NCBI GenBank assembly: GCA_026129905.1
Contig: JAHCHE010000001.1
Span: 496,001 to 560,000 of the forward strand
DNA: 64,000 nucleotides
From: Bryobacteraceae bacterium
GTDB taxonomy: Bacteria; Acidobacteriota; Terriglobia; Bryobacterales; Bryobacteraceae
Direction of reading: 5' to 3'
The first letter of the stretch is position 1, and each line of letters opens with the position of its first letter. The position numbers were made by a program, and so were the translations under genes. The notes under the pieces were generated by a model. The model did no database searches. It had not been told where the DNA came from and saw nothing but the letters and a program-made list of their open reading frames with translations. This document shows, one piece after another, positions 1 through 64,000 of this stretch.

Positions 1-344
1 GCGTTTCGGTGCGCGACCCGGCCTTGCGCCTCCAGGTTCTCGCCCGCGTAGCCCCCGTTGCCGAACATATATAAACGCCGGTTCCAGGCTGTCGGGAGGC
101 TCACCTCGATGCGAATCTCGGGCTGGACGAGGATGAGGACGCGGCAGAACGGCGGAACCGTGGCATCGCCGCCCAGGGCTTCCGCAGTCATCACGGAGAA
201 ATCGTAGCCGGTCAGGCGGTACAGCGCGGCGCAGGCGGACTTGGGCGCCGCCGGGGTTTCCGACAAGTCGGGCTTCCAGTCGCGGATGTGGGGCGAATTC
301 TGCGCAAAAGCGCCAACGGCGATCAGAAACAGCGGCAGACGCAT
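1..344 (-). CDS. Tannase/feruloyl esterase family protein, partial (3' end beyond window)
   Basis: I translated this on the minus strand from the ATG at 344. It reads off the left edge without a stop, so only about 114 N-terminal residues are visible. It begins with a short hydrophobic signal peptide ending near Ala-Gln (MRLPLFLIAVGAFAQ). Next comes the region typical of tannase/feruloyl esterase (alpha/beta hydrolase) proteins: a Cys before an ILVQPEIRIEVSLP strand, then WNRRLYMFGNGGYAGE, the family's oxyanion-side segment. The catalytic Ser/His/Asp would lie outside the window. Family members hydrolyse gallate or ferulate esters in plant material; the substrate here is unknown. A TATGAT hexamer lies 6 bases before the ATG and no Shine-Dalgarno is seen. 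Confidence 0.85.
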   Translation of the reverse strand, partial: MRLPLFLIAVGAFAQNSPHIRDWKPDLSETPAAPKSACAALYRLTGYDFSVMTAEALGGDATVPPFCRVLILVQPEIRIEVSLPTAWNRRLYMFGNGGYAGENLEAQGRVAHRN

Positions 345-350
345 GGAAGA

Positions 351-356
351 ATCATA
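351..356 (-). promoter_or_regulatory. -10 hexamer TATGAT, probable leaderless promoter
   Basis: On the minus strand TATGAT is followed by 6 bases and then the ATG of the tannase-family gene. This spacing puts the expected transcription start at or next to the start codon. There is no convincing -35 and no Shine-Dalgarno. Confidence 0.5.
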
Positions 357-410
357 TCGAAGGATCTGGCGGAGACGCGCCGGGGAGTCCTGACGCTTCG
401 CGAGACGGCG

Positions 411-836
411 CTATTTGCCGGCGCGGTCCAGGGACAGAGGGCCCGCTCCGACGATCAGCAGGAACAACGACCCGAGCAGCATCGAGAAGTCCGTCCGGGA
501 TTCGTGCGCCATCGCCCAGAAGCCCTTGCCGGTAAGAATGGGGATCTTGGTCGTGGCGATCGCGACCAGCATGTTGACGATGAGGGGAATCGTGGCCAGC
601 CGCGTGAGGAGCCCGATCAGGACAAGTGTTCCAAACACGATCTCCACCACGCCGACAAACGGGGCGATGATTTCCGGCGCGGGAATGCCGATTTTCGTGA
701 AACGCCCGACCCCGACCTGGTCCGGGAACAGGAATTTCTGAATACCTTCCGACAGAAACACCGCGCCGACCATGATCCGGATCAGCAGCGCCGCTCCAGG
801 CGCGCGCGTTCGCATCGACTTGGCAAGCAGGCCCAT
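411..836 (-). CDS. DoxX family membrane protein
   Basis: This 141-residue protein has the DoxX pattern. An N-terminal helix (about 14-35) carries RIMVGAVFLSEGIQKFLFPDQ, followed by further membrane segments at roughly 57-80, 82-102 and 118-136. A polar loop near ILTGKGFWAMAHESRTDFSML is typical of the family. DoxX proteins are small inner-membrane proteins; some are linked to thiosulfate:quinone oxidoreductase or redox stress, but most have no assigned reaction, so none is given here. The gene starts at ATG 836 with a GGAGG-like site upstream (GCCGGAGGTCGG). It diverges from the DUF4038 gene at 923 and does not overlap the esterase gene. Confidence 0.85.
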   Translation of the reverse strand: MGLLAKSMRTRAPGAALLIRIMVGAVFLSEGIQKFLFPDQVGVGRFTKIGIPAPEIIAPFVGVVEIVFGTLVLIGLLTRLATIPLIVNMLVAIATTKIPILTGKGFWAMAHESRTDFSMLLGSLFLLIVGAGPLSLDRAGK

Positions 837-910
837 CGTCCGACCTCCGGCGCAAGGCGCGACGCAACCGCCGGCCTCGCATCGGACTACTTACTTTATC
901 ACCGGCTCTT

Positions 911-916
911 TATACT
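911..916 (+). promoter_or_regulatory. -10 hexamer TATACT, probable leaderless promoter
   Basis: TATACT ends 6 bases before the GTG start at 923, so transcription should begin at or very close to the G of that codon. No Shine-Dalgarno lies between. No good -35 is seen. Confidence 0.55.
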
Positions 917-922
917 CGGATT

Positions 923-2215
923 GTGATTCTCCTCCGCTTCGCGGTGATAGTGGCGTGCCTGTCGCCGAGCCTGGCCCAGGCGGCCTCCCCATCTTCGCCG
1001 TACTTGCAGGTCAGCGAGAACGGGAGGTACTTCGTCAAGGACGGTTCGCCGTTCTTCTGGCTGGGCGACACGGCCTGGTCCATCGTCAACCGGTACACGC
1101 CGGACGAGGCCGAGTTCTACCTGGAGAGCCGCCGGCAGCAGGGGTTCACCGTCGTGCACATCATGTTGTTGTTCGACGGCGGCCCCGGCCTGACCACCGC
1201 CGCCGCGAACCAGCGAAACGAACTGCCGTTCGTGAACATGGATCCCGCCACGCCGAACGAGGCGTATTTCCAAAACGTGGATCGCATCGTTCGGCTGGCC
1301 CAGGTAAAAGGCCTCGTGCTCGTCATTCTTCCGTGTGGCGGCTCCAGCGGCGCCTTCATCGCGAAGAAGAAGATCATCGCGCGCGTCAACGCCCGCGCCT
1401 ACGGCCGGTGGCTCGGCAAGCGGTACCGCGAAATGCCGGGAATCGTGTGGTCCAATGGCTTCGACCTGAAGCCCTGGATGTACGAAGATGTCGCCCGCGA
1501 ATTCGCCGCGGGCCTGCGGGAAACCGACCAGCGCCACCTGATCACGTACCACCCGAGCGGCGGCGCCTCTTCGAGCTACTTTCATCACGAAGACTGGCTG
1601 GCGGCGAACTTCATTCAAACCTGGGCCGACTACCTGAAGATCTATCCCATGGTGTTCGCCGATTACCTTCGCACGCCCCCGAAGCCCGTGGTTCACGCAG
1701 AAGGCGCCTACGAGGAAGGCCCTGAATACCCGACGGCGCCGATTACGCCGCTGCTGGTGAGACAGCAGGCGTACTGGGCTTACATGGCCGGAGGTTTCCA
1801 CAGCTACGGGCATAACGACATGTGGCGCAAGAATCCCACCTGGAAAGCCTCTCTGGACGCGCCCGGCGCGAAAAACATGGGAGTTCTGAAGCGGATCCTC
1901 GCATCCGGCGAATGGTGGAAGCGCGTCCCGGATCAGTCCGTCTTCACGGCGGGAGCGAGCGGAGACAAGACATTAAACACTGCGCTTCGTTCCACAAGCG
2001 GCGACAGCGCGATCGTGTATCTCAGCAGCCCGACAACCGTTTCCATCGACATGAGCAAGCTCACCGCCGGCAAGACGGTCCGCGCTCGCTGGATTCACAC
2101 CGAGACCGGGGCTGAGACCGCCATCGGCGATTTTCCCAACGCCTGGGCCCGCTCGTTCACCACGCCCGCCGGCCGGCTCGACGCAGTGCTGCTACTGGAG
2201 ACCGCCGGAAAGTAA
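923..2215 (+). CDS. Secreted DUF4038 (apiosidase-like, GH140-type) glycoside hydrolase
   Basis: This 430-residue protein has a GTG start and a signal peptide of about 20 residues ending SLAQA. Residues about 28-345 match the DUF4038 TIM-barrel family. It opens with ENGRYFVKDGSPFFWLGDTAW, then has FTVVHIMLL, GIVWSNGFDLKPW and the HHEDWLAANFIQTWA segment. The last 80 residues form a small beta-sandwich of the 'putative collagen-binding' type that usually follows DUF4038. Characterised relatives include apiosidases acting on rhamnogalacturonan II side chains. The exact sugar here is unknown. It probably acts in the periplasm or outside the cell on plant polysaccharide, consistent with the neighbouring esterase and glycosidases. 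Confidence 0.85.
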   Translation: MILLRFAVIVACLSPSLAQAASPSSPYLQVSENGRYFVKDGSPFFWLGDTAWSIVNRYTPDEAEFYLESRRQQGFTVVHIMLLFDGGPGLTTAAANQRNELPFVNMDPATPNEAYFQNVDRIVRLAQVKGLVLVILPCGGSSGAFIAKKKIIARVNARAYGRWLGKRYREMPGIVWSNGFDLKPWMYEDVAREFAAGLRETDQRHLITYHPSGGASSSYFHHEDWLAANFIQTWADYLKIYPMVFADYLRTPPKPVVHAEGAYEEGPEYPTAPITPLLVRQQAYWAYMAGGFHSYGHNDMWRKNPTWKASLDAPGAKNMGVLKRILASGEWWKRVPDQSVFTAGASGDKTLNTALRSTSGDSAIVYLSSPTTVSIDMSKLTAGKTVRARWIHTETGAETAIGDFPNAWARSFTTPAGRLDAVLLLETAGK

Positions 2216-2224
2216 GCTGCGGTT

Positions 2225-2273
2225 GTGGGCAGGTTGGCCGAGGGCAACCTGCGAAAGCCGGTTGGAAACCGGC
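2225..2273. repeat. Double stem-loop intergenic repeat
   Basis: Two adjacent hairpins lie in the 132-base gap between convergent genes. GCAGGTTG at 2229-2236 pairs with CAACCTGC at 2245-2252. GCCGGTT at 2257-2263 pairs with AACCGGC at 2267-2273. The first begins GTGGGCAGG, as does a hairpin at 54010. It has no T-run, so it looks more like a dispersed palindromic repeat than a rho-independent terminator, though it may end both transcripts. Confidence 0.5.
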
Positions 2274-2347
2274 TCGCAAACCGGAGGTTCGCCCCACCAT
2301 ATGAACCGGGGGCGGGGTGGCGGAAGGCGCCTGCCGCGGCGATATGC

Positions 2348-5300
2348 TCAATCCGCCTGGGCCGAATCCGACTTCAAGTCCTCCCTGCGCCGGAACGATG
2401 CCTGCCAGTTCGCGTACGGCTCGATCTGGGACCGTTCCGGAATCGTGAACGAGAACACCGACCCCAGCCCGTCCGGGGCGTCGTCCACCCAGATCCGGCC
2501 GCCGTACTGTTCGACAATTCGCTGGCAAATCGCGAGTCCGACGCCGCTTCCGGAGTACTTATTCCCGCCATGCAGCCGCTTGAACAATCCGAAGACCTGT
2601 TGCCGGTATTCCGGTTCAATCCCGATCCCGTTGTCGGCCACCGATAAAGTCCAGCATCCGTCGGAGCGCGCGGCGCTGATGTGCACGCGAGGAGCATCTT
2701 CCCGCCGGTACTTCAGCGCGTTCCCAACCAGGTTTTGCAGCAGCAGAGACAGATGCGCCGAATGAATCTCGATCACCGGGAGCTCGTCGCGGGTTACCCT
2801 TGCGTTGTTCTCCGCGATTGCCGCCTTGAGGCTGTCCAAAACCTGCGCGAGCACGTGGTTGGCGTCAACCGGCGCGGCCTCAGGCTCGCATGACTGGGTG
2901 ATTTTGGTGTACGCCAGCAGGTCCCGGACCAGCGCCTCCATGCGCGTCGCTCCCTCAATGATGCCGGACACCAGGCCCGGCGCCCGCTCAAGCGAGGCAA
3001 GCTCCCGATTGCGCTGCAGCAGTTGAGCGCATATGGCGATGTTCCGCAAAGGCTCCTGCAAGTCATGGCTGGCCGAGTAGGCGAACGTCTCCAGGTCCTT
3101 GTTGGCCCGCCGGAGGTCTTCGTTCGAGCGTTCCAACTCCGCTTGAATGCGTTGCGCCCGATCGAACAGGTAGGCGTTATCGAGGGCGATGGCGGCCTGT
3201 GCGGCGATACCGGCGATCAGCGCCTCATGCCGGCTGGTGAAGCTGGCCGGAACCGAGCGGCCGAACAATAGCGCGCCCAGCGTCTGACCGGACCGCGACG
3301 TTATCGGCGCGGCGAGCAGACTCCTCACTCCGGCCGCCTCCAGCAATCCCCCGAAAGGCCATCGTTCGCGCAGCCCCTCCGCGGATGCGTCGTCCCGGAG
3401 GATCGTGGCCTGGTCCGCAAAAATCCGGTGCATGCGCCGGACATCGTCCGTTTGTGGAGATCCCTCCATTCGATCGGACCACTCGTGGGATACCGCGTGC
3501 AGGACATGCCGGTCGCCCCGTTCATCAACCACGGAATGAAGAAAAATGCCGATTTCGGCCGCGGTAAGGCTCGTCGCCAGGTCGATGATTGACTGGACCA
3601 GCTTGCGCGGATCGAGTTCGCTCAACAGCGTCGGACCCACTTTGTTGAGCAGTTCCGCCGTCCGGCGCGCATCCTGTTCGCGATGCAGCCACTGGGTCCG
3701 TTCGTCGCGAATGCGCTTGAGTTCCGTGATATCCGTGTTCGTCCCGAACCAGCGCATGATCGCGCCGTCGGCGGCGCGGAGCGGAGTGATGCGGGTGAGA
3801 AACCAGCGAAACTCCCCCTGCGATCCGCGCAACGGGAACTCCATCTCAAAGGCGGCGCCGGTCCGCAAGGATTCGCGCCAGCGTTCCAGCACCGCCGGAA
3901 GGTGTTCCGGATGGTGGACGGTTTGCCAGCCCCAGCCTGCCATCTGATCCGGCGTCGCGCCGGTATATTCATACCAGCGCTGGTTGTACCAGAAAATGTA
4001 GCCATCCGGCTCCGCCATCCAGGCGAGCTGCGGAATGGAATCGGCCAGTGTGTGAAGCTGCCGTTCGTTCTCTTCGACGCGGCGGCGGGCTACAACCTGG
4101 TCCGTTACGTCCACCGCATGCACCAGGATGCCGTCCACGGCGCCAGCCGCGTCGCGCGTCGGCTGATAGACGAAGTTGAAGTAGCGATCCTCCAGTCCCC
4201 GGCCGCGCCGCCGGTCGAGCCGCGCATGCATTTCGGTCCCAACGAATGGCCGGCTCGTGGCGTACACTTCGTCCAGCAGGGCCGGAAAAGCTTGATCCGC
4301 CAGCTCCGGCAGGGCCTCTCGAATTGGTCTGCCAATCAGTTCGTTCTCGGCGCGTCCCGTTGCCTCCAGGTATTTCCAGTTCGCCAATTCGAACGTGTGG
4401 TCCGGTCCGCGAAGTACGGCGATCACCGCCGGCGCCTGGGCGACAAGGTCCCGAAGCCGCTGGCGTTCACTTTCGGCTTCTTTTCGCAAGCGGTGCTCCA
4501 GGCGGGCGGTCTGTTGGCGCAGTCGCGCGATCTCCAGCCGTGAACTTACGCGCGCCAACAGGTCGCGGGCGCTGAACGGCTTCACCAGGTAGTCGTCGGC
4601 GCCGGCTTGCAGCCCTTCAACCCGCGACTCCTCTCCGGCGCGCGCAGAAAGAAGGAGGACCGGAAGCGTCGCCGTCTCCGGATGTCCTCGAATCGCTTTG
4701 AGCAGCGCGAAGCCGTCCAGCCCGGGCATCATCACGTCGGCGAGGACGAGGTCTGGCGGCGAATTCCGAATGGAATCCAGCGCGCGGAGTCCGTCGGAAA
4801 CCGCGGTAATCTTGTACGCGTTTCCCAGCAGGCGGCGCAGGTAATCACGCATGTCCGCGTTATCGTCCGCCAGCAGAATGCGCGCCCGCTCTCCGGTTGC
4901 GGGCGCGGCGAGCAGAGCGTCGGAGTCCTCGTGCTCCGCCGGCAGTTCGGCCGCAGTCACCGGCGCGTCCGGCAGCCATCGGAGCGCCTCCTCCACGTAA
5001 GGTTGGGCGCCCACGCTGGTGGAGGTCTGCTGCCGCGGTTTGCCGATCCGATCTGCAGGAAGGTGGGAGCTTCCGAGCGGAATCGAAACCGTGAAGACGC
5101 TCCCGGCGCCCAGTTCGCTGTCGGCGCGGACGGCGCCGCCGTGCAGTTTCACAAGCTCCTGAACCAGAGCCAGTCCGATGCCCGAGCCCTCCTGAGAACG
5201 GCCGCGAGCCCCCTCGACGCGATGAAAACGGTCAAACACCTGCGCCAGGTCCGCCTCATCGATGCCGATACCCGTATCGCGCACCCGAAGCTCCGCCGCG

Positions 5301-6829
5301 CCCGCGCGTTTCTCCACCGCCACTTCGATCTCGCCCCCAAACGTATACTTCAAGGCGTTCGAAAGGAGATTCAAGACGACCTTTTCCCACATCTCGCAGT
5401 CAAGGTATACCGGCTCGTCCAACGGCGGACACTGAACCGACAGCTTGAGGCCGGCTTTCTCGATCGCCGAGCGAAAGACGCTTGCCAGGTCCGTTGTGAT
5501 CGCGGAAATGTCGGTCGGCTCATAGCAAGCCTGCATCCGGCCCGCTTCGATCCGCGAAAAATCGAGCAACGTGTTCACCAGCTTGAGCAGGCGCAATGCG
5601 TTGCGATGAACCAGCGCGAGTTCCTGCCGCTGGCCCTCGGTCAGTTCGGGCTGCCGGAGCAGGTCGGCGACCGGGCCCAGCATCAACGTGAGCGGAGTCC
5701 GGAACTCGTGACTGACGTTGCTGAAGAACGCCGTTTTGGCCCGGTCGAGTTCCGCCAGAGCCTCCGCGCGTTTCCGTTCCTGTTCATACGCCCGCGATTC
5801 GGCGACCGCGGTCGCGATCTGGCCGGACAGAAGTTCAAAGAACGTCCGATAGGCAGCGTCCAGCCGCTTGCGTGGACTGATGCCCGCGACGATGAATCCC
5901 GCCGGGCGAGCCTGCCCCGGGAGTGCGATCGGCAGCAGAATGGCGGATTCGGCGCCGACAGGCCATGGTCCGCCCGGCAGCGGTCCTGCTTGTGAAGCGA
6001 AACCCTTCAACTCCTCCGCCTGATTCTTCGACGCCAGTTCGGAAAGCGCCGAATGGCCGCCTTCCAGGTGGATCACCCTCGGCGCCGCCGGCGAATCCGG
6101 CTCGATTCCCGCGGCGCCGACCAGCCGGGCATGTTTGAAGTCGGCGTCGTGCAGATATATCGCGGCGAAAGGCACGTCGTAGGGGTTGGCGGCGAGCGTT
6201 CCCGCCGCGATGCCGCATGCTGTTTCCGCGTCTCGCGCGATGGCCCGGCTCGCCAGGTCGCGCAGCGTCCGCAGACGCCGTTCGCCGATCACGCGGTCCG
6301 TGGTGTCGTAGACGATGCAGAAGACGCCGCCGACGGCGCCCGACTCGTCGGTAATGGGGCTGTAGGTATATGTGTAATAGCCCTCCTCGAGGTAGCCGTG
6401 GCGGTCCATGACCAGGAGGCCGTCTTCCACCGCCGTGGACTCCCCGCGATGCACCGCCTCCAGCATCGGTTCGATCACATCCCAGATTTCCGGCCAGCAC
6501 TCGCGGCCCCGCTGACCCATCGCCGCCGGATGCTTGCTGGTGCCGAGGATGGGGCGGTAGGCGTCGTTATAGAACTGAACGTGCTCCGGTCCCCAGAAGA
6601 TGAAAACGGCCGTGCGCTGCTTCAGTAGAACGCTGAGCGCGGTTTTGAGACTCTGGGGCCACGACTCCACCGGGCCGACGGGCGTCCGGGACCAGTCGAT
6701 CGAACGCATCAGCTCGCCCATCCGTCCGCCGCCGCTGAACGGGTCGGATGAGGACGCGGCGCGATTTGCGGTGGGGATTGGTTCGTCGATGGCATCGCCG
6801 CCCGCGGCGGCACGATCCTTCCGGATCAT
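2348..6829 (-). CDS. Hybrid sensor histidine kinase with two kinase cores (PAS-GAF-HK-REC-PAS-PAS-GAF-HK)
   Basis: This is a 1493-residue soluble protein with no evident membrane segment. The domains, in order, are: PAS about 55-185, GAF about 195-345, HisKA with H-box FFSNVSHEFRTPL (His374), HATPase 450-585 (N box NLLSNALKY, then DTGIGI and GSGIGLAL), and receiver 649-765 (acidic DD near 655, phospho-acceptor Asp698, Lys750). Then come PAS 790-915, PAS 922-1045, GAF 1055-1225, a second HisKA of the bacteriophytochrome-like ASHDLQEPLRNI type (His1255), and HATPase 1350-1468 (NLVGNALKYRRE, DNGIGI, GSGVGLAI). Two complete kinase modules with a receiver between them suggest an internal phosphorelay. 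No output partner lies next to it. The start is ATG 6829. The ligand is unknown. Confidence 0.92.
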   Translation of the reverse strand: MIRKDRAAAGGDAIDEPIPTANRAASSSDPFSGGGRMGELMRSIDWSRTPVGPVESWPQSLKTALSVLLKQRTAVFIFWGPEHVQFYNDAYRPILGTSKHPAAMGQRGRECWPEIWDVIEPMLEAVHRGESTAVEDGLLVMDRHGYLEEGYYTYTYSPITDESGAVGGVFCIVYDTTDRVIGERRLRTLRDLASRAIARDAETACGIAAGTLAANPYDVPFAAIYLHDADFKHARLVGAAGIEPDSPAAPRVIHLEGGHSALSELASKNQAEELKGFASQAGPLPGGPWPVGAESAILLPIALPGQARPAGFIVAGISPRKRLDAAYRTFFELLSGQIATAVAESRAYEQERKRAEALAELDRAKTAFFSNVSHEFRTPLTLMLGPVADLLRQPELTEGQRQELALVHRNALRLLKLVNTLLDFSRIEAGRMQACYEPTDISAITTDLASVFRSAIEKAGLKLSVQCPPLDEPVYLDCEMWEKVVLNLLSNALKYTFGGEIEVAVEKRAGAAELRVRDTGIGIDEADLAQVFDRFHRVEGARGRSQEGSGIGLALVQELVKLHGGAVRADSELGAGSVFTVSIPLGSSHLPADRIGKPRQQTSTSVGAQPYVEEALRWLPDAPVTAAELPAEHEDSDALLAAPATGERARILLADDNADMRDYLRRLLGNAYKITAVSDGLRALDSIRNSPPDLVLADVMMPGLDGFALLKAIRGHPETATLPVLLLSARAGEESRVEGLQAGADDYLVKPFSARDLLARVSSRLEIARLRQQTARLEHRLRKEAESERQRLRDLVAQAPAVIAVLRGPDHTFELANWKYLEATGRAENELIGRPIREALPELADQAFPALLDEVYATSRPFVGTEMHARLDRRRGRGLEDRYFNFVYQPTRDAAGAVDGILVHAVDVTDQVVARRRVEENERQLHTLADSIPQLAWMAEPDGYIFWYNQRWYEYTGATPDQMAGWGWQTVHHPEHLPAVLERWRESLRTGAAFEMEFPLRGSQGEFRWFLTRITPLRAADGAIMRWFGTNTDITELKRIRDERTQWLHREQDARRTAELLNKVGPTLLSELDPRKLVQSIIDLATSLTAAEIGIFLHSVVDERGDRHVLHAVSHEWSDRMEGSPQTDDVRRMHRIFADQATILRDDASAEGLRERWPFGGLLEAAGVRSLLAAPITSRSGQTLGALLFGRSVPASFTSRHEALIAGIAAQAAIALDNAYLFDRAQRIQAELERSNEDLRRANKDLETFAYSASHDLQEPLRNIAICAQLLQRNRELASLERAPGLVSGIIEGATRMEALVRDLLAYTKITQSCEPEAAPVDANHVLAQVLDSLKAAIAENNARVTRDELPVIEIHSAHLSLLLQNLVGNALKYRREDAPRVHISAARSDGCWTLSVADNGIGIEPEYRQQVFGLFKRLHGGNKYSGSGVGLAICQRIVEQYGGRIWVDDAPDGLGSVFSFTIPERSQIEPYANWQASFRRREDLKSDSAQAD

Positions 6830-7156
6830 AGGAACACGACGTTTGAATGGCTGTTCCAGGTCAAGATCCCGCCTCCAAGGATTGATTCGCCTCGACGCCC
6901 TTCGCCGGCGGCTTCAGGTCGGAAGAGGAAGCCGGAGCCAACCGGGGACCCGAATGGCGTTGCGATCAGAGCATCCCCTGACGTCTATTTTACCCCTGAT
7001 TCCCGGACTATCTGGTGGCGCACCGCCGGTGATGCCAGCCAACCCGAATCAGCCGGGGCCAAGGTGCGGAGCTCTCCAGCCGTCCGCGAGCCCGCCCCTC
7101 CGGCGCCGCCATCGGACCGTGCTACACTCGATACCGCTGGAGGGGAGAAGAAGATC
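6830..7156. other. Intergenic stretch between divergent genes
   Basis: These 327 bases separate the hybrid kinase from the lipoprotein gene. No ORF with family signals was seen. TACACT at 7123-7128 is a possible -10 for the lipoprotein gene, which also has a Shine-Dalgarno (GGAGGGGAGAAG, 7139-7150). No clear promoter was found for the kinase. Confidence 0.4.
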
Positions 7157-7873
7157 ATGCTGCGCCTTCCGTCGTTTCCGGCCGCGTCAAGGTCCCTTGT
7201 CGCCGCGGCGCTCGCGTCCGCTTTGTTGCTCTCGGGCTGCGCCCGCGACACGCTGTTTAAGTCGAACTTCGATTCGACCGCCGTCAATCAACCCCCGGCC
7301 GCCGCGCAGGAGGTCGGCACGGCAAGGGTCCACGGCGGCCCTGGCAGCGTGATTGTCGTAGATCCGCCCGTGGCGCCTTCGGGAAAATGGCTGCGGATCG
7401 GCCGCGCCAACGCCGACACTCCGGTAGCTGGATTTCAGGGCGTTTTCTCGGAATTTCGCGGCGATGGCGACTACACTTTTTCCGCCAACCTCTTCATGCC
7501 CACCGGCGCCGGCGTCGCCACGGTCCAGTTCGAGCCCACCGGCCAACCGGTCGACACGTTAACCAGTTTCCTTCACGTCGATTTCACCACCGACAACCGC
7601 GTCCGTATCGACGACGACGACGCCGGCAAGTTCGGCGCGTTCCAGCGCGACCAGCCGTTTATATTGCAGGTGACGCTGAATATCAACGCGACGTCTCCCT
7701 CGGCGCGCATCGTGCTCTCCGGCGCTACCGCCTCCGGACAGAAGGATCACGCGATCGCCGCGCCGTTCCGTTCCATGGCCCGCCAGTTCGGCGCCATCCG
7801 GGTGTGGATGGGCTTTCCGCACACCGGCGCATTCAACGCCACCAATATCGTGGTCACCCGCAGGCGGGACTGA
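7157..7873 (+). CDS. Predicted lipoprotein, beta-rich, function unknown
   Basis: A 238-residue protein is proposed from ATG 7157, preceded by a strong GGAGGGGAG site. A longer in-frame start at 7064 is unlikely because it would bury the signal sequence. The N-terminus is a lipoprotein signal peptide with lipobox LLSGC (Cys28). The rest is rich in beta strands: YTFSANLFMP, VATVQFEPT, FLHVDFTTDNRVRIDDDD, FILQVTLNINA, FGAIRVWMGFP. It resembles a concanavalin-like jelly roll in general pattern, but I do not recognise a family. It converges with the GH36-like gene downstream, with 15 bases between the stops. Confidence 0.8.
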   Translation: MLRLPSFPAASRSLVAAALASALLLSGCARDTLFKSNFDSTAVNQPPAAAQEVGTARVHGGPGSVIVVDPPVAPSGKWLRIGRANADTPVAGFQGVFSEFRGDGDYTFSANLFMPTGAGVATVQFEPTGQPVDTLTSFLHVDFTTDNRVRIDDDDAGKFGAFQRDQPFILQVTLNINATSPSARIVLSGATASGQKDHAIAAPFRSMARQFGAIRVWMGFPHTGAFNATNIVVTRRRD

Positions 7874-7888
7874 GTTCGGGCGCTTTGG

Positions 7889-10507
7889 TTATGCCGGCTG
7901 CCGCAGGCAGACGCCGCGCCGCAGCATCTCTTCCTTGAATGGAGGCAACTGCCTCTCGGGGCAGTCCAGGCCCGTTGCGGCCGCCGCGTCGCGCAGATCC
8001 TCGGTCGCCCACGCCCACAGCCCGATGCGGCAATCCTGCGCCGCCGCCGTCCCGGTGAAGCGCACCGTCGATGTCCCGGAGGCGACTTTCGCGATGTGCC
8101 AGCTCCACTCCGCCAGGTGCGGCAAGACTTCCTTCCACCGGCTCCCCTCGTGCTCGGTCGTGCCGATACGCTTGTCGGACGAACTGCGCCGCAGAGAGAC
8201 TCGCTGGCCATTTACCGTGGCTTCGCACGCGTTGGCCCGATACTCTCGTCCCGGGAACTGCAACAGGAGAAGCGCCTCGCCCGCCGCGCCGTCGGGAATC
8301 GTGACTCTGCATTCGGTTTCGAACGCGACGCCGCCGGAAGGCCCAGGCTTCACGTTGTGCGCCGTGACTTCGCCCGAGGGCATGCCGGAAGGCCGGCGCG
8401 CCGACGGCAGCGCTCGCTCTCCGCTTCGCGGCGAATACAGCCGAGCTTCGCCGGCATCCGAGTCCGCCGCCAGCAGCATCTCGCCCTTCGGACCCCGAAA
8501 CCACCGCGCGCCGAGCGCCACCGGTTCCCGCAGCTCTCCGCGTGGCACGATCTCCAGGAATAGCGTTTCCCACGGCGCCATCGACAGCGTAATGCTCGAC
8601 TCTCTCTTCAACCCGGCCGCGAATCCCTTCCGGTACGGGTACTGCGAATAGCAGAGCGCGTTCGCAAGCCCGCGTGGCGCGCCGTGCTTCGCCAGTTCCA
8701 GCTCGAACTTGCGCGTTTCGTTCGACGGGTTCCGAACCACCAGGATGCCGCGCGTTCCAAGCCAATGCGCATAGACGTACGGCTCTCCCAACTCCACCTT
8801 CGACGGCGTCGCTTTCGTGTGGCGCAGGATCTCCTGGTTGCGCCGCGCCCAGCGTAGAAAGCCCGCGTAGATGCGCCAGTCGTCTTCGGACATGTACGTC
8901 GGATTGATGTACGTCGGCACGAAGAACCGGCCGCGCCCAAACGCCATCGCCGCGTGGTTGGCGAAGCCAGGGTCTTCGTCGGCGTGGACGATATCGAAGT
9001 ATTGCAGCGCGTTTTGCGGGAGCCAGACCTCGTCCATCGAAAGGAAAATAAAAAGCTCCCGCGCGTTGGTGTGCGACTCGCGGTAATCCGGCGCCGGGTT
9101 AATTCCACGCGGGCAGTCTCCCCCGGAGTTCCCCCACACCGAATGCGCATGGCGGATGATCCAGGGGCTGATGTAGTTCGCAAGCGAGTTCAGACATGTC
9201 GGCTCCGTGAACACCTCCGGATTGGCCGCCAGCGAAGCGTCCAGCAGCTCGAACAGGTGGTGCGCCAGCGGCTCCACGGAGTCGTCGCCCGGCAGCAGGT
9301 CGTCGTGCCCGTTGGCCTCCCGGGCGATAAATCCGTCGTACTTGATCTGACGCAGCTCATTTTCCCGGATCAGCCGCGCCAGTTGCTTCTTCGTTTCTTC
9401 CCGGTATCTCGGCTGCCCCAGCGAAAGGCCCGGATGCCGGCGGCCCGGCCGGTAATCGTTCTCGCTTACCACGTAGCCGTTCTGGGCGGCCCAATCGCAA
9501 TCGGTGCTATTCGGATAGACGGCGCTCGGCGACATCCACAAACCCAGCTTGCCGCCCGCCGCCTCCACCGCGTTCCGCAAGGGCGTGAACCCCTCCGGAA
9601 GCTTCTTTCCGTCGATCTGCCAGATCGAATGCTTGTCCGCCCAGCCTTCGTCCGTGGTGACGATATCGAAGAACAGGCCGTGCCTGTCGCCGAGCTTGGC
9701 TTTCAATTCGGCTAGGAGCGCGGCGTACTTCTCCGCCGTGAGTTCGTTGGCGTAGTAGGTCCACCACGTGTTGTAGCAGGCCACCAGCCTCGGCGGCGCC
9801 AGGCGAATGTCGTCGATGTACGCGAGAAACGCGTCCCGCGTCTGGCCCTGCTCCGCCACTCCCATCACGGTCGAATTCAGCGCGAGCCACTCCGTCCCTG
9901 CCGGCTTGCCGCCGGGACGGCTACGCAGCAGGAACCCATCGCCCGAGTATTCGTTGAACGCCGCCGCGAACTCCACGCCCGTCCAGAGCGTGTCGCAGTA
10001 GATCGGGTGGCTCCCGTGCGGAAGGCGGTCCACCGGACGCATCGAGCGCCAGGGCCGCTTCACACCCTGCCAGTCCTCCAGTTCAACGAGCATCACCCGT
10101 TTCGGCTGTCCGTCCCGCTTCAGCCGGATCCGTTTTCGCAGGTACGGCTTGCCGGCAGGTAGTTCGTACTGCACTCGGACGGTCACCGTTTCCTTCGCGT
10201 ACGCCAGTTCGATCCGCGTCGCGTCCCGCGCTTCGACGCTGGCCTCCATCCCGGCCGAGTCCACGCGCTCGCCACCCTCGAACTCGATCGCGAAATCCCG
10301 CGCCGGCAGCGCGACCGTCTCGCGGCTGAGCCGGTTCACCAATTCGCGCGCCGCCAGCTTCCCGCCGCGGATCTCGATTTGAAACTCCAGCGCGCTGTTG
10401 GCAAGCTTCAGAACCGCCGGCTGCTGTTCCCGCGCCAGCGCCGCCGACAGCGGCAAGGCCGCGAGGCCGCCCAGCAGATCTCGTCGAGTAAACGATAATG
10501 GCTCCAT
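7889..10507 (-). CDS. Tat-exported alpha-galactosidase-like glycoside hydrolase (clan GH-D, GH36-like)
   Basis: An 872-residue product is proposed from ATG 10507, which opens with a Tat signal (SFTRRDLLGG then a hydrophobic stretch ending ALA). Further upstream in-frame starts would add 87 residues that look non-coding. An N-terminal beta-sandwich (about 30-255) leads to a TIM barrel with the clan GH-D pattern: a tryptophan-rich ACYNTWWTYYA, FFDIVTTDEGW, ALRNAVEAAGGKLGLWMSP-like text, and IKYDGF holding the likely nucleophile Asp. The C-terminal part is beta-rich. Relatives remove alpha-linked galactose or related sugars. The substrate is not determinable. Export through Tat suggests a folded periplasmic enzyme. 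Confidence 0.75.
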   Translation of the reverse strand: MEPLSFTRRDLLGGLAALPLSAALAREQQPAVLKLANSALEFQIEIRGGKLAARELVNRLSRETVALPARDFAIEFEGGERVDSAGMEASVEARDATRIELAYAKETVTVRVQYELPAGKPYLRKRIRLKRDGQPKRVMLVELEDWQGVKRPWRSMRPVDRLPHGSHPIYCDTLWTGVEFAAAFNEYSGDGFLLRSRPGGKPAGTEWLALNSTVMGVAEQGQTRDAFLAYIDDIRLAPPRLVACYNTWWTYYANELTAEKYAALLAELKAKLGDRHGLFFDIVTTDEGWADKHSIWQIDGKKLPEGFTPLRNAVEAAGGKLGLWMSPSAVYPNSTDCDWAAQNGYVVSENDYRPGRRHPGLSLGQPRYREETKKQLARLIRENELRQIKYDGFIAREANGHDDLLPGDDSVEPLAHHLFELLDASLAANPEVFTEPTCLNSLANYISPWIIRHAHSVWGNSGGDCPRGINPAPDYRESHTNARELFIFLSMDEVWLPQNALQYFDIVHADEDPGFANHAAMAFGRGRFFVPTYINPTYMSEDDWRIYAGFLRWARRNQEILRHTKATPSKVELGEPYVYAHWLGTRGILVVRNPSNETRKFELELAKHGAPRGLANALCYSQYPYRKGFAAGLKRESSITLSMAPWETLFLEIVPRGELREPVALGARWFRGPKGEMLLAADSDAGEARLYSPRSGERALPSARRPSGMPSGEVTAHNVKPGPSGGVAFETECRVTIPDGAAGEALLLLQFPGREYRANACEATVNGQRVSLRRSSSDKRIGTTEHEGSRWKEVLPHLAEWSWHIAKVASGTSTVRFTGTAAAQDCRIGLWAWATEDLRDAAAATGLDCPERQLPPFKEEMLRRGVCLRQPA

Positions 10508-10508
10508 A

Positions 10509-12455
10509 ATGTACCGAAATGGATTATATCCTTTACCGCTCGCCAAAAGGCTATTCGAATCCGTTTTGCTTCTGGCGCTGAGCCTGCCGCACCTGTCCGC
10601 CTCTAACGCGGTGACGCCCGGACAACTTGTGGTCGAGCCGCCCACCCTCATCTGCCTCGGCTTCGAATGGTCCATCTCCGGCGACGAGAACCGCAACGCC
10701 TCCGTCGCGGTGCAATACCGCAAGGCCGGCGCCGGCGCCTGGTCGGAAGCCCTGCCTCTGCTCCGCATCGGCGGCGAACGGGTCTATCGGCGCGACCTCA
10801 GCCTCGAGTATTCCGTCCCCGACATGTTCTCCGGCAGTATTTTCGATCTCGAGCCGGATACCGAGTATGAAGCCCGCTTCGAAATGCGCGATTCCGACGG
10901 CGTCGCCGGCGAGGCCGTCAGAACCGTAAAGGTCCGCACCCGCGCCGAACCGAAAGCCGCTGACGGAGGCCGCGTTCTTCACGTTTACCCGCCCGACTGG
11001 AAGGGCGCCAGACAGGAACCGGCGTTCACCGGCCTCAAACAGGCGTACTTCGGTTCCGGCGGCGGCGACTGGTCCGTGGTGAGCGAACGCAAAGTCGGAC
11101 CCGGCGACGTCATCCTGGTCCACGCGGGCCGCTATCGGGCCGACCGCCTCAATTACGCGGACCGCCTCGGCGTCCCCTTCGACGGAACTTACGTCCTGAC
11201 TGCCAAGGGTACGCCCGACCGGCCCATCGTCATCCGGGCGGCCGGAGACGGCGAAGTGATTTTCGATGGCGACGGCTGTCACCGCCTGTTTGACGTCATG
11301 GCCGCCGACTACCACATCTTCGAAGGCCTAACCGTCCGCGACGCCGACATCGCCTTCTTCGCCGGGTTCAAGGACGTCGGCGGCTCGAAAGGGCTGACCG
11401 TCCGCAACTGCCGCATCGAGGACGTCGGCATCGCCGTCACCACCCAGTTCGCCGGCTCGCGCGATTTCTACATCGCCGACAACGTCATGATCGGCCGGGA
11501 CGAACGCCACCGCCTGGTCGGCTGGTACGATCCAGGCATCTACGGGGCCAGCCGTCTCAAGAGTTATTACGCGGTGAAAGTCTACGGATCGGGTCACGTC
11601 GTTTGCCACAATTACATCGCCTATTTTCACGACGGCATCTGCGTCTGCACTCACGGAACGCCAGAAAAAGAACAGGACTTTAAGGCGGTGTCCATCGATT
11701 TCTACAACAATGACATCCATTTGATGACCGACGACTTCATCGAGGCCGACGGCGGCGTCCACAACATCCGCGTCATGCGCAACCGGGGCGTCAATGCGGC
11801 GCAGTGCGGCCTCAGCGCGCAGCCCGTGTACGGCGGCCCCGCTTATTACATCCGCAACATCGTCTACCACGTGCCCACCGGCTGCGCGCTGAAGTTCAAG
11901 GTGAAACCCGCCGGCCTGGCGCTCTATCACAACACCATCGTCGCCGAGAGCCGTAACGGCGAGATCTTTTCCAACGCTCATTTCCGCAATAATCTCATTC
12001 TCGGGACCGACGGCAAAGACCGCGAGATTTTCCGGTTTCCCAACGCCACCGCGTACTCCAGCTACGACTACAACGGCTACCGGCCCAACCCCAACGCCGC
12101 CCGGAATTATTTCTGGAAATCGCCCGCCTCCGGCGAACTGCGCGACTACGGCCTTGAAACAGCCGAGTTTCGCGCCTTCGCATCACTCGCCGAGCTCACG
12201 GAAGCAAGCGGGCAGGAAGTCAACGGGATCGAGATCGACTACGGCGTCTTCGAGAACCTCCAGCCGCCCGACGCGGACAAGCCGCACGCCGTCTACAACG
12301 CTCGCGACCTGGACTTCCGCCTCAAACCCGGTTCGAAAGCCGTCGACGCCGGCCTCCGCCTACCCAACGTTAACGATGGCTTCACCGGCCAGGCGCCCGA
12401 TCTCGGCGCGCTCGAAACAGGACGTCCGGCGCCGGTCTACGGCCCGCGGCGCTGA
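10509..12455 (+). CDS. Secreted right-handed parallel beta-helix protein
   Basis: A 648-residue protein from ATG 10509, the only in-frame start directly before a signal peptide (LFESVLLLALSLPHLSASNA). After an FN3-like N-terminal domain (about 35-140, ending DTEYEARFEMRDSDG) the protein shows pectate-lyase-like beta-helix text at about 230-560. Examples are VIRAAGDGEVIFDGDG, IFEGLTVRDADI, LTVRNCRIEDVGI, FYIADNVMIGRD and YHNTIVAESRNGEIF. Such folds are common in polysaccharide lyases and epimerases, but no catalytic residues could be assigned. Its start codon is 1 base from the start of the divergent GH36-like gene. Confidence 0.85.
   Translation: MYRNGLYPLPLAKRLFESVLLLALSLPHLSASNAVTPGQLVVEPPTLICLGFEWSISGDENRNASVAVQYRKAGAGAWSEALPLLRIGGERVYRRDLSLEYSVPDMFSGSIFDLEPDTEYEARFEMRDSDGVAGEAVRTVKVRTRAEPKAADGGRVLHVYPPDWKGARQEPAFTGLKQAYFGSGGGDWSVVSERKVGPGDVILVHAGRYRADRLNYADRLGVPFDGTYVLTAKGTPDRPIVIRAAGDGEVIFDGDGCHRLFDVMAADYHIFEGLTVRDADIAFFAGFKDVGGSKGLTVRNCRIEDVGIAVTTQFAGSRDFYIADNVMIGRDERHRLVGWYDPGIYGASRLKSYYAVKVYGSGHVVCHNYIAYFHDGICVCTHGTPEKEQDFKAVSIDFYNNDIHLMTDDFIEADGGVHNIRVMRNRGVNAAQCGLSAQPVYGGPAYYIRNIVYHVPTGCALKFKVKPAGLALYHNTIVAESRNGEIFSNAHFRNNLILGTDGKDREIFRFPNATAYSSYDYNGYRPNPNAARNYFWKSPASGELRDYGLETAEFRAFASLAELTEASGQEVNGIEIDYGVFENLQPPDADKPHAVYNARDLDFRLKPGSKAVDAGLRLPNVNDGFTGQAPDLGALETGRPAPVYGPRR
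10523..10528 (-). promoter_or_regulatory. -10 hexamer TATAAT for the GH36-like gene
   Basis: A perfect TATAAT on the minus strand ends 15 bases before the ATG at 10507 and lies inside the coding sequence of the divergent beta-helix gene. The expected leader is only about 8 bases. No clear -35 is visible. Confidence 0.5.
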
Positions 12456-12458
12456 CCG

Positions 12459-13544
12459 CTATCGCTTGAACGCGCGCTCGAAAAGCTCGTAAGCGAGAGC
12501 CTGCATCTGGCGGTGTATGGCCGTGCGGTCCACGCCTTCCGGGTCGCGGCAGAAGCCGAACTTCTCGGCCCCCAGCGGCGTGCATTCGCTCCCGAAGGTC
12601 ATGTGGTCCACCCGCGGCAGGATCGTGAGCTTTGCGCCCGGAATCCGGTCGGCGAGCAACTGCGCGTTCGTGGCGGCGGGCGTGATCGGGTCGGCGTCGC
12701 CAACCACAATGTGCACGGGGATTTCGATTGCGGCGAGGCTCTCCTTGCCGAAAGCCACGCCCACCGCCGGCGCCATCGGAAACACGGCCTTCACGCGGCG
12801 ATCCTTGAACGATTTCCCCTCCCGGCCGACGGACTCCCGCACTACGGGGTCGCGCGTGGCCCGCTCTTCCAGGGTGTCGAGCCACTCACGGATTTGCGGC
12901 GGCGGTTCGCAGAGCGGGTCCGCCGGGCTCGCGGCGCAGAACTCCCGTAAATGTCTTGAGTCGAATACCCCGCCGGCCAGTTCGATCACCGTCGCCCCGC
13001 CGGAGGAGTGGCCCGCCGCAACCACCCGGTCCGTGTCAACATGGGCGCCGAAGGTCGGATCTTCCAGCAACTTATCCAGAACCACCGACAAATCCCGCGT
13101 CCGCTCCCACATAAACAGGAAACCCTGCGGCAACAATTCCGTTTCCGCCGACGTGTTCCCGTGATGATTCACCGCCGCCGCGATGTACCCGCGCGCCGCG
13201 AAGTAGACGCCCATCCAACTGAGCGCCATTGCCTGGCCGGTGGAACCGTGCGACAGAAGGAGAACCGGAAATTTCCCCTTCGCCGGCGCGGCGCCCGGCG
13301 CGAGGGCATGCTGCGCGAACAGCTTTCTCGCCTCCGGGTCGCCCCACTCCGCGCTCGGCCGCGCGTCCGGCGCCGCCGGGTACCAGACCATAGTGGTCAG
13401 CGGGCGCGCTCCCGTGTTCTGCCAGTTCCGCCGCCCGGCATCCTCGTAGTTCCTGGTCGCCATCCCCACAGGACCCGGCTTTGGCTGAGCGCCAAGACAA
13501 CAACAGCCGATCAATAACCCGAACATTAGTCGCGGCAGGCACAT
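12459..13544 (-). CDS. Secreted alpha/beta hydrolase (dienelactone hydrolase/PAF-acetylhydrolase-like)
   Basis: A 361-residue protein starting at ATG 13544 with a signal peptide of about 18 residues (MCLPRLMFGLLIGCCCLGA). The core has FPVLLLSHGSTGQ (oxyanion region) and the nucleophile elbow GHSSGG with Ser180. A later VGDADPITP segment holds the likely acid, and RVDHMTF contains the likely catalytic His. The sequence layout matches COG4188-type predicted dienelactone hydrolases, many of which are esterases of unknown substrate. It converges with the beta-helix gene, with 3 bases between stops. A TAAACT hexamer 7 bases ahead of ATG suggests a leaderless mRNA. Confidence 0.8.
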   Translation of the reverse strand: MCLPRLMFGLLIGCCCLGAQPKPGPVGMATRNYEDAGRRNWQNTGARPLTTMVWYPAAPDARPSAEWGDPEARKLFAQHALAPGAAPAKGKFPVLLLSHGSTGQAMALSWMGVYFAARGYIAAAVNHHGNTSAETELLPQGFLFMWERTRDLSVVLDKLLEDPTFGAHVDTDRVVAAGHSSGGATVIELAGGVFDSRHLREFCAASPADPLCEPPPQIREWLDTLEERATRDPVVRESVGREGKSFKDRRVKAVFPMAPAVGVAFGKESLAAIEIPVHIVVGDADPITPAATNAQLLADRIPGAKLTILPRVDHMTFGSECTPLGAEKFGFCRDPEGVDRTAIHRQMQALAYELFERAFKR

Positions 13545-13551
13545 GGATTCC

Positions 13552-13557
13552 AGTTTA
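13552..13557 (-). promoter_or_regulatory. -10 hexamer TAAACT, probable leaderless promoter
   Basis: On the minus strand TAAACT is followed by 7 bases (GGAATCC) and the ATG at 13544. This is the same spacing seen before several other genes in the window. There is no clear -35. Confidence 0.5.
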
Positions 13558-13658
13558 ACTTTGCCTCAGGCGCTGCGGCCGCGTAATGGGCGCCGGACAA
13601 CAAGCGGCGCCGCAATACGCCATTCCGCGATGCTTTAATGTGACTTTGGAGCCTCACG

Positions 13659-14825
13659 ATGGTTAAGCTCTGTTGCCTCGCGCTCTTCCTGTCCCCTCTC
13701 GCCTTTGCGGGCGCCGCCGAATTCCCCGAGATCCCGAAGGAGTACCTGGTCCAGGCGGACGCCATACCCGATTTCTGGATCAACACCGTTGAGGGCGTCG
13801 CCGAATTCCTCGATCGGCGCGTCTCCAAAGGCGAGGTGATTACGTTCGGCTCGACCGCCGGCGGCCGGCCCATGCGCGCCGTCGTGTACGGCAGCCTCAG
13901 GCAAGGCCATGGAACCACTACCTTTTCCGGCGCCCGCGGTTTCGGCAACATTCGCGCCTACCTCGGACCCGACCACGAGAAGAAGGTCTACATGGCCATC
14001 GCGTCGGTGCACGGCGGCGAACTCGAAGGCATTGTGGGCATCGTCAACCTGATCTCCGTGCTTGAAACCGGACGCGACCTCCGGGGCAGAGAATGGCCCA
14101 GCATCGTCGAAGCGGCAAGTAAGCTCGACCGCATCATCCTCGTTCCTATCACCAACGTCGACGGGCGGGCCCGCGTCCCGTTCCGCATGCTGCGCCATTG
14201 GGGCAAGGACGAAACCGTCCCCGAGTATTTCAACACCGGCGGCTGGAAGGACGGCAAACTCATCGGCTGGCCCACCTGCAAGGAATTCATTCCGCTCGAT
14301 TTTACGAAGACCCAATTCCCAGGCGGCTATCCCAACGACGCCGGCGTCAACATTCAGCACGACGACTTCTTCGGCCGCCCCCAACCGGAAACCCGAGCGC
14401 TGTTCGATCTCGCCGCGATTGAGCGGCCCGATATCATCCTGAACATGCACACCGGCGGCCCGTGGACGATGCTGCTGCGAGAGTTCATCGAGGCGCCGTT
14501 GATGCCGGTTTTTGAAGACCTCTACCGCCGCGTGCACACGGCGCTGACCGTCGCCGGCCTGCGCGCCACCACCGACGCGGCGCGCGAGTCGGACCCGTCC
14601 CGCATGCGGCTCGGCGCCTTCAACCTCAGTACCGCCCTGAACCTCCACTGCGGAGCCCTCGCCGTCCTGATCGAATCGCCGTCCCACGCGGCGTCCAGCG
14701 CCGTGCGCGACGGCAAGATGTTCGTGCATACGCCGGACGACCTCGTTACCGCGCAGCTCACCTGTCATCGCGAGTCGATGCGGTTTCTCGCCGAGACCGG
14801 CGGCCGCTTCCGCTGGGCCAAATAA
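13659..14825 (+). CDS. Secreted M14-like zinc carboxypeptidase family protein
   Basis: A 388-residue protein with a signal peptide (about 1-20, MVKLCCLALFLSPLAFAGAA) and an M14-type metallopeptidase core. The zinc-binding HxxE is His118-Gly-Gly-Glu121 in IASVHGGELEG. The third ligand is probably His264 in ILNMHTGG, and a catalytic Glu is probably Glu339 in AVLIESPSH. TNVDGRAR at about 166-172 resembles the substrate-carboxylate region. The family includes carboxypeptidases and succinylglutamate-desuccinylase-like amidohydrolases; the substrate is unknown. A Shine-Dalgarno (TTTGGAG) precedes the ATG. The gene lies just upstream of the cobalamin riboswitch but shows no functional link to it. 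Confidence 0.8.
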   Translation: MVKLCCLALFLSPLAFAGAAEFPEIPKEYLVQADAIPDFWINTVEGVAEFLDRRVSKGEVITFGSTAGGRPMRAVVYGSLRQGHGTTTFSGARGFGNIRAYLGPDHEKKVYMAIASVHGGELEGIVGIVNLISVLETGRDLRGREWPSIVEAASKLDRIILVPITNVDGRARVPFRMLRHWGKDETVPEYFNTGGWKDGKLIGWPTCKEFIPLDFTKTQFPGGYPNDAGVNIQHDDFFGRPQPETRALFDLAAIERPDIILNMHTGGPWTMLLREFIEAPLMPVFEDLYRRVHTALTVAGLRATTDAARESDPSRMRLGAFNLSTALNLHCGALAVLIESPSHAASSAVRDGKMFVHTPDDLVTAQLTCHRESMRFLAETGGRFRWAK

Positions 14826-14877
14826 CAGCGGCGCCGCGTGGTCCCTGTCGTCGCCGTGCGCGTGCTATGCTGTCTTA

Positions 14878-15051
14878 GCTGTCGGTACGCCATTCCGGCG
14901 TCGAAAAAGGGAACCCGGCGCAAATCCGGGACTGCCCCGCAGCGGTGAGCAGGAACGAAAATCGCCATCAAGCACTGGCCGCCTGGCGGCTGGGAAGCGG
15001 CGGTGAGTAGGAACGTCCGTACGCCTGCGAGTCCGAAGACCTGCCGATAGC
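14878..15051 (+). promoter_or_regulatory. Cobalamin (adenosylcobalamin) riboswitch
   Basis: The conserved blocks occur in order: AAAGGGAA near 14905, the core GCAAATCCGGGACTGCCCCG near 14920-14939, CACTGG then CTGGGAAG at 14973-14997, and the B12-box strand GAGTCCGAAGACCTGCC at 15029-15045. GCTGTCGG (14878-14885) pairs with CCGATAGC (15044-15051) to close P1. It ends about 50 bases before the start codon of a TonB receptor. There is a short GGCGC/GCGCC hairpin in between and no T-run, so control of ribosome access is more likely than transcription termination. Confidence 0.95.
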
Positions 15052-15101
15052 GGCGCTCCGCGCCAAGATTCAGGACTTGAACCTACGAAGGGGAGGTTGA
15101 G

Positions 15102-17528
15102 TTGTTACCGCACCGTATCCGTTTCCACCTGTTTCCGCTGTCCTTGTTGTCTGCCTGCGCCTGGCCCGTTCTTGCCGGCGACCTCTGCGGCCGCGTGATC
15201 GATCCCTCGGGGGCCGCCGTCCCCGGAGCGGCCGTCGAGATTTACAGCCGCGAAACTCCCGCGCGCACGAAGACCGTTTCGAACGACGGGGGCGAGTTCT
15301 GCCTTTCCGGATTGCCCCACGGCAACTACCTGGCCGAAGCCTCCGCGCCCGGGTTCGGAGGCTCCACCGCCGCGCCGGCCTCGGTGGGAGGCGATGGCCC
15401 GGCTTTCCTCGCTCTGGCCCTCGGGCTCGAAAAAGTCTCCACCCGCATATCGGTCACCGCTGCAAGCTCCGCGCAATCCAGCGACGAGATCTCCAAGGCG
15501 CTCGACGTCGTGGATTCGAACGAAATGGAACGGCGGGCCGAGTTCTCCATCCCGGAGTCGCTGCGCCTCGTGCCGGGCGTGCGCGTCCGGCAACAGGGCG
15601 GCCCCGGCAGCCTCGCCTCCATCCATATGCGGGGCATGCGTTCGTTCGACACTTCCGTGCTCATCGACGGATTCCGCCTACGCGATTCCTCCGCTCCCCA
15701 GGGCGAAGCAACCGGTCTGTTGGAGGACCTGTACGCTGTCAACGTCGGGCGCATCGAGGTGCTGCGCGGCTCGGGCTCGTCCCTCTACGGCTCGCACGCG
15801 ATGGGCGGCGTGCTGAACATCGTCTCCGATCACGGCGGCGGACCGCTGCGCGGCAGCGTGGAGACCGAAGGCGGCGGGCTCGGCCTGTTTCGCGGCGCCG
15901 CCAGGTTGGCTGGGGCGGGCTGGAAACAGCGCGTGCTTTACAGCGGCGGCGCTTCGCACTTGAACGTCACCCGCGGCATCGACGGGGACGACCGCACGCG
16001 AAATCTCACCGGGCACGGCTACGCGCAGCTCCGCCTGCGCCCCTCCTCCGTCCTCAGCGGGCGCGTGCTGGCCGCCAACTCCTTTCTTCAGTTGAACGAC
16101 AGTCCCTACGCGGCGCCCGACGGGAATCTCCCGCCCGCCGGCTATGTCACGGCCCGCCCTCTGCCGCGCGATCAGGTCCGCCGGGTTGAGTCCGGGCTGC
16201 CCGTCGATTGGGGCGCCGCCACCTTTGTCCCGTCCGCTAACGATCCGGATAACCGCCGCAGTTCGAACTTCACGTCCGCCATGACCGCCTTCACGCAGCA
16301 ATTGGGATCGCTCGCGTCGGTGCGCGCTTCCTATCAGGGCCTTGTTACGCGCCGCGCTACGCGCGACGGTCCTGGCGGCACGTACTTCGAACCATCGTTC
16401 AATAACTTATCGCGCTACGACAGCCGCATCGATATCGCGCAGGCCAGGACCGACATTCAGGCTTCGAGCTGGCAACTGATCTCCGCCGGCTTCGAATTCG
16501 AGCGTGAAAAATACGACAACGTCTCGATCGAGGAGAACTCCGATCCGGCGCAGCGAAGTTTCTCCCTCGCCGCCGTCTCCCAGCGCAGTCACAGCCTCTT
16601 CGCCCAGGATCAGCTCCGCCTGCTTCGCGACCGCCTGCAGATTTCCGTCTCCGGCCGCCTACAGACTTTTCAGCTCGACCGGCCCCAATTTGAGGGAGGG
16701 CCGCCCGCCTATGCCGGCGCCGGCCTCGGTTCGCCGCCCAACGCCTATACGGGCGACGCCGCGCTGGCTTGGTTCGCCCGGACGACCGGCACGAAGTTCC
16801 GCGCCCACGCGGGCAACGGCTATCGCGCTCCGTCCCTTTTCGAGCGGCTCGGCACGTCGTTCTTCTTCGGCTTCTTCAGCCCCTTCGGCGACCCGCGGCT
16901 CAAGCCCGAGCGAACCATCGGCCTCGACGGCGGCTTCGATCAGTACTTCGCGTCCAACCGCCTCAAGGTCAGCGCTACGTACTTCTACACCCGCTTGCAG
17001 GAAGTGATTGTTTTCGATTTCAGCGGCGTCATTTCCCCGGACACCGACCCGTACGGGCGCTTCGGAGGATACCGCAACACAAGCGGCGGAATCGCCCGCG
17101 GCGTGGAAACCAGCGTTGAAGCCACGCCCACGCGCAGCCTTCGCATCCATTCCTCCTACACCTACACCAATGCGCGGGAAAGGGTTTCCACCACCATCGA
17201 CGGCTCGCTCCGTTCGTTCAACATCTCCGATCACATGGTCTCTTTGCTCGTCACGCAACGCTTTCGGCGGCGCGTGGACGCTACCTTCGATTTTTCCGCC
17301 GCCAGCTCGTACGACTTTCCATTCTTTACGGCCATGGGCAGCCGCACCTTCCGCTTTGGCGCCCCGATCAAAGGGGATCTCGTTCTCAGCTATACGCATC
17401 CGGTATCCGATTCGCGCAGCCTTCGGCTCTTTACCCGGGTGGAGAATCTGTTCAATCGCGCGTGGTACGAAGGGGGCTTCTTCACGCCCGGCATCTGGGC
17501 CACCGGCGGCTTGAAGCTTCAATTCTGA
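15102..17528 (+). CDS. btuB: TonB-dependent vitamin B12 receptor, BtuB-like
   Basis: An 808-residue outer-membrane receptor with a TTG start at 15102, chosen because GGGGAGG lies 5 bases upstream and the signal peptide follows at once (ending WPVLAG). Domains are a carboxypeptidase-regulatory-like fold at 26-100 (GRVIDPSGAAVPGAAVEI), a TonB-box-like TRISVTA near 128, a plug at about 135-250 (VPGVRVRQQGGPGSLASIHMRG, LYGSHAMGGVLNIVSDHG) and a beta-barrel ending in Phe808. Control by the cobalamin riboswitch directly upstream makes corrinoid uptake the likely role. The extra N-terminal domain is not present in E. coli BtuB but is usual in Acidobacteria and Bacteroidetes receptors. No btuCDF is nearby. 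Confidence 0.9.
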   Translation: MLPHRIRFHLFPLSLLSACAWPVLAGDLCGRVIDPSGAAVPGAAVEIYSRETPARTKTVSNDGGEFCLSGLPHGNYLAEASAPGFGGSTAAPASVGGDGPAFLALALGLEKVSTRISVTAASSAQSSDEISKALDVVDSNEMERRAEFSIPESLRLVPGVRVRQQGGPGSLASIHMRGMRSFDTSVLIDGFRLRDSSAPQGEATGLLEDLYAVNVGRIEVLRGSGSSLYGSHAMGGVLNIVSDHGGGPLRGSVETEGGGLGLFRGAARLAGAGWKQRVLYSGGASHLNVTRGIDGDDRTRNLTGHGYAQLRLRPSSVLSGRVLAANSFLQLNDSPYAAPDGNLPPAGYVTARPLPRDQVRRVESGLPVDWGAATFVPSANDPDNRRSSNFTSAMTAFTQQLGSLASVRASYQGLVTRRATRDGPGGTYFEPSFNNLSRYDSRIDIAQARTDIQASSWQLISAGFEFEREKYDNVSIEENSDPAQRSFSLAAVSQRSHSLFAQDQLRLLRDRLQISVSGRLQTFQLDRPQFEGGPPAYAGAGLGSPPNAYTGDAALAWFARTTGTKFRAHAGNGYRAPSLFERLGTSFFFGFFSPFGDPRLKPERTIGLDGGFDQYFASNRLKVSATYFYTRLQEVIVFDFSGVISPDTDPYGRFGGYRNTSGGIARGVETSVEATPTRSLRIHSSYTYTNARERVSTTIDGSLRSFNISDHMVSLLVTQRFRRRVDATFDFSAASSYDFPFFTAMGSRTFRFGAPIKGDLVLSYTHPVSDSRSLRLFTRVENLFNRAWYEGGFFTPGIWATGGLKLQF

Positions 17529-17572
17529 AGGCCGGACCCGCAGGCAGCCTCCGGTGCTATCCTGCGGTTCGC

Positions 17573-18334
17573 ATGGATCTACGCGAGCGGGTAGCGATCA
17601 TCACGGGCGCTTCCGAGGGCATCGGCGCGGCGACCGCGCGCGCTTTCCGACGCGAGGGCGCGCGACTCGTTCTGAATGCGCTGGCCGCGCCACCCGATGA
17701 CCTGGCGGAAGGCGACGCCGTCGCGCACTGCATCGGCGACGTCACCGAGGAGGCCGCTCGCCGCCGCATTGTTGAACTCGCCGCCGGCCGCTTTGGCCGC
17801 GTCGATATCCTCATTAACAACGCTGCCGTCGGCCTCTACGCGCCGCCTTCCTCCGTCCCCGCGGATCTTGCGCGCCGCCTCTTCGATATCAATGTGATCG
17901 CCCCGCTCGCCTTGACACAGCTCGTCATCCCCGTCATGCGCCGGCAACGTTCCGGGGCTATCGTCAACCTGGGCTCGGTTGGCGGCGGCGTGTCGCTGCC
18001 ATGGGCGGTGGTGTACTGCGCCTCGAAGTTCGCCATGCACGCCGTCAGCGACTCGCAGCGCCGCGAACTCGCCCGGGACGGCATTCACGTGATGAAGGTC
18101 TGCCCCGGCATCGTCGATACGCGGTTTCGCGAAAATGTTCTGGCCGGCCAGGCGCCCTCCCGCGTGGAGTCCATCCGCCGCATCGTTACGTCGGAGCAGG
18201 TTGCCGACGGCATTGTTCGCGGCCTTCGCGCCCGCCGCCGCAACGTCTACGTCCCCCCGATCGGCAAGCTCTTCATGACCATGGAATTCCTGTCGCCGCG
18301 CCTGATGGATTGGTACGTCGCCCGCAAGTGGTAA
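17573..18334 (+). CDS. Short-chain dehydrogenase/reductase
   Basis: A 253-residue SDR from ATG 17573. The longer frame from 17462 overlaps the receptor gene. Classical SDR motifs are clear: cofactor loop TGASEGIG (11-18), NNAA (82-85), catalytic Ser135 in NLGSVGGG, Tyr148 and Lys152 in YCASK, and PGIVDT. Residue Asn35 follows the second strand (LVLNA), and no acidic residue lies there, so NADP is as likely as NAD. The substrate is unknown. A TATCCT hexamer sits 9 bases before the ATG. The next gene starts 37 bases downstream with its own promoter-like hexamer. Confidence 0.9.
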   Translation: MDLRERVAIITGASEGIGAATARAFRREGARLVLNALAAPPDDLAEGDAVAHCIGDVTEEAARRRIVELAAGRFGRVDILINNAAVGLYAPPSSVPADLARRLFDINVIAPLALTQLVIPVMRRQRSGAIVNLGSVGGGVSLPWAVVYCASKFAMHAVSDSQRRELARDGIHVMKVCPGIVDTRFRENVLAGQAPSRVESIRRIVTSEQVADGIVRGLRARRRNVYVPPIGKLFMTMEFLSPRLMDWYVARKW

Positions 18335-18359
18335 TTCCCGTCAGCCTCTCCGGCGGGAC

Positions 18360-18365
18360 TATGCT
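18360..18365 (+). promoter_or_regulatory. -10 hexamer TATGCT, probable leaderless promoter
   Basis: TATGCT is followed by exactly 6 bases and the GTG start at 18372. There is no Shine-Dalgarno between them. Confidence 0.5.
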
Positions 18366-18371
18366 GGTCGA

Positions 18372-21233
18372 GTGAACCGCCGCCATACTTTGCGACCGGC
18401 TACTCTTTTTCTCCTGCTTCTCGCGGCCCCATCGTTCGCCCAACCGCTCCGCGTCTATTCGCGCCTGCTCGACCCGCGCGAGCATCCCGACGACAGCCGG
18501 CGCCATGTACGCCCGCCGTCATGGGAGACCTTGGGAAACCGCACGCAGTTCACCGCGCTCCGCGGCTTCGCGGTCGAAGACGGCAAGCTCGTCCGCTTCC
18601 GGGAGGAACTCGACAAGTACACCCGTCTCCACGACCTCGGCGACGTCGTCTGGCCCTCGTATCCGGTCCTGTTCGCCGATAACCTCGGCGAGTTGGCCGA
18701 CGAGATCCGCGCCCGCAAGCTGTTTCTGTTCGACATCTGGGGCTCCGTACCCGGCTCGGGTCCGGGGGGTTACTGGCAGCAGTTCGAACCACCGGCCGGC
18801 GTTTTCGAACTCCTCGAATCGAAACTCGGCGACCGCTGGCTCGGTATGGACGTCGGCGAGCAGGACGGCCGCTATATCGGCGGCTACGCCTCGCAGATGC
18901 ACCCGGCCGCCGCGCCCCGTTTCGACCAATACCTCAATTTCCACCGCCACTTCGAGCGCTTCACCAGCGACCTCGGCAATCGCATGTCGACGCTGGTTTC
19001 GCTCAACTTCGGTCACTACTTCCTGAGGGAAGGCCTCTACGCCCTCATCGGGGCCGAGACCGCGCAGGCGCTGCCCAACGGACAGGTCTACTATTGCTTC
19101 ATTCGCGGCGCCGGGAAGCAGTACGGCGTCCCATGGTTCGGAAACGCCTCCGTCTGGAACCGCTGGGGCTACAAGACGTACGGGGAAACCGGCGACGATC
19201 ATGGCCCCACCAAAGGCACCAGCCTCAGCCTTCTGAAGCGCCTCGTCTACAGCCACGTCCTCTACAACTCCATGCTGGCCGGCTTTGAAAGCTCATGGTT
19301 CGACCGCGACGCACTCTCTCCGGTCGGCCGCATGCAGCAGGCCGCCCATCGCTGGGTGAAACAGACGGGACAACCGGGCGTCATGTTGACGCCCATCGCC
19401 ATCATGGCCGACTTCTTCTCCGGCTGGTCCTTTCCGCGCCACCTCTACAGTCCGAATGTCTATCGCGTCTGGGGCAACCTTCCGTACGGCTCCGGCGACT
19501 ACCTCACCGACGGCGTCCTCGACCTGCTGTACCCCGGCTACCAGGATTCTTCGTACTTTCACGACGAGACGGGTTTCCTCACGCCCACCCCGTACGGCGA
19601 TGCCGCCGACGCGTTGCTGTCCGACGCGCCGGCGTGGCTGCTGGCCCGCTATAACGTACTCGTTGCTGCCGGCGAACTCTCCGGTGGCCGCGAGCTGCGG
19701 GACAAGCTGGAGCAGTACGCGCGCCAAGGCGGGCATCTGGTCCTCACTGCCGGCAACCTCGCCAAATGGCCGGATGGGTTGGCGGGCATCCTCGTCGACG
19801 GCGCGGCCCGGAGGATTCCGGCCGGCGCGCAGATCCGCTTCGGCTCGTCCATCGTCGCCGAGGACCAGCCTTTTGACGCGTTGCCGCTTCGCCTGCCCGC
19901 GTCGCAGGAGACGCTGGCCGCCCTGGACAATGCGGCGCTCGCCGCGGTAGTCCCGCTCGGCAAGGGCAGCGTCACCGTTTTGGCGAGTCCGTTCGGAATT
20001 CCGCCGGAACCGCTGGTTTCGCCCGTTCGCAACGAAATCGACCGTCCCCTCGCCAAGCCCTTCCCGCTGCTGTCGCACGTCCGCCGGGTTCTCGACGACA
20101 TCTTCCGCCGGCAAACGCTGTTTGAAGCGGGCGACGGCCTCAGCGTCATCGTCTGCCGGAAAGGATCCGGCGAATACACGGTCGGCGTCGCCAACAATGC
20201 CTGGCGCGAACGGCCGCTGAAGATCGTGTCGCGCATCGGGGCCATCGAGTCGCTTCGGGAGTTGCCGCTCGACCGTTCCGAGTGGAATGCTCCAGGCCAC
20301 CTGCCGGAAAGCGTATCCAACGCCGCCCTCGGCGCGAACGCCGCATCGGCCATCGCCGGCGGCGACATCCGCATTTTCGAGGTGCGCGTCCGGGAAACGG
20401 GCGTCGAGGAAATCCCCCACGCCGCGCCCCCCGCCCGCCCCGCCGGCCGCGCTCTGCCGCTTCGCAATCCGCGGTCGATCCAAGCCGAGATCCTCATGCG
20501 GCCCACTTTTTTTCAGCATTTCGATTCCGCCGTCGTCGACTGGCGCTACCTGCGCGAGAGAAGTGAAGCCGCGCTGGGCCGCGAAGCCGAATGGATCAAG
20601 CTTCAGGGCCTCCGGCTCATCGTCGATCTGACCTCGGGCCTCAACCTCTATCCCGATCTGCGCCTGATCGACAACATCGAATCCGACTACGCCAGGAGCA
20701 TGGCCGCTATCGAGGACGTGCTGGCGAAAATGCAACTGCTCGGCGCCCGGGATCTCATCGTCTCGCTCCACCGCTTTCCGGAGAACAACTTCACCCGCGA
20801 GCAGACCTGGGCCGCGTTCGAAAAGACCTTGCGCCGCGTCTGCGAACGGGCGGGCGCGGCCGGCATCGCGGTACACCTCCGCATTGCGCCTGGAAAGCCG
20901 CCGGCCAATCTGACGGAAGCCGCCGCGTTCGTCAACCGCGTCGCCGCGGAGAACCTCCGCATCGCCCCGAGCACATCCCTCCTCCTGGCTTCGGACCCGA
21001 AGGATCTTGCGGCTCTGCCCAGGGACAAGATCGGCCTCTGGCTTCTCGCCGCGCCGCAACGGGACATCGGCGGCGCCATCTGGAACCATCACGGGCCCAT
21101 CGCCGCCGCGGAAGACCGTCTTGCTCCCATGCTCGCCTCGGCCCCTGGCGCGCCGATGGCGCTCGACGCCGTCTACGCCAGCCTCGACGAGGAGTACCTG
21201 GATGCCGTCGCTCTTGCGGCGATGAAGCGGTGA
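18372..21233 (+). CDS. Large secreted protein, glycosidase-like plus GATase-like plus TIM-barrel-like parts, function unknown
   Basis: A 953-residue protein with a GTG start and a signal peptide (FLLLLAAPSFAQ). I do not recognise a single family. The first 430 residues are rich in aromatic residues in a glycosidase-like manner (WLGMDVGEQDGRYIGGY, FESSWFDRDALSP). Residues about 430-560 look like the class I glutamine-amidotransferase-like domain that follows many beta-galactosidase barrels (YNVLVAAGELSGGRELRD, QGGHLVLTAGN). A linker and small beta domain follow. The last 250 residues resemble a xylose-isomerase/AP-endonuclease-2 TIM barrel (LLGARDLIVSLHRFPENN, AGAAGIAVHLRI, LLLASDPKDLAAL). A role in carbohydrate processing is an inference. 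Confidence 0.7.
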   Translation: MNRRHTLRPATLFLLLLAAPSFAQPLRVYSRLLDPREHPDDSRRHVRPPSWETLGNRTQFTALRGFAVEDGKLVRFREELDKYTRLHDLGDVVWPSYPVLFADNLGELADEIRARKLFLFDIWGSVPGSGPGGYWQQFEPPAGVFELLESKLGDRWLGMDVGEQDGRYIGGYASQMHPAAAPRFDQYLNFHRHFERFTSDLGNRMSTLVSLNFGHYFLREGLYALIGAETAQALPNGQVYYCFIRGAGKQYGVPWFGNASVWNRWGYKTYGETGDDHGPTKGTSLSLLKRLVYSHVLYNSMLAGFESSWFDRDALSPVGRMQQAAHRWVKQTGQPGVMLTPIAIMADFFSGWSFPRHLYSPNVYRVWGNLPYGSGDYLTDGVLDLLYPGYQDSSYFHDETGFLTPTPYGDAADALLSDAPAWLLARYNVLVAAGELSGGRELRDKLEQYARQGGHLVLTAGNLAKWPDGLAGILVDGAARRIPAGAQIRFGSSIVAEDQPFDALPLRLPASQETLAALDNAALAAVVPLGKGSVTVLASPFGIPPEPLVSPVRNEIDRPLAKPFPLLSHVRRVLDDIFRRQTLFEAGDGLSVIVCRKGSGEYTVGVANNAWRERPLKIVSRIGAIESLRELPLDRSEWNAPGHLPESVSNAALGANAASAIAGGDIRIFEVRVRETGVEEIPHAAPPARPAGRALPLRNPRSIQAEILMRPTFFQHFDSAVVDWRYLRERSEAALGREAEWIKLQGLRLIVDLTSGLNLYPDLRLIDNIESDYARSMAAIEDVLAKMQLLGARDLIVSLHRFPENNFTREQTWAAFEKTLRRVCERAGAAGIAVHLRIAPGKPPANLTEAAAFVNRVAAENLRIAPSTSLLLASDPKDLAALPRDKIGLWLLAAPQRDIGGAIWNHHGPIAAAEDRLAPMLASAPGAPMALDAVYASLDEEYLDAVALAAMKR

Positions 21234-21255
21234 GGACGGCGCTCCGGAAGTTGGT

Positions 21256-23292
21256 TTAGAACGTCTTGCGCGATTCGAGGTGAGCTTCCACCTCGGCGCG
21301 GGTGCGCCAGACGGGACGCAGTTGTTTCTTTGCGAACAGCGGAAGCTGGTCCGCGGCGTGTTTGCTGCCGGGCTGCGACGAATTGCCGTAGCCGATGAGG
21401 GCCTGCGCCCGGACCGGCTGCGAGAACTGGATGGCGGCGACGTAGGAGTCGCCGGACGAGGCAACGCGGCCGCTGAAACCGACCACGCGGAAAATGCCGA
21501 GGTGGCCGGGACCGCCGTTGGCGGGAAGGTCGACGTCGCCGCTGCGGAGCCGGTTCGCTTTGCCCCAGGCGACGCCGGCGGAACCAAACTCCTTTTCCAC
21601 CGACGTGACGGCGGCGGCGAGAGCGGCGACCGCTACGTTTGGCGAGCGCAGTCCGCGCGGCGTAACACGCGGCTGGTCTGGCCGCCACTTTTCGCCGAAC
21701 AGCCCCTGCCCCTGGGAACGCTGCTGCCACTGGTTGACGAAGGCTTCGAACAGAACGGCGCCCGCGCTTTCCGCGTCGGCGCAGCGATCCCACCGGGCGA
21801 GGATGGCCGCGCCACGTCGAGCCGCTGCCGACCCGCTCCCTTTGGCCGCGGTGAGCAACGGATCGAGAATGCGGTCCGCCAGTTCCATCCGGGTGGAGTG
21901 CTTGTAGGCGACCATCTCCTCGAACGAGATGCTGGAGTCCTCGTCCAGCATACGGGCCGACCGCTGGGCCCGGAAATCCATGAACTGCGGCGCCATGTAG
22001 GGAGGAAACCTGGATGGGTCGAGCGGCTGCGGGAAGGTGGTGGTCCATGGCGGGTCGTTGGCGTTCTGGAGCCAGCCGGAAGGCGGATCCACCACACGAG
22101 GCAGATCGGCGTAGGGGTGGGTCCGGGACCATAGGGTGGCGGAGAGGTCACCCGGCGCGGGGCGCTGCCAGAAAGCCCAATCGCCTTGCGAGCGGATGGG
22201 CGTGCGGCCTCCGAACAGGTGCATGATGCGGCCGTCGCGGTCGGCGTACATCACGGTGAACATCGGTATCTGAAGGCGGCTGAGGGCGGCTTCGAACTCG
22301 CGGAGATTCCTGGCTTGCGCCATCAGCCAGTACTGTTCGAGCATGCCCGGCTGCTCGAGACCGGCGACGCGCAGCGCCAGGGCCTTCCCCTTTTTCTCTC
22401 CGATCACCGGGCCGTGGATGGACCGCTTGACGACGAACTCGCGCTCCTCGATGGCGCCGCCGCTCTTGCGCACCTTGAGAACATGCGTTTGCGTCTCGAA
22501 CGGCTTGGCGGCACCGTCCCAGCGGTAGCCGTCGCCTTCCAGGGTGAGTTCGTACAGGTCGGCGCCGTCATACGTATTGACGGTGTGCGACCAGCCGAGA
22601 CTGTCGTTGAACGCGATCGCGAGCACGGGCAATCCGACGAGCGTGGCGCCGTAGACGTCCACGCCGGGCGCGGCCAGTTGCGCTTCGTGCCAGGTGAAGA
22701 AGTCCGACCACGGCAGATGGGGATTGGCGAGCAGCATGGCGTGGCCGGAGGCGGAACGGGGCGGCGCGATGGCCCATGTGTTGGAGCCCGGCGGCGTCCA
22801 CTCCCTGACGTCGCGGCCGAAGCGGCCGGGGTTGGCGACAAAGGAAAAATGGATGATGCGGAGAGTGTGCGCCATAAGGTCGACCGGCTCGACGGGGAGC
22901 ACGGGCTTGACCTCGGCGTCCACAGCGCCGGGATGCTCTCGGGCGTAGTCGTTGACGCCGCGCGCGAAGGCGTCGAGGAACTGGCGCATATCGGGCGGCT
23001 GCGCCTGGAGCCATTCGGCGGCGAGAGCCGGGACGCCCATCGTGTGTGTCCACTGGTCCGCCTCGAGGTACTTATCGCCCCAGTACTCGGCGCCGCCGCC
23101 CCGCGCCTGGCCATAGAGACGAAGCATGAGGTTGGCGTGGCTTTCGGCCTGTGCGTAGCCGTAGGCGTGGAACAAGTCGACGGCGGAGCCGGCGAAAATG
23201 TGAGGCACGCCCCAGGTATCCCAGAGGATCTCGGTTCGCTGAGGAGCGCAGGCGGATAGGATCAGGACGGCTGAGACAAGGAGCTTCCGCAT
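21256..23292 (-). CDS. Penicillin acylase family (Ntn-hydrolase) lipoprotein
   Basis: A 678-residue protein with a lipoprotein signal (LILSAC, Cys15). The alpha-chain part has WDTWGVPHIFA and YGYAQAESHANLM, both typical of penicillin/acyl-homoserine-lactone acylases. The autocatalytic cleavage and nucleophile site is at PPGSNTWAI, with Ser170 expected to become the beta-chain N-terminus; HAMLLANPHLPW follows as in the family. The alpha chain of about 150 residues is on the short side. Substrates in the family are amides of phenylacetate, glutaryl or long acyl chains; quorum-quenching lactone acylases are one possibility. The start is ATG 23292, with TAAGAT 7 bases upstream and no Shine-Dalgarno. 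Confidence 0.88.
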   Translation of the reverse strand: MRKLLVSAVLILSACAPQRTEILWDTWGVPHIFAGSAVDLFHAYGYAQAESHANLMLRLYGQARGGGAEYWGDKYLEADQWTHTMGVPALAAEWLQAQPPDMRQFLDAFARGVNDYAREHPGAVDAEVKPVLPVEPVDLMAHTLRIIHFSFVANPGRFGRDVREWTPPGSNTWAIAPPRSASGHAMLLANPHLPWSDFFTWHEAQLAAPGVDVYGATLVGLPVLAIAFNDSLGWSHTVNTYDGADLYELTLEGDGYRWDGAAKPFETQTHVLKVRKSGGAIEEREFVVKRSIHGPVIGEKKGKALALRVAGLEQPGMLEQYWLMAQARNLREFEAALSRLQIPMFTVMYADRDGRIMHLFGGRTPIRSQGDWAFWQRPAPGDLSATLWSRTHPYADLPRVVDPPSGWLQNANDPPWTTTFPQPLDPSRFPPYMAPQFMDFRAQRSARMLDEDSSISFEEMVAYKHSTRMELADRILDPLLTAAKGSGSAAARRGAAILARWDRCADAESAGAVLFEAFVNQWQQRSQGQGLFGEKWRPDQPRVTPRGLRSPNVAVAALAAAVTSVEKEFGSAGVAWGKANRLRSGDVDLPANGGPGHLGIFRVVGFSGRVASSGDSYVAAIQFSQPVRAQALIGYGNSSQPGSKHAADQLPLFAKKQLRPVWRTRAEVEAHLESRKTF

Positions 23293-23299
23293 GGTGGAA

Positions 23300-23305
23300 A
23301 TCTTA
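23300..23305 (-). promoter_or_regulatory. -10 hexamer TAAGAT, probable leaderless promoter
   Basis: On the minus strand TAAGAT is followed by 7 bases (TTCCACC) and the ATG at 23292. No purine-rich ribosome site is present. Confidence 0.5.
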
Positions 23306-23324
23306 TCGCAGCCGCGGCGGCCGT

Positions 23325-24635
23325 TTACGCTTCCAGTTTCCAGGGCGCGCGGTACTCGCGATGGAGATACCGGGCGGCTTCGGGCTGCCGCGCCGCCATC
23401 GTCTGCTCGTCGAAATCGACGCGGAGGCCGCTGCGGTAGGAGGCGTTGCCGAGCAGGCAGGTGGCCGAGGAGCGGAAGCAGGTCTCGATGTCGCTGTTCG
23501 GCCGGGCGCGGGTACGGACGCAGTCGAGGAAGTTGACCCAGTGCAGCGGGTGCGGATCGGCGACGCGTTTCATCTCGGCGGCGTCGAGCCCGGAACCGGC
23601 CTCCGGAGTGATGCGATAGAGGCTGCGGTCGACGTACAGCGTTCCGTTGGTTCCGTGGAAGGTCAGCCCCATCAGGCGGCGGGGATTGGCTTCGGTGTTG
23701 TTACAGCGATGCTCCCAGGCGCCGATGAACCCGGGGTATTCGTAGGAGACCAGCAGGGTGTCCGGCGTTTCGCGGTCGTCGGTGAACCACAGTTTGCCGC
23801 CCAACGCGGTGATCGCTTTCGGCATGGTTTCTCCGAACGCCATCTGGAGTATATCCAGGACATGGACGCCGGAATCGGTGAGCTGGCCGCCGGCGTAATC
23901 CCAAAACCAGCGGAAATAGGAGTACTGCTTCGGGTAAACGCCGAAGCGGTTGGGATTAAATTCGTGCTCGGGCGCCGGACCGAGCCAGAGGTCCCAATCC
24001 AGGTCCGGGGGCGGGCTGCCGCCCGGCGGGTTGCCGATGCCCTGCGCCGGCGCGTTCTCGTAGATCCAGGCGCGGCAGAAGGCGATCTTGCCGAGCTGGC
24101 CGCCGCGGACGATCTCGCAGGCCTTCTGGAAATGCGCGCCGGAACGCTGCCAGGTTCCCGCCTGGACGACGCGGTTGTACTTGCGCGCGGCCTCCGCCAT
24201 CGTCCGGCCTTCGTTGATCGTGAGACAGACCGGCTTTTCGACATAAACGTCCTTGCCGGCCTTGCACGCCTCGACCGTCATGTATGGATGCCAGTGATCG
24301 GGCGTGGAAATACAGACGAAATCGACGGAGGAATCCGAGATGATTTCGCGAAAATCCTTCACCTCTTTCGGCTGATGGCCGCGGCGGCGGGCGATGGCGG
24401 CTGCGCGCTCCAGGTTCGGCTGGAAAACGTCGCAGACGGAGGCGATCGCGACGCCGGGCTGGCGGGCGGCGACGTCGAGGTTCTCCGAACCCATGACCCC
24501 CACGCCGATGAAGGCGCCGGCGAGACGGTCGTTGGCGCCCCGGATATTGCCGGTGAACAGGGAAGTGGTAAAGGCGGCGCCGGCGGTCTTCAGGAAATCG
24601 CGGCGCTCGGTTTTGTCGTCGGGAGGATTGGTCAC
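23325..24635 (-). CDS. Gfo/Idh/MocA family oxidoreductase with Tat-type signal
   Basis: A 436-residue protein from GTG 24635. The N-terminus carries a Tat-like motif (ERRDFLKTAGA) followed by a modest hydrophobic region. The NAD(P)-binding fold has GVGVMG at 44-49. CISTPDHWHPYMTVEACKAGKDVYVEKP is the family's lid and EKP segment, with the Lys likely catalytic. The C-terminal alpha/beta domain continues with RSGAHFQKACEIVRGGQLGKI. Such exported sugar or inositol dehydrogenases are very numerous in Acidobacteria and Planctomycetes. TATAAA then GGGAAA precede the GTG. Its start overlaps by a few bases the shifted end of a methylase remnant upstream, which marks the edge of the decayed island. 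Confidence 0.9.
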   Translation of the reverse strand: MTNPPDDKTERRDFLKTAGAAFTTSLFTGNIRGANDRLAGAFIGVGVMGSENLDVAARQPGVAIASVCDVFQPNLERAAAIARRRGHQPKEVKDFREIISDSSVDFVCISTPDHWHPYMTVEACKAGKDVYVEKPVCLTINEGRTMAEAARKYNRVVQAGTWQRSGAHFQKACEIVRGGQLGKIAFCRAWIYENAPAQGIGNPPGGSPPPDLDWDLWLGPAPEHEFNPNRFGVYPKQYSYFRWFWDYAGGQLTDSGVHVLDILQMAFGETMPKAITALGGKLWFTDDRETPDTLLVSYEYPGFIGAWEHRCNNTEANPRRLMGLTFHGTNGTLYVDRSLYRITPEAGSGLDAAEMKRVADPHPLHWVNFLDCVRTRARPNSDIETCFRSSATCLLGNASYRSGLRVDFDEQTMAARQPEAARYLHREYRAPWKLEA

Positions 24636-24849
24636 TTTCCCTTTATATCAGCGGGCGGGGACGACCACAGCACCGCGCACAACACGGCGCGGCATGCGGC
24701 AAGGGGCGCCGCGCCCACCAGATGTGCAGCGTCGAGATGTGGCCGTGGCGGATCGACTTCTCCCGTCGCGCATGCGCCGAGATTCTCTTGATCGGCAGAT
24801 CGACCTCGATCAGGCGCTTTGGGTACTCTGTCATGACCGCCTGTTCCAT
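24632..24849 (-). pseudogene. DUF1156 (anti-phage-associated adenine methylase) N-terminal remnant, frameshifted and truncated
   Basis: From ATG 24849 (or the second Met at 24834) the minus strand encodes [20 protein letters not shown] then [22 protein letters not shown]. This is the near-invariant N-terminus of DUF1156 proteins as I remember the family. After PL the frame changes: one missing base near 24700 converts the expected AACRAV into PHAAPCC. Reading the other frame restores [10 protein letters not shown] and then ends at 24632. The normal protein is many hundreds of residues longer. It starts 4 bases after the stop of the TOPRIM-like gene, as in an operon. The rest of the gene is gone and native flanking sequence resumes at the Gfo/Idh/MocA gene. 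Confidence 0.85.
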
Positions 24850-24853
24850 GAAG

Positions 24854-25462
24854 TCAACGATCCCTCCACGCGTTGAAGAGACCCTTCAGATCTTGTAGGA
24901 ACCGCCCGAGAGAGTCCTCGTGCTTCTCCACGTGTCCCAAATCCATTGCCATCACGATGTCCTCCGCGAATTCCTGTCCACCCAGGGGTGCTTCGATACC
25001 GCTGTCGCGGATTTCCTTTCGGAGCTGCCTCTTGTACTCGTCCTTGGCGCATTTCACCGCCGGTGTTGTGCATCCGCGACCAAAGACGGCCTGAAACGCC
25101 CGAGGATCAGCCAGCATCCACCGTTCGATGTGTGGGTCGGGGATGGCGTAGGATACAAGCTGTTCGAACTGGGGGTAACGGTGGAGCCCGTCGTACATGA
25201 GATCTCTGCGGGCGTTGTAGCCTTCGCAGTTGGCATCCGCCACGACGATGACGGCGTCCGGAAGCGATTGCCGGTCTCTTGCCAGATCCCTGAGAAAGTC
25301 TCTGAACTCGCTGTGCATGCGCGGGAGTCCGCCCTGAGAACTCAAGAAGCGGGGACTAACGGCGATTTGCCGTTCCTCCTCGAATCGCCGAAGCAGGGCG
25401 CCAACGAATTTCTCGTGGAACGACTCCTCGCAGAAGAGAATGACGTCACGCATCGAAATCAC
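24854..25462 (-). CDS. DUF4276/TOPRIM-like protein, probable nuclease partner of the ATPase
   Basis: A 202-residue protein that overlaps the end of the ATPase gene by 17 bases (8 if Met4 is used). The pattern is TOPRIM-like: strand then acidic residues ([14 protein letters not shown], Glu12/Glu13), helix, then a second strand with acidic loop ([17 protein letters not shown], Asp76 and Glu80), and a later [13 protein letters not shown]. This fits DUF4276-like proteins that pair with SMC-like ATPases in defence loci, similar in logic to AriB of PARIS (DUF4435) or the TOPRIM half of GajA. No frameshift or early stop is seen, unlike the genes either side. A nuclease role is inferred, not shown. 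Confidence 0.7.
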
Positions 25463-26759
25463 CCCGGAGCAGCCGCTGGGAGACAGGTAGCTGCTCGGCG
25501 CGCTCCTCCAGCGCCGAGTCTATTCCCAGTTTCCGGCCGAGCGGGCCCCACGTCTCAAAAGGCTCGATGACCGTGGCGCCCTCTGTCTTCCTGCACACAA
25601 AGAGGGAATCATCGGGCACATGGTCCGGGAGAATAGGGGAGTGTGTGGTGACGATGAGTTGAGTGTTGCCGGACTCGGCCCTGGCTGCCAGGATCTTCGT
25701 GATGTCCCGAATACGACGGGGGTGAACTCCGTTTTCTGGTTCCTCGAAGCCGATCACCGCAGGCGGCTCTTTCACACCGCCAAGAGCAAGCAGGCCAAGA
25801 GCGCGCAACGTACCTTCGGAAACAACTCGCGCGGGCATGGCCACATTCCCTTCCAAAAGACTGAGTTCCACCTCGCCGATCTTGTTGACCTCGGTTCTGA
25901 TCCCGGTGATGGAGGGAATGAGGCTATGCACGGCCTTCTCCACCGCCGCGAATTGACGGGAATCGAGGTTCCGGAGTGTGTTGAGGAAGGCGGCCAACTC
26001 TTCTCCCATCAAGCCGATGTGACGAACCTCCTTCACGCTGGTCGCGGCCCTCATCCGCTCGCGCGGCTCGAAGTAGTAGAAGAACCAGCTTTGCAGTTCT
26101 TTCCTGAGGGCGGTCAGATGAGGGTAATGCGGAGGGTAGTGAGGACGAGACAGGATTGCGTGGTCCAGGTAGCGGTCAAAGTAGGTAGGGTGCGACTGCC
26201 CCTCCATCCGAAGATGAATACGGTTGGCCTTCCTCTCGAGAAACGGCTGTGGCTTAGCCTTCGGTTTGCCATCCCGACCGAGGGCAGCCAGGTACTCGTC
26301 GGCCACGTGCAGCACCCCAGTCTTGGGGGTGATTCCGATCTCGATTCGATATCGCAGTTGCCTGTGGTGAATGTAAGAGACCGGTCTCTTGGATTCGCCG
26401 CCATCAGCTCCGGGCCCGTGCCCGCGCCGCATCTCGAGTATCTCCTTGTTGACGGAGTCGATGACAACGGGTGAGATCTCAACGTCAACCTCCAGACGAA
26501 AAGACGCCGAGTCCCGACTCAGCAGTCCCTCCAGACCGCCCTCGTCAAAGGAGAAGGACTCCATCGGTTTGCCACGGTAGGGAGGCTCAAAGGCTTCCTT
26601 CAGACTGCGGCTTCCGGCAATCCGAGACAGGAGCTGGAGGGCGTCGATGAAGTTGCTCTTGCCGGCCGCATTCGGGCCGAACAAGACCGACAGCGGCTTC
26701 AACGTCACTTCGACGTTGCGCAAGGATTTGTAATTCTGGATATGTATTCGCCGGATCAT
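25446..26759 (-). CDS. SMC/OLD-like AAA ATPase of a defence pair
   Basis: A 437-residue ATPase of the AAA_15/AAA_21 type. Walker A is GPNAAGKSN (28-36) after the typical RRIHIQNYKSLRNVEVTLKP-like opening. The ABC-like signature is SEGT (314-317), Walker B is AVIGFEEPENG (Glu339/Glu340), and the switch His is His373 in LIVTTHSP. The central part is a helical insert with aromatic residues. The C-terminus (about 385-437) is specific to this group. It starts 18 bases after the last stop of the helicase remnant, and its product would form a two-gene module with the TOPRIM-like protein. Motifs are intact, so the protein is probably functional. Base composition looks less GC-rich than the flanks. 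Confidence 0.85.
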   Translation of the reverse strand: MIRRIHIQNYKSLRNVEVTLKPLSVLFGPNAAGKSNFIDALQLLSRIAGSRSLKEAFEPPYRGKPMESFSFDEGGLEGLLSRDSASFRLEVDVEISPVVIDSVNKEILEMRRGHGPGADGGESKRPVSYIHHRQLRYRIEIGITPKTGVLHVADEYLAALGRDGKPKAKPQPFLERKANRIHLRMEGQSHPTYFDRYLDHAILSRPHYPPHYPHLTALRKELQSWFFYYFEPRERMRAATSVKEVRHIGLMGEELAAFLNTLRNLDSRQFAAVEKAVHSLIPSITGIRTEVNKIGEVELSLLEGNVAMPARVVSEGTLRALGLLALGGVKEPPAVIGFEEPENGVHPRRIRDITKILAARAESGNTQLIVTTHSPILPDHVPDDSLFVCRKTEGATVIEPFETWGPLGRKLGIDSALEERAEQLPVSQRLLRGDFDA

Positions 26760-26776
26760 TGGATCACTCTCTCAGC

Positions 26777-27122
26777 CTACGCCGCCAGGATAGCGCTTGC
26801 GGGTACATGGTAGTGCTCGGAGTCTCCGGATTTTCCGGATGGGCGCGCCGGGAGATCAGATCGAAGCCGCGTTCCTCCGTCTCTACGCTGACCGCCTTCC
26901 GGCCCCGGGGGCGCCGGCCAAAAGGAAACGAATGCGCGGCAACCGCAGGAAATGGTCGTAGACCGGCCAGAGCTGGCGAGGCAAGGGCTCAACAGGGGCG
27001 ATCGAAGGCATGCCGACGAGCTTGATCGAGACGCCCATCGGCGCGACGCGGATCACCTGGACGGGCTCCGGGAGCACTGGACCCCGAACGATAGCGTTGG
27101 TCTTTAGTTCGGACACTTCCAT
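26777..27122 (-). pseudogene. Gutted DUF3883-type SNF2 helicase remnant
   Basis: The minus strand keeps scattered pieces of a helicase of about 1000 residues. From ATG 27122: a standard N-terminus (LKTNAIVRGPVLPEPVQVIR, PMGVSIKLVG). It then joins directly to the motif just before Walker A (PVEPLPRQLWPVYDHFLRLP, RIRFLLAGAPGAG), where the family normally has DDPGAGKT. A stop at 26883 ends that frame. A second frame continues with VSVETEERGFDLISRR, like the DUF3883 region. A third frame ends EHYHVPASAILAA, resembling the helicase C-terminus, with its stop at 26777. So both ends and two internal motifs survive in 346 bases. It is not a functional gene. The family assignment is from memory of conserved text. 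Confidence 0.75.
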
Positions 27123-27531
27123 GATGTTGCCTTGCTTGAAGCGCCCCCTCTTCTGGACTGCGACCCGGCTTTGGACTGCCCAAAAAGCCGAATACCACGG
27201 ATTAGGTTGCGAGAACCGTCACCTGATGTCGGCATCAATCGGCTATTGTGACAAAAATTCAGACTGTCAGGGTCGAAACATCGAAGAGAACCGGGCCCGG
27301 GCTGCGCCGCGAGTCTACCCGATTTCAATCGGCCCATTGAAGCAAGGCGCCTCGAAGTCGAGGGACGATACCGTTGCCCGCCACAACTTCAAGCGGTTCC
27401 GAAAGCGGCTCCGCGACTGATTGCGCAGGCCGGACCGAAGCTGCTGGCGCGGCGGTGTGGGAAGCTTGCGGGGCGGCGAAGGTTGCTGATAAGATCGTGT
27501 GCCGGTCCGCGTTCGGATCCGATGACCTTTC
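27123..27531. other. Gene-free stretch upstream of the glycan operon
   Basis: In these 409 bases no ORF on either strand shows family text. The part near 27171-27290 is more AT-rich than the rest and may contain the old promoter of the decayed island. TAAGAT near 27493 is a possible -10 for the glycan operon. No tRNA, integrase or obvious attachment repeat was found here. Confidence 0.35.
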
Positions 27532-28422
27532 ATGCAAGTTTCCGTCGTCGTTGCCTCCCTCGTGGGGGCGCCCTTCATCGACAGGTGTCTCGCCTCGCTG
27601 GAGAGCGAGGCCAAAGCCTTTGGCGCCGAAGTGATTGTTGTCGCCTGCGGTTCTAAGGACTACGCGGAGCGAATCGCCAGGCAGTTTCCGTGGACCCGCG
27701 TCGTGCACCGCCCGGAGCGGGAAACGGTGCCGGAATTGCGCCGGCACGGCGTGCTGGAATCGAAAGGCGAGATCGTCGCGATCATCGAAGAGCACTGCAC
27801 GGCCGGCAAGAACTGGCTGCGTCACGCGGTGGAAGGCCACCGGCGGGGCGACTACGGCGCGGTGGGCGGTCCCGTGGTGGACAACAACTACGGCCGGCTG
27901 CGCGATTGGGTGGTGTACTACATCGAGTACAACGGCTACATGCCGCCGTTCGCCGAAGGCGAGGCGTGGGACCTCAACGGCGCCAACATCGCCTACAAGC
28001 GGAGCGTGCTGCTGGCGCACCAGCATCTCCTGGCGGGCGGATACTGGGAGGCTTCGCTGCATCCGGCGCTGCTGGCGAACAAGGTGAAGTTTCTCTCGCT
28101 GCCGGAGATGAAAGCGCATCATACCGGGCCGTTCGATTTCGGGTATTACCTGGAACAGCGTTACCTGTTCAGCCGGGCGTTCGCGGGTTCCCGGTCCAAA
28201 GGCATGCCGGCGCCGAAGAAGCTGGCCTACCTCGCCGCCGCGCCGTTAATTCCGGCGGTTCTGCTGGCGCGCATCGGGGCGCGAGTGTGGCAGAAGCGGT
28301 GTCATCCGGGCAAGTTCCTGCTGGCGTCGCCCCTGATCTCGGTGGCGCTCATCGCCTACGTGTGGGGGGAATGGATCGGGTACCTCGCGGGTCCGGGCGA
28401 TGCGTTGATGAAGGTGGAGTGA
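27532..28422 (+). CDS. GT2-like glycosyltransferase with C-terminal membrane segments (paralogue 1)
   Basis: A 296-residue protein starting at ATG 27532. The N-terminal part looks like GT-A family 2 (VSVVVASLVGAPFIDRCLASL, GAEVIVVACGS). The usual DxD site is replaced by IIEEHCTAG (Glu86-Glu87-His88). WDLNGANIAYKRSVL matches the acceptor-side segment. Two hydrophobic helices at about 226-250 and 263-290 would anchor it in the inner membrane. It is the first gene of a run of eight coupled genes and a paralogue of the next one, which starts 1 base after its stop. A role in building a surface or exported glycan is inferred from the operon. The donor and acceptor are unknown. Confidence 0.8.
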   Translation: MQVSVVVASLVGAPFIDRCLASLESEAKAFGAEVIVVACGSKDYAERIARQFPWTRVVHRPERETVPELRRHGVLESKGEIVAIIEEHCTAGKNWLRHAVEGHRRGDYGAVGGPVVDNNYGRLRDWVVYYIEYNGYMPPFAEGEAWDLNGANIAYKRSVLLAHQHLLAGGYWEASLHPALLANKVKFLSLPEMKAHHTGPFDFGYYLEQRYLFSRAFAGSRSKGMPAPKKLAYLAAAPLIPAVLLARIGARVWQKRCHPGKFLLASPLISVALIAYVWGEWIGYLAGPGDALMKVE

Positions 28423-28423
28423 G

Positions 28424-29371
28424 ATGGGGGAGGCGGAGGAACCGGTCCTGTCGGTGGTAGTGGCGATCGTCTGCGACACGATTCGCGCGCGGTCGGACGC
28501 GACGTACCTGGAGGGGAGCCTCGAGTCGCTGGCCCGGCAGGAGGACGCGCCTCCGATGGAGGTGATCGTGCCATATCACCCGCGAATCCGCGGGATTGAG
28601 CGGGCGCGCGAGCGGTTCCCTTGGGTGCGTTTCCTCCCGGTGAACGATCTCAAAGAGTACAAGGAGAACGAAGCGGGCCGGGAACACCACGACGAACTCC
28701 GGTCGCGGGGGCTGGCAGCCGCCCGGGGCCGCATCGTGGCGATGCTGGAAGATCACGGGCGCGCGGCGCCGCGGTGGTGCGCCAACATCGTCCGGGCGTA
28801 CGAGCGGCGCTTCGCCGGCGTTGGCGGCGCGATCGAAAACTCGGTGGACCGGCCGTTGAACTGGGCGGTATACTTCTGCGATTTCGGCCGCTATCAGAAT
28901 CCGGTACCTGCCGGAGAAGCCTTGATGATCAGCGACGCCAACGCTTCATATAAACGGAGCGAACTGGAAGCGGTGCGCTCGTCGTGGGCGGCGTTGTTCA
29001 ACCAGGTGGAGGTGAACGGCGCGATCCGGGCGCGCAGTCAGAAGCTCGGCATCTTCCCGGACATCGTGATCTTTCAGCATCGGGAAGGGCTGGGTTTGAA
29101 GGAGGCGCTGGCGGAGCGCTACGTATGGGGCCGTTCGTTCGCTTCGAGCCGCGTCAGGTGGATCGGCGGCGTCAGGAGGGCGATTCACGCGTTTCTGACT
29201 CCGGTTCTGCCCGCGGTGTTGGTGGCGCGGATGACGCTCGACGTGATGAAGAAGGGCCGGTTGCGCGGGGCGTTCCTGAAGGCGTTGCCGCTCACCGTTC
29301 TGCTGTCGGTGAGCTGGTCGGCGGGCGAACTGGCGGGCTACCTGACGGGAAGCGCGCGAATGGCGCGCTAA
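28424..29371 (+). CDS. GT2-like glycosyltransferase with C-terminal membrane segments (paralogue 2)
   Basis: A 315-residue protein with the same plan as the gene before it: N-terminal strand VLSVVVAIVCDT, an acidic site AMLEDHGRAAP (Glu109-Asp110-His111) in place of DxD, the segment ISDANASYKRSEL, and two C-terminal hydrophobic helices (about 245-265 and 285-305). The ends of both proteins share a GE(W/L)xGYL pattern. Start ATG 28424 follows the previous stop by a single base, so translation is coupled. The two enzymes may act in turn on the same lipid-linked acceptor, but this is inference. Confidence 0.8.
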   Translation: MGEAEEPVLSVVVAIVCDTIRARSDATYLEGSLESLARQEDAPPMEVIVPYHPRIRGIERARERFPWVRFLPVNDLKEYKENEAGREHHDELRSRGLAAARGRIVAMLEDHGRAAPRWCANIVRAYERRFAGVGGAIENSVDRPLNWAVYFCDFGRYQNPVPAGEALMISDANASYKRSELEAVRSSWAALFNQVEVNGAIRARSQKLGIFPDIVIFQHREGLGLKEALAERYVWGRSFASSRVRWIGGVRRAIHAFLTPVLPAVLVARMTLDVMKKGRLRGAFLKALPLTVLLSVSWSAGELAGYLTGSARMAR

Positions 29372-29418
29372 TGGTATGCTAGTTGGATCATTGCGGCTGT
29401 GGAGATCTTTGTAGGTCC

Positions 29419-30747
29419 GTGAAGCGCGACTACGAGGAAGAGGAGGCGCTGGATGGGCTGGGCGAGAATATTCGTCCGCTCAATTTCCTGCACCTGACGA
29501 CGTTTTACCCGCCCTACAGCTTCGGCGGCGACGCGGTGTATTTATACCGCCTGTGCCACGCGCTCGGGGATGCGGGGCATCGCGTCGACGTGGTCCACTG
29601 CGTGGACTCGTACCACCTGCTGCATCCGGCCAAGCCGGGTCTGCAATTCGCGCAGCATCCCAACGTGGAAACGCACGAACTGCGAAGCAGGCTCAAGGGC
29701 CTATCGCCGCTGCTGACATATCACATCGGGCGGCCGGGGCTGAAGGCGAAGCCGCTGCGCCGCATTCTCAATAGCAAGCAATTCGACGTTCTGCACTTCC
29801 ACAACATTTCGCTGCTGGGGCCGCAGACGATGGCATTGGAGCCGGACGATCCGAACCACCTGGTGAAGATGTATACGGCGCACGAGCACTGGCTGATCTG
29901 CCCGACGCACGTGTTGTGGAAACTCAACAGCCGGCCCTGCGACAAGCCGGAGTGCCTGCGGTGCACGCTGGCATCCAAGAGGCCGCCGCAGCTCTGGCGC
30001 TATTCGCGGCTGCTGGAGACGGCGAGCAATCACGTGGACCAGTTCGTATCGCCGAGCCGGTTTTCCGCGGGCATGCACATGCAACGCGGCTTCCCTAGGC
30101 CCGTAGGGCATCTTCCGTATTTCATCGGCCGGCGGGACCGGGACTGGCAGGATCCCGCGCCGCGCCCGCACGGAAAACCGTATTTTCTGTTTGTCGGCCG
30201 GCTGGAGACCATCAAGGGTTTGCAGACGCTCATCTCGATCTGGGACCGCGTGCCGGACGCGGATCTGCTGGTGGCCGGGACCGGGACGCAGGAAGTGCAA
30301 TTGCGCGCCATGGCGTCGTCGAACCCTCGGATCAAGTTTCTCGGCGAAAAGAATCCGCAGGACCTGGGGGCATTGTATTATTACGCGGTGGCGTGCATCG
30401 TCCCTTCGATCACCTTCGAGACCTTCGGCATCGTCTGCATCGAAGCGTTCGTGCGGAAGACGCCGGTGATCGTGCGGGACCTGGGCGCGCTGCCGGAAGT
30501 AGTGCAGGACAGCCAGGGCGGTTTCGTCTACCGCACCGACGAGGGACTGCTGGACGCAATCGGGCGGCTGCTGGCGATGCCGCGGCTGCGGGACGAACTA
30601 GGCCAAAACGGCTATGAAGCCTTCCTCAAGTACTGGTCCACCGAGGCCCATCTCAAAATCTATTTCAGGATGCTGCGGCAGGCGGCGCAAAGGAAATTCG
30701 GATTTGTGCCGTGGGAGGTCAAGCAGCACCTGCCACTTCCGACGTAA
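29419..30747 (+). CDS. GT4 family glycosyltransferase
   Basis: A GT-B glycosyltransferase of about 442 residues. I prefer GTG 29419; an in-frame TTG at 29383 would add 12 residues rich in Cys and Gly. The N-terminal domain has the donor-less Rossmann start FLHLTTFYPPYSFGGDAVYLY. A cysteine cluster (CPTHVLW, then CDKPECLRC) lies near residue 170, as in a subset of GT4 enzymes, and could bind zinc. The C-terminal domain has FLFVGRLETIKGLQTLI and the E-x7-E site TFETFGIVCIEAF. It follows the two GT2 genes on the same strand and precedes an epimerase, consistent with a glycan assembly operon. Confidence 0.88.
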   Translation: MKRDYEEEEALDGLGENIRPLNFLHLTTFYPPYSFGGDAVYLYRLCHALGDAGHRVDVVHCVDSYHLLHPAKPGLQFAQHPNVETHELRSRLKGLSPLLTYHIGRPGLKAKPLRRILNSKQFDVLHFHNISLLGPQTMALEPDDPNHLVKMYTAHEHWLICPTHVLWKLNSRPCDKPECLRCTLASKRPPQLWRYSRLLETASNHVDQFVSPSRFSAGMHMQRGFPRPVGHLPYFIGRRDRDWQDPAPRPHGKPYFLFVGRLETIKGLQTLISIWDRVPDADLLVAGTGTQEVQLRAMASSNPRIKFLGEKNPQDLGALYYYAVACIVPSITFETFGIVCIEAFVRKTPVIVRDLGALPEVVQDSQGGFVYRTDEGLLDAIGRLLAMPRLRDELGQNGYEAFLKYWSTEAHLKIYFRMLRQAAQRKFGFVPWEVKQHLPLPT

Positions 30748-30766
30748 GCTGTATTAGAGATCCTTC

Positions 30767-31816
30767 ATGTCAACCTTTCTTATCACCGGCGGGGCGGGGT
30801 TTATCGGTTCGCATCTGGCGGAAAGACTGCTGGAATTGGGCCAAAAAGTGGTCATTCTCGACGATCTTTCCAGCGGCAGCGTCAAGAACATCGCTCACCT
30901 TCGCTCGAATCGGGACCTGGAGTTTGTCGCCGAGAGCGTCATGGACCGGGGAATCCTCTACGAACTGGTGGACGTCGCCGATATCGTCGTGCACCTGGCG
31001 GCGACGGTCGGCGTTTTGAACATCATCGACAGCCCCGTGACGACGATCCAGAACAACGTCGGCGGAACGGAGGCGGTGCTGAACGCGGCGGCCAAGAAGA
31101 AGAAGAAGGTCATCGTTGCGTCCACCTCCGAGGTGTACGGCAAGAGCCGGCACCCGCTGTTTCGCGAAGACGGCGACCTGGTGTTCGGCCCCACCAGCAA
31201 GTGGCGGTGGAGCTACGCCTCAAGCAAAGTTGTGGACGAATTCCTGACGCTGGCGTACTGGAGGGAATACCGGGTGCCGACGCTGATCGTGCGCTTGTTC
31301 AACACGATCGGTCCGCGCCAGACGGGGCGGTACGGCATGGTGGTCCCGCGCTTTCTGCGCCAGGCGATGAGCGGCCAGAACCTGAGCGTTTTCGGCACGG
31401 GCGAGCAGACGCGCTGCTTCACCTACGTGCTGGACGTGGTGGAATGGCTGCTGCTGCTGGCCGCGAACGACCAGGCGGTCGGCGAGGTGTTCAACCTCGG
31501 CAACCCGGAGGAAGTCTCCATCAACGAACTGGCGCGCCGGATCATCGCGATGATCGGCTCGCGGGTCGGAGTCGACTATGTAACTTACGCCGAAGCCTAC
31601 GAGAAAGGCTTCGAAGACATGGAGCGGCGCGTCCCGGACATTTCGAAAGTGAACAGGTTGACCCGGTACGAGCCCCGGTACAGCCTTGACGAGAGCCTCC
31701 GCTTGACGCGCGACTGGTTTGTGGCCGAGAAGATTCTTGAGGAGTCGGCCGCATTTCAATACTCGCCGCCGGTTCCCAGCGTCCGGCAGCAGGCGTCATC
31801 GGAGGGACATGGCTGA
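30767..31816 (+). CDS. NAD-dependent nucleotide-sugar epimerase/dehydratase
   Basis: A 349-residue extended SDR. NAD loop GGAGFIG (8-14), an acidic Asp32-Asp33 after strand 2 favouring NAD, catalytic TSE (120-122), Tyr150 and Lys154 in YASSK, and the substrate-side segment NTIGPRQTGRYGMVVPRF. The best general match is the UDP-glucose 4-epimerase / UDP-glucuronate decarboxylase / dTDP-glucose dehydratase group; I cannot say which sugar. It supplies a nucleotide sugar to the operon's glycosyltransferases. The gene overlaps the flippase start by 8 bases. Confidence 0.88.
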   Translation: MSTFLITGGAGFIGSHLAERLLELGQKVVILDDLSSGSVKNIAHLRSNRDLEFVAESVMDRGILYELVDVADIVVHLAATVGVLNIIDSPVTTIQNNVGGTEAVLNAAAKKKKKVIVASTSEVYGKSRHPLFREDGDLVFGPTSKWRWSYASSKVVDEFLTLAYWREYRVPTLIVRLFNTIGPRQTGRYGMVVPRFLRQAMSGQNLSVFGTGEQTRCFTYVLDVVEWLLLLAANDQAVGEVFNLGNPEEVSINELARRIIAMIGSRVGVDYVTYAEAYEKGFEDMERRVPDISKVNRLTRYEPRYSLDESLRLTRDWFVAEKILEESAAFQYSPPVPSVRQQASSEGHG

Positions 31817-33305
31817 GGCGCCTACCGCGCTATCGGACGCCTTTCCTGACAGTTCAGAGCCGGTTCGAGCGCGCCTCGACGCCGGCCGCATCGCAACCAA
31901 CTACGTACTGCTGGTAGGCGGCGAGTTTCTGGCCAAGCTCGTCACTTTTCTGGCCTTTACCTACCTGGGACGGACGTTGGGCGCGGCGCGTTACGGCTCG
32001 CTGGAGTTCGTTCTGGCGGCGCTGGTGTTTTTCACGCTTCCGGTGGACCTCGGCCTGGGGGTGTACGGAGCGCGGGAGATCGCCAAGGACCGCGACCGGG
32101 CGCCGCTGCTGCTGATCTACGTGACCAGATTGCGCGCGCTGCTGATGGCGGCGTCGCTGGCGCTGTTTCTCCTGTTCACCTGGGCGATCGACAAGCCCTG
32201 GGAAGTGAAGCAACTACTGATGGCGTACGGGTGCAGCCTGCCGGCATGGCCGTTTTTTCTGCAATGGTTTTTTCAGGCCCACGACCGGATGGGTTGGGTG
32301 GCCTGGGCTTCCATCGTGCGCTACGGGCTGTTCGCCGGACTGGTGTTCCTGTTCATCCGTCCGCAGACGCCGCTGTACGCAATCGGTCTGATCGAATGCG
32401 CGGCGGTGGCGGGCGCGGCGGCCTTCTGTCTGGCTGCGGCCCGCCAATTCGCGCGGCGGGGACGGGGAGCCCGGCTGCCGCTGCGCGCGACGATGCAATA
32501 CCTGCGGGAAGCGGCGCCCATCGGGTTGACGGAGCTGACCTGGGCTTTCCTGTGGTACATCGCCATGGTCCTGCTCGGGTTCATGGTGATCGATGCGTCG
32601 CTGGGTTGGTTCGGAGCATCGCACCGCGCGCTGATGGCGCTGCACACCTTCGTGTGGCTGTATTTCTTTAATCTCCTACCGTCGATATCCCGATGCGTGG
32701 CGCAGCCTCCGGAGGCGCTGGCGTCGATTGTGAGGAAATCGCTGGGCCTGACCAGTTGGGGCGGCGTCTTCGTCGCGCTGACGCTGAGCCTGCTGGCCGC
32801 CGATCTGCTGCGGCTGGCGTACGGGAGCGGATTCGCGCCGGGCGGATACCTGTTCGCGACGCTGGTCTGGATTATTCCGGTGGCGCTGGTGAGCGGGCAT
32901 TGCCGGTACGCGCTGATCGCCTATAACCTCCAGCGCTGGCTGTTCCGCTGCACGGCGCTAGCGGCGGCTACGGTCGTCGCGCTGTGCCTGTTGCTGATTC
33001 CGAAGATCGGCGCGCTGGGGGCGGCGTACGCGCTGGTGGCGGGCTGCACGCTGGAACTGACGCTGGTCTATGTTTGCATGCGGCGGTTCATTGCCAGGAT
33101 CGATTTCCTACCTTATCTGATCCGCCCGGTGGGCGCGCTGGCTGTCTGCCTGGCCGGCTACGCGGCGCTGGCCCCGTATAACCGGATGGCGGCGGCGCTA
33201 GCGGCCTCGACGCTGTTCTTCTGTCTGATGATAATCGCGAACCGGCGGGACATTCCTCGCCTGGCGGTGCTGGTCGCGAGGCGGAGATCGCCGTGGGACC
33301 CGTGA
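31809..33305 (+). CDS. Wzx-type oligosaccharide flippase (MATE/MOP superfamily)
   Basis: A 498-residue polytopic membrane protein from ATG 31809, with GGAGGG directly upstream. The first membrane segment has NYVLLVGGEFLAKLVTFLAFTYLGRTL-type text, followed by GAARYGSLEFVLA, the signature start of polysaccharide flippases. About 12-14 hydrophobic segments are spread over the length. It would move a lipid-linked glycan to the outer face of the inner membrane. It overlaps the preceding epimerase by 8 bases and the next gene by one base (TGATG), so all three are probably translated together. Confidence 0.88.
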   Translation: MAEAPTALSDAFPDSSEPVRARLDAGRIATNYVLLVGGEFLAKLVTFLAFTYLGRTLGAARYGSLEFVLAALVFFTLPVDLGLGVYGAREIAKDRDRAPLLLIYVTRLRALLMAASLALFLLFTWAIDKPWEVKQLLMAYGCSLPAWPFFLQWFFQAHDRMGWVAWASIVRYGLFAGLVFLFIRPQTPLYAIGLIECAAVAGAAAFCLAAARQFARRGRGARLPLRATMQYLREAAPIGLTELTWAFLWYIAMVLLGFMVIDASLGWFGASHRALMALHTFVWLYFFNLLPSISRCVAQPPEALASIVRKSLGLTSWGGVFVALTLSLLAADLLRLAYGSGFAPGGYLFATLVWIIPVALVSGHCRYALIAYNLQRWLFRCTALAAATVVALCLLLIPKIGALGAAYALVAGCTLELTLVYVCMRRFIARIDFLPYLIRPVGALAVCLAGYAALAPYNRMAAALAASTLFFCLMIIANRRDIPRLAVLVARRRSPWDP

Positions 33306-34996
33306 TGGCGGAAAGGGCCGCCGCCGGCTCGAAGGTGAGCGGCGCGGCCTGCATCGCGGGCGGCGCGTTGCTCGTCCTGGCGGCCGCTCTTCTCACCGGT
33401 CCAGGGATCGAACAGGCGCTGCGCGGCGAAGCAACGGGCGCCCTCAAGTGGGGGCCGGCATTGTTCCGCGCGCTGCTCGGCATACATGGCGTCCTGCTGG
33501 CGGCGATCGGGATCTGGGCGTGGCGGCGATGGCCTAAAGCGTCCGCGGATCGCTACAAGTCCGAAGCTCGGGCCACTCCGGGCGTCTTGTTCGCACTCGG
33601 GCTGCTGTGCGCGGCAGCTCTGGCGCTGCGCCTCCACGGGCTCGACGCGCAGTTGTGGTACGACGAGGTGCTGACCCTGGTGGAATTCGTCCGGCTTCCG
33701 CTCGGCCGGATCGTGACCACCTTCACGAATCAGAACCAGCACATGCTGTATTCGATCATGGCGCGAGTCGCCATGGACTGGTTCGGGGAAAGCGCCTGGA
33801 CGCTGCGTCTTCCCGCGGTCCTGTTCGGCGTAGCAAGCATCGCGGCGCTGTTCCCGTTGGCGCGGAAACTCACCAGCGTGTCCGAAGCGCTGCTGGCCTG
33901 CGCGCTGATGACCTTCTCCTATCACCACATCTGGTTTTCGCAGAACGCGCGAGGCTACTCGGGACTCCTGTTCTTCTCGATTCTGGCGACCTGGCTGTGG
34001 CTGGAGGCGATCGAGCGCAACCGGTGGCGCTGGTGGCTGTGGTACGCGGCGACGCTCGCGCTGGGCATGTGGACGCAGATGACCCTGGCGTTTGTCATCG
34101 CGGCGCACGGCATGACGCTGGGCATTGAATGGCTCCGGCGGCGCGGCGCGTTATCGTTGTGGAAGGCTGCGGCGGCTTACGCGCTGTCGGGCGCCTTGAC
34201 GCTTCAGCTCTACGCGCTGACCGCGCCCGAATTCCTGCACAGTGCGGTGGGCGAGGTGTCGATGCCGTCGGCGTGGACGAATCCCTTGTGGCTGGTAACG
34301 GAAACGCTGCGCAACCTGCGGGCGGGCTTCGTGGCATGGGCGGCGGTGGCGGCGGGCGGCATCCTGGTGCTGGCGGGATGGTGGAGCATCTTGCGGCGGA
34401 ACCGCGCCGCGGCGCTGGTGATGCTGCTTTCGGTGGGGCTGTGCGCGGTTACCATGCTTCTGGCCGGCCACAACCTTTGGCCGCGATTCTTTTACTTCGC
34501 CGCCGGTTTCGCGATCATAATCGTCATCCACGGAACGGCGCTCGCCCCCCGGCTGTTGCTCGCGGCGGCGCCGGGGCTTCGCCGTTGGGAGACGCCGTTG
34601 CGGCGCGCGGGCGAGGCGGCGGCCCTCCTGCTGATCGCCGCATCGGCGGTTACCATCCCGCGGGCATACCTGCCGAAGCAGGATTTCGTCGGCGCGCGCG
34701 AGTACGTGAATGGAAACCGGCAGCCGGGCGACGCCGTGCTCACAACCGGGCTGGCGGCCAAGGCGTACTCCGATTACTACGCGCCGGAGTGGCGCGAGAC
34801 GCGGACGGCGGCGGAACTCGAGCAGGCGGCTAGCGCGAACCGGCGTGTCTGGCTGGTATACACGCTGCCGATCCAGATTCAGGGCTTTCTGCCCGAGGTC
34901 TGGAAGACGATCCAGCGCGATTTCCAGGTGGTGAAGGTATTCCCGGGCACGCTCGGCGGCGGCGAGCTGTATGTGTGCCGGGAGCGCGTAGAATGA
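33305..34996 (+). CDS. GT-C glycosyltransferase (ArnT/PMT, GT39-like)
   Basis: A 563-residue polytopic membrane protein. I use ATG 33305, which overlaps the flippase stop (TGATG); an upstream GTG at 33293 is possible. A first hydrophobic pair at about 10-35 and 48-70 is followed by the GT-C catalytic loop LDAQLWYDEVLTLVEF, with Asp-Glu in the expected first periplasmic loop. FSQNARGYSGLLF resembles the QxRxY-type segment found in this superfamily. It would use a polyprenyl-phosphate sugar on the periplasmic side, which fits the DPM1-like donor synthase encoded next. It ends in an ATGA overlap with that gene. Confidence 0.82.
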   Translation: MAERAAAGSKVSGAACIAGGALLVLAAALLTGPGIEQALRGEATGALKWGPALFRALLGIHGVLLAAIGIWAWRRWPKASADRYKSEARATPGVLFALGLLCAAALALRLHGLDAQLWYDEVLTLVEFVRLPLGRIVTTFTNQNQHMLYSIMARVAMDWFGESAWTLRLPAVLFGVASIAALFPLARKLTSVSEALLACALMTFSYHHIWFSQNARGYSGLLFFSILATWLWLEAIERNRWRWWLWYAATLALGMWTQMTLAFVIAAHGMTLGIEWLRRRGALSLWKAAAAYALSGALTLQLYALTAPEFLHSAVGEVSMPSAWTNPLWLVTETLRNLRAGFVAWAAVAAGGILVLAGWWSILRRNRAAALVMLLSVGLCAVTMLLAGHNLWPRFFYFAAGFAIIIVIHGTALAPRLLLAAAPGLRRWETPLRRAGEAAALLLIAASAVTIPRAYLPKQDFVGAREYVNGNRQPGDAVLTTGLAAKAYSDYYAPEWRETRTAAELEQAASANRRVWLVYTLPIQIQGFLPEVWKTIQRDFQVVKVFPGTLGGGELYVCRERVE

Positions 34997-35931
34997 TGAA
35001 ACAGGCGATGGAGCAGGCGCTCAGCGTTGTGATTCCGGCCTACAGCGAGGAAGGCGCGATTGCCCGGGTAGTCGCCGAAGTGCGCGGGATGCTGGATTCC
35101 CATGGCATCCGCGGCGAGATCGTCGTGGTGGACGACGGGTCGAAGGACCGCACGGCGCAGGCGGCATTCTCGGCGGGCGCGCGCGTCATCCGGCACCGCA
35201 GTAACCGCGGCTACGGCGCGGCGCTAAAAACGGGCATCAGCGCCGCGCGGCACGACGTCGTGGCGATCATCGACGCCGACGGCACCTACCCGGCTTCCGC
35301 GATTCCGGCGATGCTCGCCGAACTGAAGAACGCCGACATGGTCGTGGGCGCGCGGATCGGCAAGAACGTCAAGATCCCGCTCGTTCGCCGGCCGGCGAAG
35401 TGGGCGCTGAAGCACCTGGCGAACTACGTCACCGCCTCGAGCATCCCGGACCTGAACAGCGGCCTGCGGGTCTTTCGCCGTAACGTGGTTCTGCAGTACT
35501 TCCCTATTCTTCCCGAGCAGTTCAGTTGGACCACGACGATCACGCTGGCGATGCACTGCGACAAGTACGCGGTGCGCTACTATCCCGTCGACTACCGGCC
35601 CCGGGTGGGACGATCGAAGATCGTGCCGTGGGACGCGATGAGCTTCGCGGTGCTGATCCTGCGGACGGCGATGCTGTTCCGGCCGCTGCGGGTGTTTCTG
35701 CCGCTGGTGGCGATTTGCGGGCTCTATGGGGTGGCAAAAACGGCTCTGGACCTGTACCGGGACGGTTTCGTGTCGCCGTCGGCATCGGTGGCGCTGATGA
35801 GCGCGCTGCTGATTCTGATGATCGGCACCCTCGGCGACGCGATCGCGACGCGGCTGGGGCATCTCAACACGGGGCTGGTGGTCGGCGTTCAAACGCACGA
35901 GGAAGAAATGACGGAGGAAGTGGAACGGTGA
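34993..35931 (+). CDS. DPM1/GtrB-like polyprenyl-phosphate glycosyltransferase (GT2)
   Basis: A 312-residue protein from ATG 34993, overlapping the previous stop as ATGA. GT2 domain: LSVVIPAYSEEGAIARVVAE, EIVVVDDGSKDRT, NRGYGAALKTG, the metal site IIDADGTYP, and VVGARIGKN. Two C-terminal hydrophobic segments (about 228-250 and 262-285) anchor it. The text is typical of dolichyl/undecaprenyl-phosphate sugar synthases, so it likely makes the lipid-phosphate sugar used by the neighbouring GT-C enzyme. Its C-terminal tail is acidic (EEEMTEEVER). Confidence 0.88.
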   Translation: MMKQAMEQALSVVIPAYSEEGAIARVVAEVRGMLDSHGIRGEIVVVDDGSKDRTAQAAFSAGARVIRHRSNRGYGAALKTGISAARHDVVAIIDADGTYPASAIPAMLAELKNADMVVGARIGKNVKIPLVRRPAKWALKHLANYVTASSIPDLNSGLRVFRRNVVLQYFPILPEQFSWTTTITLAMHCDKYAVRYYPVDYRPRVGRSKIVPWDAMSFAVLILRTAMLFRPLRVFLPLVAICGLYGVAKTALDLYRDGFVSPSASVALMSALLILMIGTLGDAIATRLGHLNTGLVVGVQTHEEEMTEEVER

Positions 35932-36491
35932 TCTGGCTCCGGGCGTACCTGTTCGCGGGCTTGGTTGCCCACAAAGTGGTGTGGGAGTTGCTGAAGCGGC
36001 AGGGCGCCCCGCCGGCCAAGCGCCAACTCTCGACGCGGGAGCGCCTGGGGAAGCTGGCCAAGCAGGCGATCCTGATCGGCATCCTCGTGCAGACGCTGTT
36101 CCTGGATGTGTTTCCCATCGCCGAGGACGCCTGGGGGCTCCGGGTTGCCGGAACGGCGATCTACACGCTGGGGCTGCTGATGGCGATCTCCGCGCGGCTC
36201 CAGCTTGGCTCGAACTGGTCCGACATCGAAGCGGCGCAGGTGAAGCAGGAGCAGGCTGTCGTGGCAAACGGCATCTATCGCTGGGTACGCCATCCGATAT
36301 ACGCCGGCGATCTTCTCCTTCTGTTCGGTCTGGAGCTGGCGCTGAACTCGTGGCTCGTGCTCGGCGTCTTCGTTCTGGCGCCGGTGGTGCTGATGCAGGC
36401 CGTGCGGGAGGAAAAGATGCTGGTCAGGAATCTGCCCGGTTACGCCGAGTACTGTTCGAAAACCTGGCGTTTCGTACCATTCGTACTGTAG
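35928..36491 (+). CDS. Isoprenylcysteine methyltransferase-like (ICMT/PEMT) membrane protein
   Basis: A 187-residue protein with a GTG start that overlaps the preceding TGA (GTGA). It has hydrophobic segments at about 2-15, 43-62, 68-88 and 120-145. The C-terminal half carries the ICMT/PEMT signature: GIYRWVRHPIYAG, then REEKMLVRNLPGYAEYCSKTWRF. These integral-membrane enzymes transfer a methyl group from S-adenosylmethionine to lipid or isoprenoid-linked targets. Its place at the end of a glycan-lipid operon suggests a lipid carrier or an isoprenoid target, but the target is unknown. Confidence 0.85.
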   Translation: MIWLRAYLFAGLVAHKVVWELLKRQGAPPAKRQLSTRERLGKLAKQAILIGILVQTLFLDVFPIAEDAWGLRVAGTAIYTLGLLMAISARLQLGSNWSDIEAAQVKQEQAVVANGIYRWVRHPIYAGDLLLLFGLELALNSWLVLGVFVLAPVVLMQAVREEKMLVRNLPGYAEYCSKTWRFVPFVL

Positions 36492-36514
36492 GGCGACCGG
36501 TGGACGCGTTTTCC

Positions 36515-36542
36515 TTGGTACCCAGGGGGCGCATGCTATCGT
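36515..36542 (+). promoter_or_regulatory. Possible promoter of the radical SAM gene
   Basis: TTGGTA (36515-36520), 16 bases, TATCGT (36537-36542). The ATG at 36552 is 9 bases after the -10, so the leader would be about 3 bases. Only the -10 is close to consensus. Confidence 0.4.
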
Positions 36543-36551
36543 AGTGGATAT

Positions 36552-37700
36552 ATGAACGCCTGGGAACGGGTACGGCGGCATCTACGCATCACCTCGATGA
36601 ACTACGGCTGGGTTGACGCTCCGACGCCCCCGTTTCTGATCCTATTTATCAACTCTATCTGCAACCAGACGTGCGAGCACTGCTTTTACTGGCGCAACCT
36701 CAACCGCCGAGACGACCTCACGGTAGACGAACTGCAGAAGCTCTCCCAGGACCTGGGGCCGATCGAGAATCTCAACCTCTCGGGCGGGGAGCCCTTCCTG
36801 CGCAAGGAATTCGGCGAGATCTGCCGGTTCTTCATCCGGAACAACGGGGTCAAGCAGATCTACGTTCCGACCAACGGATCGTTCGCGGACCGGACCGTCA
36901 AGGCGCTCGAAGAGGTCTTTAAGGAGCCGGGACTGGAACTGTTCGCGGCGGAGCTTTCGCTGGACGGCATGCACGAGTTCCACGATTCGTTTCGCGGCAT
37001 GAAGGATGCGTTCGAGCGGTCGATGGGCACCTACGACGCGCTGGCCGAGATGCAGAAGCGCGAGCCGCGGCTGCGGATCCATTCCGTCTCGACGGTGACT
37101 GACACCAACGTTCACGAGATCCGGAGGCTGACGTCGTACCTTTACGAACGCTGCCCTCAGATGGACCATCACAACCTGGCCATCATCCGCGGCGACCGCA
37201 AGAACCCGTCGCTGCAAGGTCCAGCGTTGGAGGAATACAAGCGGCTGTACGACTACATGAAGTCGCTGTGGGCGCCGCGCGAGACCGGCCGCTACGGCGC
37301 CATCGTCGAGCCGCTGCTACAGGCGGCCAAGACCCGCACCTCCGTGGAGCGGCGCCAAGTGGTTCCGTGCCGCGCGGGGATTCTGACCGGCGTCGTCTAT
37401 TCGAATGGCGACGTAAGCCTGTGCGAAACGCACGCGCCGATCGGCAACATTCGTGAGAAGACGTTCCGGCAGATCTGGCATTCCGAAGAAGCGACGAAGC
37501 TTCGGGCGTCGATCGCGGCCAGGGAGTGTTACTGCACGAACGAAGTCTTCCTCTGGCCAAGCATCGTGTACCAGCCGCCGCAGTTGGTGAAGGTAATCGC
37601 CCAGGCGCGTCCGTGGGAAAAGCCGAAACCCGTCCCGCCGAGCGCCCCGCCTCCGCCGCCCTCCGAAGCGAAACCGCCCGAGCTGATCGTACTTCGGTAG
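36552..37700 (+). CDS. Radical SAM/SPASM domain protein
   Basis: A 382-residue protein. Cys37, Cys41 and Cys44 in CNQTCEHC form the radical-SAM [4Fe-4S] motif. NLSGGEPF (76-82) is the GGE-type SAM-binding motif. A C-terminal SPASM-like region has Cys residues in [27 protein letters not shown] and RECYCTNE for an extra cluster. The end is a proline-rich tail. Relatives modify peptides or small molecules, and some act in glycan or lipid pathways. No peptide precursor gene was found next to it. It follows the glycan operon by 60 bases and may have its own promoter. Confidence 0.9.
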
Positions 37701-37832
37701 GGCGAATGCGCTCCAGAATGTGGCGCAAATATACGGCGTCGTCGCTCACAACGCCACTGCTTCGGCCAGGATCCGTTCGCGGAGGTAGGGGTGGAGACCT
37801 CTCACGGTTACCACCTCGACGCGGCGGCTCGC

Positions 37833-37877
37833 AAAAAAAACGGGAAACCGGCCGGCATTCGAGCCTTCCGGTTTCCC
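37833..37877 (-). terminator. Rho-independent terminator
   Basis: On the minus strand a 10-bp stem (GGGAAACCGG pairing with CCGGTTTCCC, plus-strand arms 37842-37851 and 37868-37877) is followed by GTTTTTTTT. It lies 27 bases past the stop of the coiled-coil gene and is the clearest intrinsic terminator in the window. Confidence 0.9.
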
Positions 37878-37903
37878 CCAGGAGCAGTGTTGAGGTTTAC
37901 TGC

Positions 37904-38752
37904 TTAGCGAGAGGCCGCTTGGACCTTTGGCGCCGACAGGTAGCCCACGATCCGGTCTTTCTTTACATCGTTGACCACGATCTCGTACGGCGTCCGGTAG
38001 CCGCCGGCGTAGAACTGAATCGGTTCATTGATCGTCCGGTCCTTCTTCTGGACGGTGCGATCGTCGGCGACGACATCCATCGTGAACTTGCCTTGCTTGG
38101 GGAAGGTCTTGCGCAGGACCAGGGAGACGTTGCCGACGCGCTGCGGGTCGCCTTTCTTGGAGATGTCGAACTCGAAGTAATGACGTTCGCCCAGTTCGCG
38201 AAGGGCCGCGAGTTCCTTGGCGTTGGTGGCGATCAGGCCGCTCTGGACTCCAAGGTCGCCTCTGACGCTCTTCAGGTCGCCAATGGCGGCCTCCAGGTCG
38301 GAGCGGGTCTGCGTGACGTCGCCCGCGACGCTGTTGACTTTTTCATCCGTCGCGGTCGCATTCTGCCTTACCTGGCCTAACTCGTCGGAAAACTGGGTGC
38401 TCTGCTTGCGATACTCTTCCGAAAGCTCCTTCACCAGTTGCTCGGCCCGCCGTTCGGCTTGCGTCTTGGCGCGGCCGGCGGCCGTGGAGGCCTGAGCCCG
38501 AGCATCGTCGAGTTGCCGTTGCAGTTCGGCGACCCGCTCGTCCGCCCTGGAGTTCCAAGCGCTGGTCTGCGCGGTCATCGAAGTGAACCGGGCCTGCAGG
38601 GATTCGTCGAGTTTCGCGACCTGGTCCTTGGTTTGCCCAATCTGCCAGACAGCATAAATATTGCCGGCGATCAGCGCCAGCACGAGAATCCACAGCGCCG
38701 CGTGGCCGCCCGATCTCGTCTTCTCCGTTTGCATCTGAGTTTGCTCTTCCAT
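37904..38752 (-). CDS. Membrane-anchored coiled-coil protein, function unknown
   Basis: A 282-residue protein from ATG 38752, chosen because AAGGAG lies just upstream; a longer in-frame ORF to 38929 adds unlikely sequence. A single membrane helix (about 19-37, WILVLALIAGNIYAVWQI) is followed by a long helical, heptad-rich region (about 40-180, QLDDARAQASTAAGRAKTQA and similar) and a C-terminal beta-like domain (about 190-275: HYFEFDISKKG, VSLVLRKTFPKQGKFTMDVV). The topology suggests a short cytoplasmic N-terminus and a periplasmic coiled coil. No known family is recognised. It stands alone, with its own terminator and a divergent neighbour. Confidence 0.85.
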   Translation of the reverse strand: MEEQTQMQTEKTRSGGHAALWILVLALIAGNIYAVWQIGQTKDQVAKLDESLQARFTSMTAQTSAWNSRADERVAELQRQLDDARAQASTAAGRAKTQAERRAEQLVKELSEEYRKQSTQFSDELGQVRQNATATDEKVNSVAGDVTQTRSDLEAAIGDLKSVRGDLGVQSGLIATNAKELAALRELGERHYFEFDISKKGDPQRVGNVSLVLRKTFPKQGKFTMDVVADDRTVQKKDRTINEPIQFYAGGYRTPYEIVVNDVKKDRIVGYLSAPKVQAASR

Positions 38753-38815
38753 GGGAACTCCTTCGTCCTTATCCGTTTGTCCGCCTCCCGGACCGGCCGT
38801 TGATCCGCTCCGACT

Positions 38816-38830
38816 TTGGCGTTGCGCCAA
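38816..38830. promoter_or_regulatory. Perfect 15-base palindrome, possible operator
   Basis: TTGGCG-TTG-CGCCAA is a perfect inverted repeat (arms of 6, spacer of 3), 64 bases upstream of the coiled-coil gene start. It is placed for a dimeric regulator, but no promoter elements were matched to it. Confidence 0.3.
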
Positions 38831-39022
38831 GATAGAAGCAAACCCGGGGCCAAACGACAGGGGAAGGCGCGGACATCGGGAACCTTTTGAAAACAGGCGA
38901 GAACATTTAACTCCGCCGGATAAAGGCAAGGCGGAAACTCCGTGTCGGAGTCACACTCCGTGTGAATGCGGAATGTGGAAACCGCCATCGCGTTGCGGCG
39001 CTACGCAAACGGCCAAATGATC

Positions 39023-39028
39023 TACGAT
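39023..39028 (+). promoter_or_regulatory. -10 hexamer TACGAT, probable near-leaderless promoter
   Basis: TACGAT is followed by 7 bases (AAAGGGC) and ATG 39036. The AAAGGG could act as a weak ribosome site only if transcription began earlier. Confidence 0.4.
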
Positions 39029-39035
39029 AAAGGGC

Positions 39036-40448
39036 ATGGGGTCCCCCGCCCGGGTTCTGGTCGTTGACGACGACGAAGACCAGCGAACAACGCTCGCCCG
39101 CATGGTCGCGGCTCTCGGCTATGACGCTCAGACGGCGTTCGACGGACAAGACGCGCTGGAGAAACTCGGCTCCTACCCGGCCCATGTGCTGGTTACGGAT
39201 CTTGTCATGCCCCGGCTGGACGGACGGGAACTGCTCCGGGCGCTTCGGCAGCACCACGGACCGCCGGCGATCGTGCTGACGGCTCACGGCAGCCTGGAAA
39301 AAGCGGTTTCCACCGTGAAGGATCTCGGCGCATTCTGGTACCTGGAAAAGCCGATCGAGATGCCGGAGCTGAGCCTGCTGCTGGAGCGGGCGGCTTCCCA
39401 GAGCCTGTTGCGGCAGGAAACGGACCGCCTACACCGCCAGCTCAGTTACCAGGGAATGCTGGTCGACCTGGTGGGCAAATCGCCGGCCATGCAGCAGGTG
39501 TTCTCGCTGATCCGGCAGGTGGCCGAGCACAACGCCTGCGTCCTGATCACGGGCGAGAGCGGCACCGGAAAGGAACTGGCGGCGCGCGCCATCCACCGGC
39601 TGAGCGCACGCAGCGGCCGACCGTTTATCGCGGTCAACTGCGCCGCCTTGCCGGAATCGCTGATCGAAAGCGAACTATTCGGCCACGAGAAAGGGTCGTT
39701 CACGGGCGCGGTGACCAGCCGGCCCGGCTGCTTCGAACTGGCGCACACCGGAACGCTGCTGCTCGACGAGATCGGCGAAATGCCCATCGGCACGCAGGCC
39801 AAATTACTGCGGGTGCTCGAGGATTCGCGTGTGCGGCGGCTGGGGGGCAAGGCGGAGTTTGCCACCGACGTGCACGTCATTGCGGCGACGAACCGCGATC
39901 CCGAGGAAGCCGTCCACAAGGGTCAGTTGCGGATGGACCTCTATTACCGGCTGAACGTGTTCCAAATCGCGCTGCCGCCGCTGCGCGAGCGCAAAGACGA
40001 CATCCCGCTGCTGGTGGAATCGATGCTCGGTCCGTTGAACGAGAAGTTCGGCTGCAAGGTGGCGGACGTCGAGCCGGAAGCGATGGCCGCGTTTCACAAG
40101 CACAACTGGCCGGGCAACGTGCGCGAACTTCGCAATGTGCTGTCGAGGGCCGTGATCCTGGCCGGCGAAGGGACCATCCAGATGAGGCATCTGCCGCCTG
40201 GCTTCGCCGGAAGCGTGCCGGCGGAACGGCCGGCGCCCAGGAGTTCGGAAGCGGGCCTGTTCATCCCCATCGGGTACACGGTGCGCGACGCCGAGCGGGT
40301 CCTGATCGAACGGACGCTGCAATACGCCGGCAACAACAAGACGAGGGCGGCGGCGATCCTCGGCATCGGCCTGAAGACGCTTCATACCAAGCTGAAGGAG
40401 TACCGGGAAGCGGACGGCCAGCCGGTGGCGACGGCCGAAGAAGCGTAG
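39036..40448 (+). CDS. Sigma-54-dependent response regulator, NtrC family
   Basis: A 470-residue protein. Receiver 5-118: acidic Asp11-Asp13, phospho-acceptor Asp55 (VLVTDLVMP), Lys105 (YLEKP). AAA+ domain 144-375: Walker A GESGTGKE (173-180), sigma-54 loop GSFTGA (220-225, usually GAFTGA), Walker B LLLDEIGE (241-248), and the arginine-finger region YYRLNVFQIALPPLRER. The Fis-type DNA-binding helix-turn-helix is at about 420-456 (NNKTRAAAILGIGLKTLHTKL). It would activate sigma-54 promoters once phosphorylated, probably by the kinase encoded 8 bases downstream. Target promoters were not found in this window. Confidence 0.95.
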   Translation: MGSPARVLVVDDDEDQRTTLARMVAALGYDAQTAFDGQDALEKLGSYPAHVLVTDLVMPRLDGRELLRALRQHHGPPAIVLTAHGSLEKAVSTVKDLGAFWYLEKPIEMPELSLLLERAASQSLLRQETDRLHRQLSYQGMLVDLVGKSPAMQQVFSLIRQVAEHNACVLITGESGTGKELAARAIHRLSARSGRPFIAVNCAALPESLIESELFGHEKGSFTGAVTSRPGCFELAHTGTLLLDEIGEMPIGTQAKLLRVLEDSRVRRLGGKAEFATDVHVIAATNRDPEEAVHKGQLRMDLYYRLNVFQIALPPLRERKDDIPLLVESMLGPLNEKFGCKVADVEPEAMAAFHKHNWPGNVRELRNVLSRAVILAGEGTIQMRHLPPGFAGSVPAERPAPRSSEAGLFIPIGYTVRDAERVLIERTLQYAGNNKTRAAAILGIGLKTLHTKLKEYREADGQPVATAEEA

Positions 40449-40455
40449 CGGGCTT

Positions 40456-42315
40456 ATGCAGCCGAAGACCCGGCTTACGCTGCTCATCGTGGCGCTGGTA
40501 GCCACCGTGGTGCTGCTCCTGTCCAGCCTCTACCTGTACAGCCTGGCAGGCTCCCGATTTCAGGACGTAATGGGGAACTCCCGCGTCGCGGCCGAACAGG
40601 TGAAGAACTACTTGTTACAGCGGGTGCGTGAGCAAACCCGCCTGCTTCCTCCGGCCGGCCTGGAGGAGACAAAGCTGATGTGGCGGCAGTTCGTGCGCGA
40701 CGATCCGCTGTTCACCAGCTTCCTGGTGGGCACGATCGCCAGTTCCAGCGGCGTGGTGGAGATCTTCATCACCGACGGCGAGGGGACGGTCCTGTCCACC
40801 TCGAACCCGATGCGGCTGGACCACAAGGCGGCGGCGGGGCGAAGCCTCGAGGCGTGGTCCGAGCAAAGCACATGGCGCAAGCTGTGGCAGATTTTGACGA
40901 GCAATGTCGACTATGAACTGCTGGTGCCGCTGGGCACGCCGCGCACCAACGAAGTGCTATTTACGGTTCGCGTGCTCGTGTCGCCGGTGTTGCTACGGAG
41001 CCTGGTACTGCCGCAATTGCGCGGACTCGCGCTGGTGAGCCTGCTCTCGATTGTCGGCTCGGCGGTGGCGGCCGGCATCCTGGCGAATATCGCCGCGCGG
41101 CCTCTGCGGCGCGTATCGCAGATGATCGATCTCATCGCGCAGGGCAGGCCGGAGGAACTGCCCCCCGCGACGCACGATCCGCAATTGGCTGCGCTGCAAT
41201 CGAAATTGACGCTGTTGGGCGAACAGATTCGGGGCGCCACCGAGAACGCCTCGCAGTTGCGGGGCAACGTGGCGCAGTTGCTGGAGAGGTTCGAGGACGC
41301 GGTGCTGCTGTTCGATCGGAACGACCGCCTGGTGATGGCCGGCAAGGCGACCGAACGGTTCCTCCCCCAAGGCCGCTGGGACCTGATCGGGCGATCGATC
41401 GAGGAGGTGTTTCCCGCCTCCACCCCCGTCGGCGCGATCGTGCAGACGAGCGCGCAACTGAATCGCTCGGTGAAGGACCATCTGGCCCAGATCGCGCAGC
41501 AGGAGGGAAAACCGGCGCGCGCGCTGGTGAGCATCGAAGTGCTGGAGGACTTCCCGTCGCGCCAGCGGCTGGGCACGATGGTCACGCTGCGCGACGCGGA
41601 ATCGCGGAGGCAGCTCGAATCGCAGTTGGACGTCTCCTACCGGCACGAGGCGATGGGACAGATTCTGCGCGGCGTGGCGCACGAAATCAAGAACCCGCTG
41701 AACGCGATCTACACCCACCTCCAACTGCTCCAGTTGGAAATCGCCGGCGAGGACGAGAAGCTGAAGCAGGAGGTGGACGTTATCAGCCGCGAAATCAAGC
41801 TGCTGGACCGCATGGTGGTGACGCTGCTGGATTTCACCCGTCCGCTCGAGATCAAGCGCGAGGAGACGGACCTGGCGGCACTGGCGGGCGAGGTCGCAAA
41901 GCTGGTTCGCCCGGAGGCGGCGAAAAAACAGGTGGCGGTGGAAATCGGGGGCGATTGCGAGAGCGCCGTCGTATCGGGCGATTACGGGCTGCTGCGGCAG
42001 GCGGTGATGAACGTTGTCAAGAACGCCGTCGAAAGCATGACCCGCCCTGGGACCATCCGCATCGAGGTCGCGCGGCATGACGACGCGTACGTGCTGGCGG
42101 TGGCCGACGAAGGATCGGGCATTCCGCCCGAGGTTCGCCCCAAGATCTTCAACCTCTATTTCACGACGAAGGGCCGCGGTTCCGGAATCGGTCTGGCCAT
42201 GTCGTACCGGGTGGCGCAACTCCACGACGGGACGCTCGAGTTCGACAGCGAGGTGGGCAAAGGCACCACTTTCCGCTTCCGGATCCCGAAGAGCGCCAGG
42301 CGCGCGGCCGCGTAG
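40456..42315 (+). CDS. Membrane sensor histidine kinase (NtrB-like), partner of the NtrC-type regulator
   Basis: A 619-residue kinase. Membrane helices at 8-30 and about 189-212 enclose a periplasmic sensor of about 155 residues (VVEIFITDGEGTVLSTSNP looks like a Cache/PAS-like strand). HAMP about 213-265, PAS about 275-380 (DAVLLFDRNDRLVMAGKATE), HisKA with H-box ILRGVAHEIKNPLNAI (His409), HATPase about 500-615 (N box NVVKNAVES, DEGSGI, GSGIGLAM). The gene follows the regulator by 7 bases, so the two form one operon and a cognate pair. The signal is unknown. Confidence 0.93.
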   Translation: MQPKTRLTLLIVALVATVVLLLSSLYLYSLAGSRFQDVMGNSRVAAEQVKNYLLQRVREQTRLLPPAGLEETKLMWRQFVRDDPLFTSFLVGTIASSSGVVEIFITDGEGTVLSTSNPMRLDHKAAAGRSLEAWSEQSTWRKLWQILTSNVDYELLVPLGTPRTNEVLFTVRVLVSPVLLRSLVLPQLRGLALVSLLSIVGSAVAAGILANIAARPLRRVSQMIDLIAQGRPEELPPATHDPQLAALQSKLTLLGEQIRGATENASQLRGNVAQLLERFEDAVLLFDRNDRLVMAGKATERFLPQGRWDLIGRSIEEVFPASTPVGAIVQTSAQLNRSVKDHLAQIAQQEGKPARALVSIEVLEDFPSRQRLGTMVTLRDAESRRQLESQLDVSYRHEAMGQILRGVAHEIKNPLNAIYTHLQLLQLEIAGEDEKLKQEVDVISREIKLLDRMVVTLLDFTRPLEIKREETDLAALAGEVAKLVRPEAAKKQVAVEIGGDCESAVVSGDYGLLRQAVMNVVKNAVESMTRPGTIRIEVARHDDAYVLAVADEGSGIPPEVRPKIFNLYFTTKGRGSGIGLAMSYRVAQLHDGTLEFDSEVGKGTTFRFRIPKSARRAAA

Positions 42316-42330
42316 GCCCTGGCGGCGCCG

Positions 42331-43455
42331 TCAGAGCAGCGCGCGGAGGTTTTCTTCCAACCGGGCGAGGTCGTCCTCCGAGTTGTAGAAGTGCACGGAG
42401 ACCCGGAGATTCCCGTGGCGCGCGGAGACCTGTACGCGGCGCGCTTTCAGCTCGCGGGCTAGGCGCGAGGCGTCGACGCCCTCGAAGCGCGCGGCGATCA
42501 CCGTGGAATCGTAGTACGGCTTTTCGTCGTACAGCAGCTTGCCGCCGAGGCCGCGCAGCAGGTCGCGGGTTTTGGCGGCCAGTTCCATTACCCGGCTCTG
42601 GATGTTCGCCGGGCCGAGTTCGAGCATGAGGTCGAGCGAGGCGCCCATCGCATACAGCAAGGGGAACGCGAGCATTCCGCCTTCGTATTTCTCCGCCGCC
42701 TCGACAAACTCCGGCGCGCCGTGGTGGAGGTTGTCCACCTGCCGCCAGTTCTTATGGCTGCGCCACCCGATGACCGCCGGGGCGAGGCGTTTGCGAAAGT
42801 CGGGATGGACGTACATGAAGCCGGCCCCGTTGGGCGAGAGCAGCCACTTATACCCGTGCAAGGCCATCATCGCGGGCTGGATTTCGACCGCGTCGAAGCA
42901 GAGAGCGCCAACGCTTTGCGTGCCGTCAAGGTAGAGCGGGATGTCGCGTTGGCGAAGAAAGGCGGAGACTTCGCGCAGAGGGGGCCGGAAGCCACTCGTG
43001 TAGTTCACCGTGCTCATGATCGCCAGGCGCGTGTTCGGCGTCAGCGCGTCGTAGAACTGCTCCCACGGCGTTTCCACCACCTCGACGCCGGACTCGCCAA
43101 GCAGAGCCGGGTAGTAGAGATTGTTCGGGAACTCGTCTCGCAGCGTGACGACGCGGTCTCCCGGACTCCAATGCATCCCGGCGACCAGCATGCCGAGCGC
43201 CGGCGCGGCGCCGGTGACAAACGCGATGTCCTCGGCGCGGCAGTTGATCAGGCGCGCGGCGGCTCCCCGGATGCGGTCGGCGTCGTCGAACCAGTCGAGG
43301 AAATCCCAGCAGGCCAATTCGTCGCGGTGCTGGAAGTGCCGGTTGACGGCTTCCACCGCGCGGCGGGGCAACTGCCCGAACGTGGCGGTGTTGAGAAACG
43401 TCCAGTTCTCCAGCGCGGGAAATTCGCGGCGCGCCGCCTGCCAGTCAACGGTCAT
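42331..43455 (-). CDS. Class V aminotransferase (cysteine desulfurase-like)
   Basis: A 374-residue PLP enzyme from ATG 43455. A longer ORF to 43515 would run deeper into proS. The PLP lysine is Lys203 in [11 protein letters not shown], with Asp177 in [10 protein letters not shown] contacting the pyridine nitrogen and [11 protein letters not shown] at the N-terminus. The overall match is to isopenicillin-N-epimerase/cysteine-desulfurase-like fold type I enzymes. The usual mobile cysteine of IscS/SufS is not obvious near residue 330, where the text is [12 protein letters not shown]. The substrate is uncertain. Its start overlaps the proS 3' end by 11 bases, so it is likely co-transcribed with proS. 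Confidence 0.85.
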
Positions 43456-45163
43456 GGCGGCTGCTCCGCACGCTCTCCGCGACGAAAGCCGCGGCGTCGC
43501 CCGCATCGACGTCACGCACCCGGCTGGAGCGCCGCTCGAGGAACTCCACCTTGCCGCCGGCAGCCTTTTTGCCGACCGTGACGCGGTAGGGAATGCCGAT
43601 CAGGTCGGCATCCTTGAACTTGACGCCAGGGCGCTCGTCGCGGTCGTCCAGCAGGACGTCGAGGCCGAAGGAACGGCAGGCTTCGTAAATGTCGAGGGCA
43701 ACCTTCCATTGGGTGGCATCGGCCTTGTTCACGGGCGTCACCACGGCTTCAAAAGGGGCGATCGAGACCGGCAGCGCCGCGCCGTCGGCGTCGTGGAACA
43801 ACTCCATCGCGGCGCTGAGGATACGCTCGATGCCGATGCCGTAAGAGCCCATGATCACGGGGATCTCCTTTCCTTCCTCCGTGAGCACGTTCAGCCCCAT
43901 CGAATGGGAGTATTTGTAGCCGAGCTTGAAGATGTGACCGATTTCGACGGTCTTCAGCGCCTCGACCGGCGCGGCGCAATTGACGCAGGAGTCGCCGCCG
44001 GCCGCTTGGCGCAGGTCGTGGAACTCGGGACGGAAGTCCTCGCCGGGGGTCACGTTGCGGAGGTGGTAGTCATCGCGGTTGGCGCCGCAGATCATGTTCC
44101 GGCGGCCGTCTAGCGCGCGATCGGCGAGGATCCGCATGTTCATTACCCCGACCGGGCCGAGAGAACCTGCCTCCGCGCCGAACCACTCGCCGATTTCCGC
44201 CGGGTGCGCCGGGCGCAGTTCGGCGGCGCCCAGCACGCCCTGGAGCTTGGTTTCGCTCAACGCGTGGTCTCCGCGCAATAGCGCGAGCGCCGGCTTCCCG
44301 TCCGCGACCATGACCAGGCTCTTGATCTGCGAGGATTCCGGCAGACTGGTGAAGGCCGCCACCTCGGCGATGGTCTTGCGGCCGGGGGTGTGGAACTCCT
44401 CGGGCTCGAGGTTCCCTTCGGGATCGGCGGCGGCGGGAGGCGCCGGCGCGGTGACGGCCTTTTCCAGGTTGGCGGCGTAGCCGCAATTGGCGCACCGGAC
44501 CACCAGGTCCTCGCCGGCGTCGGAGACCACCATGAACTCATGCGACTGGCTGCCGCCCATGGCGCCGGAGTGGGCCTCCACCACCATGTAGTCGAGGCCG
44601 CAGCGGTCGAAAATCCGGCAGTAGGCGCGGTGATGTTTGTCGTAGGAGACGTCGAGGCCGGCTGGGTCCACGTCAAACGAATAAGAGTCTTTCATGATGA
44701 ACTGGCGGACGCGGAGGAGGCCGGACTTAGGGCGAGGCTCGTCCCGGAACTTCGTCTGGATCTGGTACCAAATCTGAGGCAACTGGCGGTAACTTCGCAA
44801 TTCGCCGCGGGCGATGCTGGTCATCACCTCTTCGTGGGTCATGCCGAGGCACAGGTCGCGGTGAAAGCGGTCCTTCAGGCGGAACATGTTGTCGCCCATC
44901 ACCTCCCAGCGCCCGGACTCCTTCCAGAGTTCGGCCGGGTTGAGGGCGGGCAGCAGCATCTCCTGGGCGCCGATGGCGTCCATCTCCTCGCGGACGATGC
45001 CAATGATCTTCAGCAGCGATCGTTGAGCCAGAAACAGGTAGCTATAGATGCCGGTAGATAGCTGGCGTATGTAGCCGGCGCGCAACAGCAACTGGTGGCT
45101 GACCACGTCCGCTTCGGCGGGCGTCTCCCGTAACGTAGGGATGAATAACTTACTCCATAACAT
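43445..45163 (-). CDS. proS: Prolyl-tRNA synthetase
   Basis: A 572-residue protein; the start is ATG 45163 ([13 protein letters not shown]), the usual ProRS opening. An in-frame ATG at 45208 would lie inside the promoter palindrome. Class II motifs are clear: motif 1 region [22 protein letters not shown], motif 2 [21 protein letters not shown], and motif 3 near [11 protein letters not shown]. An editing (YbaK-like) insertion spans about 225-400, as in the bacterial type. The C-terminal anticodon-binding domain contains [33 protein letters not shown]. It charges tRNA-Pro. It diverges from glyA across a shared palindromic promoter region. Confidence 0.97.
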
Positions 45164-45195
45164 GCAGATATCTCTTGGAGGGCGGGGGTAAAGGT

Positions 45196-45225
45196 CCAAT
45201 TGTAGCATGCTAAAATTGAGTGTCA
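45196..45225. promoter_or_regulatory. Divergent proS/glyA promoter with a near-perfect palindrome
   Basis: Positions 45196-45217 form a 22-base palindrome with a single imperfect pair at each side; its core is TAGCATGCTA (45202-45211). It contains both -10 boxes. For proS (minus strand), TACAAT at 45203-45198 has GTGACA at 45225-45220 as -35, spacing 16. For glyA (plus strand), TAAAAT at 45210-45215 is preceded by TGC, an extended -10. A bound dimer would shut both genes. Confidence 0.6.
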
Positions 45226-45276
45226 CCCCCGCTCCGTGAGGGCAACCGGGCGAGGACCGGACCTGAGGTTACTTTG

Positions 45277-46572
45277 ATGGACAACAACGCACGGCTGGCG
45301 CGGCCTCTCTCGGAGGTCGACCCGGAGATTCACGATCTGATTCGTGACGAAATCGAGAGGCAGAACTCCGGGATTGAGCTGATCGCCAGCGAGAACTTCA
45401 CATCGGAAGCGGTGATGGAGGCCACCGCCAGCGTCTTGACGAACAAGTACGCGGAGGGGTACCCGGGCAGGCGGTATTACGGAGGCTGCCAGCACATCGA
45501 CGAGGTGGAAAACCTGGCGCGGGAACGGGCCAGGAAGATATTCGGCGCGGAGCACGCCAACGTGCAGCCGCATTCCGGGTCGCAGGCCAACGCCGCCGCG
45601 TACGCCGCCGCCGTCAAGCCCGGCGACACCGTGCTGGGGATGAACCTGGCGCACGGGGGTCACTTGACCCACGGGCACCACCTGAATTTCTCCGGGTTGA
45701 CCTATAAGATCGTGCCGTACGGAGTCCGGCGCGAGGACGAGCGCATCGACTATGACGAGGTGGCCGCTCTGGCCGACCAGCACCGGCCGAAGATGATCAT
45801 CGCCGGGGGGAGCGCGTATCCGCGGATCATCGACTTCAAGCGCTTCCGGGAGATTGCGGATGCGGTGGGAGCGGTTTTCCTGGTGGACATGGCGCATTTC
45901 AGCGGGTTGGTGGCGGCCGGGCTGCATCCGAATCCGTGCGAGTACGCCGACATCGTGACGTCGACCACGCACAAGACGCTACGCGGACCGCGCTCCGGGC
46001 TGATCCTTTGCCGCGAACCGTTCGCGAAGATGGTCGACCGGAGCGTGTTTCCAGGCATTCAGGGCGGCCCGCTGTGTCACGTCGTGGCGGCCAAGGCGGT
46101 CTGCTTCAAGGAAGCGATGACGCTGGAATTCGCCGCATACCAGAAGCAGGTTGTCGCCAACGCGGCGGCGCTGGCGGCCGGTCTGGCGGAGAGCGGTTGG
46201 CGCATCGTCTCGGGCGGCACGGACACCCACCTGCTCCTGGTGGACCTGTTTGTGAAGGGTCTTCGAGGCAAAGAAGCCGAAGCGGCGCTGGACCGCGCCG
46301 ACATCACGGTGAACAAAAACACCATTCCGTTCGATCAGAATCCGCCTCTGAATCCCAGTGGAATCCGGCTGGGATCGCCCGCGGTAACCACCCGAGGATT
46401 CCGGGAGGCCGAGATGCGACAGGTTGCGGCGCTGATCGCGGAAGTGCTGGACGCAATCGTGGGCGGCGAGGAGCGCCTCGACCAGGCGGTGGGCGCGGTG
46501 CGAAAGCAGGTTCAGGAACTGACCAGCCGCTTCCCGCTATACCGTTGGAAAGCCAACCACGTCCGCGCTTGA
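45277..46572 (+). CDS. glyA: Serine hydroxymethyltransferase
   Basis: A 431-residue protein from ATG 45277. PLP-binding Lys233 is in [48 protein letters not shown] and [12 protein letters not shown] are all standard GlyA segments. It converts serine and tetrahydrofolate to glycine and methylene-tetrahydrofolate in the cytoplasm. The leader (about 55 bases from the predicted start) is GC-rich with GAGGGCAACCGGGCGAGGAC text; I could not match it to a glycine, SAM, ZTP or tetrahydrofolate riboswitch. It is followed by a GT4 gene 3 bases downstream. Confidence 0.97.
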
Positions 46573-46575
46573 CGC

Positions 46576-47754
46576 ATGCCGGTTCGCATCGCGATCGACT
46601 GCCGCCATATCAAGGATTTCGGCGTTGGCACGTATATTCGCAATCTCACCCGGTCGCTGGCCAGGCTCGACCGCCAGGACCGCTTCCTGCTGATCGCGCA
46701 CCGCAAGGACCTGCACGATTTCGCCGGATTTCCCGAGAACTTCGAACTGGTCGCCTACGACCGTGCGGACTCGCAACTGCTCGACAACATTGCGTTCCCG
46801 CTTTTCCTGCGAGGACTCGGCGCGGACCTGTTTCACATCCCGCGCTACCAGGCGCCGTTGTGGATGCCGCGGCCTTACATCGTGACCGTGCACGATTTGA
46901 GCGACTTCGCCTATGAAGCGGTGGCGGGGTGGCGCGCCCAGACGCGCCGCCTGAAGGTTCGCAGGACGCTGCTGCGGGCGGACATGGTCATCGCGGTGTC
47001 CAGCGCCACGCGCCGGGACGTAGAGGACGTGCTGGCGGTTCCACCGGAAAAGATCCGCCGCATCTACAACGCGCCGGATCCGCGATTTATCGGCCAGGTG
47101 ACCGCGGCCGACGCGCGCGCCGCGGGTCCGAACGCCGCCGAGCGATACCGGCAGCGCATTCTCGAACGGTACCAGATTCATTACCCATTTATCCTGTACG
47201 TCGGCAATATCCGGCCCCAGAAGAACGTCCCACGGCTGGTCGAAGCCTTTGCGCTTCTGAAAGGGGAACTCGCCGGGCACCCCGCGTGGAGCGACCTGCG
47301 CCTGCTCATCATCGGCGACGAAATCTCGCGTTTCCCTTCCGTGCGCGTTTCGGTGATGCAGTCCCGGGTCGAAAACGCGGTGCGATTTCTCGGATTCGTG
47401 CCGATTGACACGCTCCGGGCGTTCTACCAGGCGGCGGCCGTGTTCGCGTTCCCGTCGTTGTACGAAGGCTTTGGGCTTCCGCCGCTTGAGGCGATGGCTT
47501 CGGGAACGCCCGTGGTCACGTCGTCGGTCAGTTCCCTGCCTGAGGTGGTCGGCGACGCGGCTGTGGTGGTGAATCCGGAGAGCGTCTTCGACATCGAGCG
47601 GGGACTTCGAGACATTCTGCTCAACGAGGACCTGCGGGAGCGTCTGATCGAGCGCGGCTATTGCCAGGTGAAGCGCTTCAGTTGGGAGCAGAATGCCGCC
47701 GATGTCCTCAAGATTTACCACTCGGTGGCGCGCCTTCGCACTACCGTCGCGTGA
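46576..47754 (+). CDS. GT4 family glycosyltransferase
   Basis: A 392-residue GT-B enzyme starting 3 bases after glyA. N-terminal RIAIDCRHIKDFGVGTYIRNL is typical of the WbaZ/mannosyltransferase-like GT4 group. FILYVGNIRPQKNVPRLVEAF opens the C-terminal domain and YEGFGLPPLEAMASGTPVV holds the E-x7-E donor site. The acceptor is unknown. It may share the glyA transcript. Its 3' end overlaps the convergent XRE gene by 14 bases. Confidence 0.9.
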   Translation: MPVRIAIDCRHIKDFGVGTYIRNLTRSLARLDRQDRFLLIAHRKDLHDFAGFPENFELVAYDRADSQLLDNIAFPLFLRGLGADLFHIPRYQAPLWMPRPYIVTVHDLSDFAYEAVAGWRAQTRRLKVRRTLLRADMVIAVSSATRRDVEDVLAVPPEKIRRIYNAPDPRFIGQVTAADARAAGPNAAERYRQRILERYQIHYPFILYVGNIRPQKNVPRLVEAFALLKGELAGHPAWSDLRLLIIGDEISRFPSVRVSVMQSRVENAVRFLGFVPIDTLRAFYQAAAVFAFPSLYEGFGLPPLEAMASGTPVVTSSVSSLPEVVGDAAVVVNPESVFDIERGLRDILLNEDLRERLIERGYCQVKRFSWEQNAADVLKIYHSVARLRTTVA

Positions 47755-48043
47755 GCCCGCCTTTCCGCCCGCGCCGCCCGGATGGGGCCTTCAACGGCGC
47801 CGGCTCCGGCGGCGGAAGATCGCCCGGATCCTCCTGGAGCAGATCCGGCACGGTCATCGACAGGCTCCGCAGGATGCGATCCGCCACCGCCGGACTGAGA
47901 ATTCTGCGCCCTTTCAACACATTATGGATATGAGGCTGTGACAAACCGACTTTTCGGGCCAGGCCGCGCTCGGTCAGACGGCCGTTGCGGACCTCCCGGT
48001 TGAGCCGGTCGCGGAATCGCAGCAGCAGGTTTTCGAAGTACAT
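47741..48043 (-). CDS. Small XRE-family transcriptional regulator
   Basis: A 100-residue protein. A Cro/CI-type helix-turn-helix spans about 22-70 (RLTERGLARKVGLSQPHIHN, then VLKGRRILSPAVADRILRSL). After MTVPDLLQ comes a tail rich in Pro, Arg and Lys. The gene faces a zinc-ribbon protein gene across 238 bases that contain a promoter with an inverted repeat, which is a likely target. The 14-base overlap with the convergent glycosyltransferase gene is at the 3' ends. Confidence 0.8.
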   Translation of the reverse strand: MYFENLLLRFRDRLNREVRNGRLTERGLARKVGLSQPHIHNVLKGRRILSPAVADRILRSLSMTVPDLLQEDPGDLPPPEPAPLKAPSGRRGRKGGLTRR

Positions 48044-48236
48044 CGCGGGTGGTTCCCCAGGGCTATTTCCCGTTGAAATAGGTCTGCTCCATTTCGGACA
48101 ATCTCATTCCTAAATCGATAACAGCCGAAAGATTCTTCTTCTCGAATCCAACGAGTTAAACCGCGCGGCATCAGCAGCTTGCCAGCGCCAGGCAATCCGC
48201 GGCGTCGAATTTCCGCGCGCGGAGGCGATTCCCGTG

Positions 48237-48277
48237 TTGACGGATTCTACCGATGCTTTACGATTGTAACGGTAGAA
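48237..48277 (+). promoter_or_regulatory. Promoter with flanking inverted repeat (candidate operator)
   Basis: TTGACG (48237-48242), 16 bases, TACGAT (48259-48264). An 8-base perfect inverted repeat, TTCTACCG (48245-48252) and CGGTAGAA (48270-48277), brackets the -10 and expected start. A regulator bound here would block the promoter. The XRE gene next door is the obvious candidate. Confidence 0.55.
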
Positions 48278-48281
48278 CACG

Positions 48282-48938
48282 ATGGCGCTCGCCGACACAA
48301 CAAAAAAAGAAAAAGGGCGCCGCGATATCCAAGACACGATTAGGACAGAAACCCGTATGGAATGGACCCGATCAGAGACACTGGCGCTTGCCTCGACTTC
48401 GTGCTCGGCCTGCCACGGCCTTGGAATCCTCTTTGGCAAAAGAGGCGGAACGAATCCCTGCAACTGCGTCCTACGAGCAATCTTTCGAGCATGCTATAAA
48501 AAGTTTCGCACGTGCGTGACCAAGGAGAAATACATGACGCGCGTGACCATGAGCTTGACCCGTGGACGCGAACGGCACTTCAATTGGAGCCGGAAGGACG
48601 AGGAGTTCATCGCCGATTTCACGCTCGTCGCCCGGCGTACGCTCGACGAAGCGGAATACCGCTTGTTCAAATTTCACTTTCTCCTCGGCGCGGACTGGCG
48701 GCTGTGCTGCCACCGGCTGAAAATGGGCCGGGGCAATTTCTTTCACGCCGTCTACCGTATCGAACAGAAGCTGGGGCGGGTGTTTCGCGAACTGGAACCG
48801 TACAGCATCTATCCAATCGATGAATACTTCGCCAGTTCCACGAGGTCGGCCGTGGCAATCGACGTGGCCCGGCTTCCGAAGGGACCGGCCCCCCTGCGCC
48901 CGCCGATGCAGCCGCAGCCGTTGCCGCTGGCCGCCTGA
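48282..48938 (+). CDS. Zinc-ribbon protein of unknown function
   Basis: A 218-residue protein if ATG 48282 is used; ATG 48357 (MEWTRSETLALAS) gives 193 residues and is also plausible. Cys41, Cys44, Cys60 and Cys62 (CSACHGLG, NPCNC) form a short zinc-ribbon-like knuckle resembling the DnaJ type. A basic linker with further Cys residues follows. Then a helical domain with a helix-turn-helix feel: DEAEYRLFKFHFLLGADWRL, CHRLKMGRGNFFHAVYRIEQ. The tail is rich in proline. It may bind nucleic acid, but I recognise no named family. It is divergent from the XRE regulator and has a strong promoter. Confidence 0.7.
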   Translation: MALADTTKKEKGRRDIQDTIRTETRMEWTRSETLALASTSCSACHGLGILFGKRGGTNPCNCVLRAIFRACYKKFRTCVTKEKYMTRVTMSLTRGRERHFNWSRKDEEFIADFTLVARRTLDEAEYRLFKFHFLLGADWRLCCHRLKMGRGNFFHAVYRIEQKLGRVFRELEPYSIYPIDEYFASSTRSAVAIDVARLPKGPAPLRPPMQPQPLPLAA

Positions 48939-49006
48939 AACCGCCGCATTGGTTTGGAATGGCCGTCCACCGGGCGCGGGCGGCCATTCGCCGTTTGATC
49001 CTTCCT

Positions 49007-49483
49007 CTACTCCCGCCGGGCCTGAAAAAACCGTTTGAGCAACTCGAGACATTCCGGCCCCAGGATTCCTTCCGTGATCTCCACCCTGTGATTGAGAATC
49101 TCCGAATCGGCAAGACGGAATTTACTGCGGACGCCGCCGAAACGCATATCCCTTGCGCCGAACACCAGGCGCCGGACCCGGGCGTGGACCAGCGCGCCGG
49201 CGCACATCGCGCATGGTTCCAGGGTGGCGTATAGCGTGGCGTCGGGCAGGCGGTAGTTTCCCAGCCGCGCGGCGGCCTCCCGCAGGGCGAGGATTTCGGC
49301 GTGCGCAGTGGGGTCAGACAGGCCGATCGGATGGTTCCATCCGCGCCCCACGACTTCCTGCCGCACGACAACCACCGCGCCGACCGGCGCCTCGCCGGCT
49401 GCGAACGCCCGCTCCGCGAGTCCGAGCGCCTCGCGCATGAAGCGCTCATCGGAGGTCGGGATCGTTCGGTCGGCCAGGGACAT
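49007..49483 (-). CDS. tadA: tRNA adenosine(34) deaminase TadA-like
   Basis: A 158-residue zinc deaminase. HAE (His61-Ala-Glu63) in DPTAHAEILALR and PCAMC (Cys91, Cys94) form the zinc site. AGEAPVGAVVVV, LYATLEPCAMCAGALVHARV and FGARDMRFGGVRS are typical of TadA. It makes inosine at the wobble position of tRNA-Arg. A guanine/cytidine deaminase cannot be fully excluded, but the text favours TadA. It stands alone on the minus strand, divergent from the ABC efflux operon. Confidence 0.9.
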   Translation of the reverse strand: MSLADRTIPTSDERFMREALGLAERAFAAGEAPVGAVVVVRQEVVGRGWNHPIGLSDPTAHAEILALREAAARLGNYRLPDATLYATLEPCAMCAGALVHARVRRLVFGARDMRFGGVRSKFRLADSEILNHRVEITEGILGPECLELLKRFFQARRE

Positions 49484-49552
49484 GGGACAGCAATTTCGAG
49501 AACTTCTGCGCCGGGCTCGCGCGTACTAACATCAGGATAAAATGAGGGAACA

Positions 49553-50710
49553 GTGTTCAAGTACCTATCGCTGATTCTGAAGAACAGCGTGCGGAGTAAA
49601 CGGCGAAGCGCGTTGACAGTGCTGAGCATCGCCGCGTCGCTGTGCCTGCTCGGGGTGCTGGGGGCTTTCTACCACGTCTTCTTTCTCGACCCGCCCACCG
49701 AGGAACAGGCGCTGCGGCTGTGGGTGCGCAACCGCATCTCGCTGGCCAATCCGCTGCCGCTGGCTTACCAGCAGCGGATCGCGGGCGCGCCCGGCGTCCG
49801 CGACGTGATGGTCTTTCAGTGGTTCGGCGGCACGTACAAAGACCGGGAAGCGAAAAATTTCTTCGCCCGTTTCGCGGTCGAGCCCGAACGCCTCTTCTCC
49901 ATCTATCCCGAGTACCGCGTGGCCGAAGACCAGAAGCTGGCCTTCCAGAGAGAGCGCACCGCCTGCATGGTGGGTCGCAAACTCGCCGACCGGCTGGGCT
50001 TCAAGCTGGGCGACCGCATCGTGCTCGAGGGGGACATCTTCCCCGTCCGCCTGGAGCTGACGGTCCGGGCGGTCTACGACTCGCCGCGCGACAACGAAAA
50101 CCTGCTGTTTCATTTCGAATACCTGAAGGAGTCGATGCCGGGCTACCGGGGCGAGATGGTCTCCAACTTCGTGATCGCTGCCCGCAGCGCGGAGGAGGTT
50201 CCTCACATCGCCGAGGCCGTCGACGCGATGTTCCGGAACTCCGCGCAACAGACCAAGACCGAAACCGAAAAAGCCTTCGAACTGAGTTTCCTCGCGTTTA
50301 TCGGAAACGTCAAAGTGTTCCTGCTGAGCGTCTGCTCGGCCATCACGTTCACCATTCTGCTGGTGTCCGGCAACACGATGGCGATGTCGGTGCGCGAGCG
50401 GGTCCGCGAAGTGGGCATTCTGAAGACGCTTGGCTTCACGCGGGGCGCGATCCTCGGCGTGATCCTGGCTGAAGCCGTCGTGATCGCGCTGCTGGGCGGC
50501 ATCATCGGCATGTTCATCGCCGCGGGCATCCTCGACCTGATGAGTCGCGCGCCGAGCATCGCCACCGACATGAGCCGCCTGACGCTTCCCCCTCTCATCT
50601 GGGGATTGTGCCTGGCAGTCTCGATTTTCGTAGGCGCCGTGAGCGCGTTCGTGCCGGCGTGGAACGCCTCGCGCCGGTCGATCGTGGAAGCTCTCCGGTT
50701 CACCGACTAG
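49553..50710 (+). CDS. ABC transporter permease, MacB/FtsX type (1)
   Basis: A 385-residue protein with a GTG start and GAGGGA just upstream. It has the FtsX/MacB plan: one N-terminal membrane helix (about 18-40), a large periplasmic MacB-like domain (about 45-235), then three C-terminal helices (about 255-280, 305-335 and 345-370). [20 protein letters not shown]-type text follows the second helix, which is the coupling segment of this class. It is the first gene of a four-gene operon with another permease, an adaptor and an ATPase. Confidence 0.9.
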
Positions 50711-50720
50711 GAGCGTCCGA

Positions 50721-51887
50721 ATGGCCATCCCGATCTCGTATAACATCCGCAACTTGACCGAACGCAAGACGACCACCGTCATGACGGCGCTCGGTATCGC
50801 GCTCACGGTGGCGGTGCTGCTGGCGGCGCTGGCTCTGGCCGAGGGGCTGCGAACCTCGCTGGCCGCCACCGGCGATCCGCTCCACGTCCTGGTGATGCGG
50901 AAAGGGGCCACTTCGGAACTGGTGAGCGTGGTGACGCGCGAGTGGTTTCAGGACGTCAGGCTGCGCGCCGGCGTCGCGCGAAACGACAAGGGCGAACCCA
51001 TGGCATCGCTGGAGATGGTGACCATCGTCATCCTGGAAGGCCCGGAAGCGCCGGCCGGCATGAACGTGAATGTGCGAGGCCTGCTCCCCATCGGGTTTGA
51101 AATGCGGAGCGACGTCAAGCTGCTGGAAGGGAGAATGTTCGAGCCGGGCCGGCGCGAAGCGGTGGTGGGCAAGGCGGTCGCGCGGCGGTACCCCGGCGCG
51201 CGGCTGGGAAGCAAAATCCAGTTCGGCCGCGGCGACTGGGAAGTGGTGGGGATCATGGACGCCGGCCGTTCGGCGGCCAACGGCGAGATTTTCGTCGATC
51301 TGAACCAGATCGCCTCGGATTACAACCGCAGCGACGCCCTGAGCGCCGCCTTGCTGCGCGCCCGCGACGAGGCCGGAGTCCAGGCCCTGATCAACGAGAT
51401 CGAGAGCGACCGGCGGCTGAACGTCACGGCGGTGACCGAGCGAAGCTACTACCAGCAGCAGACGGGCTCGGCGGCGCCTTTGCTGGCGCTGGGCACATTC
51501 GTCTCCATCATCATGGCCGTGGGCAGTTGCTTCGCCGCCATGAACACCATGTATGCCGCCGTATCGCGGCGTTCGGCGGAAATCGGAACCCTGCGCGTGC
51601 TCGGCTTCTCCCGGTTCGGGATTCTGACCAGCTTCGTGATTGAGGCGCTGTTGCTCTCGCTGCTGGGAGGCGCGCTCGGCATGCTGCTGGTGCTGCCGCT
51701 GACCAACGTCACCACCGGCATCGGAAGCTTCGTCACCTTCAGCGAGATTTCATTCAACTTCCACATCACGCCCGCGATTGCGGCGGTCGGGCTCGGATTC
51801 GCCCTGCTGGTGGGCCTGCTGGGCGGCCTGTTCCCCGCGGCTTCGGCGGCGCGAAAGGAGATCCTGGACGCTCTGCGGCAGGCGTAG
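50721..51887 (+). CDS. ABC transporter permease, MacB/FtsX type (2)
   Basis: A 388-residue permease of the same class as the gene 10 bases upstream: N-terminal helix about 20-42, periplasmic domain about 45-250, three C-terminal helices, and the coupling text [21 protein letters not shown]. The two permeases share little sequence outside these parts, so the complex is probably a heterodimer. They would act with the adaptor and ATPase to pump a substrate out of the periplasm or move lipids or lipoproteins. Confidence 0.9.
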
Positions 51888-51890
51888 TCC

Positions 51891-53234
51891 ATGCGGACCG
51901 ACCTTCAACAACTGCGGATCGACAAGTCCAAGAAGAGTTCGGGCGGGCCGCCGAAGTGGGCCGTGCGCTGGATTCTCGCGGGCATCGCTCTGCTGCTGCT
52001 TCTGGGCGCGGGCAACCTGGCGTACCAGCGCCTGAACGCGGCCGTGGAGGTGCAGGTGGCGCGGGTGGCGCCGGCGCAGTCGTCCGCGGCCAGCGCCGGC
52101 CGCCGCGTGATCCTGAACGCCACCGGCTACATCATCGCCGCCCGCAAGATCGAACTCGCGTCCAAGGTCGTCGGACGCGTGGCCTGGATCGGCGTCGAGA
52201 AGGGCGACAAAATCGCCAAGGGCCAGCCGATTGTCCGCCTGGAAGACGACGAGTACCGGGCGCAGCTACAGCAGGCCCGCGGTAACCTGGCGACGCTTCA
52301 GGCGCGCCTGCTGGAACTGGAGAACGGCTCGCGGCCGGAGGAAATCGCCGTCGCCCGCGCGAACCTCGAGCAGGCCAAGGCCGACCTGGAGAAGGAGCGG
52401 CTGAACCTGGAGCGGACCCGGTCGCTGGCGCAAGAGGGAGTGTTCTCGAAACAGGCGCTGGACGACGCGCTGGCGCAGTACGACGCGCAGGCGGCGCGCG
52501 TCCGCTCGCTCGAACGCACCTGGGACCTGGTGCGCATCGGCCCCCGTCCGGAACAGATCGAAGCCGCCCGCGGACAGGTCGAGGAAGCCAAGGGACGCAT
52601 CGCGTTCTTCGAGAACCAGCTTTCCAACACCATCATTCGCGCGCCGGTGACCGGCACGATCCTCGAGCGGGAAGTGGAAGTCGGCGAGTACGTCACCACC
52701 AGCTTCGTGGGCGAGCGGGGCGCCAAGGGCTACGTCGTCTCCATGGCGGATCTGAATCACCTGCAAGTGGAACTGGACATCAACCAGAACGACTTCGCCA
52801 AGCTGGCCCGCGACCAGCGCGGGATCGTCACCACCGACGCCTACCCGGACCGCGAATACGAGGCGGTGATCGAAGAGATCTCGCCCGAGGCGAACCGCCA
52901 GAAGGCCACCGTCCAGGTGAAAGTGCGAATCCTCCAGCCGGACGACCACCTGCGACCTGAGATGAACGCCAGCGTCGCCTTCTACACGGAGGAGCAGGGC
53001 GCCGCGGGCGGCGCGCAGGCCCGCCCTGTCATCCACATTCCAGCCTCGGCCGTGCGAAGTAACGCCGTATTCCTGGTTCTGAACGGCCGGGCCGTCCGGC
53101 GTGAAGTGAAGACCGGCGGCGCGACCGCGCAAGGCCTGCGCATCGAAGAGGGGCTGTACGGAGGAGAGGACCTCATCCTGAATCCTCCCGCGGACCTGAA
53201 GGACAATGACAAAATCCGCGTCAAGCAAGGATAG
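51891..53234 (+). CDS. Periplasmic adaptor (HlyD/MacA family) of the ABC efflux system
   Basis: A 447-residue membrane-fusion protein. One membrane helix (about 24-45) follows a short cytoplasmic N-terminus. The barrel-sandwich opening is ILNATGYIIAARKIELASKV, then GVEKGDKIAKGQPIVRLEDD. A long alpha-hairpin coiled coil (about 120-225) has RARLLELENGSRPEEIAVAR-type text. The lipoyl half returns at TIIRAPVTGTILEREVEVGEYV, then beta-barrel and membrane-proximal domains. The hairpin suggests it can reach an outer-membrane channel, although none is encoded here. Confidence 0.92.
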   Translation: MRTDLQQLRIDKSKKSSGGPPKWAVRWILAGIALLLLLGAGNLAYQRLNAAVEVQVARVAPAQSSAASAGRRVILNATGYIIAARKIELASKVVGRVAWIGVEKGDKIAKGQPIVRLEDDEYRAQLQQARGNLATLQARLLELENGSRPEEIAVARANLEQAKADLEKERLNLERTRSLAQEGVFSKQALDDALAQYDAQAARVRSLERTWDLVRIGPRPEQIEAARGQVEEAKGRIAFFENQLSNTIIRAPVTGTILEREVEVGEYVTTSFVGERGAKGYVVSMADLNHLQVELDINQNDFAKLARDQRGIVTTDAYPDREYEAVIEEISPEANRQKATVQVKVRILQPDDHLRPEMNASVAFYTEEQGAAGGAQARPVIHIPASAVRSNAVFLVLNGRAVRREVKTGGATAQGLRIEEGLYGGEDLILNPPADLKDNDKIRVKQG

Positions 53235-53240
53235 GGGAAA

Positions 53241-53966
53241 ATGAGCGAAACCGTCATCGAAACCAGGAACCTGTCGAAGACATTCGTCCGGGATTCCTTC
53301 GAAATCCACGCCCTGGAAGATGTCAACCTCCAGCTTCACCGCGGGGAGTTCGTCGCCCTAATGGGGCCTTCCGGTTCCGGCAAATCGACGCTGCTCCACC
53401 TGATCGCGGCCATGGACCGGCCAAGCTCCGGACAGATCGTCACGCTGGGCCAGGACCTGGCGACGCTCGACGATCACGACATCGCGCGCTGGCGCAACCA
53501 GCACATCGGTTTCGTTTTCCAGACGTTCAATCTGATTCCGGTGCTGACGGCGCTGGAGAACGTGGAACTGCCGCTGAAGCTGACCCGCCTGAAGAAGGCG
53601 GAACGGCTGGCGCACGCCCGGACGGCGCTGGAACTGGTGGGATTGGGCGACCGCATGCACCACACGCCGCGCCAGCTTTCCGGCGGACAGGAGCAGCGCG
53701 TCGCGATCGCGCGGGCGGTGGTGACCGATCCCGATCTCATCCTGGCCGATGAGCCGACCGGCAACCTGGACGCCGTTTCAGCGCGCGAAGTTCTGACGCT
53801 CCTGTCACGCCTGAACCAGGAATTCGGCAAGACCGTGGTGATGGTGACGCACGACCCGCACGCCGCGCACGCGGCCCAAAAGATCCGCTACCTCGACAAG
53901 GCCCGGCTCCTGCCGGAAGGCGACGTCCCGGAAGACTGGACCATGGCCGCCACGCAGAAGCGTTAA
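53241..53966 (+). CDS. ABC transporter ATPase, MacB/LolD type
   Basis: A 241-residue ATPase. Walker [10 protein letters not shown] (42-50), Q-loop [10 protein letters not shown], signature LSGGQ (146-150), Walker [14 protein letters not shown] with Glu171, and the switch His in [10 protein letters not shown]. The signature reads LSGGQEQR, the QEQR form seen in MacB/LolD-like ATPases. It energises the two FtsX-type permeases encoded upstream. The gene is last in the operon, while most MacAB-like operons place it beside or fused to the permease. It starts 6 bases after the adaptor. Confidence 0.95.
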
Positions 53967-54013
53967 GCCTCTGGTGGAAAATAGCCCTGCCAAGTTCAGG
54001 CCACAAGAGGTGG

Positions 54014-54032
54014 GCAGGATCTCTCATCCTGC
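54014..54032. repeat. Stem-loop intergenic repeat, related to the one near 2.2 kb
   Basis: GCAGGAT (54014-54020) pairs with ATCCTGC (54026-54032) around a 5-base loop. It is preceded by GTGG and followed by GCG, like the hairpin at 2225-2253. It lies after the ABC operon. Confidence 0.45.
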
Positions 54033-54114
54033 GCGGCAAGGCGCAACCGCGAGGTTAAGGTGAAGGAAGCGCGCAGGTGACTCGCGTTTACGCCGTATTT
54101 TCGGCCCCCCAGGT

Positions 54115-56370
54115 GTGAAATCATGGTATGTGATACCCTCGTTACGCATCTCCGCCCTCATCCTTTGCGCCGCCTCCGCCCTCGCCGCCGCTCCGGCCGG
54201 CCGCCAGACGAAAACGAACCGCTTCTTCGGCAACGATCCTCGCCGTTGGCATACGGAGGTTGCCTCCGCCTTGCCCTCTCGGACCGCCGCCTCCTCCGCC
54301 CCCTACTCCGTCTTCATCGGAGGCACGCGCGACATCCATCCCGTCCGCATCGCCGCCGATTCCCAAGGCAATGTCTACATCGCCGGAAATTTCTCCTGGC
54401 GCAACCCCTCCTCGCCGGCCCTGGTGGATGTGGACCCCTTCATCATGCGGCTCGATCCGGACGGGAACGTCGTCTACGCCACCTATTTCGGCGGCAGCGA
54501 CTGGGACACGGTTTCGGACCTGGCGGTGGATTCGGAAGGGCGCGTCTACGTCGTCGGCTCTACCGGCTCATTGGATTTCCCGATCCTCAATGCGCTCCAA
54601 CCGCGTAAGGGCGGCGCCTCCGACGCTTTCATCACCGCGCTGAGTCCCGCCGGCGGCTTTCTTTACTCCACCTATTTCGGCGGGTCGGGGGGCGAAGCCG
54701 CCAACGGCATAGCCGTGGACGCCACAGGCGCCGCCTACGTGACGGGCTCTACCGGCTCTCCCGATTTTCCGGTGACCGAGGGCGCTTTCCAGACGCGGCA
54801 AGTCCAACCCGATACTTTTCGCTCTCCGTCGAACGGCTTCGTCCTCAAACTCGCGCCCGCCGGCGACGGCCTGGTCTACTCGACGTTGCTCGGCGGAACG
54901 ACCGTCACCTGCATCGGCGGAAGCCGCTGCGTCCCGGCCACCACACGGGACGCCGGCACGGCCATCGCCGTGGACGCGGAAGGCAACGCTTTCATCGCCG
55001 GCCGGACCAACACCACCGACTTCCCGGTGACGCCCGGCGCCCTGCGCACCGCCTGCGACTGCACTTGGTCCAGCCCGATGGGCTTTCTCGCCAAACTCAA
55101 TCCCGCCGGCAGCGCCCTGGTTTACTCGACCTACATCGGCGGGCCGCAGCCTATGGAGTATTTCCCCGGCACGAACATCGCCGCGCTCGCTATCGACGGC
55201 GAAGGCAATGCCTACATCACCGGCTCCAGTTCGTCCTTGAATTTCCCCACTACCGCGGGCGCCTTCCGGAGCGCTCTCGATCCCGCCCGCATCGCCGACC
55301 GCACGTACGCGTACGTCGCCAAGCTGAATTCGGCCGGCAGCGCGCTCGCCTACTCCACCCTGCTTTCAGGCAACGGCGAAGAGGCGGGCAACGCCATTCG
55401 CGTGGACGCCCAGGGCAACGCCTATGTCGCGGGCCGCACCGCGGTCGCGGAATTCCCGCTAACCTCCGGCGCCTTCAATCGAGGCGGCGACTTTTTCACC
55501 AAGCTGAACCCGACCGGCGCGGCGCTGCTGTTTTCCACCCTGCTTCCAACCGGCTTCGGACGGCAGGCGCTCGCGCTTGGTCCCGAAGGCGACGCCCACC
55601 TCCTCGGCGACAACGGCTACGTCGCGCGCATCGAAGGCGCAACCAACCGCCTGCCGGCTATCCTCGGCGTCTCTAACGCGGCCGGCGACCGCCTCAGCGG
55701 CAGGCTGTCGCCCGGCGAGTTGATCAGCATCTTCGGCAACCACATCGGTCCCGCCGAACCGGCCGGCCTCGAACTCGATGCCGACGGCAGGGTCTCGACC
55801 GTGCTCGCGGGCGTCCGGGTCTTCATCGACGGCGTCCCCGCGCCGCTAACCTACGCGCAGAGCGATCAGGTCAACGCCGTCACTCCCGCCGGCTTGCTCT
55901 GGACCGGCGCCGGATACCCGCTGGTCGAGGTGCTCCACAACGATCAAATCATAGGCGGCATCCGCCTCCGCGCCGTGACGGCGGAACCCGAGGTCTTTCG
56001 CGTCGCCGGCGATTCGCAGGCCGCGGCGCTCAACGAAGACGGCTCGGTGAATTCGAGCCTGAACCCCGCCCGGCTCGGCTCACTCGTAACGGTGTTCGCC
56101 ACTGGTTTCGGCGCAACCGACTCCCCCGTGACCGACGGCGACATCCCCGTCGAGAACCTCCCGCGTCCGATGCTTCCGGTCTCCGTCCAGACACAGTACT
56201 CGCCCACGCCCATCGAGGTGACGTACGCCGGCCAGGCGCCGGCGCTCGTGTTCGGCGTCGTGCAGGTGAATTTCCGCATCCCTGTCGTCCAGACCGGGGA
56301 CCGCATGTGGTTCACTGTCAAGGCCGGCGATTTCACCAGCGGCTCGTTCACCATCTTCGTCACGCCATAA
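54115..56370 (+). CDS. Secreted SBBP-repeat beta-propeller protein
   Basis: A 751-residue protein with a GTG start and signal peptide (LRISALILCAASALAAA). About seven SBBP-type repeats run from about 75 to 510. Each has the form IAVDxxGNxYVxGxTxxxDFP; examples are IAVDATGAAYVTGSTGSPDF, IAVDAEGNAFIAGRTNTTDF and LAIDGEGNAYITGSSSSLNF. Residues about 525-751 form the C-terminal module (LSPGELISIFGNHIGPAEPA, GVRVFIDGVPAPLTYAQSDQ, VNAVTPAG) that is very common in Solibacter-like Acidobacteria. No catalytic site is evident. It is probably a surface or extracellular binding protein. Confidence 0.88.
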   Translation: MKSWYVIPSLRISALILCAASALAAAPAGRQTKTNRFFGNDPRRWHTEVASALPSRTAASSAPYSVFIGGTRDIHPVRIAADSQGNVYIAGNFSWRNPSSPALVDVDPFIMRLDPDGNVVYATYFGGSDWDTVSDLAVDSEGRVYVVGSTGSLDFPILNALQPRKGGASDAFITALSPAGGFLYSTYFGGSGGEAANGIAVDATGAAYVTGSTGSPDFPVTEGAFQTRQVQPDTFRSPSNGFVLKLAPAGDGLVYSTLLGGTTVTCIGGSRCVPATTRDAGTAIAVDAEGNAFIAGRTNTTDFPVTPGALRTACDCTWSSPMGFLAKLNPAGSALVYSTYIGGPQPMEYFPGTNIAALAIDGEGNAYITGSSSSLNFPTTAGAFRSALDPARIADRTYAYVAKLNSAGSALAYSTLLSGNGEEAGNAIRVDAQGNAYVAGRTAVAEFPLTSGAFNRGGDFFTKLNPTGAALLFSTLLPTGFGRQALALGPEGDAHLLGDNGYVARIEGATNRLPAILGVSNAAGDRLSGRLSPGELISIFGNHIGPAEPAGLELDADGRVSTVLAGVRVFIDGVPAPLTYAQSDQVNAVTPAGLLWTGAGYPLVEVLHNDQIIGGIRLRAVTAEPEVFRVAGDSQAAALNEDGSVNSSLNPARLGSLVTVFATGFGATDSPVTDGDIPVENLPRPMLPVSVQTQYSPTPIEVTYAGQAPALVFGVVQVNFRIPVVQTGDRMWFTVKAGDFTSGSFTIFVTP

Positions 56371-56376
56371 AGCGCT

Positions 56377-56472
56377 GATTTTTACAAAATCTTAACGCCG
56401 AACCTGCCGATATTGGCAAAGGTTTTACCCCTTTTTTCCTAACCTGGAATTGACGGGCGCAGAAAGGCGCCC
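56377..56472 (+). promoter_or_regulatory. AT-rich block and hairpin ahead of the kdp genes
   Basis: Unusually AT-rich text for this genome, TTTTTACAAAATCTTAAC (56379-56396) and GGTTTTACCCCTTTTTTCC (56421-56439), recalls the T-rich KdpE site of E. coli. A perfect hairpin GGGCGC (56455-56460) / GCGCCC (56467-56472) follows, 12 bases before the first start. TTGACG at 56450 might be a -35, but no good -10 was found. It does not resemble the c-di-AMP riboswitch. Confidence 0.4.
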
Positions 56473-56484
56473 ACTTCACCCTCT

Positions 56485-56571
56485 ATGATGGACCTCATTT
56501 GCCTGGCGATTGTGGCCGCCTTCTTCGCCCTCTCCTGGAAAGCGGTTCAGGCGGCCGGGAGGAATACGTGA
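56485..56571 (+). CDS. Small membrane protein (28 aa) upstream of kdpF
   Basis: I read this directly from the sequence: MMDLICLAIVAAFFALSWKA then VQAAGRNT. It has one hydrophobic helix and a short polar tail. ATG 56488 is an alternative. Its stop overlaps the kdpF start (TGATG), so the two are translated together. Small membrane proteins of this look (MDxxxLxLxxxFFALxW) occur in front of kdpF in other Kdp operons as I remember. The role is unknown; it may stabilise the Kdp complex as KdpF does. Confidence 0.65.
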   Translation: MMDLICLAIVAAFFALSWKAVQAAGRNT

Positions 56572-56654
56572 TGCTCTACGCGGCCGGCGGCGTCCTCGCG
56601 GCGGGACTCCTCGTCTACCTGTTCGTCGCCCTGTTGAAACCGGAGATCTTCTAG
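56571..56654 (+). CDS. kdpF: KdpF, small stabilising subunit of the Kdp K+ ATPase
   Basis: A 27-residue protein read directly from the sequence: MLYAAGGVLAAGLLVYLFVA followed by LLKPEIF. This is one membrane helix ending in the typical YLFVALLKPExF. KdpF sits in the membrane next to KdpA and stabilises the complex. The start overlaps the small ORF upstream, and kdpA begins 17 bases after its stop. It is too short for routine ORF calls. Confidence 0.93.
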   Translation: MLYAAGGVLAAGLLVYLFVALLKPEIF

Positions 56655-56670
56655 CGCGAGGGCGCCAGCG

Positions 56671-58284
56671 ATGACCGGCAACGACCTCCTTCAGATCGCC
56701 GTCTATATGGCCGTCCTCCTGGCGGCCGTCAAACCCCTCGGCGCCTACATGGCCGCCGTCTACGAGGGCCGGAGCAACCGGGCGCCCGAGCGATGGCTCT
56801 ACCGCCTCGCGGGCGTCAATCCGGGCGCCTCGATGACCTGGAAGCAATACTCCGGCGCGCTCCTGCTCCTCAACGCCCTGGGATTGCTCGCCGTTTATGC
56901 GCTGCTGCGCCTCCAGCATCTGCTTCCCTGGAATCCTCAGGCGCAGGGCGCGGTTGCGCCGTATACCGCCTTCAACATCGCCGTCAGCTTCGCCACCAAC
57001 ACAAACTGGCAGAACTATGGCGGCGAGACCACGCTCGGCTACTTCGCCCAGATGCTCGGGCTCACCGTCCAGAACTTCGTTTCCGCCGCCACCGGCATGG
57101 CCGTGCTGGCGGCGCTCGCACGCGGCCTCTCGTCGCGCGGCGGCGGCATCGGCAATTTCTGGGTAGACCTGGTCCGGAGCGTCGTCTACATCCTGCTTCC
57201 TTTGTCCATCGTCCTGGCGCTGCTGCTGGTCTCGCAGGGCGTCATTCAGAACCTCGATCCCTATGTGCCCGCCGCGGGCGCCGCGCAGACCCTCCCCATG
57301 GGACCCGCCGCCTCCCAGGTCGCCATCAAGCAACTAGGAACGAACGGCGGCGGTTTTTTCAACGTCAACTCCTCGCACCCGTTCGAAAACCCGACGCCGC
57401 TGTCCAATTTTGCCGAAATGCTGGCCATTTTGCTGATTCCCGCCGCGCTCTGCTATACCTTCGGCCGCATGGTGGACGACCGCCGCCAGGGCTGGGCGCT
57501 GCTGGCCGCGATGCTCGTCCTGTTCGTCCCGCTCGTCTTCGCCGTCGTACGGGCCGAGCAGGGCAACATGGAGGGCAAGGAAGTCCGCTTCGGGACCGCC
57601 AACTCCGCGCTGTGGGCCGCCGCCACCACCGCCGCCTCCAACGGCTCCGTCAACTCGATGCACGATTCGTTCACCGCGGCCGGCGGCCTCGTCCCAATGT
57701 TCCTCATGCAACTCGGCGAAGTCGTCTTCGGCGGCGTCGGATCCGGACTCTACGGCATGATTGTTTTCGCCATCATCGCCGTGTTCCTGGCCGGGCTTAT
57801 GGTCGGCCGCACGCCGGAATACCTGGGCAAGAAGATCGAGGCTTTCGAAATGAAAATGGCTTCCATCGCCGTCCTGGTCCCGCCCCTGTGCGTGCTCGTG
57901 GGGACGGCGGTTGCCGCCGCCGCTCCGATGGGCCTCGCGGGCCTTCACAACCGCGGTCCGCATGGCTTTAGCGAGATCCTCTACGCATTCAGCTCGATGG
58001 GCAACAACAACGGCAGCGCGTTCGCCGGCTACGGCGCCGACAATCCGCTCGTCAACCTGGCCGGCGGCCTCGCCATGCTGCTCGCCCGCTATTGGGTGGC
58101 CGTGCCCGCTCTGGCTCTGGCCGGCGCCTTCAGCCGCAAGAAAAGCGTCCCTCCCGGTCCCGGAACGCTCCCCACGCACACTCCGCTGTTCGTCCTCTTG
58201 CTTGCCGGCACGGTGCTGGTGGTGGGCGCGCTGGCGTTCATCCCGGCCCTGGCCTTGGGTCCCATCGTCGAGGCGCTGCGATGA
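56671..58284 (+). CDS. kdpA: KdpA, potassium-binding and translocating subunit
   Basis: A 537-residue membrane protein. KdpA-specific text includes [40 protein letters not shown] (selectivity-filter region), [20 protein letters not shown] (filter) and [19 protein letters not shown] (filter). About ten membrane segments span the length. It forms the K+ selective channel-like part of the KdpFABC pump, which works at low external K+. It overlaps kdpB by 4 bases (ATGA). Confidence 0.97.
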
Positions 58285-60341
58285 AATCCCGAGCCCTGTT
58301 TGAACCAGCCATCGTCCGCCGCGCAATTGTCGAGTCGTTTCGCAAGCTCGACCCCCGCCGGCAGGCGCGCAACCCGGTGATGTTCGTCGTCCTCGCCGGG
58401 AGCGTCTTCACCACTGCCCTTGGATTCCAGGCGCTCGCCGGCCGCGGCGAAGCCCCGGCCTCGTTCATCTTCGCCGTCAGCGGTTGGCTCTGGTTCACCG
58501 TCCTGTTCGGCAACTTCGCAGAAGCCATGGCCGAGGGCCGCGGCAAGGCGCAGGCCGACGCGCTCCGCAAGAGCCGTCGCGACATCGGCGCGAAGAAACT
58601 ACGCTCGCCCGTCTACGGCGCGCCCTCCACCCTGACGCCCTCCGCCGCACTTCGCAAAGGCGACGTCGTGCTGGTGGAAGCGGGCGATGTCATTCCCATG
58701 GACGGCGAGGTCATCGAAGGCGCCGCCTCAGTCGACGAAAGCGCCATCACCGGCGAGAGCGCGCCCGTCATTCGCGAGAGCGGCGGCGACCGTTCCAGCG
58801 TCACCGGCGGTTCACGCGTGCTGTCGGACTGGCTCATCGTCCGCGTCACCGCCGAGGCCGGCGGCAGTTTCCTCGACCGCATGATCGCCATGGTGGAAGG
58901 CGCGAAACGTCAGAAGACGCCCAACGAAATCGCCCTCAGCATCCTTCTCGCCGCCCTTACCATCGTTTTCCTCCTCGCCACCGTTACCCTCCTGCCGTTC
59001 TCCATCTTCGCCGTCAACGAGGCGGGCAAGGGAACGCCGGTCACCGTCACCGTCATGGTCGCGCTGCTGGTTTGCCTCATTCCCACCACCATCGGCGCTC
59101 TGCTCTCCGCCATCGGCATCGCCGGCATGGACCGCATGTTGCAGGCGAACGTCCTCGCCATGTCCGGCCGCGCCGTCGAGGCCGCCGGCGACGTCGACGT
59201 CCTGCTGCTGGACAAAACCGGCACCATCACCCTCGGCAACCGTCAGGCCACCGCCTTTATCCCCGCCGATGGATGCTCCGAGCGCCAGCTCGCCGACGCC
59301 GCCCAGCTCGCTTCGCTTTCCGACGAGACGCCCGAAGGCCGCAGCGTCGTCGTGCTCGCCAAGGCGCGTTTCCAGATTCGCGAACGCGACTTGCACGCCC
59401 TTTCTGCCCGCTTCGTCCCCTTCACCGCCCGCACCCGGATGAGCGGCGTTGACCTCGACGGCCGTCAGATTCGCAAAGGCGCCGCCGACGCCATCGAGAC
59501 GCACGTCCGCTCCATCGGCGGCGATTTCCCCGCGGACGTCCGCGAAGCCGTCGAGAGCATCGCCCGCCGCGGCGGCACCCCGCTGGTGGTCGCCGACGGC
59601 AACCGCGTCCTCGGCGCCATTCAGCTCACCGACGTCGTCAAGGGCGGCATCAAGGAGCGGTTCGCCGCACTTCGCCAAAGCGGCATCAAGACCATCATGA
59701 TCACCGGCGACAATCCCCTCACCGCCGCCGCCATCGCGGCCGAGGCCGGCGTCGACGACTACCTCGCCGAAGCGACGCCTGAACGTAAGCTGCAACTCAT
59801 CCGCGAACGTCAGGCCGAAGGCCGCCTCGTCGCCATGACCGGAGACGGAACCAACGACGCTCCCGCCCTCGCCCAGGCCGACGTCGCCGTCGCCATGAAT
59901 ACCGGCACGCAGGCGGCCAAGGAAGCCGGCAACATGGTGGACCTCGACTCCAACCCCACCAAGCTCATCGAAATCGTGCAAATCGGAAAGCAGATGCTGA
60001 TGACCCGCGGCGCCCTCACCACCTTCTCCACCGCCAACGATGTCGCGAAATACTTCGCCATCATTCCCGCGGCCTTCGCCACGATGTATCCCGAACTCGG
60101 GGCGCTGAACGTCATGCGCCTCGCCACGCCGCAATCCGCGATCCTCTCGGCCGTCATCTTTAACGCCCTGATCATCGTGGCCCTCATCCCGCTCGCGCTG
60201 CGCGGCATTCGTTATCGGCCCGTCGGCGCGGCGGAACTTCTCCAGCGCCACCTGCTTGTCTACGGACTCGGCGGCATTGCGCTGCCCTTCGGCGGCATCA
60301 AGGCGATCGACATGATTCTTTCCGGTTTGGGGTGGGCGTAA
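58281..60341 (+). CDS. kdpB: KdpB, P-type ATPase subunit
   Basis: A 686-residue P-type ATPase from ATG 58281. A longer ORF upstream is inside kdpA. Phosphorylation site Asp311 in DKTGT, actuator TGES (157-160; the Ser160 equivalent is the inhibitory phosphorylation site in E. coli), [12 protein letters not shown] and [17 protein letters not shown] in the P domain. The membrane parts are near 35-75, 220-245, 255-280 and 590-680. It couples ATP hydrolysis to K+ uptake through KdpA. It overlaps kdpC by one base (TAATG). Confidence 0.97.
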
Positions 60342-60940
60342 TGTTTCGAACGGCGTTCCTCATGCTCGGCGCGCTCACGGTCGTTACCGGCCTGATCTAT
60401 CCACTGGCCGTCACCGGACTCGCGGGGGTCCTGTTCCCCTTTCAGGCGCGCGGCAGCCTGACCATCGAAAACGGCCGCGTCGCCGGCTCCGAACTTATCG
60501 GGCGCCAATTCGACGATCCGAAATACTTCTGGCCGCGTCCCTCGGCCACCCCCGATTTCCCCTACAACGCCGGCGCCTCCTCGGGCTCCAACTACGGTCC
60601 GCGCCATCCCGGCTTGCGGAAAGCGATGGACGAGCGCCGCCGAGCGTTGCGGGAGGCCGACCCGGATAACGCGGCGCCGATTCCCATCGATCTGCTCACC
60701 GCGTCCGGCAGCGGGCTCGACCCCCATATCAGTCCCGAGGCCTCCCTGTGGCAGGCCCCTCGCATCGCGCGCTTGCGCCGCATGGAAATCGGCGCGGTCC
60801 GGGCGCTGATCGCCGCACACACCCGGCCCCGCCAGTTGGGCTTCCTCGGCGAACCCGTGGTGAACGTCGCGGCCTTGAACCGCGCGCTCGACGGCAAGCT
60901 TTCGAAACCAGTCCACCTCGGATTGAAGCTGGTGTATTAG
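60341..60940 (+). CDS. kdpC: KdpC, assembly subunit of the Kdp ATPase
   Basis: A 199-residue protein from ATG 60341. One N-terminal membrane helix (FLMLGALTVVTGLIYPLAVTG) and the KdpC periplasmic region: GRVAGSELIGRQFDDPKYFW, RPSATPDFPYNAGASSGSN, and SGSGLDPHISPEASLWQAPR. The C-terminus is slightly longer than usual, ending ALDGKLSKPVHLGLKLVY. The operon's next gene is a sulfatase, not kdpD. Confidence 0.96.
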   Translation: MFRTAFLMLGALTVVTGLIYPLAVTGLAGVLFPFQARGSLTIENGRVAGSELIGRQFDDPKYFWPRPSATPDFPYNAGASSGSNYGPRHPGLRKAMDERRRALREADPDNAAPIPIDLLTASGSGLDPHISPEASLWQAPRIARLRRMEIGAVRALIAAHTRPRQLGFLGEPVVNVAALNRALDGKLSKPVHLGLKLVY

Positions 60941-60997
60941 GCGCCGCCCAATTCGGCGACTGGCTTCGAGTACACTCAGGGGTGCGGGAGGCGCTCG

Positions 60998-62527
60998 ATG
61001 CGGAATCGCGTATTCGGCTCGTTCTTCGCTGGACTGTTCGCCCTTGGCTTGCTCAGCCGCGGCCCTGCCTACGCCGCGGCTGAATCCAACCGTCCCAACA
61101 TCCTGTTTATCTATACCGACGACCATTCGCACCGGACGGTGAGCGCCTACCCCGAAGCCTATCCCTGGGTCCGGACGCCCACCATCGACCGCTTGGCCAC
61201 CGAAGGCGTTCGCTTCCACGCCGCCTACATTGGCGCCTGGTGCATGCCCTCGCGCGCCACGCTGCTCACCGGCCACCACCAGTTCGGCGTCGAGTCCATG
61301 CGGATGGAGGGGCCGTACCCGGGCAGCGCCTACGACCCCGAAAGATGCCCCTTCTGGCCGCGCGTCTTCCGCCAGAACGGCTACGTCACCGCCCAAATCG
61401 GCAAGTGGCACACCGGCGTCGACACCGGTTATGGCCGCGACTGGGATTTCCAGATCGTTTGGAACCGGCCCAAGTACACCGAGACCAACCAGAACTACTA
61501 TTACGACCAACCGATCACCTTTCACGGCGGCAAAACCGAGATCCTTAAGCGCTATTCGACAGACCAGTACACCGACTGGGCCATCGACTTTATCCAAGGT
61601 AAAGGTCGGGATACCAGCAAGCCCTGGTACCTCTGGCTCTGCTACGGCGCCGTGCACAGCCCGTATACCCCGGCCGAGCGGCATCGGAACGAATACGCCG
61701 GCGTCGATTTCGACACCCCGCTGGACATCTTCGGCCCGCGTCCGGGCAAGCCCGATTGGGCCCAGAAGATCAACCATTGGGAGAAAGGCCCGAACGGCTC
61801 GCCCATGTGGCGCGGCCGCTCGCTCGCCTCCTGGGTCCGGCAATACCATCAGGGGGTGTCCGCGATCGACGAAGGCGTGAAGCGGCTGCTGAATACGCTG
61901 GAGAAAACCGGGCAGCGGAAGAATACGCTGATCGTCTTTACGTCCGACCAGGGCCTTGCCTGGGGCCAGCACGGCTTTCGCGGCGTCAAGATCGCGGCCT
62001 ACGACTCGAACATCCGCTCCCCGCTGATCGTTTCCATGCCGGGCAGCATCCCGCAAGGCGTCGTTTGTCGCACGCCCGTGGGCGGCGTCGACCTTGTCCC
62101 CACGTTCTTCACCTTCGCCGGAGTCAAGTTGCCTTGGGAGATGCATGGCCACGACCTCACGCCGTTGCTGAAGGACCCAAACGCGGAGTGGCCGCACCCG
62201 GTTCTGCTCGCCGCTACCGGACAGCGATTCGGCTCCGACGTCAATGTCATTCCGGAAGGCGAAGGCGCGTTCCATGCTGAAGTGCCCTGGTACGTAATGG
62301 TGCGGGACATGCGCTACAAGTATGTCCGTCCGCTCGTCCATGACATCGAGGAACTCTATGACATGGACAAGGATCCGGAGGAACTGGACAACCTCGCAAT
62401 CAAACCGGAACACCAGGAGACGCTGAATCGCCTTCGGGCGGCCGCCATCTCGGAGCTGCGCCGGACCCATGCCGGCTTCGTGGATCGCATGCCTCCGGTT
62501 CGCAAGGCTGTCAGCGCGTCCCGCTAG
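60998..62527 (+). CDS. Secreted sulfatase (formylglycine type)
   Basis: A 509-residue protein with GGGAGG upstream and a signal peptide (ending GPAYAAAE). Type I sulfatase core: NILFIYTDDHSHRT (Asp41-Asp42 metal site), and CxPSR site CMPSRATLLTG with Cys82 to be converted to formylglycine. GKWHTGV and FTSDQGLAWGQHGFRG supply further metal or sulfate contacts. It resembles COG3119 arylsulfatases acting on sulfated glycans. No anaerobic or aerobic maturase is nearby. It sits between kdpC and kdpD on the same strand, with its own TACACT-like hexamer at 60970. Confidence 0.93.
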   Translation: MRNRVFGSFFAGLFALGLLSRGPAYAAAESNRPNILFIYTDDHSHRTVSAYPEAYPWVRTPTIDRLATEGVRFHAAYIGAWCMPSRATLLTGHHQFGVESMRMEGPYPGSAYDPERCPFWPRVFRQNGYVTAQIGKWHTGVDTGYGRDWDFQIVWNRPKYTETNQNYYYDQPITFHGGKTEILKRYSTDQYTDWAIDFIQGKGRDTSKPWYLWLCYGAVHSPYTPAERHRNEYAGVDFDTPLDIFGPRPGKPDWAQKINHWEKGPNGSPMWRGRSLASWVRQYHQGVSAIDEGVKRLLNTLEKTGQRKNTLIVFTSDQGLAWGQHGFRGVKIAAYDSNIRSPLIVSMPGSIPQGVVCRTPVGGVDLVPTFFTFAGVKLPWEMHGHDLTPLLKDPNAEWPHPVLLAATGQRFGSDVNVIPEGEGAFHAEVPWYVMVRDMRYKYVRPLVHDIEELYDMDKDPEELDNLAIKPEHQETLNRLRAAAISELRRTHAGFVDRMPPVRKAVSASR

Positions 62528-62762
62528 CGGAATCGGAACTCTACGCTCGCGGGCGCACCGTCGCAACTCGGCGCGACGCGCCTCAAGCGGAACGATCATG
62601 AGGGCGCGCGAAAGGCGGCGGCGAAGTCTTTGGGGATGGATCCGAACGATCTTGACGCCAACGTGAACCGCGCGCTGGACGGCAAGCGCTGACCGCGACG
62701 CGAACCCGGTGCTCACCGCGTGCCGCTGGGTCTAATCTGGTGGTGCGGAGGTTACAGGAAGC
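62528..62762. other. Spacer with a kdpC-like tail
   Basis: This 235-base gap between the sulfatase and kdpD has no complete gene. In one plus-strand frame it reads KSLGMDPNDLDANVNRALDG then KR and a stop at 62692. A stretch near 62664-62686 (TGAACCGCGCGCT then one changed base, then GACGGCAAGC) matches the kdpC 3' end near 60875. It may be a leftover of rearrangement. Confidence 0.35.
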
Positions 62763-64000
62763 TTGACGGAGCCGGAACGTCCTAACCCGGATGACCTGCT
62801 GGTCCGGGTTTCCGAAGAGGATCGCGCGCGGGCGCGAGGAAAGCTGAAGGTGTTCTTTGGCGCGGCTCCCGGCGTCGGAAAAACCTTCGCCATGCTGGAA
62901 GCCGCCCGGCTCCAGCGCAAATCCGGCGTCGATGTTGTCGTCGGGGTCGTGGAAACGCACAACCGCGCGGAAACCGAAGCGCTCCTCGAAGGCCTGGAAG
63001 TCCTGCCGCGCCGCTCCATCCTGCACCGCGGCGTGAAGCTCGAAGAATTCGACCTTGACCGCGCCCTTGCCCGCAAGCCCGAACTGCTCCTGGTGGACGA
63101 ACTCGCCCACGCCAACGCGCTTGGCTCGCGTCACGTCAAGCGTTGGCAGGACGTCATGGAACTGATCGACGCCGGCATCTCCGTCTACACCACCCTCAAC
63201 GTCCAGCACCTCGACAGCTTGAACGACCTCGTCGCCCAGGTCACCGGCGTCGCCGTTCGCGAAACGATTCCCGATTCCGTCCTCGATCGCGCCGGCGACA
63301 TCGAACTCGTCGACCTGCCCGTCGAGGAACTCCGCCGCCGCATGGAAGAGGGCAAGGTCTACATCCCGGACCAGGCCCAGCGCGCGATGGAGAACTTCTT
63401 CCGCCCCGGCAATCTCATCGCCCTCCGCGAAATGGCCTTGCGGCGCACGGCCGACCGCGTCGACGCGCAGATGCGGAACTACCGACGCGATCACGCCATC
63501 CAGCCCACATGGCCGGTCACCGAGCGCCTCATCGTCTCCATCGGTCCCAGCCCGTTCTCCGCCAAGCTGATACGCGCCGCCCGGCGAATGGCGGAGCGCC
63601 TCCAGGCGGAATGGATCGTCGCCTTCGTCGAAACGCCCGACTTCGCCGATGCGCCTCACGACGCCCGCGAACGCGTCCGGTCCTCCCTCCGCCTGGCCGA
63701 GCAGCTCGGCGCCGAAACCGTCACCCTCGCCGGATCCAACGTCGCCGACAGCCTACTCCGCTATGCCCGCTCCCGCAACGTCTCCAAAATCGTCATCGGA
63801 AAACAGACCGGTCCGCTCTGGAAGCGGCTTCTGCGCGGCTCGGTACTCGACGATCTGGTCCCGGCCTCCGGCGACATCGATATCTACGCCATCTCCGGCG
63901 AACCCGGCGCGCCGCTGCGCGTGACGCCCGCGCCGGTTCCCGCCGGTCCGGCCGCCTGGCGCGGATACGTCTTCGCCCTCGCCGTCGTCGCTGCCTGCAC
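62763..64000 (+). CDS. kdpD: KdpD sensor kinase, partial (3' end beyond window)
   Basis: I translated this from TTG 62763 (AGGA 4-7 bases upstream) to the window edge; 412 residues are visible. The N-terminal KdpD domain has Walker A GAAPGVGKT (33-41), VVGVVETHNRAET, LLLVDELAHANALGSRH and YTTLNVQHLDSLND. A universal-stress-protein-like domain follows (about 258-380: RLIVSIGPSPFSAKLIRAAR, VIGKQTGPLWKRLLRG). The first membrane segment is just beginning at the edge (GYVFALAVVAAC). The kinase core lies outside. KdpD senses low K+ or turgor and phosphorylates KdpE to induce kdpFABC. Confidence 0.96.
   Translation, partial: MTEPERPNPDDLLVRVSEEDRARARGKLKVFFGAAPGVGKTFAMLEAARLQRKSGVDVVVGVVETHNRAETEALLEGLEVLPRRSILHRGVKLEEFDLDRALARKPELLLVDELAHANALGSRHVKRWQDVMELIDAGISVYTTLNVQHLDSLNDLVAQVTGVAVRETIPDSVLDRAGDIELVDLPVEELRRRMEEGKVYIPDQAQRAMENFFRPGNLIALREMALRRTADRVDAQMRNYRRDHAIQPTWPVTERLIVSIGPSPFSAKLIRAARRMAERLQAEWIVAFVETPDFADAPHDARERVRSSLRLAEQLGAETVTLAGSNVADSLLRYARSRNVSKIVIGKQTGPLWKRLLRGSVLDDLVPASGDIDIYAISGEPGAPLRVTPAPVPAGPAAWRGYVFALAVVAAC

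Follow-up and report, generated by a model that had tools for sequence, protein, structure and literature searches.

In a soil bacterium, a module of two intact genes, for an OLD-type ABC ATPase and a DUF4276 protein, lies between the remains of an hmaA helicase gene and an hmaB methylase gene. The four parts follow each other in the order hmaA remnant, ATPase, DUF4276 protein, hmaB remnant, on the minus strand at 24.6-27.1 kb of the window, i.e. the whole stretch of 64,000 nucleotides that was analysed (Table 1). We consider it likely (probability about 0.8) that an Hma system which carried a HEC-01-type module between hmaA and hmaB has left its fossil here. The locus is taken as a fossil and not as a working system because both hmaA and hmaB are incomplete and no DUF499 gene (hmaC) was found nearby: no match with E below 0.1 was present in 23000-29000. 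The carrier would have been Hma, composed of the helicase HmaA, the DUF1156 methylase HmaB and normally also the DUF499 ATPase HmaC. Deletions would have removed hmaA for the most part, and hmaB entirely past codon ~67, with hmaC also lost if it was once present, while leaving the module whole; the start and end regions of hmaA and the start of hmaB would persist as its borders.

Table 1. Parts of the window locus, and genes of the intact four-gene locus L007 (own numbering).
Feature	Position	Strand	Matches
hmaA (helicase) remnant	26764..27122	-	tblastn with HmaA of L007/L008/L018, E 6e-16 to 1e-11
HEC-01A-type OLD/AAA_21 ABC ATPase, 437 aa, intact	25446..26759	-	AAA_21 5.8e-29; PADLOC HEC-01A 3.1e-54
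DUF4276 probable TOPRIM-type nuclease, intact	24854..25462	-	DUF4276 5.6e-7; PADLOC HEC-01B 1e-4
hmaB (DUF1156 methylase) 5′ remnant	24643..24849	-	PF06634 4.2e-15; HmaB model 4.4e-18
L007 helicase	1199-5107
L007 ATPase	5101-6408
L007 DUF4276	to 6988
L007 DUF1156	6979-9969
L007 DUF499	10565-13411

Remnants on both sides of the pair

The original prediction had placed four parts here, with the outer genes wrecked and the inner two open, and all of this was confirmed, as the ATPase frame has no stop and the DUF4276 gene is intact. The proposed operon-like spacings were borne out too, with a 17-nt overlap between the ATPase gene and its partner when the latter starts at GTG, and 4 nt between the partner and the DUF1156 frame. 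That the pair once resided in a methylase-helicase system which then fell apart is supported by the remnants, which are collinear with intact HmaA and HmaB and keep both end regions of hmaA, and by relatives with the same gene order.

Codon 1 of the hmaA remnant, at 27122, aligns to residue 1 of the HmaA ORF of L018. N-terminal pieces extend over 27122-26895, up to the Walker A region, and a C-terminal piece is found in another frame at 26946-26821 (E 6e-8 to 4e-7, 52-55% over 42 columns). Beyond it, in another frame, EHYHVPASAI resembles EHYRLKADSI, a stretch close to the C-terminus of intact HmaA; this likeness was seen by eye and is unscored. Most of the ~1200 residues of HmaA are absent from the window, and the remnant matches the HmaA/DrmD model of PADLOC at 2e-5. 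The retention of both hmaA end regions and the lack of an hmaC match are points beyond the original prediction.

On the other side, hmaB is reduced to about its first 67 codons, which match in two frames owing to a frameshift near codon 47-52. The HmaB model covers profile positions 6-51 of 967 before the frameshift. The piece is well preserved: 45 of 53 aligned residues are identical to intact HmaB of L007/L008, and identity with intact HmaB amounts to 85-87% over about 53 residues. The next gene, starting at 24635, encodes a Gfo/Idh/MocA oxidoreductase. As a control for chance, 67 junctions of the pair were examined, 60 of them without an adjoining intact-type Hma, together with 907 control windows. 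An hmaB 5′ piece of at least 28 bits directly 3′ of the DUF4276 gene was found at 4 of the 60 non-embedded junctions (the window, L054, L010 and L004; weak matches in L023 and L035 were left out of the count), against 0/907 controls at 28 bits and 1/907 at 26 bits. This rules out chance for the hmaB piece.

One observation counts against the fossil reading: none of the six acidobacterial loci in the clade of the window (L003-L006, L017, L026) has an intact Hma. The Hma past of the window is therefore read from its own remnants and from the scrap in L004.

Predicted properties of the two proteins

The ATPase contains Walker A (GPNAAGKSN), SEGTLR, EEPENG and THS stretches, and matches all 92 columns that are invariant in 39 other aligned rows. 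Its structural model (pLDDT 80.6) is closest to SMC/Rad50 heads (Z 20.6), and reaches Z 17-19 with the PtuA-type ATPases of retrons and Septu. Among its PADLOC matches HEC-01A leads, followed by PDC-M07A (6.2e-34) and AriA (6.5e-28).

The partner is 199 or 202 aa long, depending on whether it starts at the ATG at 25453 or at the GTG at 25462. TOPRIM domains carry a Glu after strand 1 and a D-x-D motif after strand 3. In the model of the partner (pLDDT 95.7), E9 follows the strand at 2-8, and D73-A-N75 follows the strand at 67-71. E9, D73, N75, E110, W112, K134 and K141 are invariant across 52 aligned rows, and the partner deviates at 1 of the 18 columns invariant among the other rows (residue 10, E versus D). 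Structure prediction, proposed beforehand as a check of the TOPRIM fold, gave a divided answer: the OLD Toprim domain was matched with Z 8.2 over 169 residues, second among the VIA matches to the uncharacterised protein 2p62 (Z 11.2), but Foldseek found nothing in the PDB at E 1e-3 or better. Further points count against the main reading, namely Asn instead of Asp at the second metal-binding position (N75), the deviating Glu at residue 10, a DUF4276 match of 30.4 bits that barely exceeds the gathering cut-off of 30.2, and a best HEC-01B match of 20.3 bits (1e-4) to a model with no curated cut-off. We regard a TOPRIM fold as plausible but no more than moderately supported, and the partner as probably a nuclease.

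By analogy with its family, the OLD-type ATPase would most likely dimerise on ATP, sense a sign of infection and activate the TOPRIM-like nuclease, with the phage or the cell being stopped as a result. A promoter scan of 24500-27600 yielded no sigma-70-type promoter, a further point against the main reading.

The pair with and without Hma

The four-gene order with all genes open, expected by the original prediction in relatives, was found in L007 (Table 1) and in L032, where gaps of 330-430 nt separate the genes. L008 has the same order, its helicase and ATPase being ~2.2 kb apart, and L018 has helicase, ATPase and partner, followed by an hmaB frame that ends after about 353 codons. Most relatives live otherwise. 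No evidence of Hma was found in 64 of 80 loci (L028, L040 and L060, with weak Hma-like matches, are counted among these), in 49 of the 62 loci whose flanks reach 2.5 kb or more upstream and 3.2 kb or more downstream, and in 41 of the 49 whose flanks reach 9 kb or more on both sides. On a tree of 81 ATPases, the embedded state set against all others requires at least 8 changes; set against fossil rows only, it requires 4. Given the 64 relatives with no nearby Hma and the 8 or more changes, we conclude that the pair is an independent module, at times lodged in Hma, and Hma an occasional host. As most of its relatives do without Hma, the pair is probably able to function on its own, and it may be active in the window to this day.

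The surroundings vary as well. At the loci of the six acidobacterial relatives, none of seven window neighbours was matched at 1e-5 (up to 10 kb per side, less in L006 and L026), and the pair therefore seems to occupy different genomic places in them. In a search for an empty site, the flanking glycosyltransferase was matched in 9 of 237 genomes of the family and the flanking oxidoreductase in 158; among the matches listed, only the window's own contig had both. None of 14 candidate stretches on viral contigs encoded a relative, and all 111 matching plasmid records were below 60% identity.

Broken pairs in near relatives, where errors of metagenome-assembled genomes (MAGs) are possible, contradict the suggestion that the pair is addictive to lose, and count among the points against the main reading: the partner is split over two frames in L003, the ATPase has a stop and the partner is in two pieces in L017, the ATPase is reduced to its two ends in L090, and it lies in two frames in L093.

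These broken copies also favour a rather unlikely alternative, in which the pair of the window is itself decaying and functionless, and survives only since the collapse of Hma was too recent for its loss. Comparing dN/dS had been proposed as a check of selection, and values of 0.04 for the ATPase (versus L003) and 0.12 for the partner (versus L004) do indicate purifying selection on the pair overall, with synonymous sites near saturation and several pairs left out for want of a defined dS. We rejected these values as proof of selection after the collapse. The hmaB scrap is still 85-87% identical to intact HmaB while the synonymous sites of the pair are near saturation, meaning that hmaB died well after the split from the L003 and L004 lineages; with such a recent death in the window lineage, neither intactness nor low dN/dS proves later selection, and the freshness of the scrap fits a decaying pair too. 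Against this alternative, hmaA and hmaB have suffered several separate lesions and lost most of their length, but the 1.9 kb in between escaped damage; of the invariant columns, 92 of 92 are kept in the ATPase and 17 of 18 in the partner; and the family consists mostly of stand-alone copies whose ATPase is open, with no stop in the ATPase frame at 79 of 80 loci. A different proposal concerns function: as a PARIS-like guard, the ATPase would detect anti-restriction proteins with which a phage blocks Hma, and the nuclease would kill the cell. It shares the ATPase-plus-TOPRIM arrangement, and PMC12839542 argues for a role of OLD-ABC/TOPRIM modules as backup effectors within BREX and related loci. 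We find it distinctly improbable, as the sequences are not those of AriA/AriB and the 64 relatives mentioned above show no Hma to guard.

hmaB repeats, and relation to named systems

Fossils of this kind are found elsewhere. L243, from Verrucomicrobium, is a four-part fossil with a C-terminal piece of HmaA, HEC-01A (2.9e-152), HEC-01B (1.4e-56) and HmaB codons 7-102, and L241, from a Dehalococcoidia genome, has the four-part form with an OLD/GajA-like module. More generally, Hma stubs in other phyla adjoin HEC-01, Septu, OLD/GajA-like and MNT/HepT-like genes. The pieces in L143, L144 and L244, of little length or low score (27 residues at 35-37 bits; 8 bits), were set aside, and L211 and L190 were rejected as N-terminal hmaB scraps, since the matched residues precede the DUF1156 part (in L211 they fall in an ATPase-like part).

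The hmaB piece could alternatively be the tail of the module, brought by an insertion next to hmaB with a copied 5′ end, and not a decayed resident hmaB. Several loci have the repeats that this would leave. In L054, hmaB 5′ copies (219 bp, 93%; a third of 45 bp, 100%) flank the pair and likewise an MNT/HepT-like pair; in L220, direct repeats of 519 bp (97.3%) that end 70 nt inside hmaB enclose a HEC-01A-type ATPase together with a 204-aa ORF. Shorter repeats accompany a TmtA-like gene in L140 (143 bp) and an OLD/GajA-like gene in L141 (138 bp), L188 and L238 have an upstream repeat with no clear module, and 29 bp of hmaB lie immediately upstream of the HEC-01 ATPase of L009. Yet a clear hmaB 5′ copy upstream of the ATPase was present in only 2 of 12 loci tested (L009 and L054), and the hmaA remnants of the window speak for a genuine Hma having occupied this place. 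We judge this origin of the piece unlikely, although it is compatible with resident decay, and both can be true. A copy upstream of the window ATPase, matched by eye, failed shuffling (score 18, reached in 115 of 500 shuffles).

Direct repeats of the hmaB 5′ end around genes in several Hma loci (up to 519 bp, 97%) suggest a route of embedding. We tentatively propose, at somewhat less than even odds, that the hmaB 5′ end is a landing pad: modules would bring a copy of the hmaB start and enter by recombination within this highly conserved sequence, with direct repeats as the trace. The exclusive role of the 5′ end is weakened by same-strand repeats from the rest of hmaB in L184, L185, L205, L207, L224 and L236; L148 has an inverted hmaB pair, and L150, L175 and L223 have repeats in both orientations. 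If the proposal is true, the repeats would permit modules to be swapped or looped out, a collapsing host would leave its module flanked by scars of the hmaA end and the hmaB start, the state seen in the window, and Hma would be a module trader whose fossils are a source of free-standing defence systems. No title on such repeats occurred among the literature matches listed, and the preprint behind the HEC names or papers beyond that list may hold one. The embedding of small defence modules is known; to our knowledge, their route in and later fate are not. The window is a clear late stage, with the host gone and the module between stubs. Such fossils hint at how small defence modules enter, then survive, bigger systems, and stubs beside diverse modules across phyla make this life cycle testable. 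hmaB scraps could also flag further defence modules.

As to named systems, the locus resembles Hma (Type-1 BREX-related, DUF499-centred) in having remnants of its helicase and DUF1156 methylase, correctly ordered and oriented, but neither gene is whole and DUF499 is missing nearby. The term PARIS-like held for architecture, an OLD-type ABC ATPase gene adjoining a small TOPRIM-type gene, but not for sequence membership: the ATPase matches AriA at 6.5e-28 versus 3.1e-54 for HEC-01A, and the partner is a DUF4276 protein with no match to an AriB model. PARIS itself responds to anti-restriction proteins as its trigger and cleaves tRNA. The ATPase is related to MAD3 of MADS (NCBIfam 1.6e-42), yet its 146 bits fall below the cut-off of 420. 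It is also related to those of AbiL (AbiLi 1e-23) and Septu (PtuA-type folds, as above), but the DUF4276 partner has no match to the models of either at E 1. The nested-module design is not new, since the pair matches PADLOC HEC-01 ("Hma-embedded candidate 01") and such candidates are already in print; the HEC names reportedly come from a preprint. The window locus differs from HEC-01 by its weak HEC-01B match and its destroyed carrier. The pair is of the HEC-01 type by the best model of its ATPase, by a DUF4276 partner like that of L243, where both HEC-01 models match strongly, and by the place of the module between hmaA and hmaB, seen as remnants here and as open genes in, e.g., L007 and L032.

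The decayed Hma locus and its pair

The original prediction had placed four parts at this locus, and family matches and coordinates confirm all of them (table). The ATPase matches AAA_21 (5.8e-29) and AAA_15 (4.2e-22) in the family search, with HEC-01A (Hma-embedded candidate 01) as top PADLOC model (3.1e-54), and its partner matches DUF4276 (5.6e-7) and HEC-01B (1e-4). This ATPase is single-copy in the genome, the two other matches being distant (27% and 36%).

Coordinates of the window locus and of repeats of the hmaB 5′ end in two comparison loci
Locus	Feature	Coordinates	Strand	Remark
Window	hmaA helicase remnant	27122 to about 26764	-	first in transcription order
Window	ATPase gene	26759-25446	-	second in transcription order
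Window	DUF4276 gene	25462 or 25453 to 24854	-	third in transcription order
Window	hmaB remnant	24849-24643	-	fourth in transcription order
L054	hmaB 5′ copy	1-56		near-identical to the other two
L054	hmaB 5′ copy	2054-2272		near-identical to the other two
L054	hmaB 5′ copy	2978-3196		near-identical to the other two
L220	direct repeat	11298-11812 and 14004-14522		ends 70 nt inside hmaB

The outer genes are broken. The hmaA remnant frame matches HmaA positions 101-135 (1.8e-5). With the HmaA of three loci from other genomes (L007, L008, L018) as queries, position 27122 pairs with residue 1 of the L018 ORF and gapped pieces reach the Walker A region, while a 42-column piece in another frame corresponds to a stretch about 100 residues before the C-terminus; both end regions of hmaA are kept and the bulk of the gene is gone. 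The hmaB remnant frame is the HmaB start (4.4e-18), matched in one frame to codon ~50-62 and in a second to ~67-70, with nothing beyond, and the next gene begins at 24635. No DUF499 (HmaC) piece was found in 23000-29000, where every match had an E of 0.1 or worse. That the locus is an Hma fossil is well supported. The same genome holds a second, different DUF499-DUF1156 locus (L147, G000:C23:1-4776), in which a 993-aa DUF499-like gene is followed by a DUF1156 gene truncated where the contig stops.

Setting of the pair and fossils in other genomes

In the available portions of the literature, the Hma system is defined in PMC8565338 and described as DUF499-centred BREX-related systems in PMC12839542, where OLD-ABC/TOPRIM pairs are presented as backup effectors. 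Genes between Hma genes are Hma-embedded candidates, some with shown antiviral activity, and HEC-04, an ATPase-TOPRIM fusion, is active against T4 and T5 (PMC12988326, PMC12111858). The portions covered, which do not include the preprint that introduced the HEC names, yielded no test of HEC-01 itself. Of the predicted nested guard, genetic embedding holds and was already known from these candidates; the PARIS label and the addiction are not supported.

Scanning genome contigs yielded 124 confirmed stretches, of which the best 80 loci (ATPase identity 56-83%) were analysed. The DUF4276 partner was found by tblastn in 66, mostly with a short overlap. Hma genes lie close by in 9 of the 80 (L007, L008, L009, L018, L027, L029, L032, L056, L071) and scars only in 7: L004, L010, L012, L015 (one tblastn match, 69 bits, 62%, with a profile score of zero), L054, L058 and L066 (weak, 21 bits, and not found by the larger profile). 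The remaining 64 have neither. Hma, scars only and neither numbered 8, 5 and 49 among the 62 loci that have 2.5 kb or more of upstream and 3.2 kb or more of downstream sequence, and 4, 4 and 41 among the 49 that have 9 kb or more on each side. The order helicase-ATPase-DUF4276-DUF1156, which was to be sought in relatives, is real, being complete and adjacent in L007 and present with small gaps in L032. As for the other Hma-bearing loci, L018 is incomplete, its hmaB frame ending after about 353 codons; tblastn found no partner in L029 and L056; the pair is placed before the helicase in L071; and extra sequence lies in between in L027, L009 and L008. Given these counts, Hma is a minority setting of the pair.

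On a tree of 81 ATPases (the 80 loci and the window), at least 8 changes are needed for embedded versus all others, and 10 for any Hma trace versus none. The window ATPase belongs to an acidobacterial clade of 7 (support 100/100) without any intact Hma. In seven loci of Poribacteria (L062, L069, L070, L076, L077, L080, L081), the ATPase is open and no DUF4276 partner was found by tblastn; the ORF right after it in L062 and L076 contains a partner-like stretch (FVED...) and is perhaps a decayed or diverged effector.

A further search for DUF1156 gave matches in 63 of 396 genomes sampled from the phylum and in 20 of 30 genomes that carry relatives of the pair, and regions were fetched for most long-open-frame matches among those listed, plus selected short ones. 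Anatomy like that of the window was seen in L243 (Verrucomicrobia: HmaA 1075-1130, HEC-01A, HEC-01B, HmaB 7-102) and in L241 (Dehalococcoidia: HmaA 1088-1167, a 638-aa OLD/GajA-like protein, HmaB 8-74, HmaC 74-159). An HmaB scar alone accompanies PtuA and PtuB (Septu) in L246, a 285-aa gene without Pfam match in L245 and, in L142 (3545-6344), RAMP-family genes directly upstream of the hmaB 5′ scrap; such genes occur in type III CRISPR systems. Because these fossils were found through HmaB's start, the sample is biased to scars of that start. L211 and L190 were dropped as hmaB scraps after recheck. L188 has an open frame of 292 aa (5658-6536, minus strand) that matches HmaB positions 9-45 close to its beginning; an hmaB scrap may here have been taken up to form the first part of a new protein.

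Selection, loss and repeats of the hmaB start

Between the window and its relatives L003 and L004, ATPase dN is near 0.12, with dS close to saturation or past it (a ratio of 0.04 in the case of L003), and the partner gives 0.195/1.57 = 0.12 against L004. These substitution patterns indicate that the pair is under purifying selection. They do not date selection to after the collapse, since across about 53 residues the hmaB scrap retains 85-87% identity to intact HmaB, which a dead sequence would have lost by the time its silent sites were saturated. We infer that hmaB became defunct in the window lineage long after that lineage had separated from L003 and L004; given this late death, the L004 scrap (30.8 bits, 22 columns, 68%) is then the trace of a separate or older loss. 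The L004 pair and scrap are bounded by a 140-bp direct repeat (88.6%; 9720-9858 and 12197-12336), which may mark insertion of the whole fossil. The suggestion that the pair is "addictive to lose" found no support; broken pairs in relatives count against it, with the partner split over two frames in L003, a stop in the ATPase and the partner in two pieces in L017, only the ends of the ATPase left in L090, and the ATPase split over two frames in L093.

The most promising new lead is a pattern of repeats. In L054 (Planctomycetota; same contig as L248), copies of the hmaB start lie on either side of the HEC-01 pair and likewise of an MNT/HepT-like pair, the latter named by eye rather than through a family search (repeats of 219 bp at 93% and 45 bp at 100%); none of the hmaB copies is whole. 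A 519-bp direct repeat (97.3%) in L220 flanks an ATPase of HEC-01A type (3.6e-75) together with a 204-aa ORF that matches no family; the helicase there is preceded by a third hmaB 5′ piece (6690-6766). Repeats of 143 bp surround a TmtA-like gene (1.6e-51) in L140, and repeats of 138 bp an OLD/GajA-like gene (Old 1.5e-47) in L141. Among 98 distinct long hmaB frames, the first ~150 nt are repeated on the same strand further upstream in 6 (L140, L188, L220 and, with short repeats of 29-48 bp, L009, L204, L238); the rest of hmaB, about 95% of its length, has same-strand repeats in 9 loci, among them 3 with dispersed repeats that occur in either orientation. This 5′ and upstream bias, confounded by the strong conservation that makes the hmaB start easier to detect, fits insertion by recombination at that start. 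A 5′ piece lies upstream of the ATPase in 2 of the 12 HEC-01 loci tested (L009, L054), and none was found in the window.

Conserved residues and predicted mechanism

Alignments covered 40 of 80 ATPases and 52 of 65 partners, the window included in both. The window ATPase has no difference at the 92 columns invariant among the 39 others, and its partner one (D10 to E) at the 18 columns invariant among the 51 others. For the ATPase model (pLDDT 80.6), the best structural alignment is to SMC/Rad50 heads (Z 20.6), and ATPases of the retron/Septu PtuA type align as well (Z 17-19). The partner model is confident (pLDDT 95.7); Foldseek alone gave no match to it at E 1e-3, and the best VIA matches are 2p62, an uncharacterised protein (Z 11.2), then the OLD Toprim domain (Z 8.2, 4.3 A, 169 residues). 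The invariant residues E9 and D73-x-N75 come after strands 1 and 3, respectively, which we take to be the TOPRIM layout. On the basis of this layout and the OLD Toprim match, the partner is probably a TOPRIM-type nuclease, which the ATPase would switch on. The PARIS label was not borne out, since by sequence the pair does not fall within PARIS; the nearest working models for it are PARIS and Gabija.
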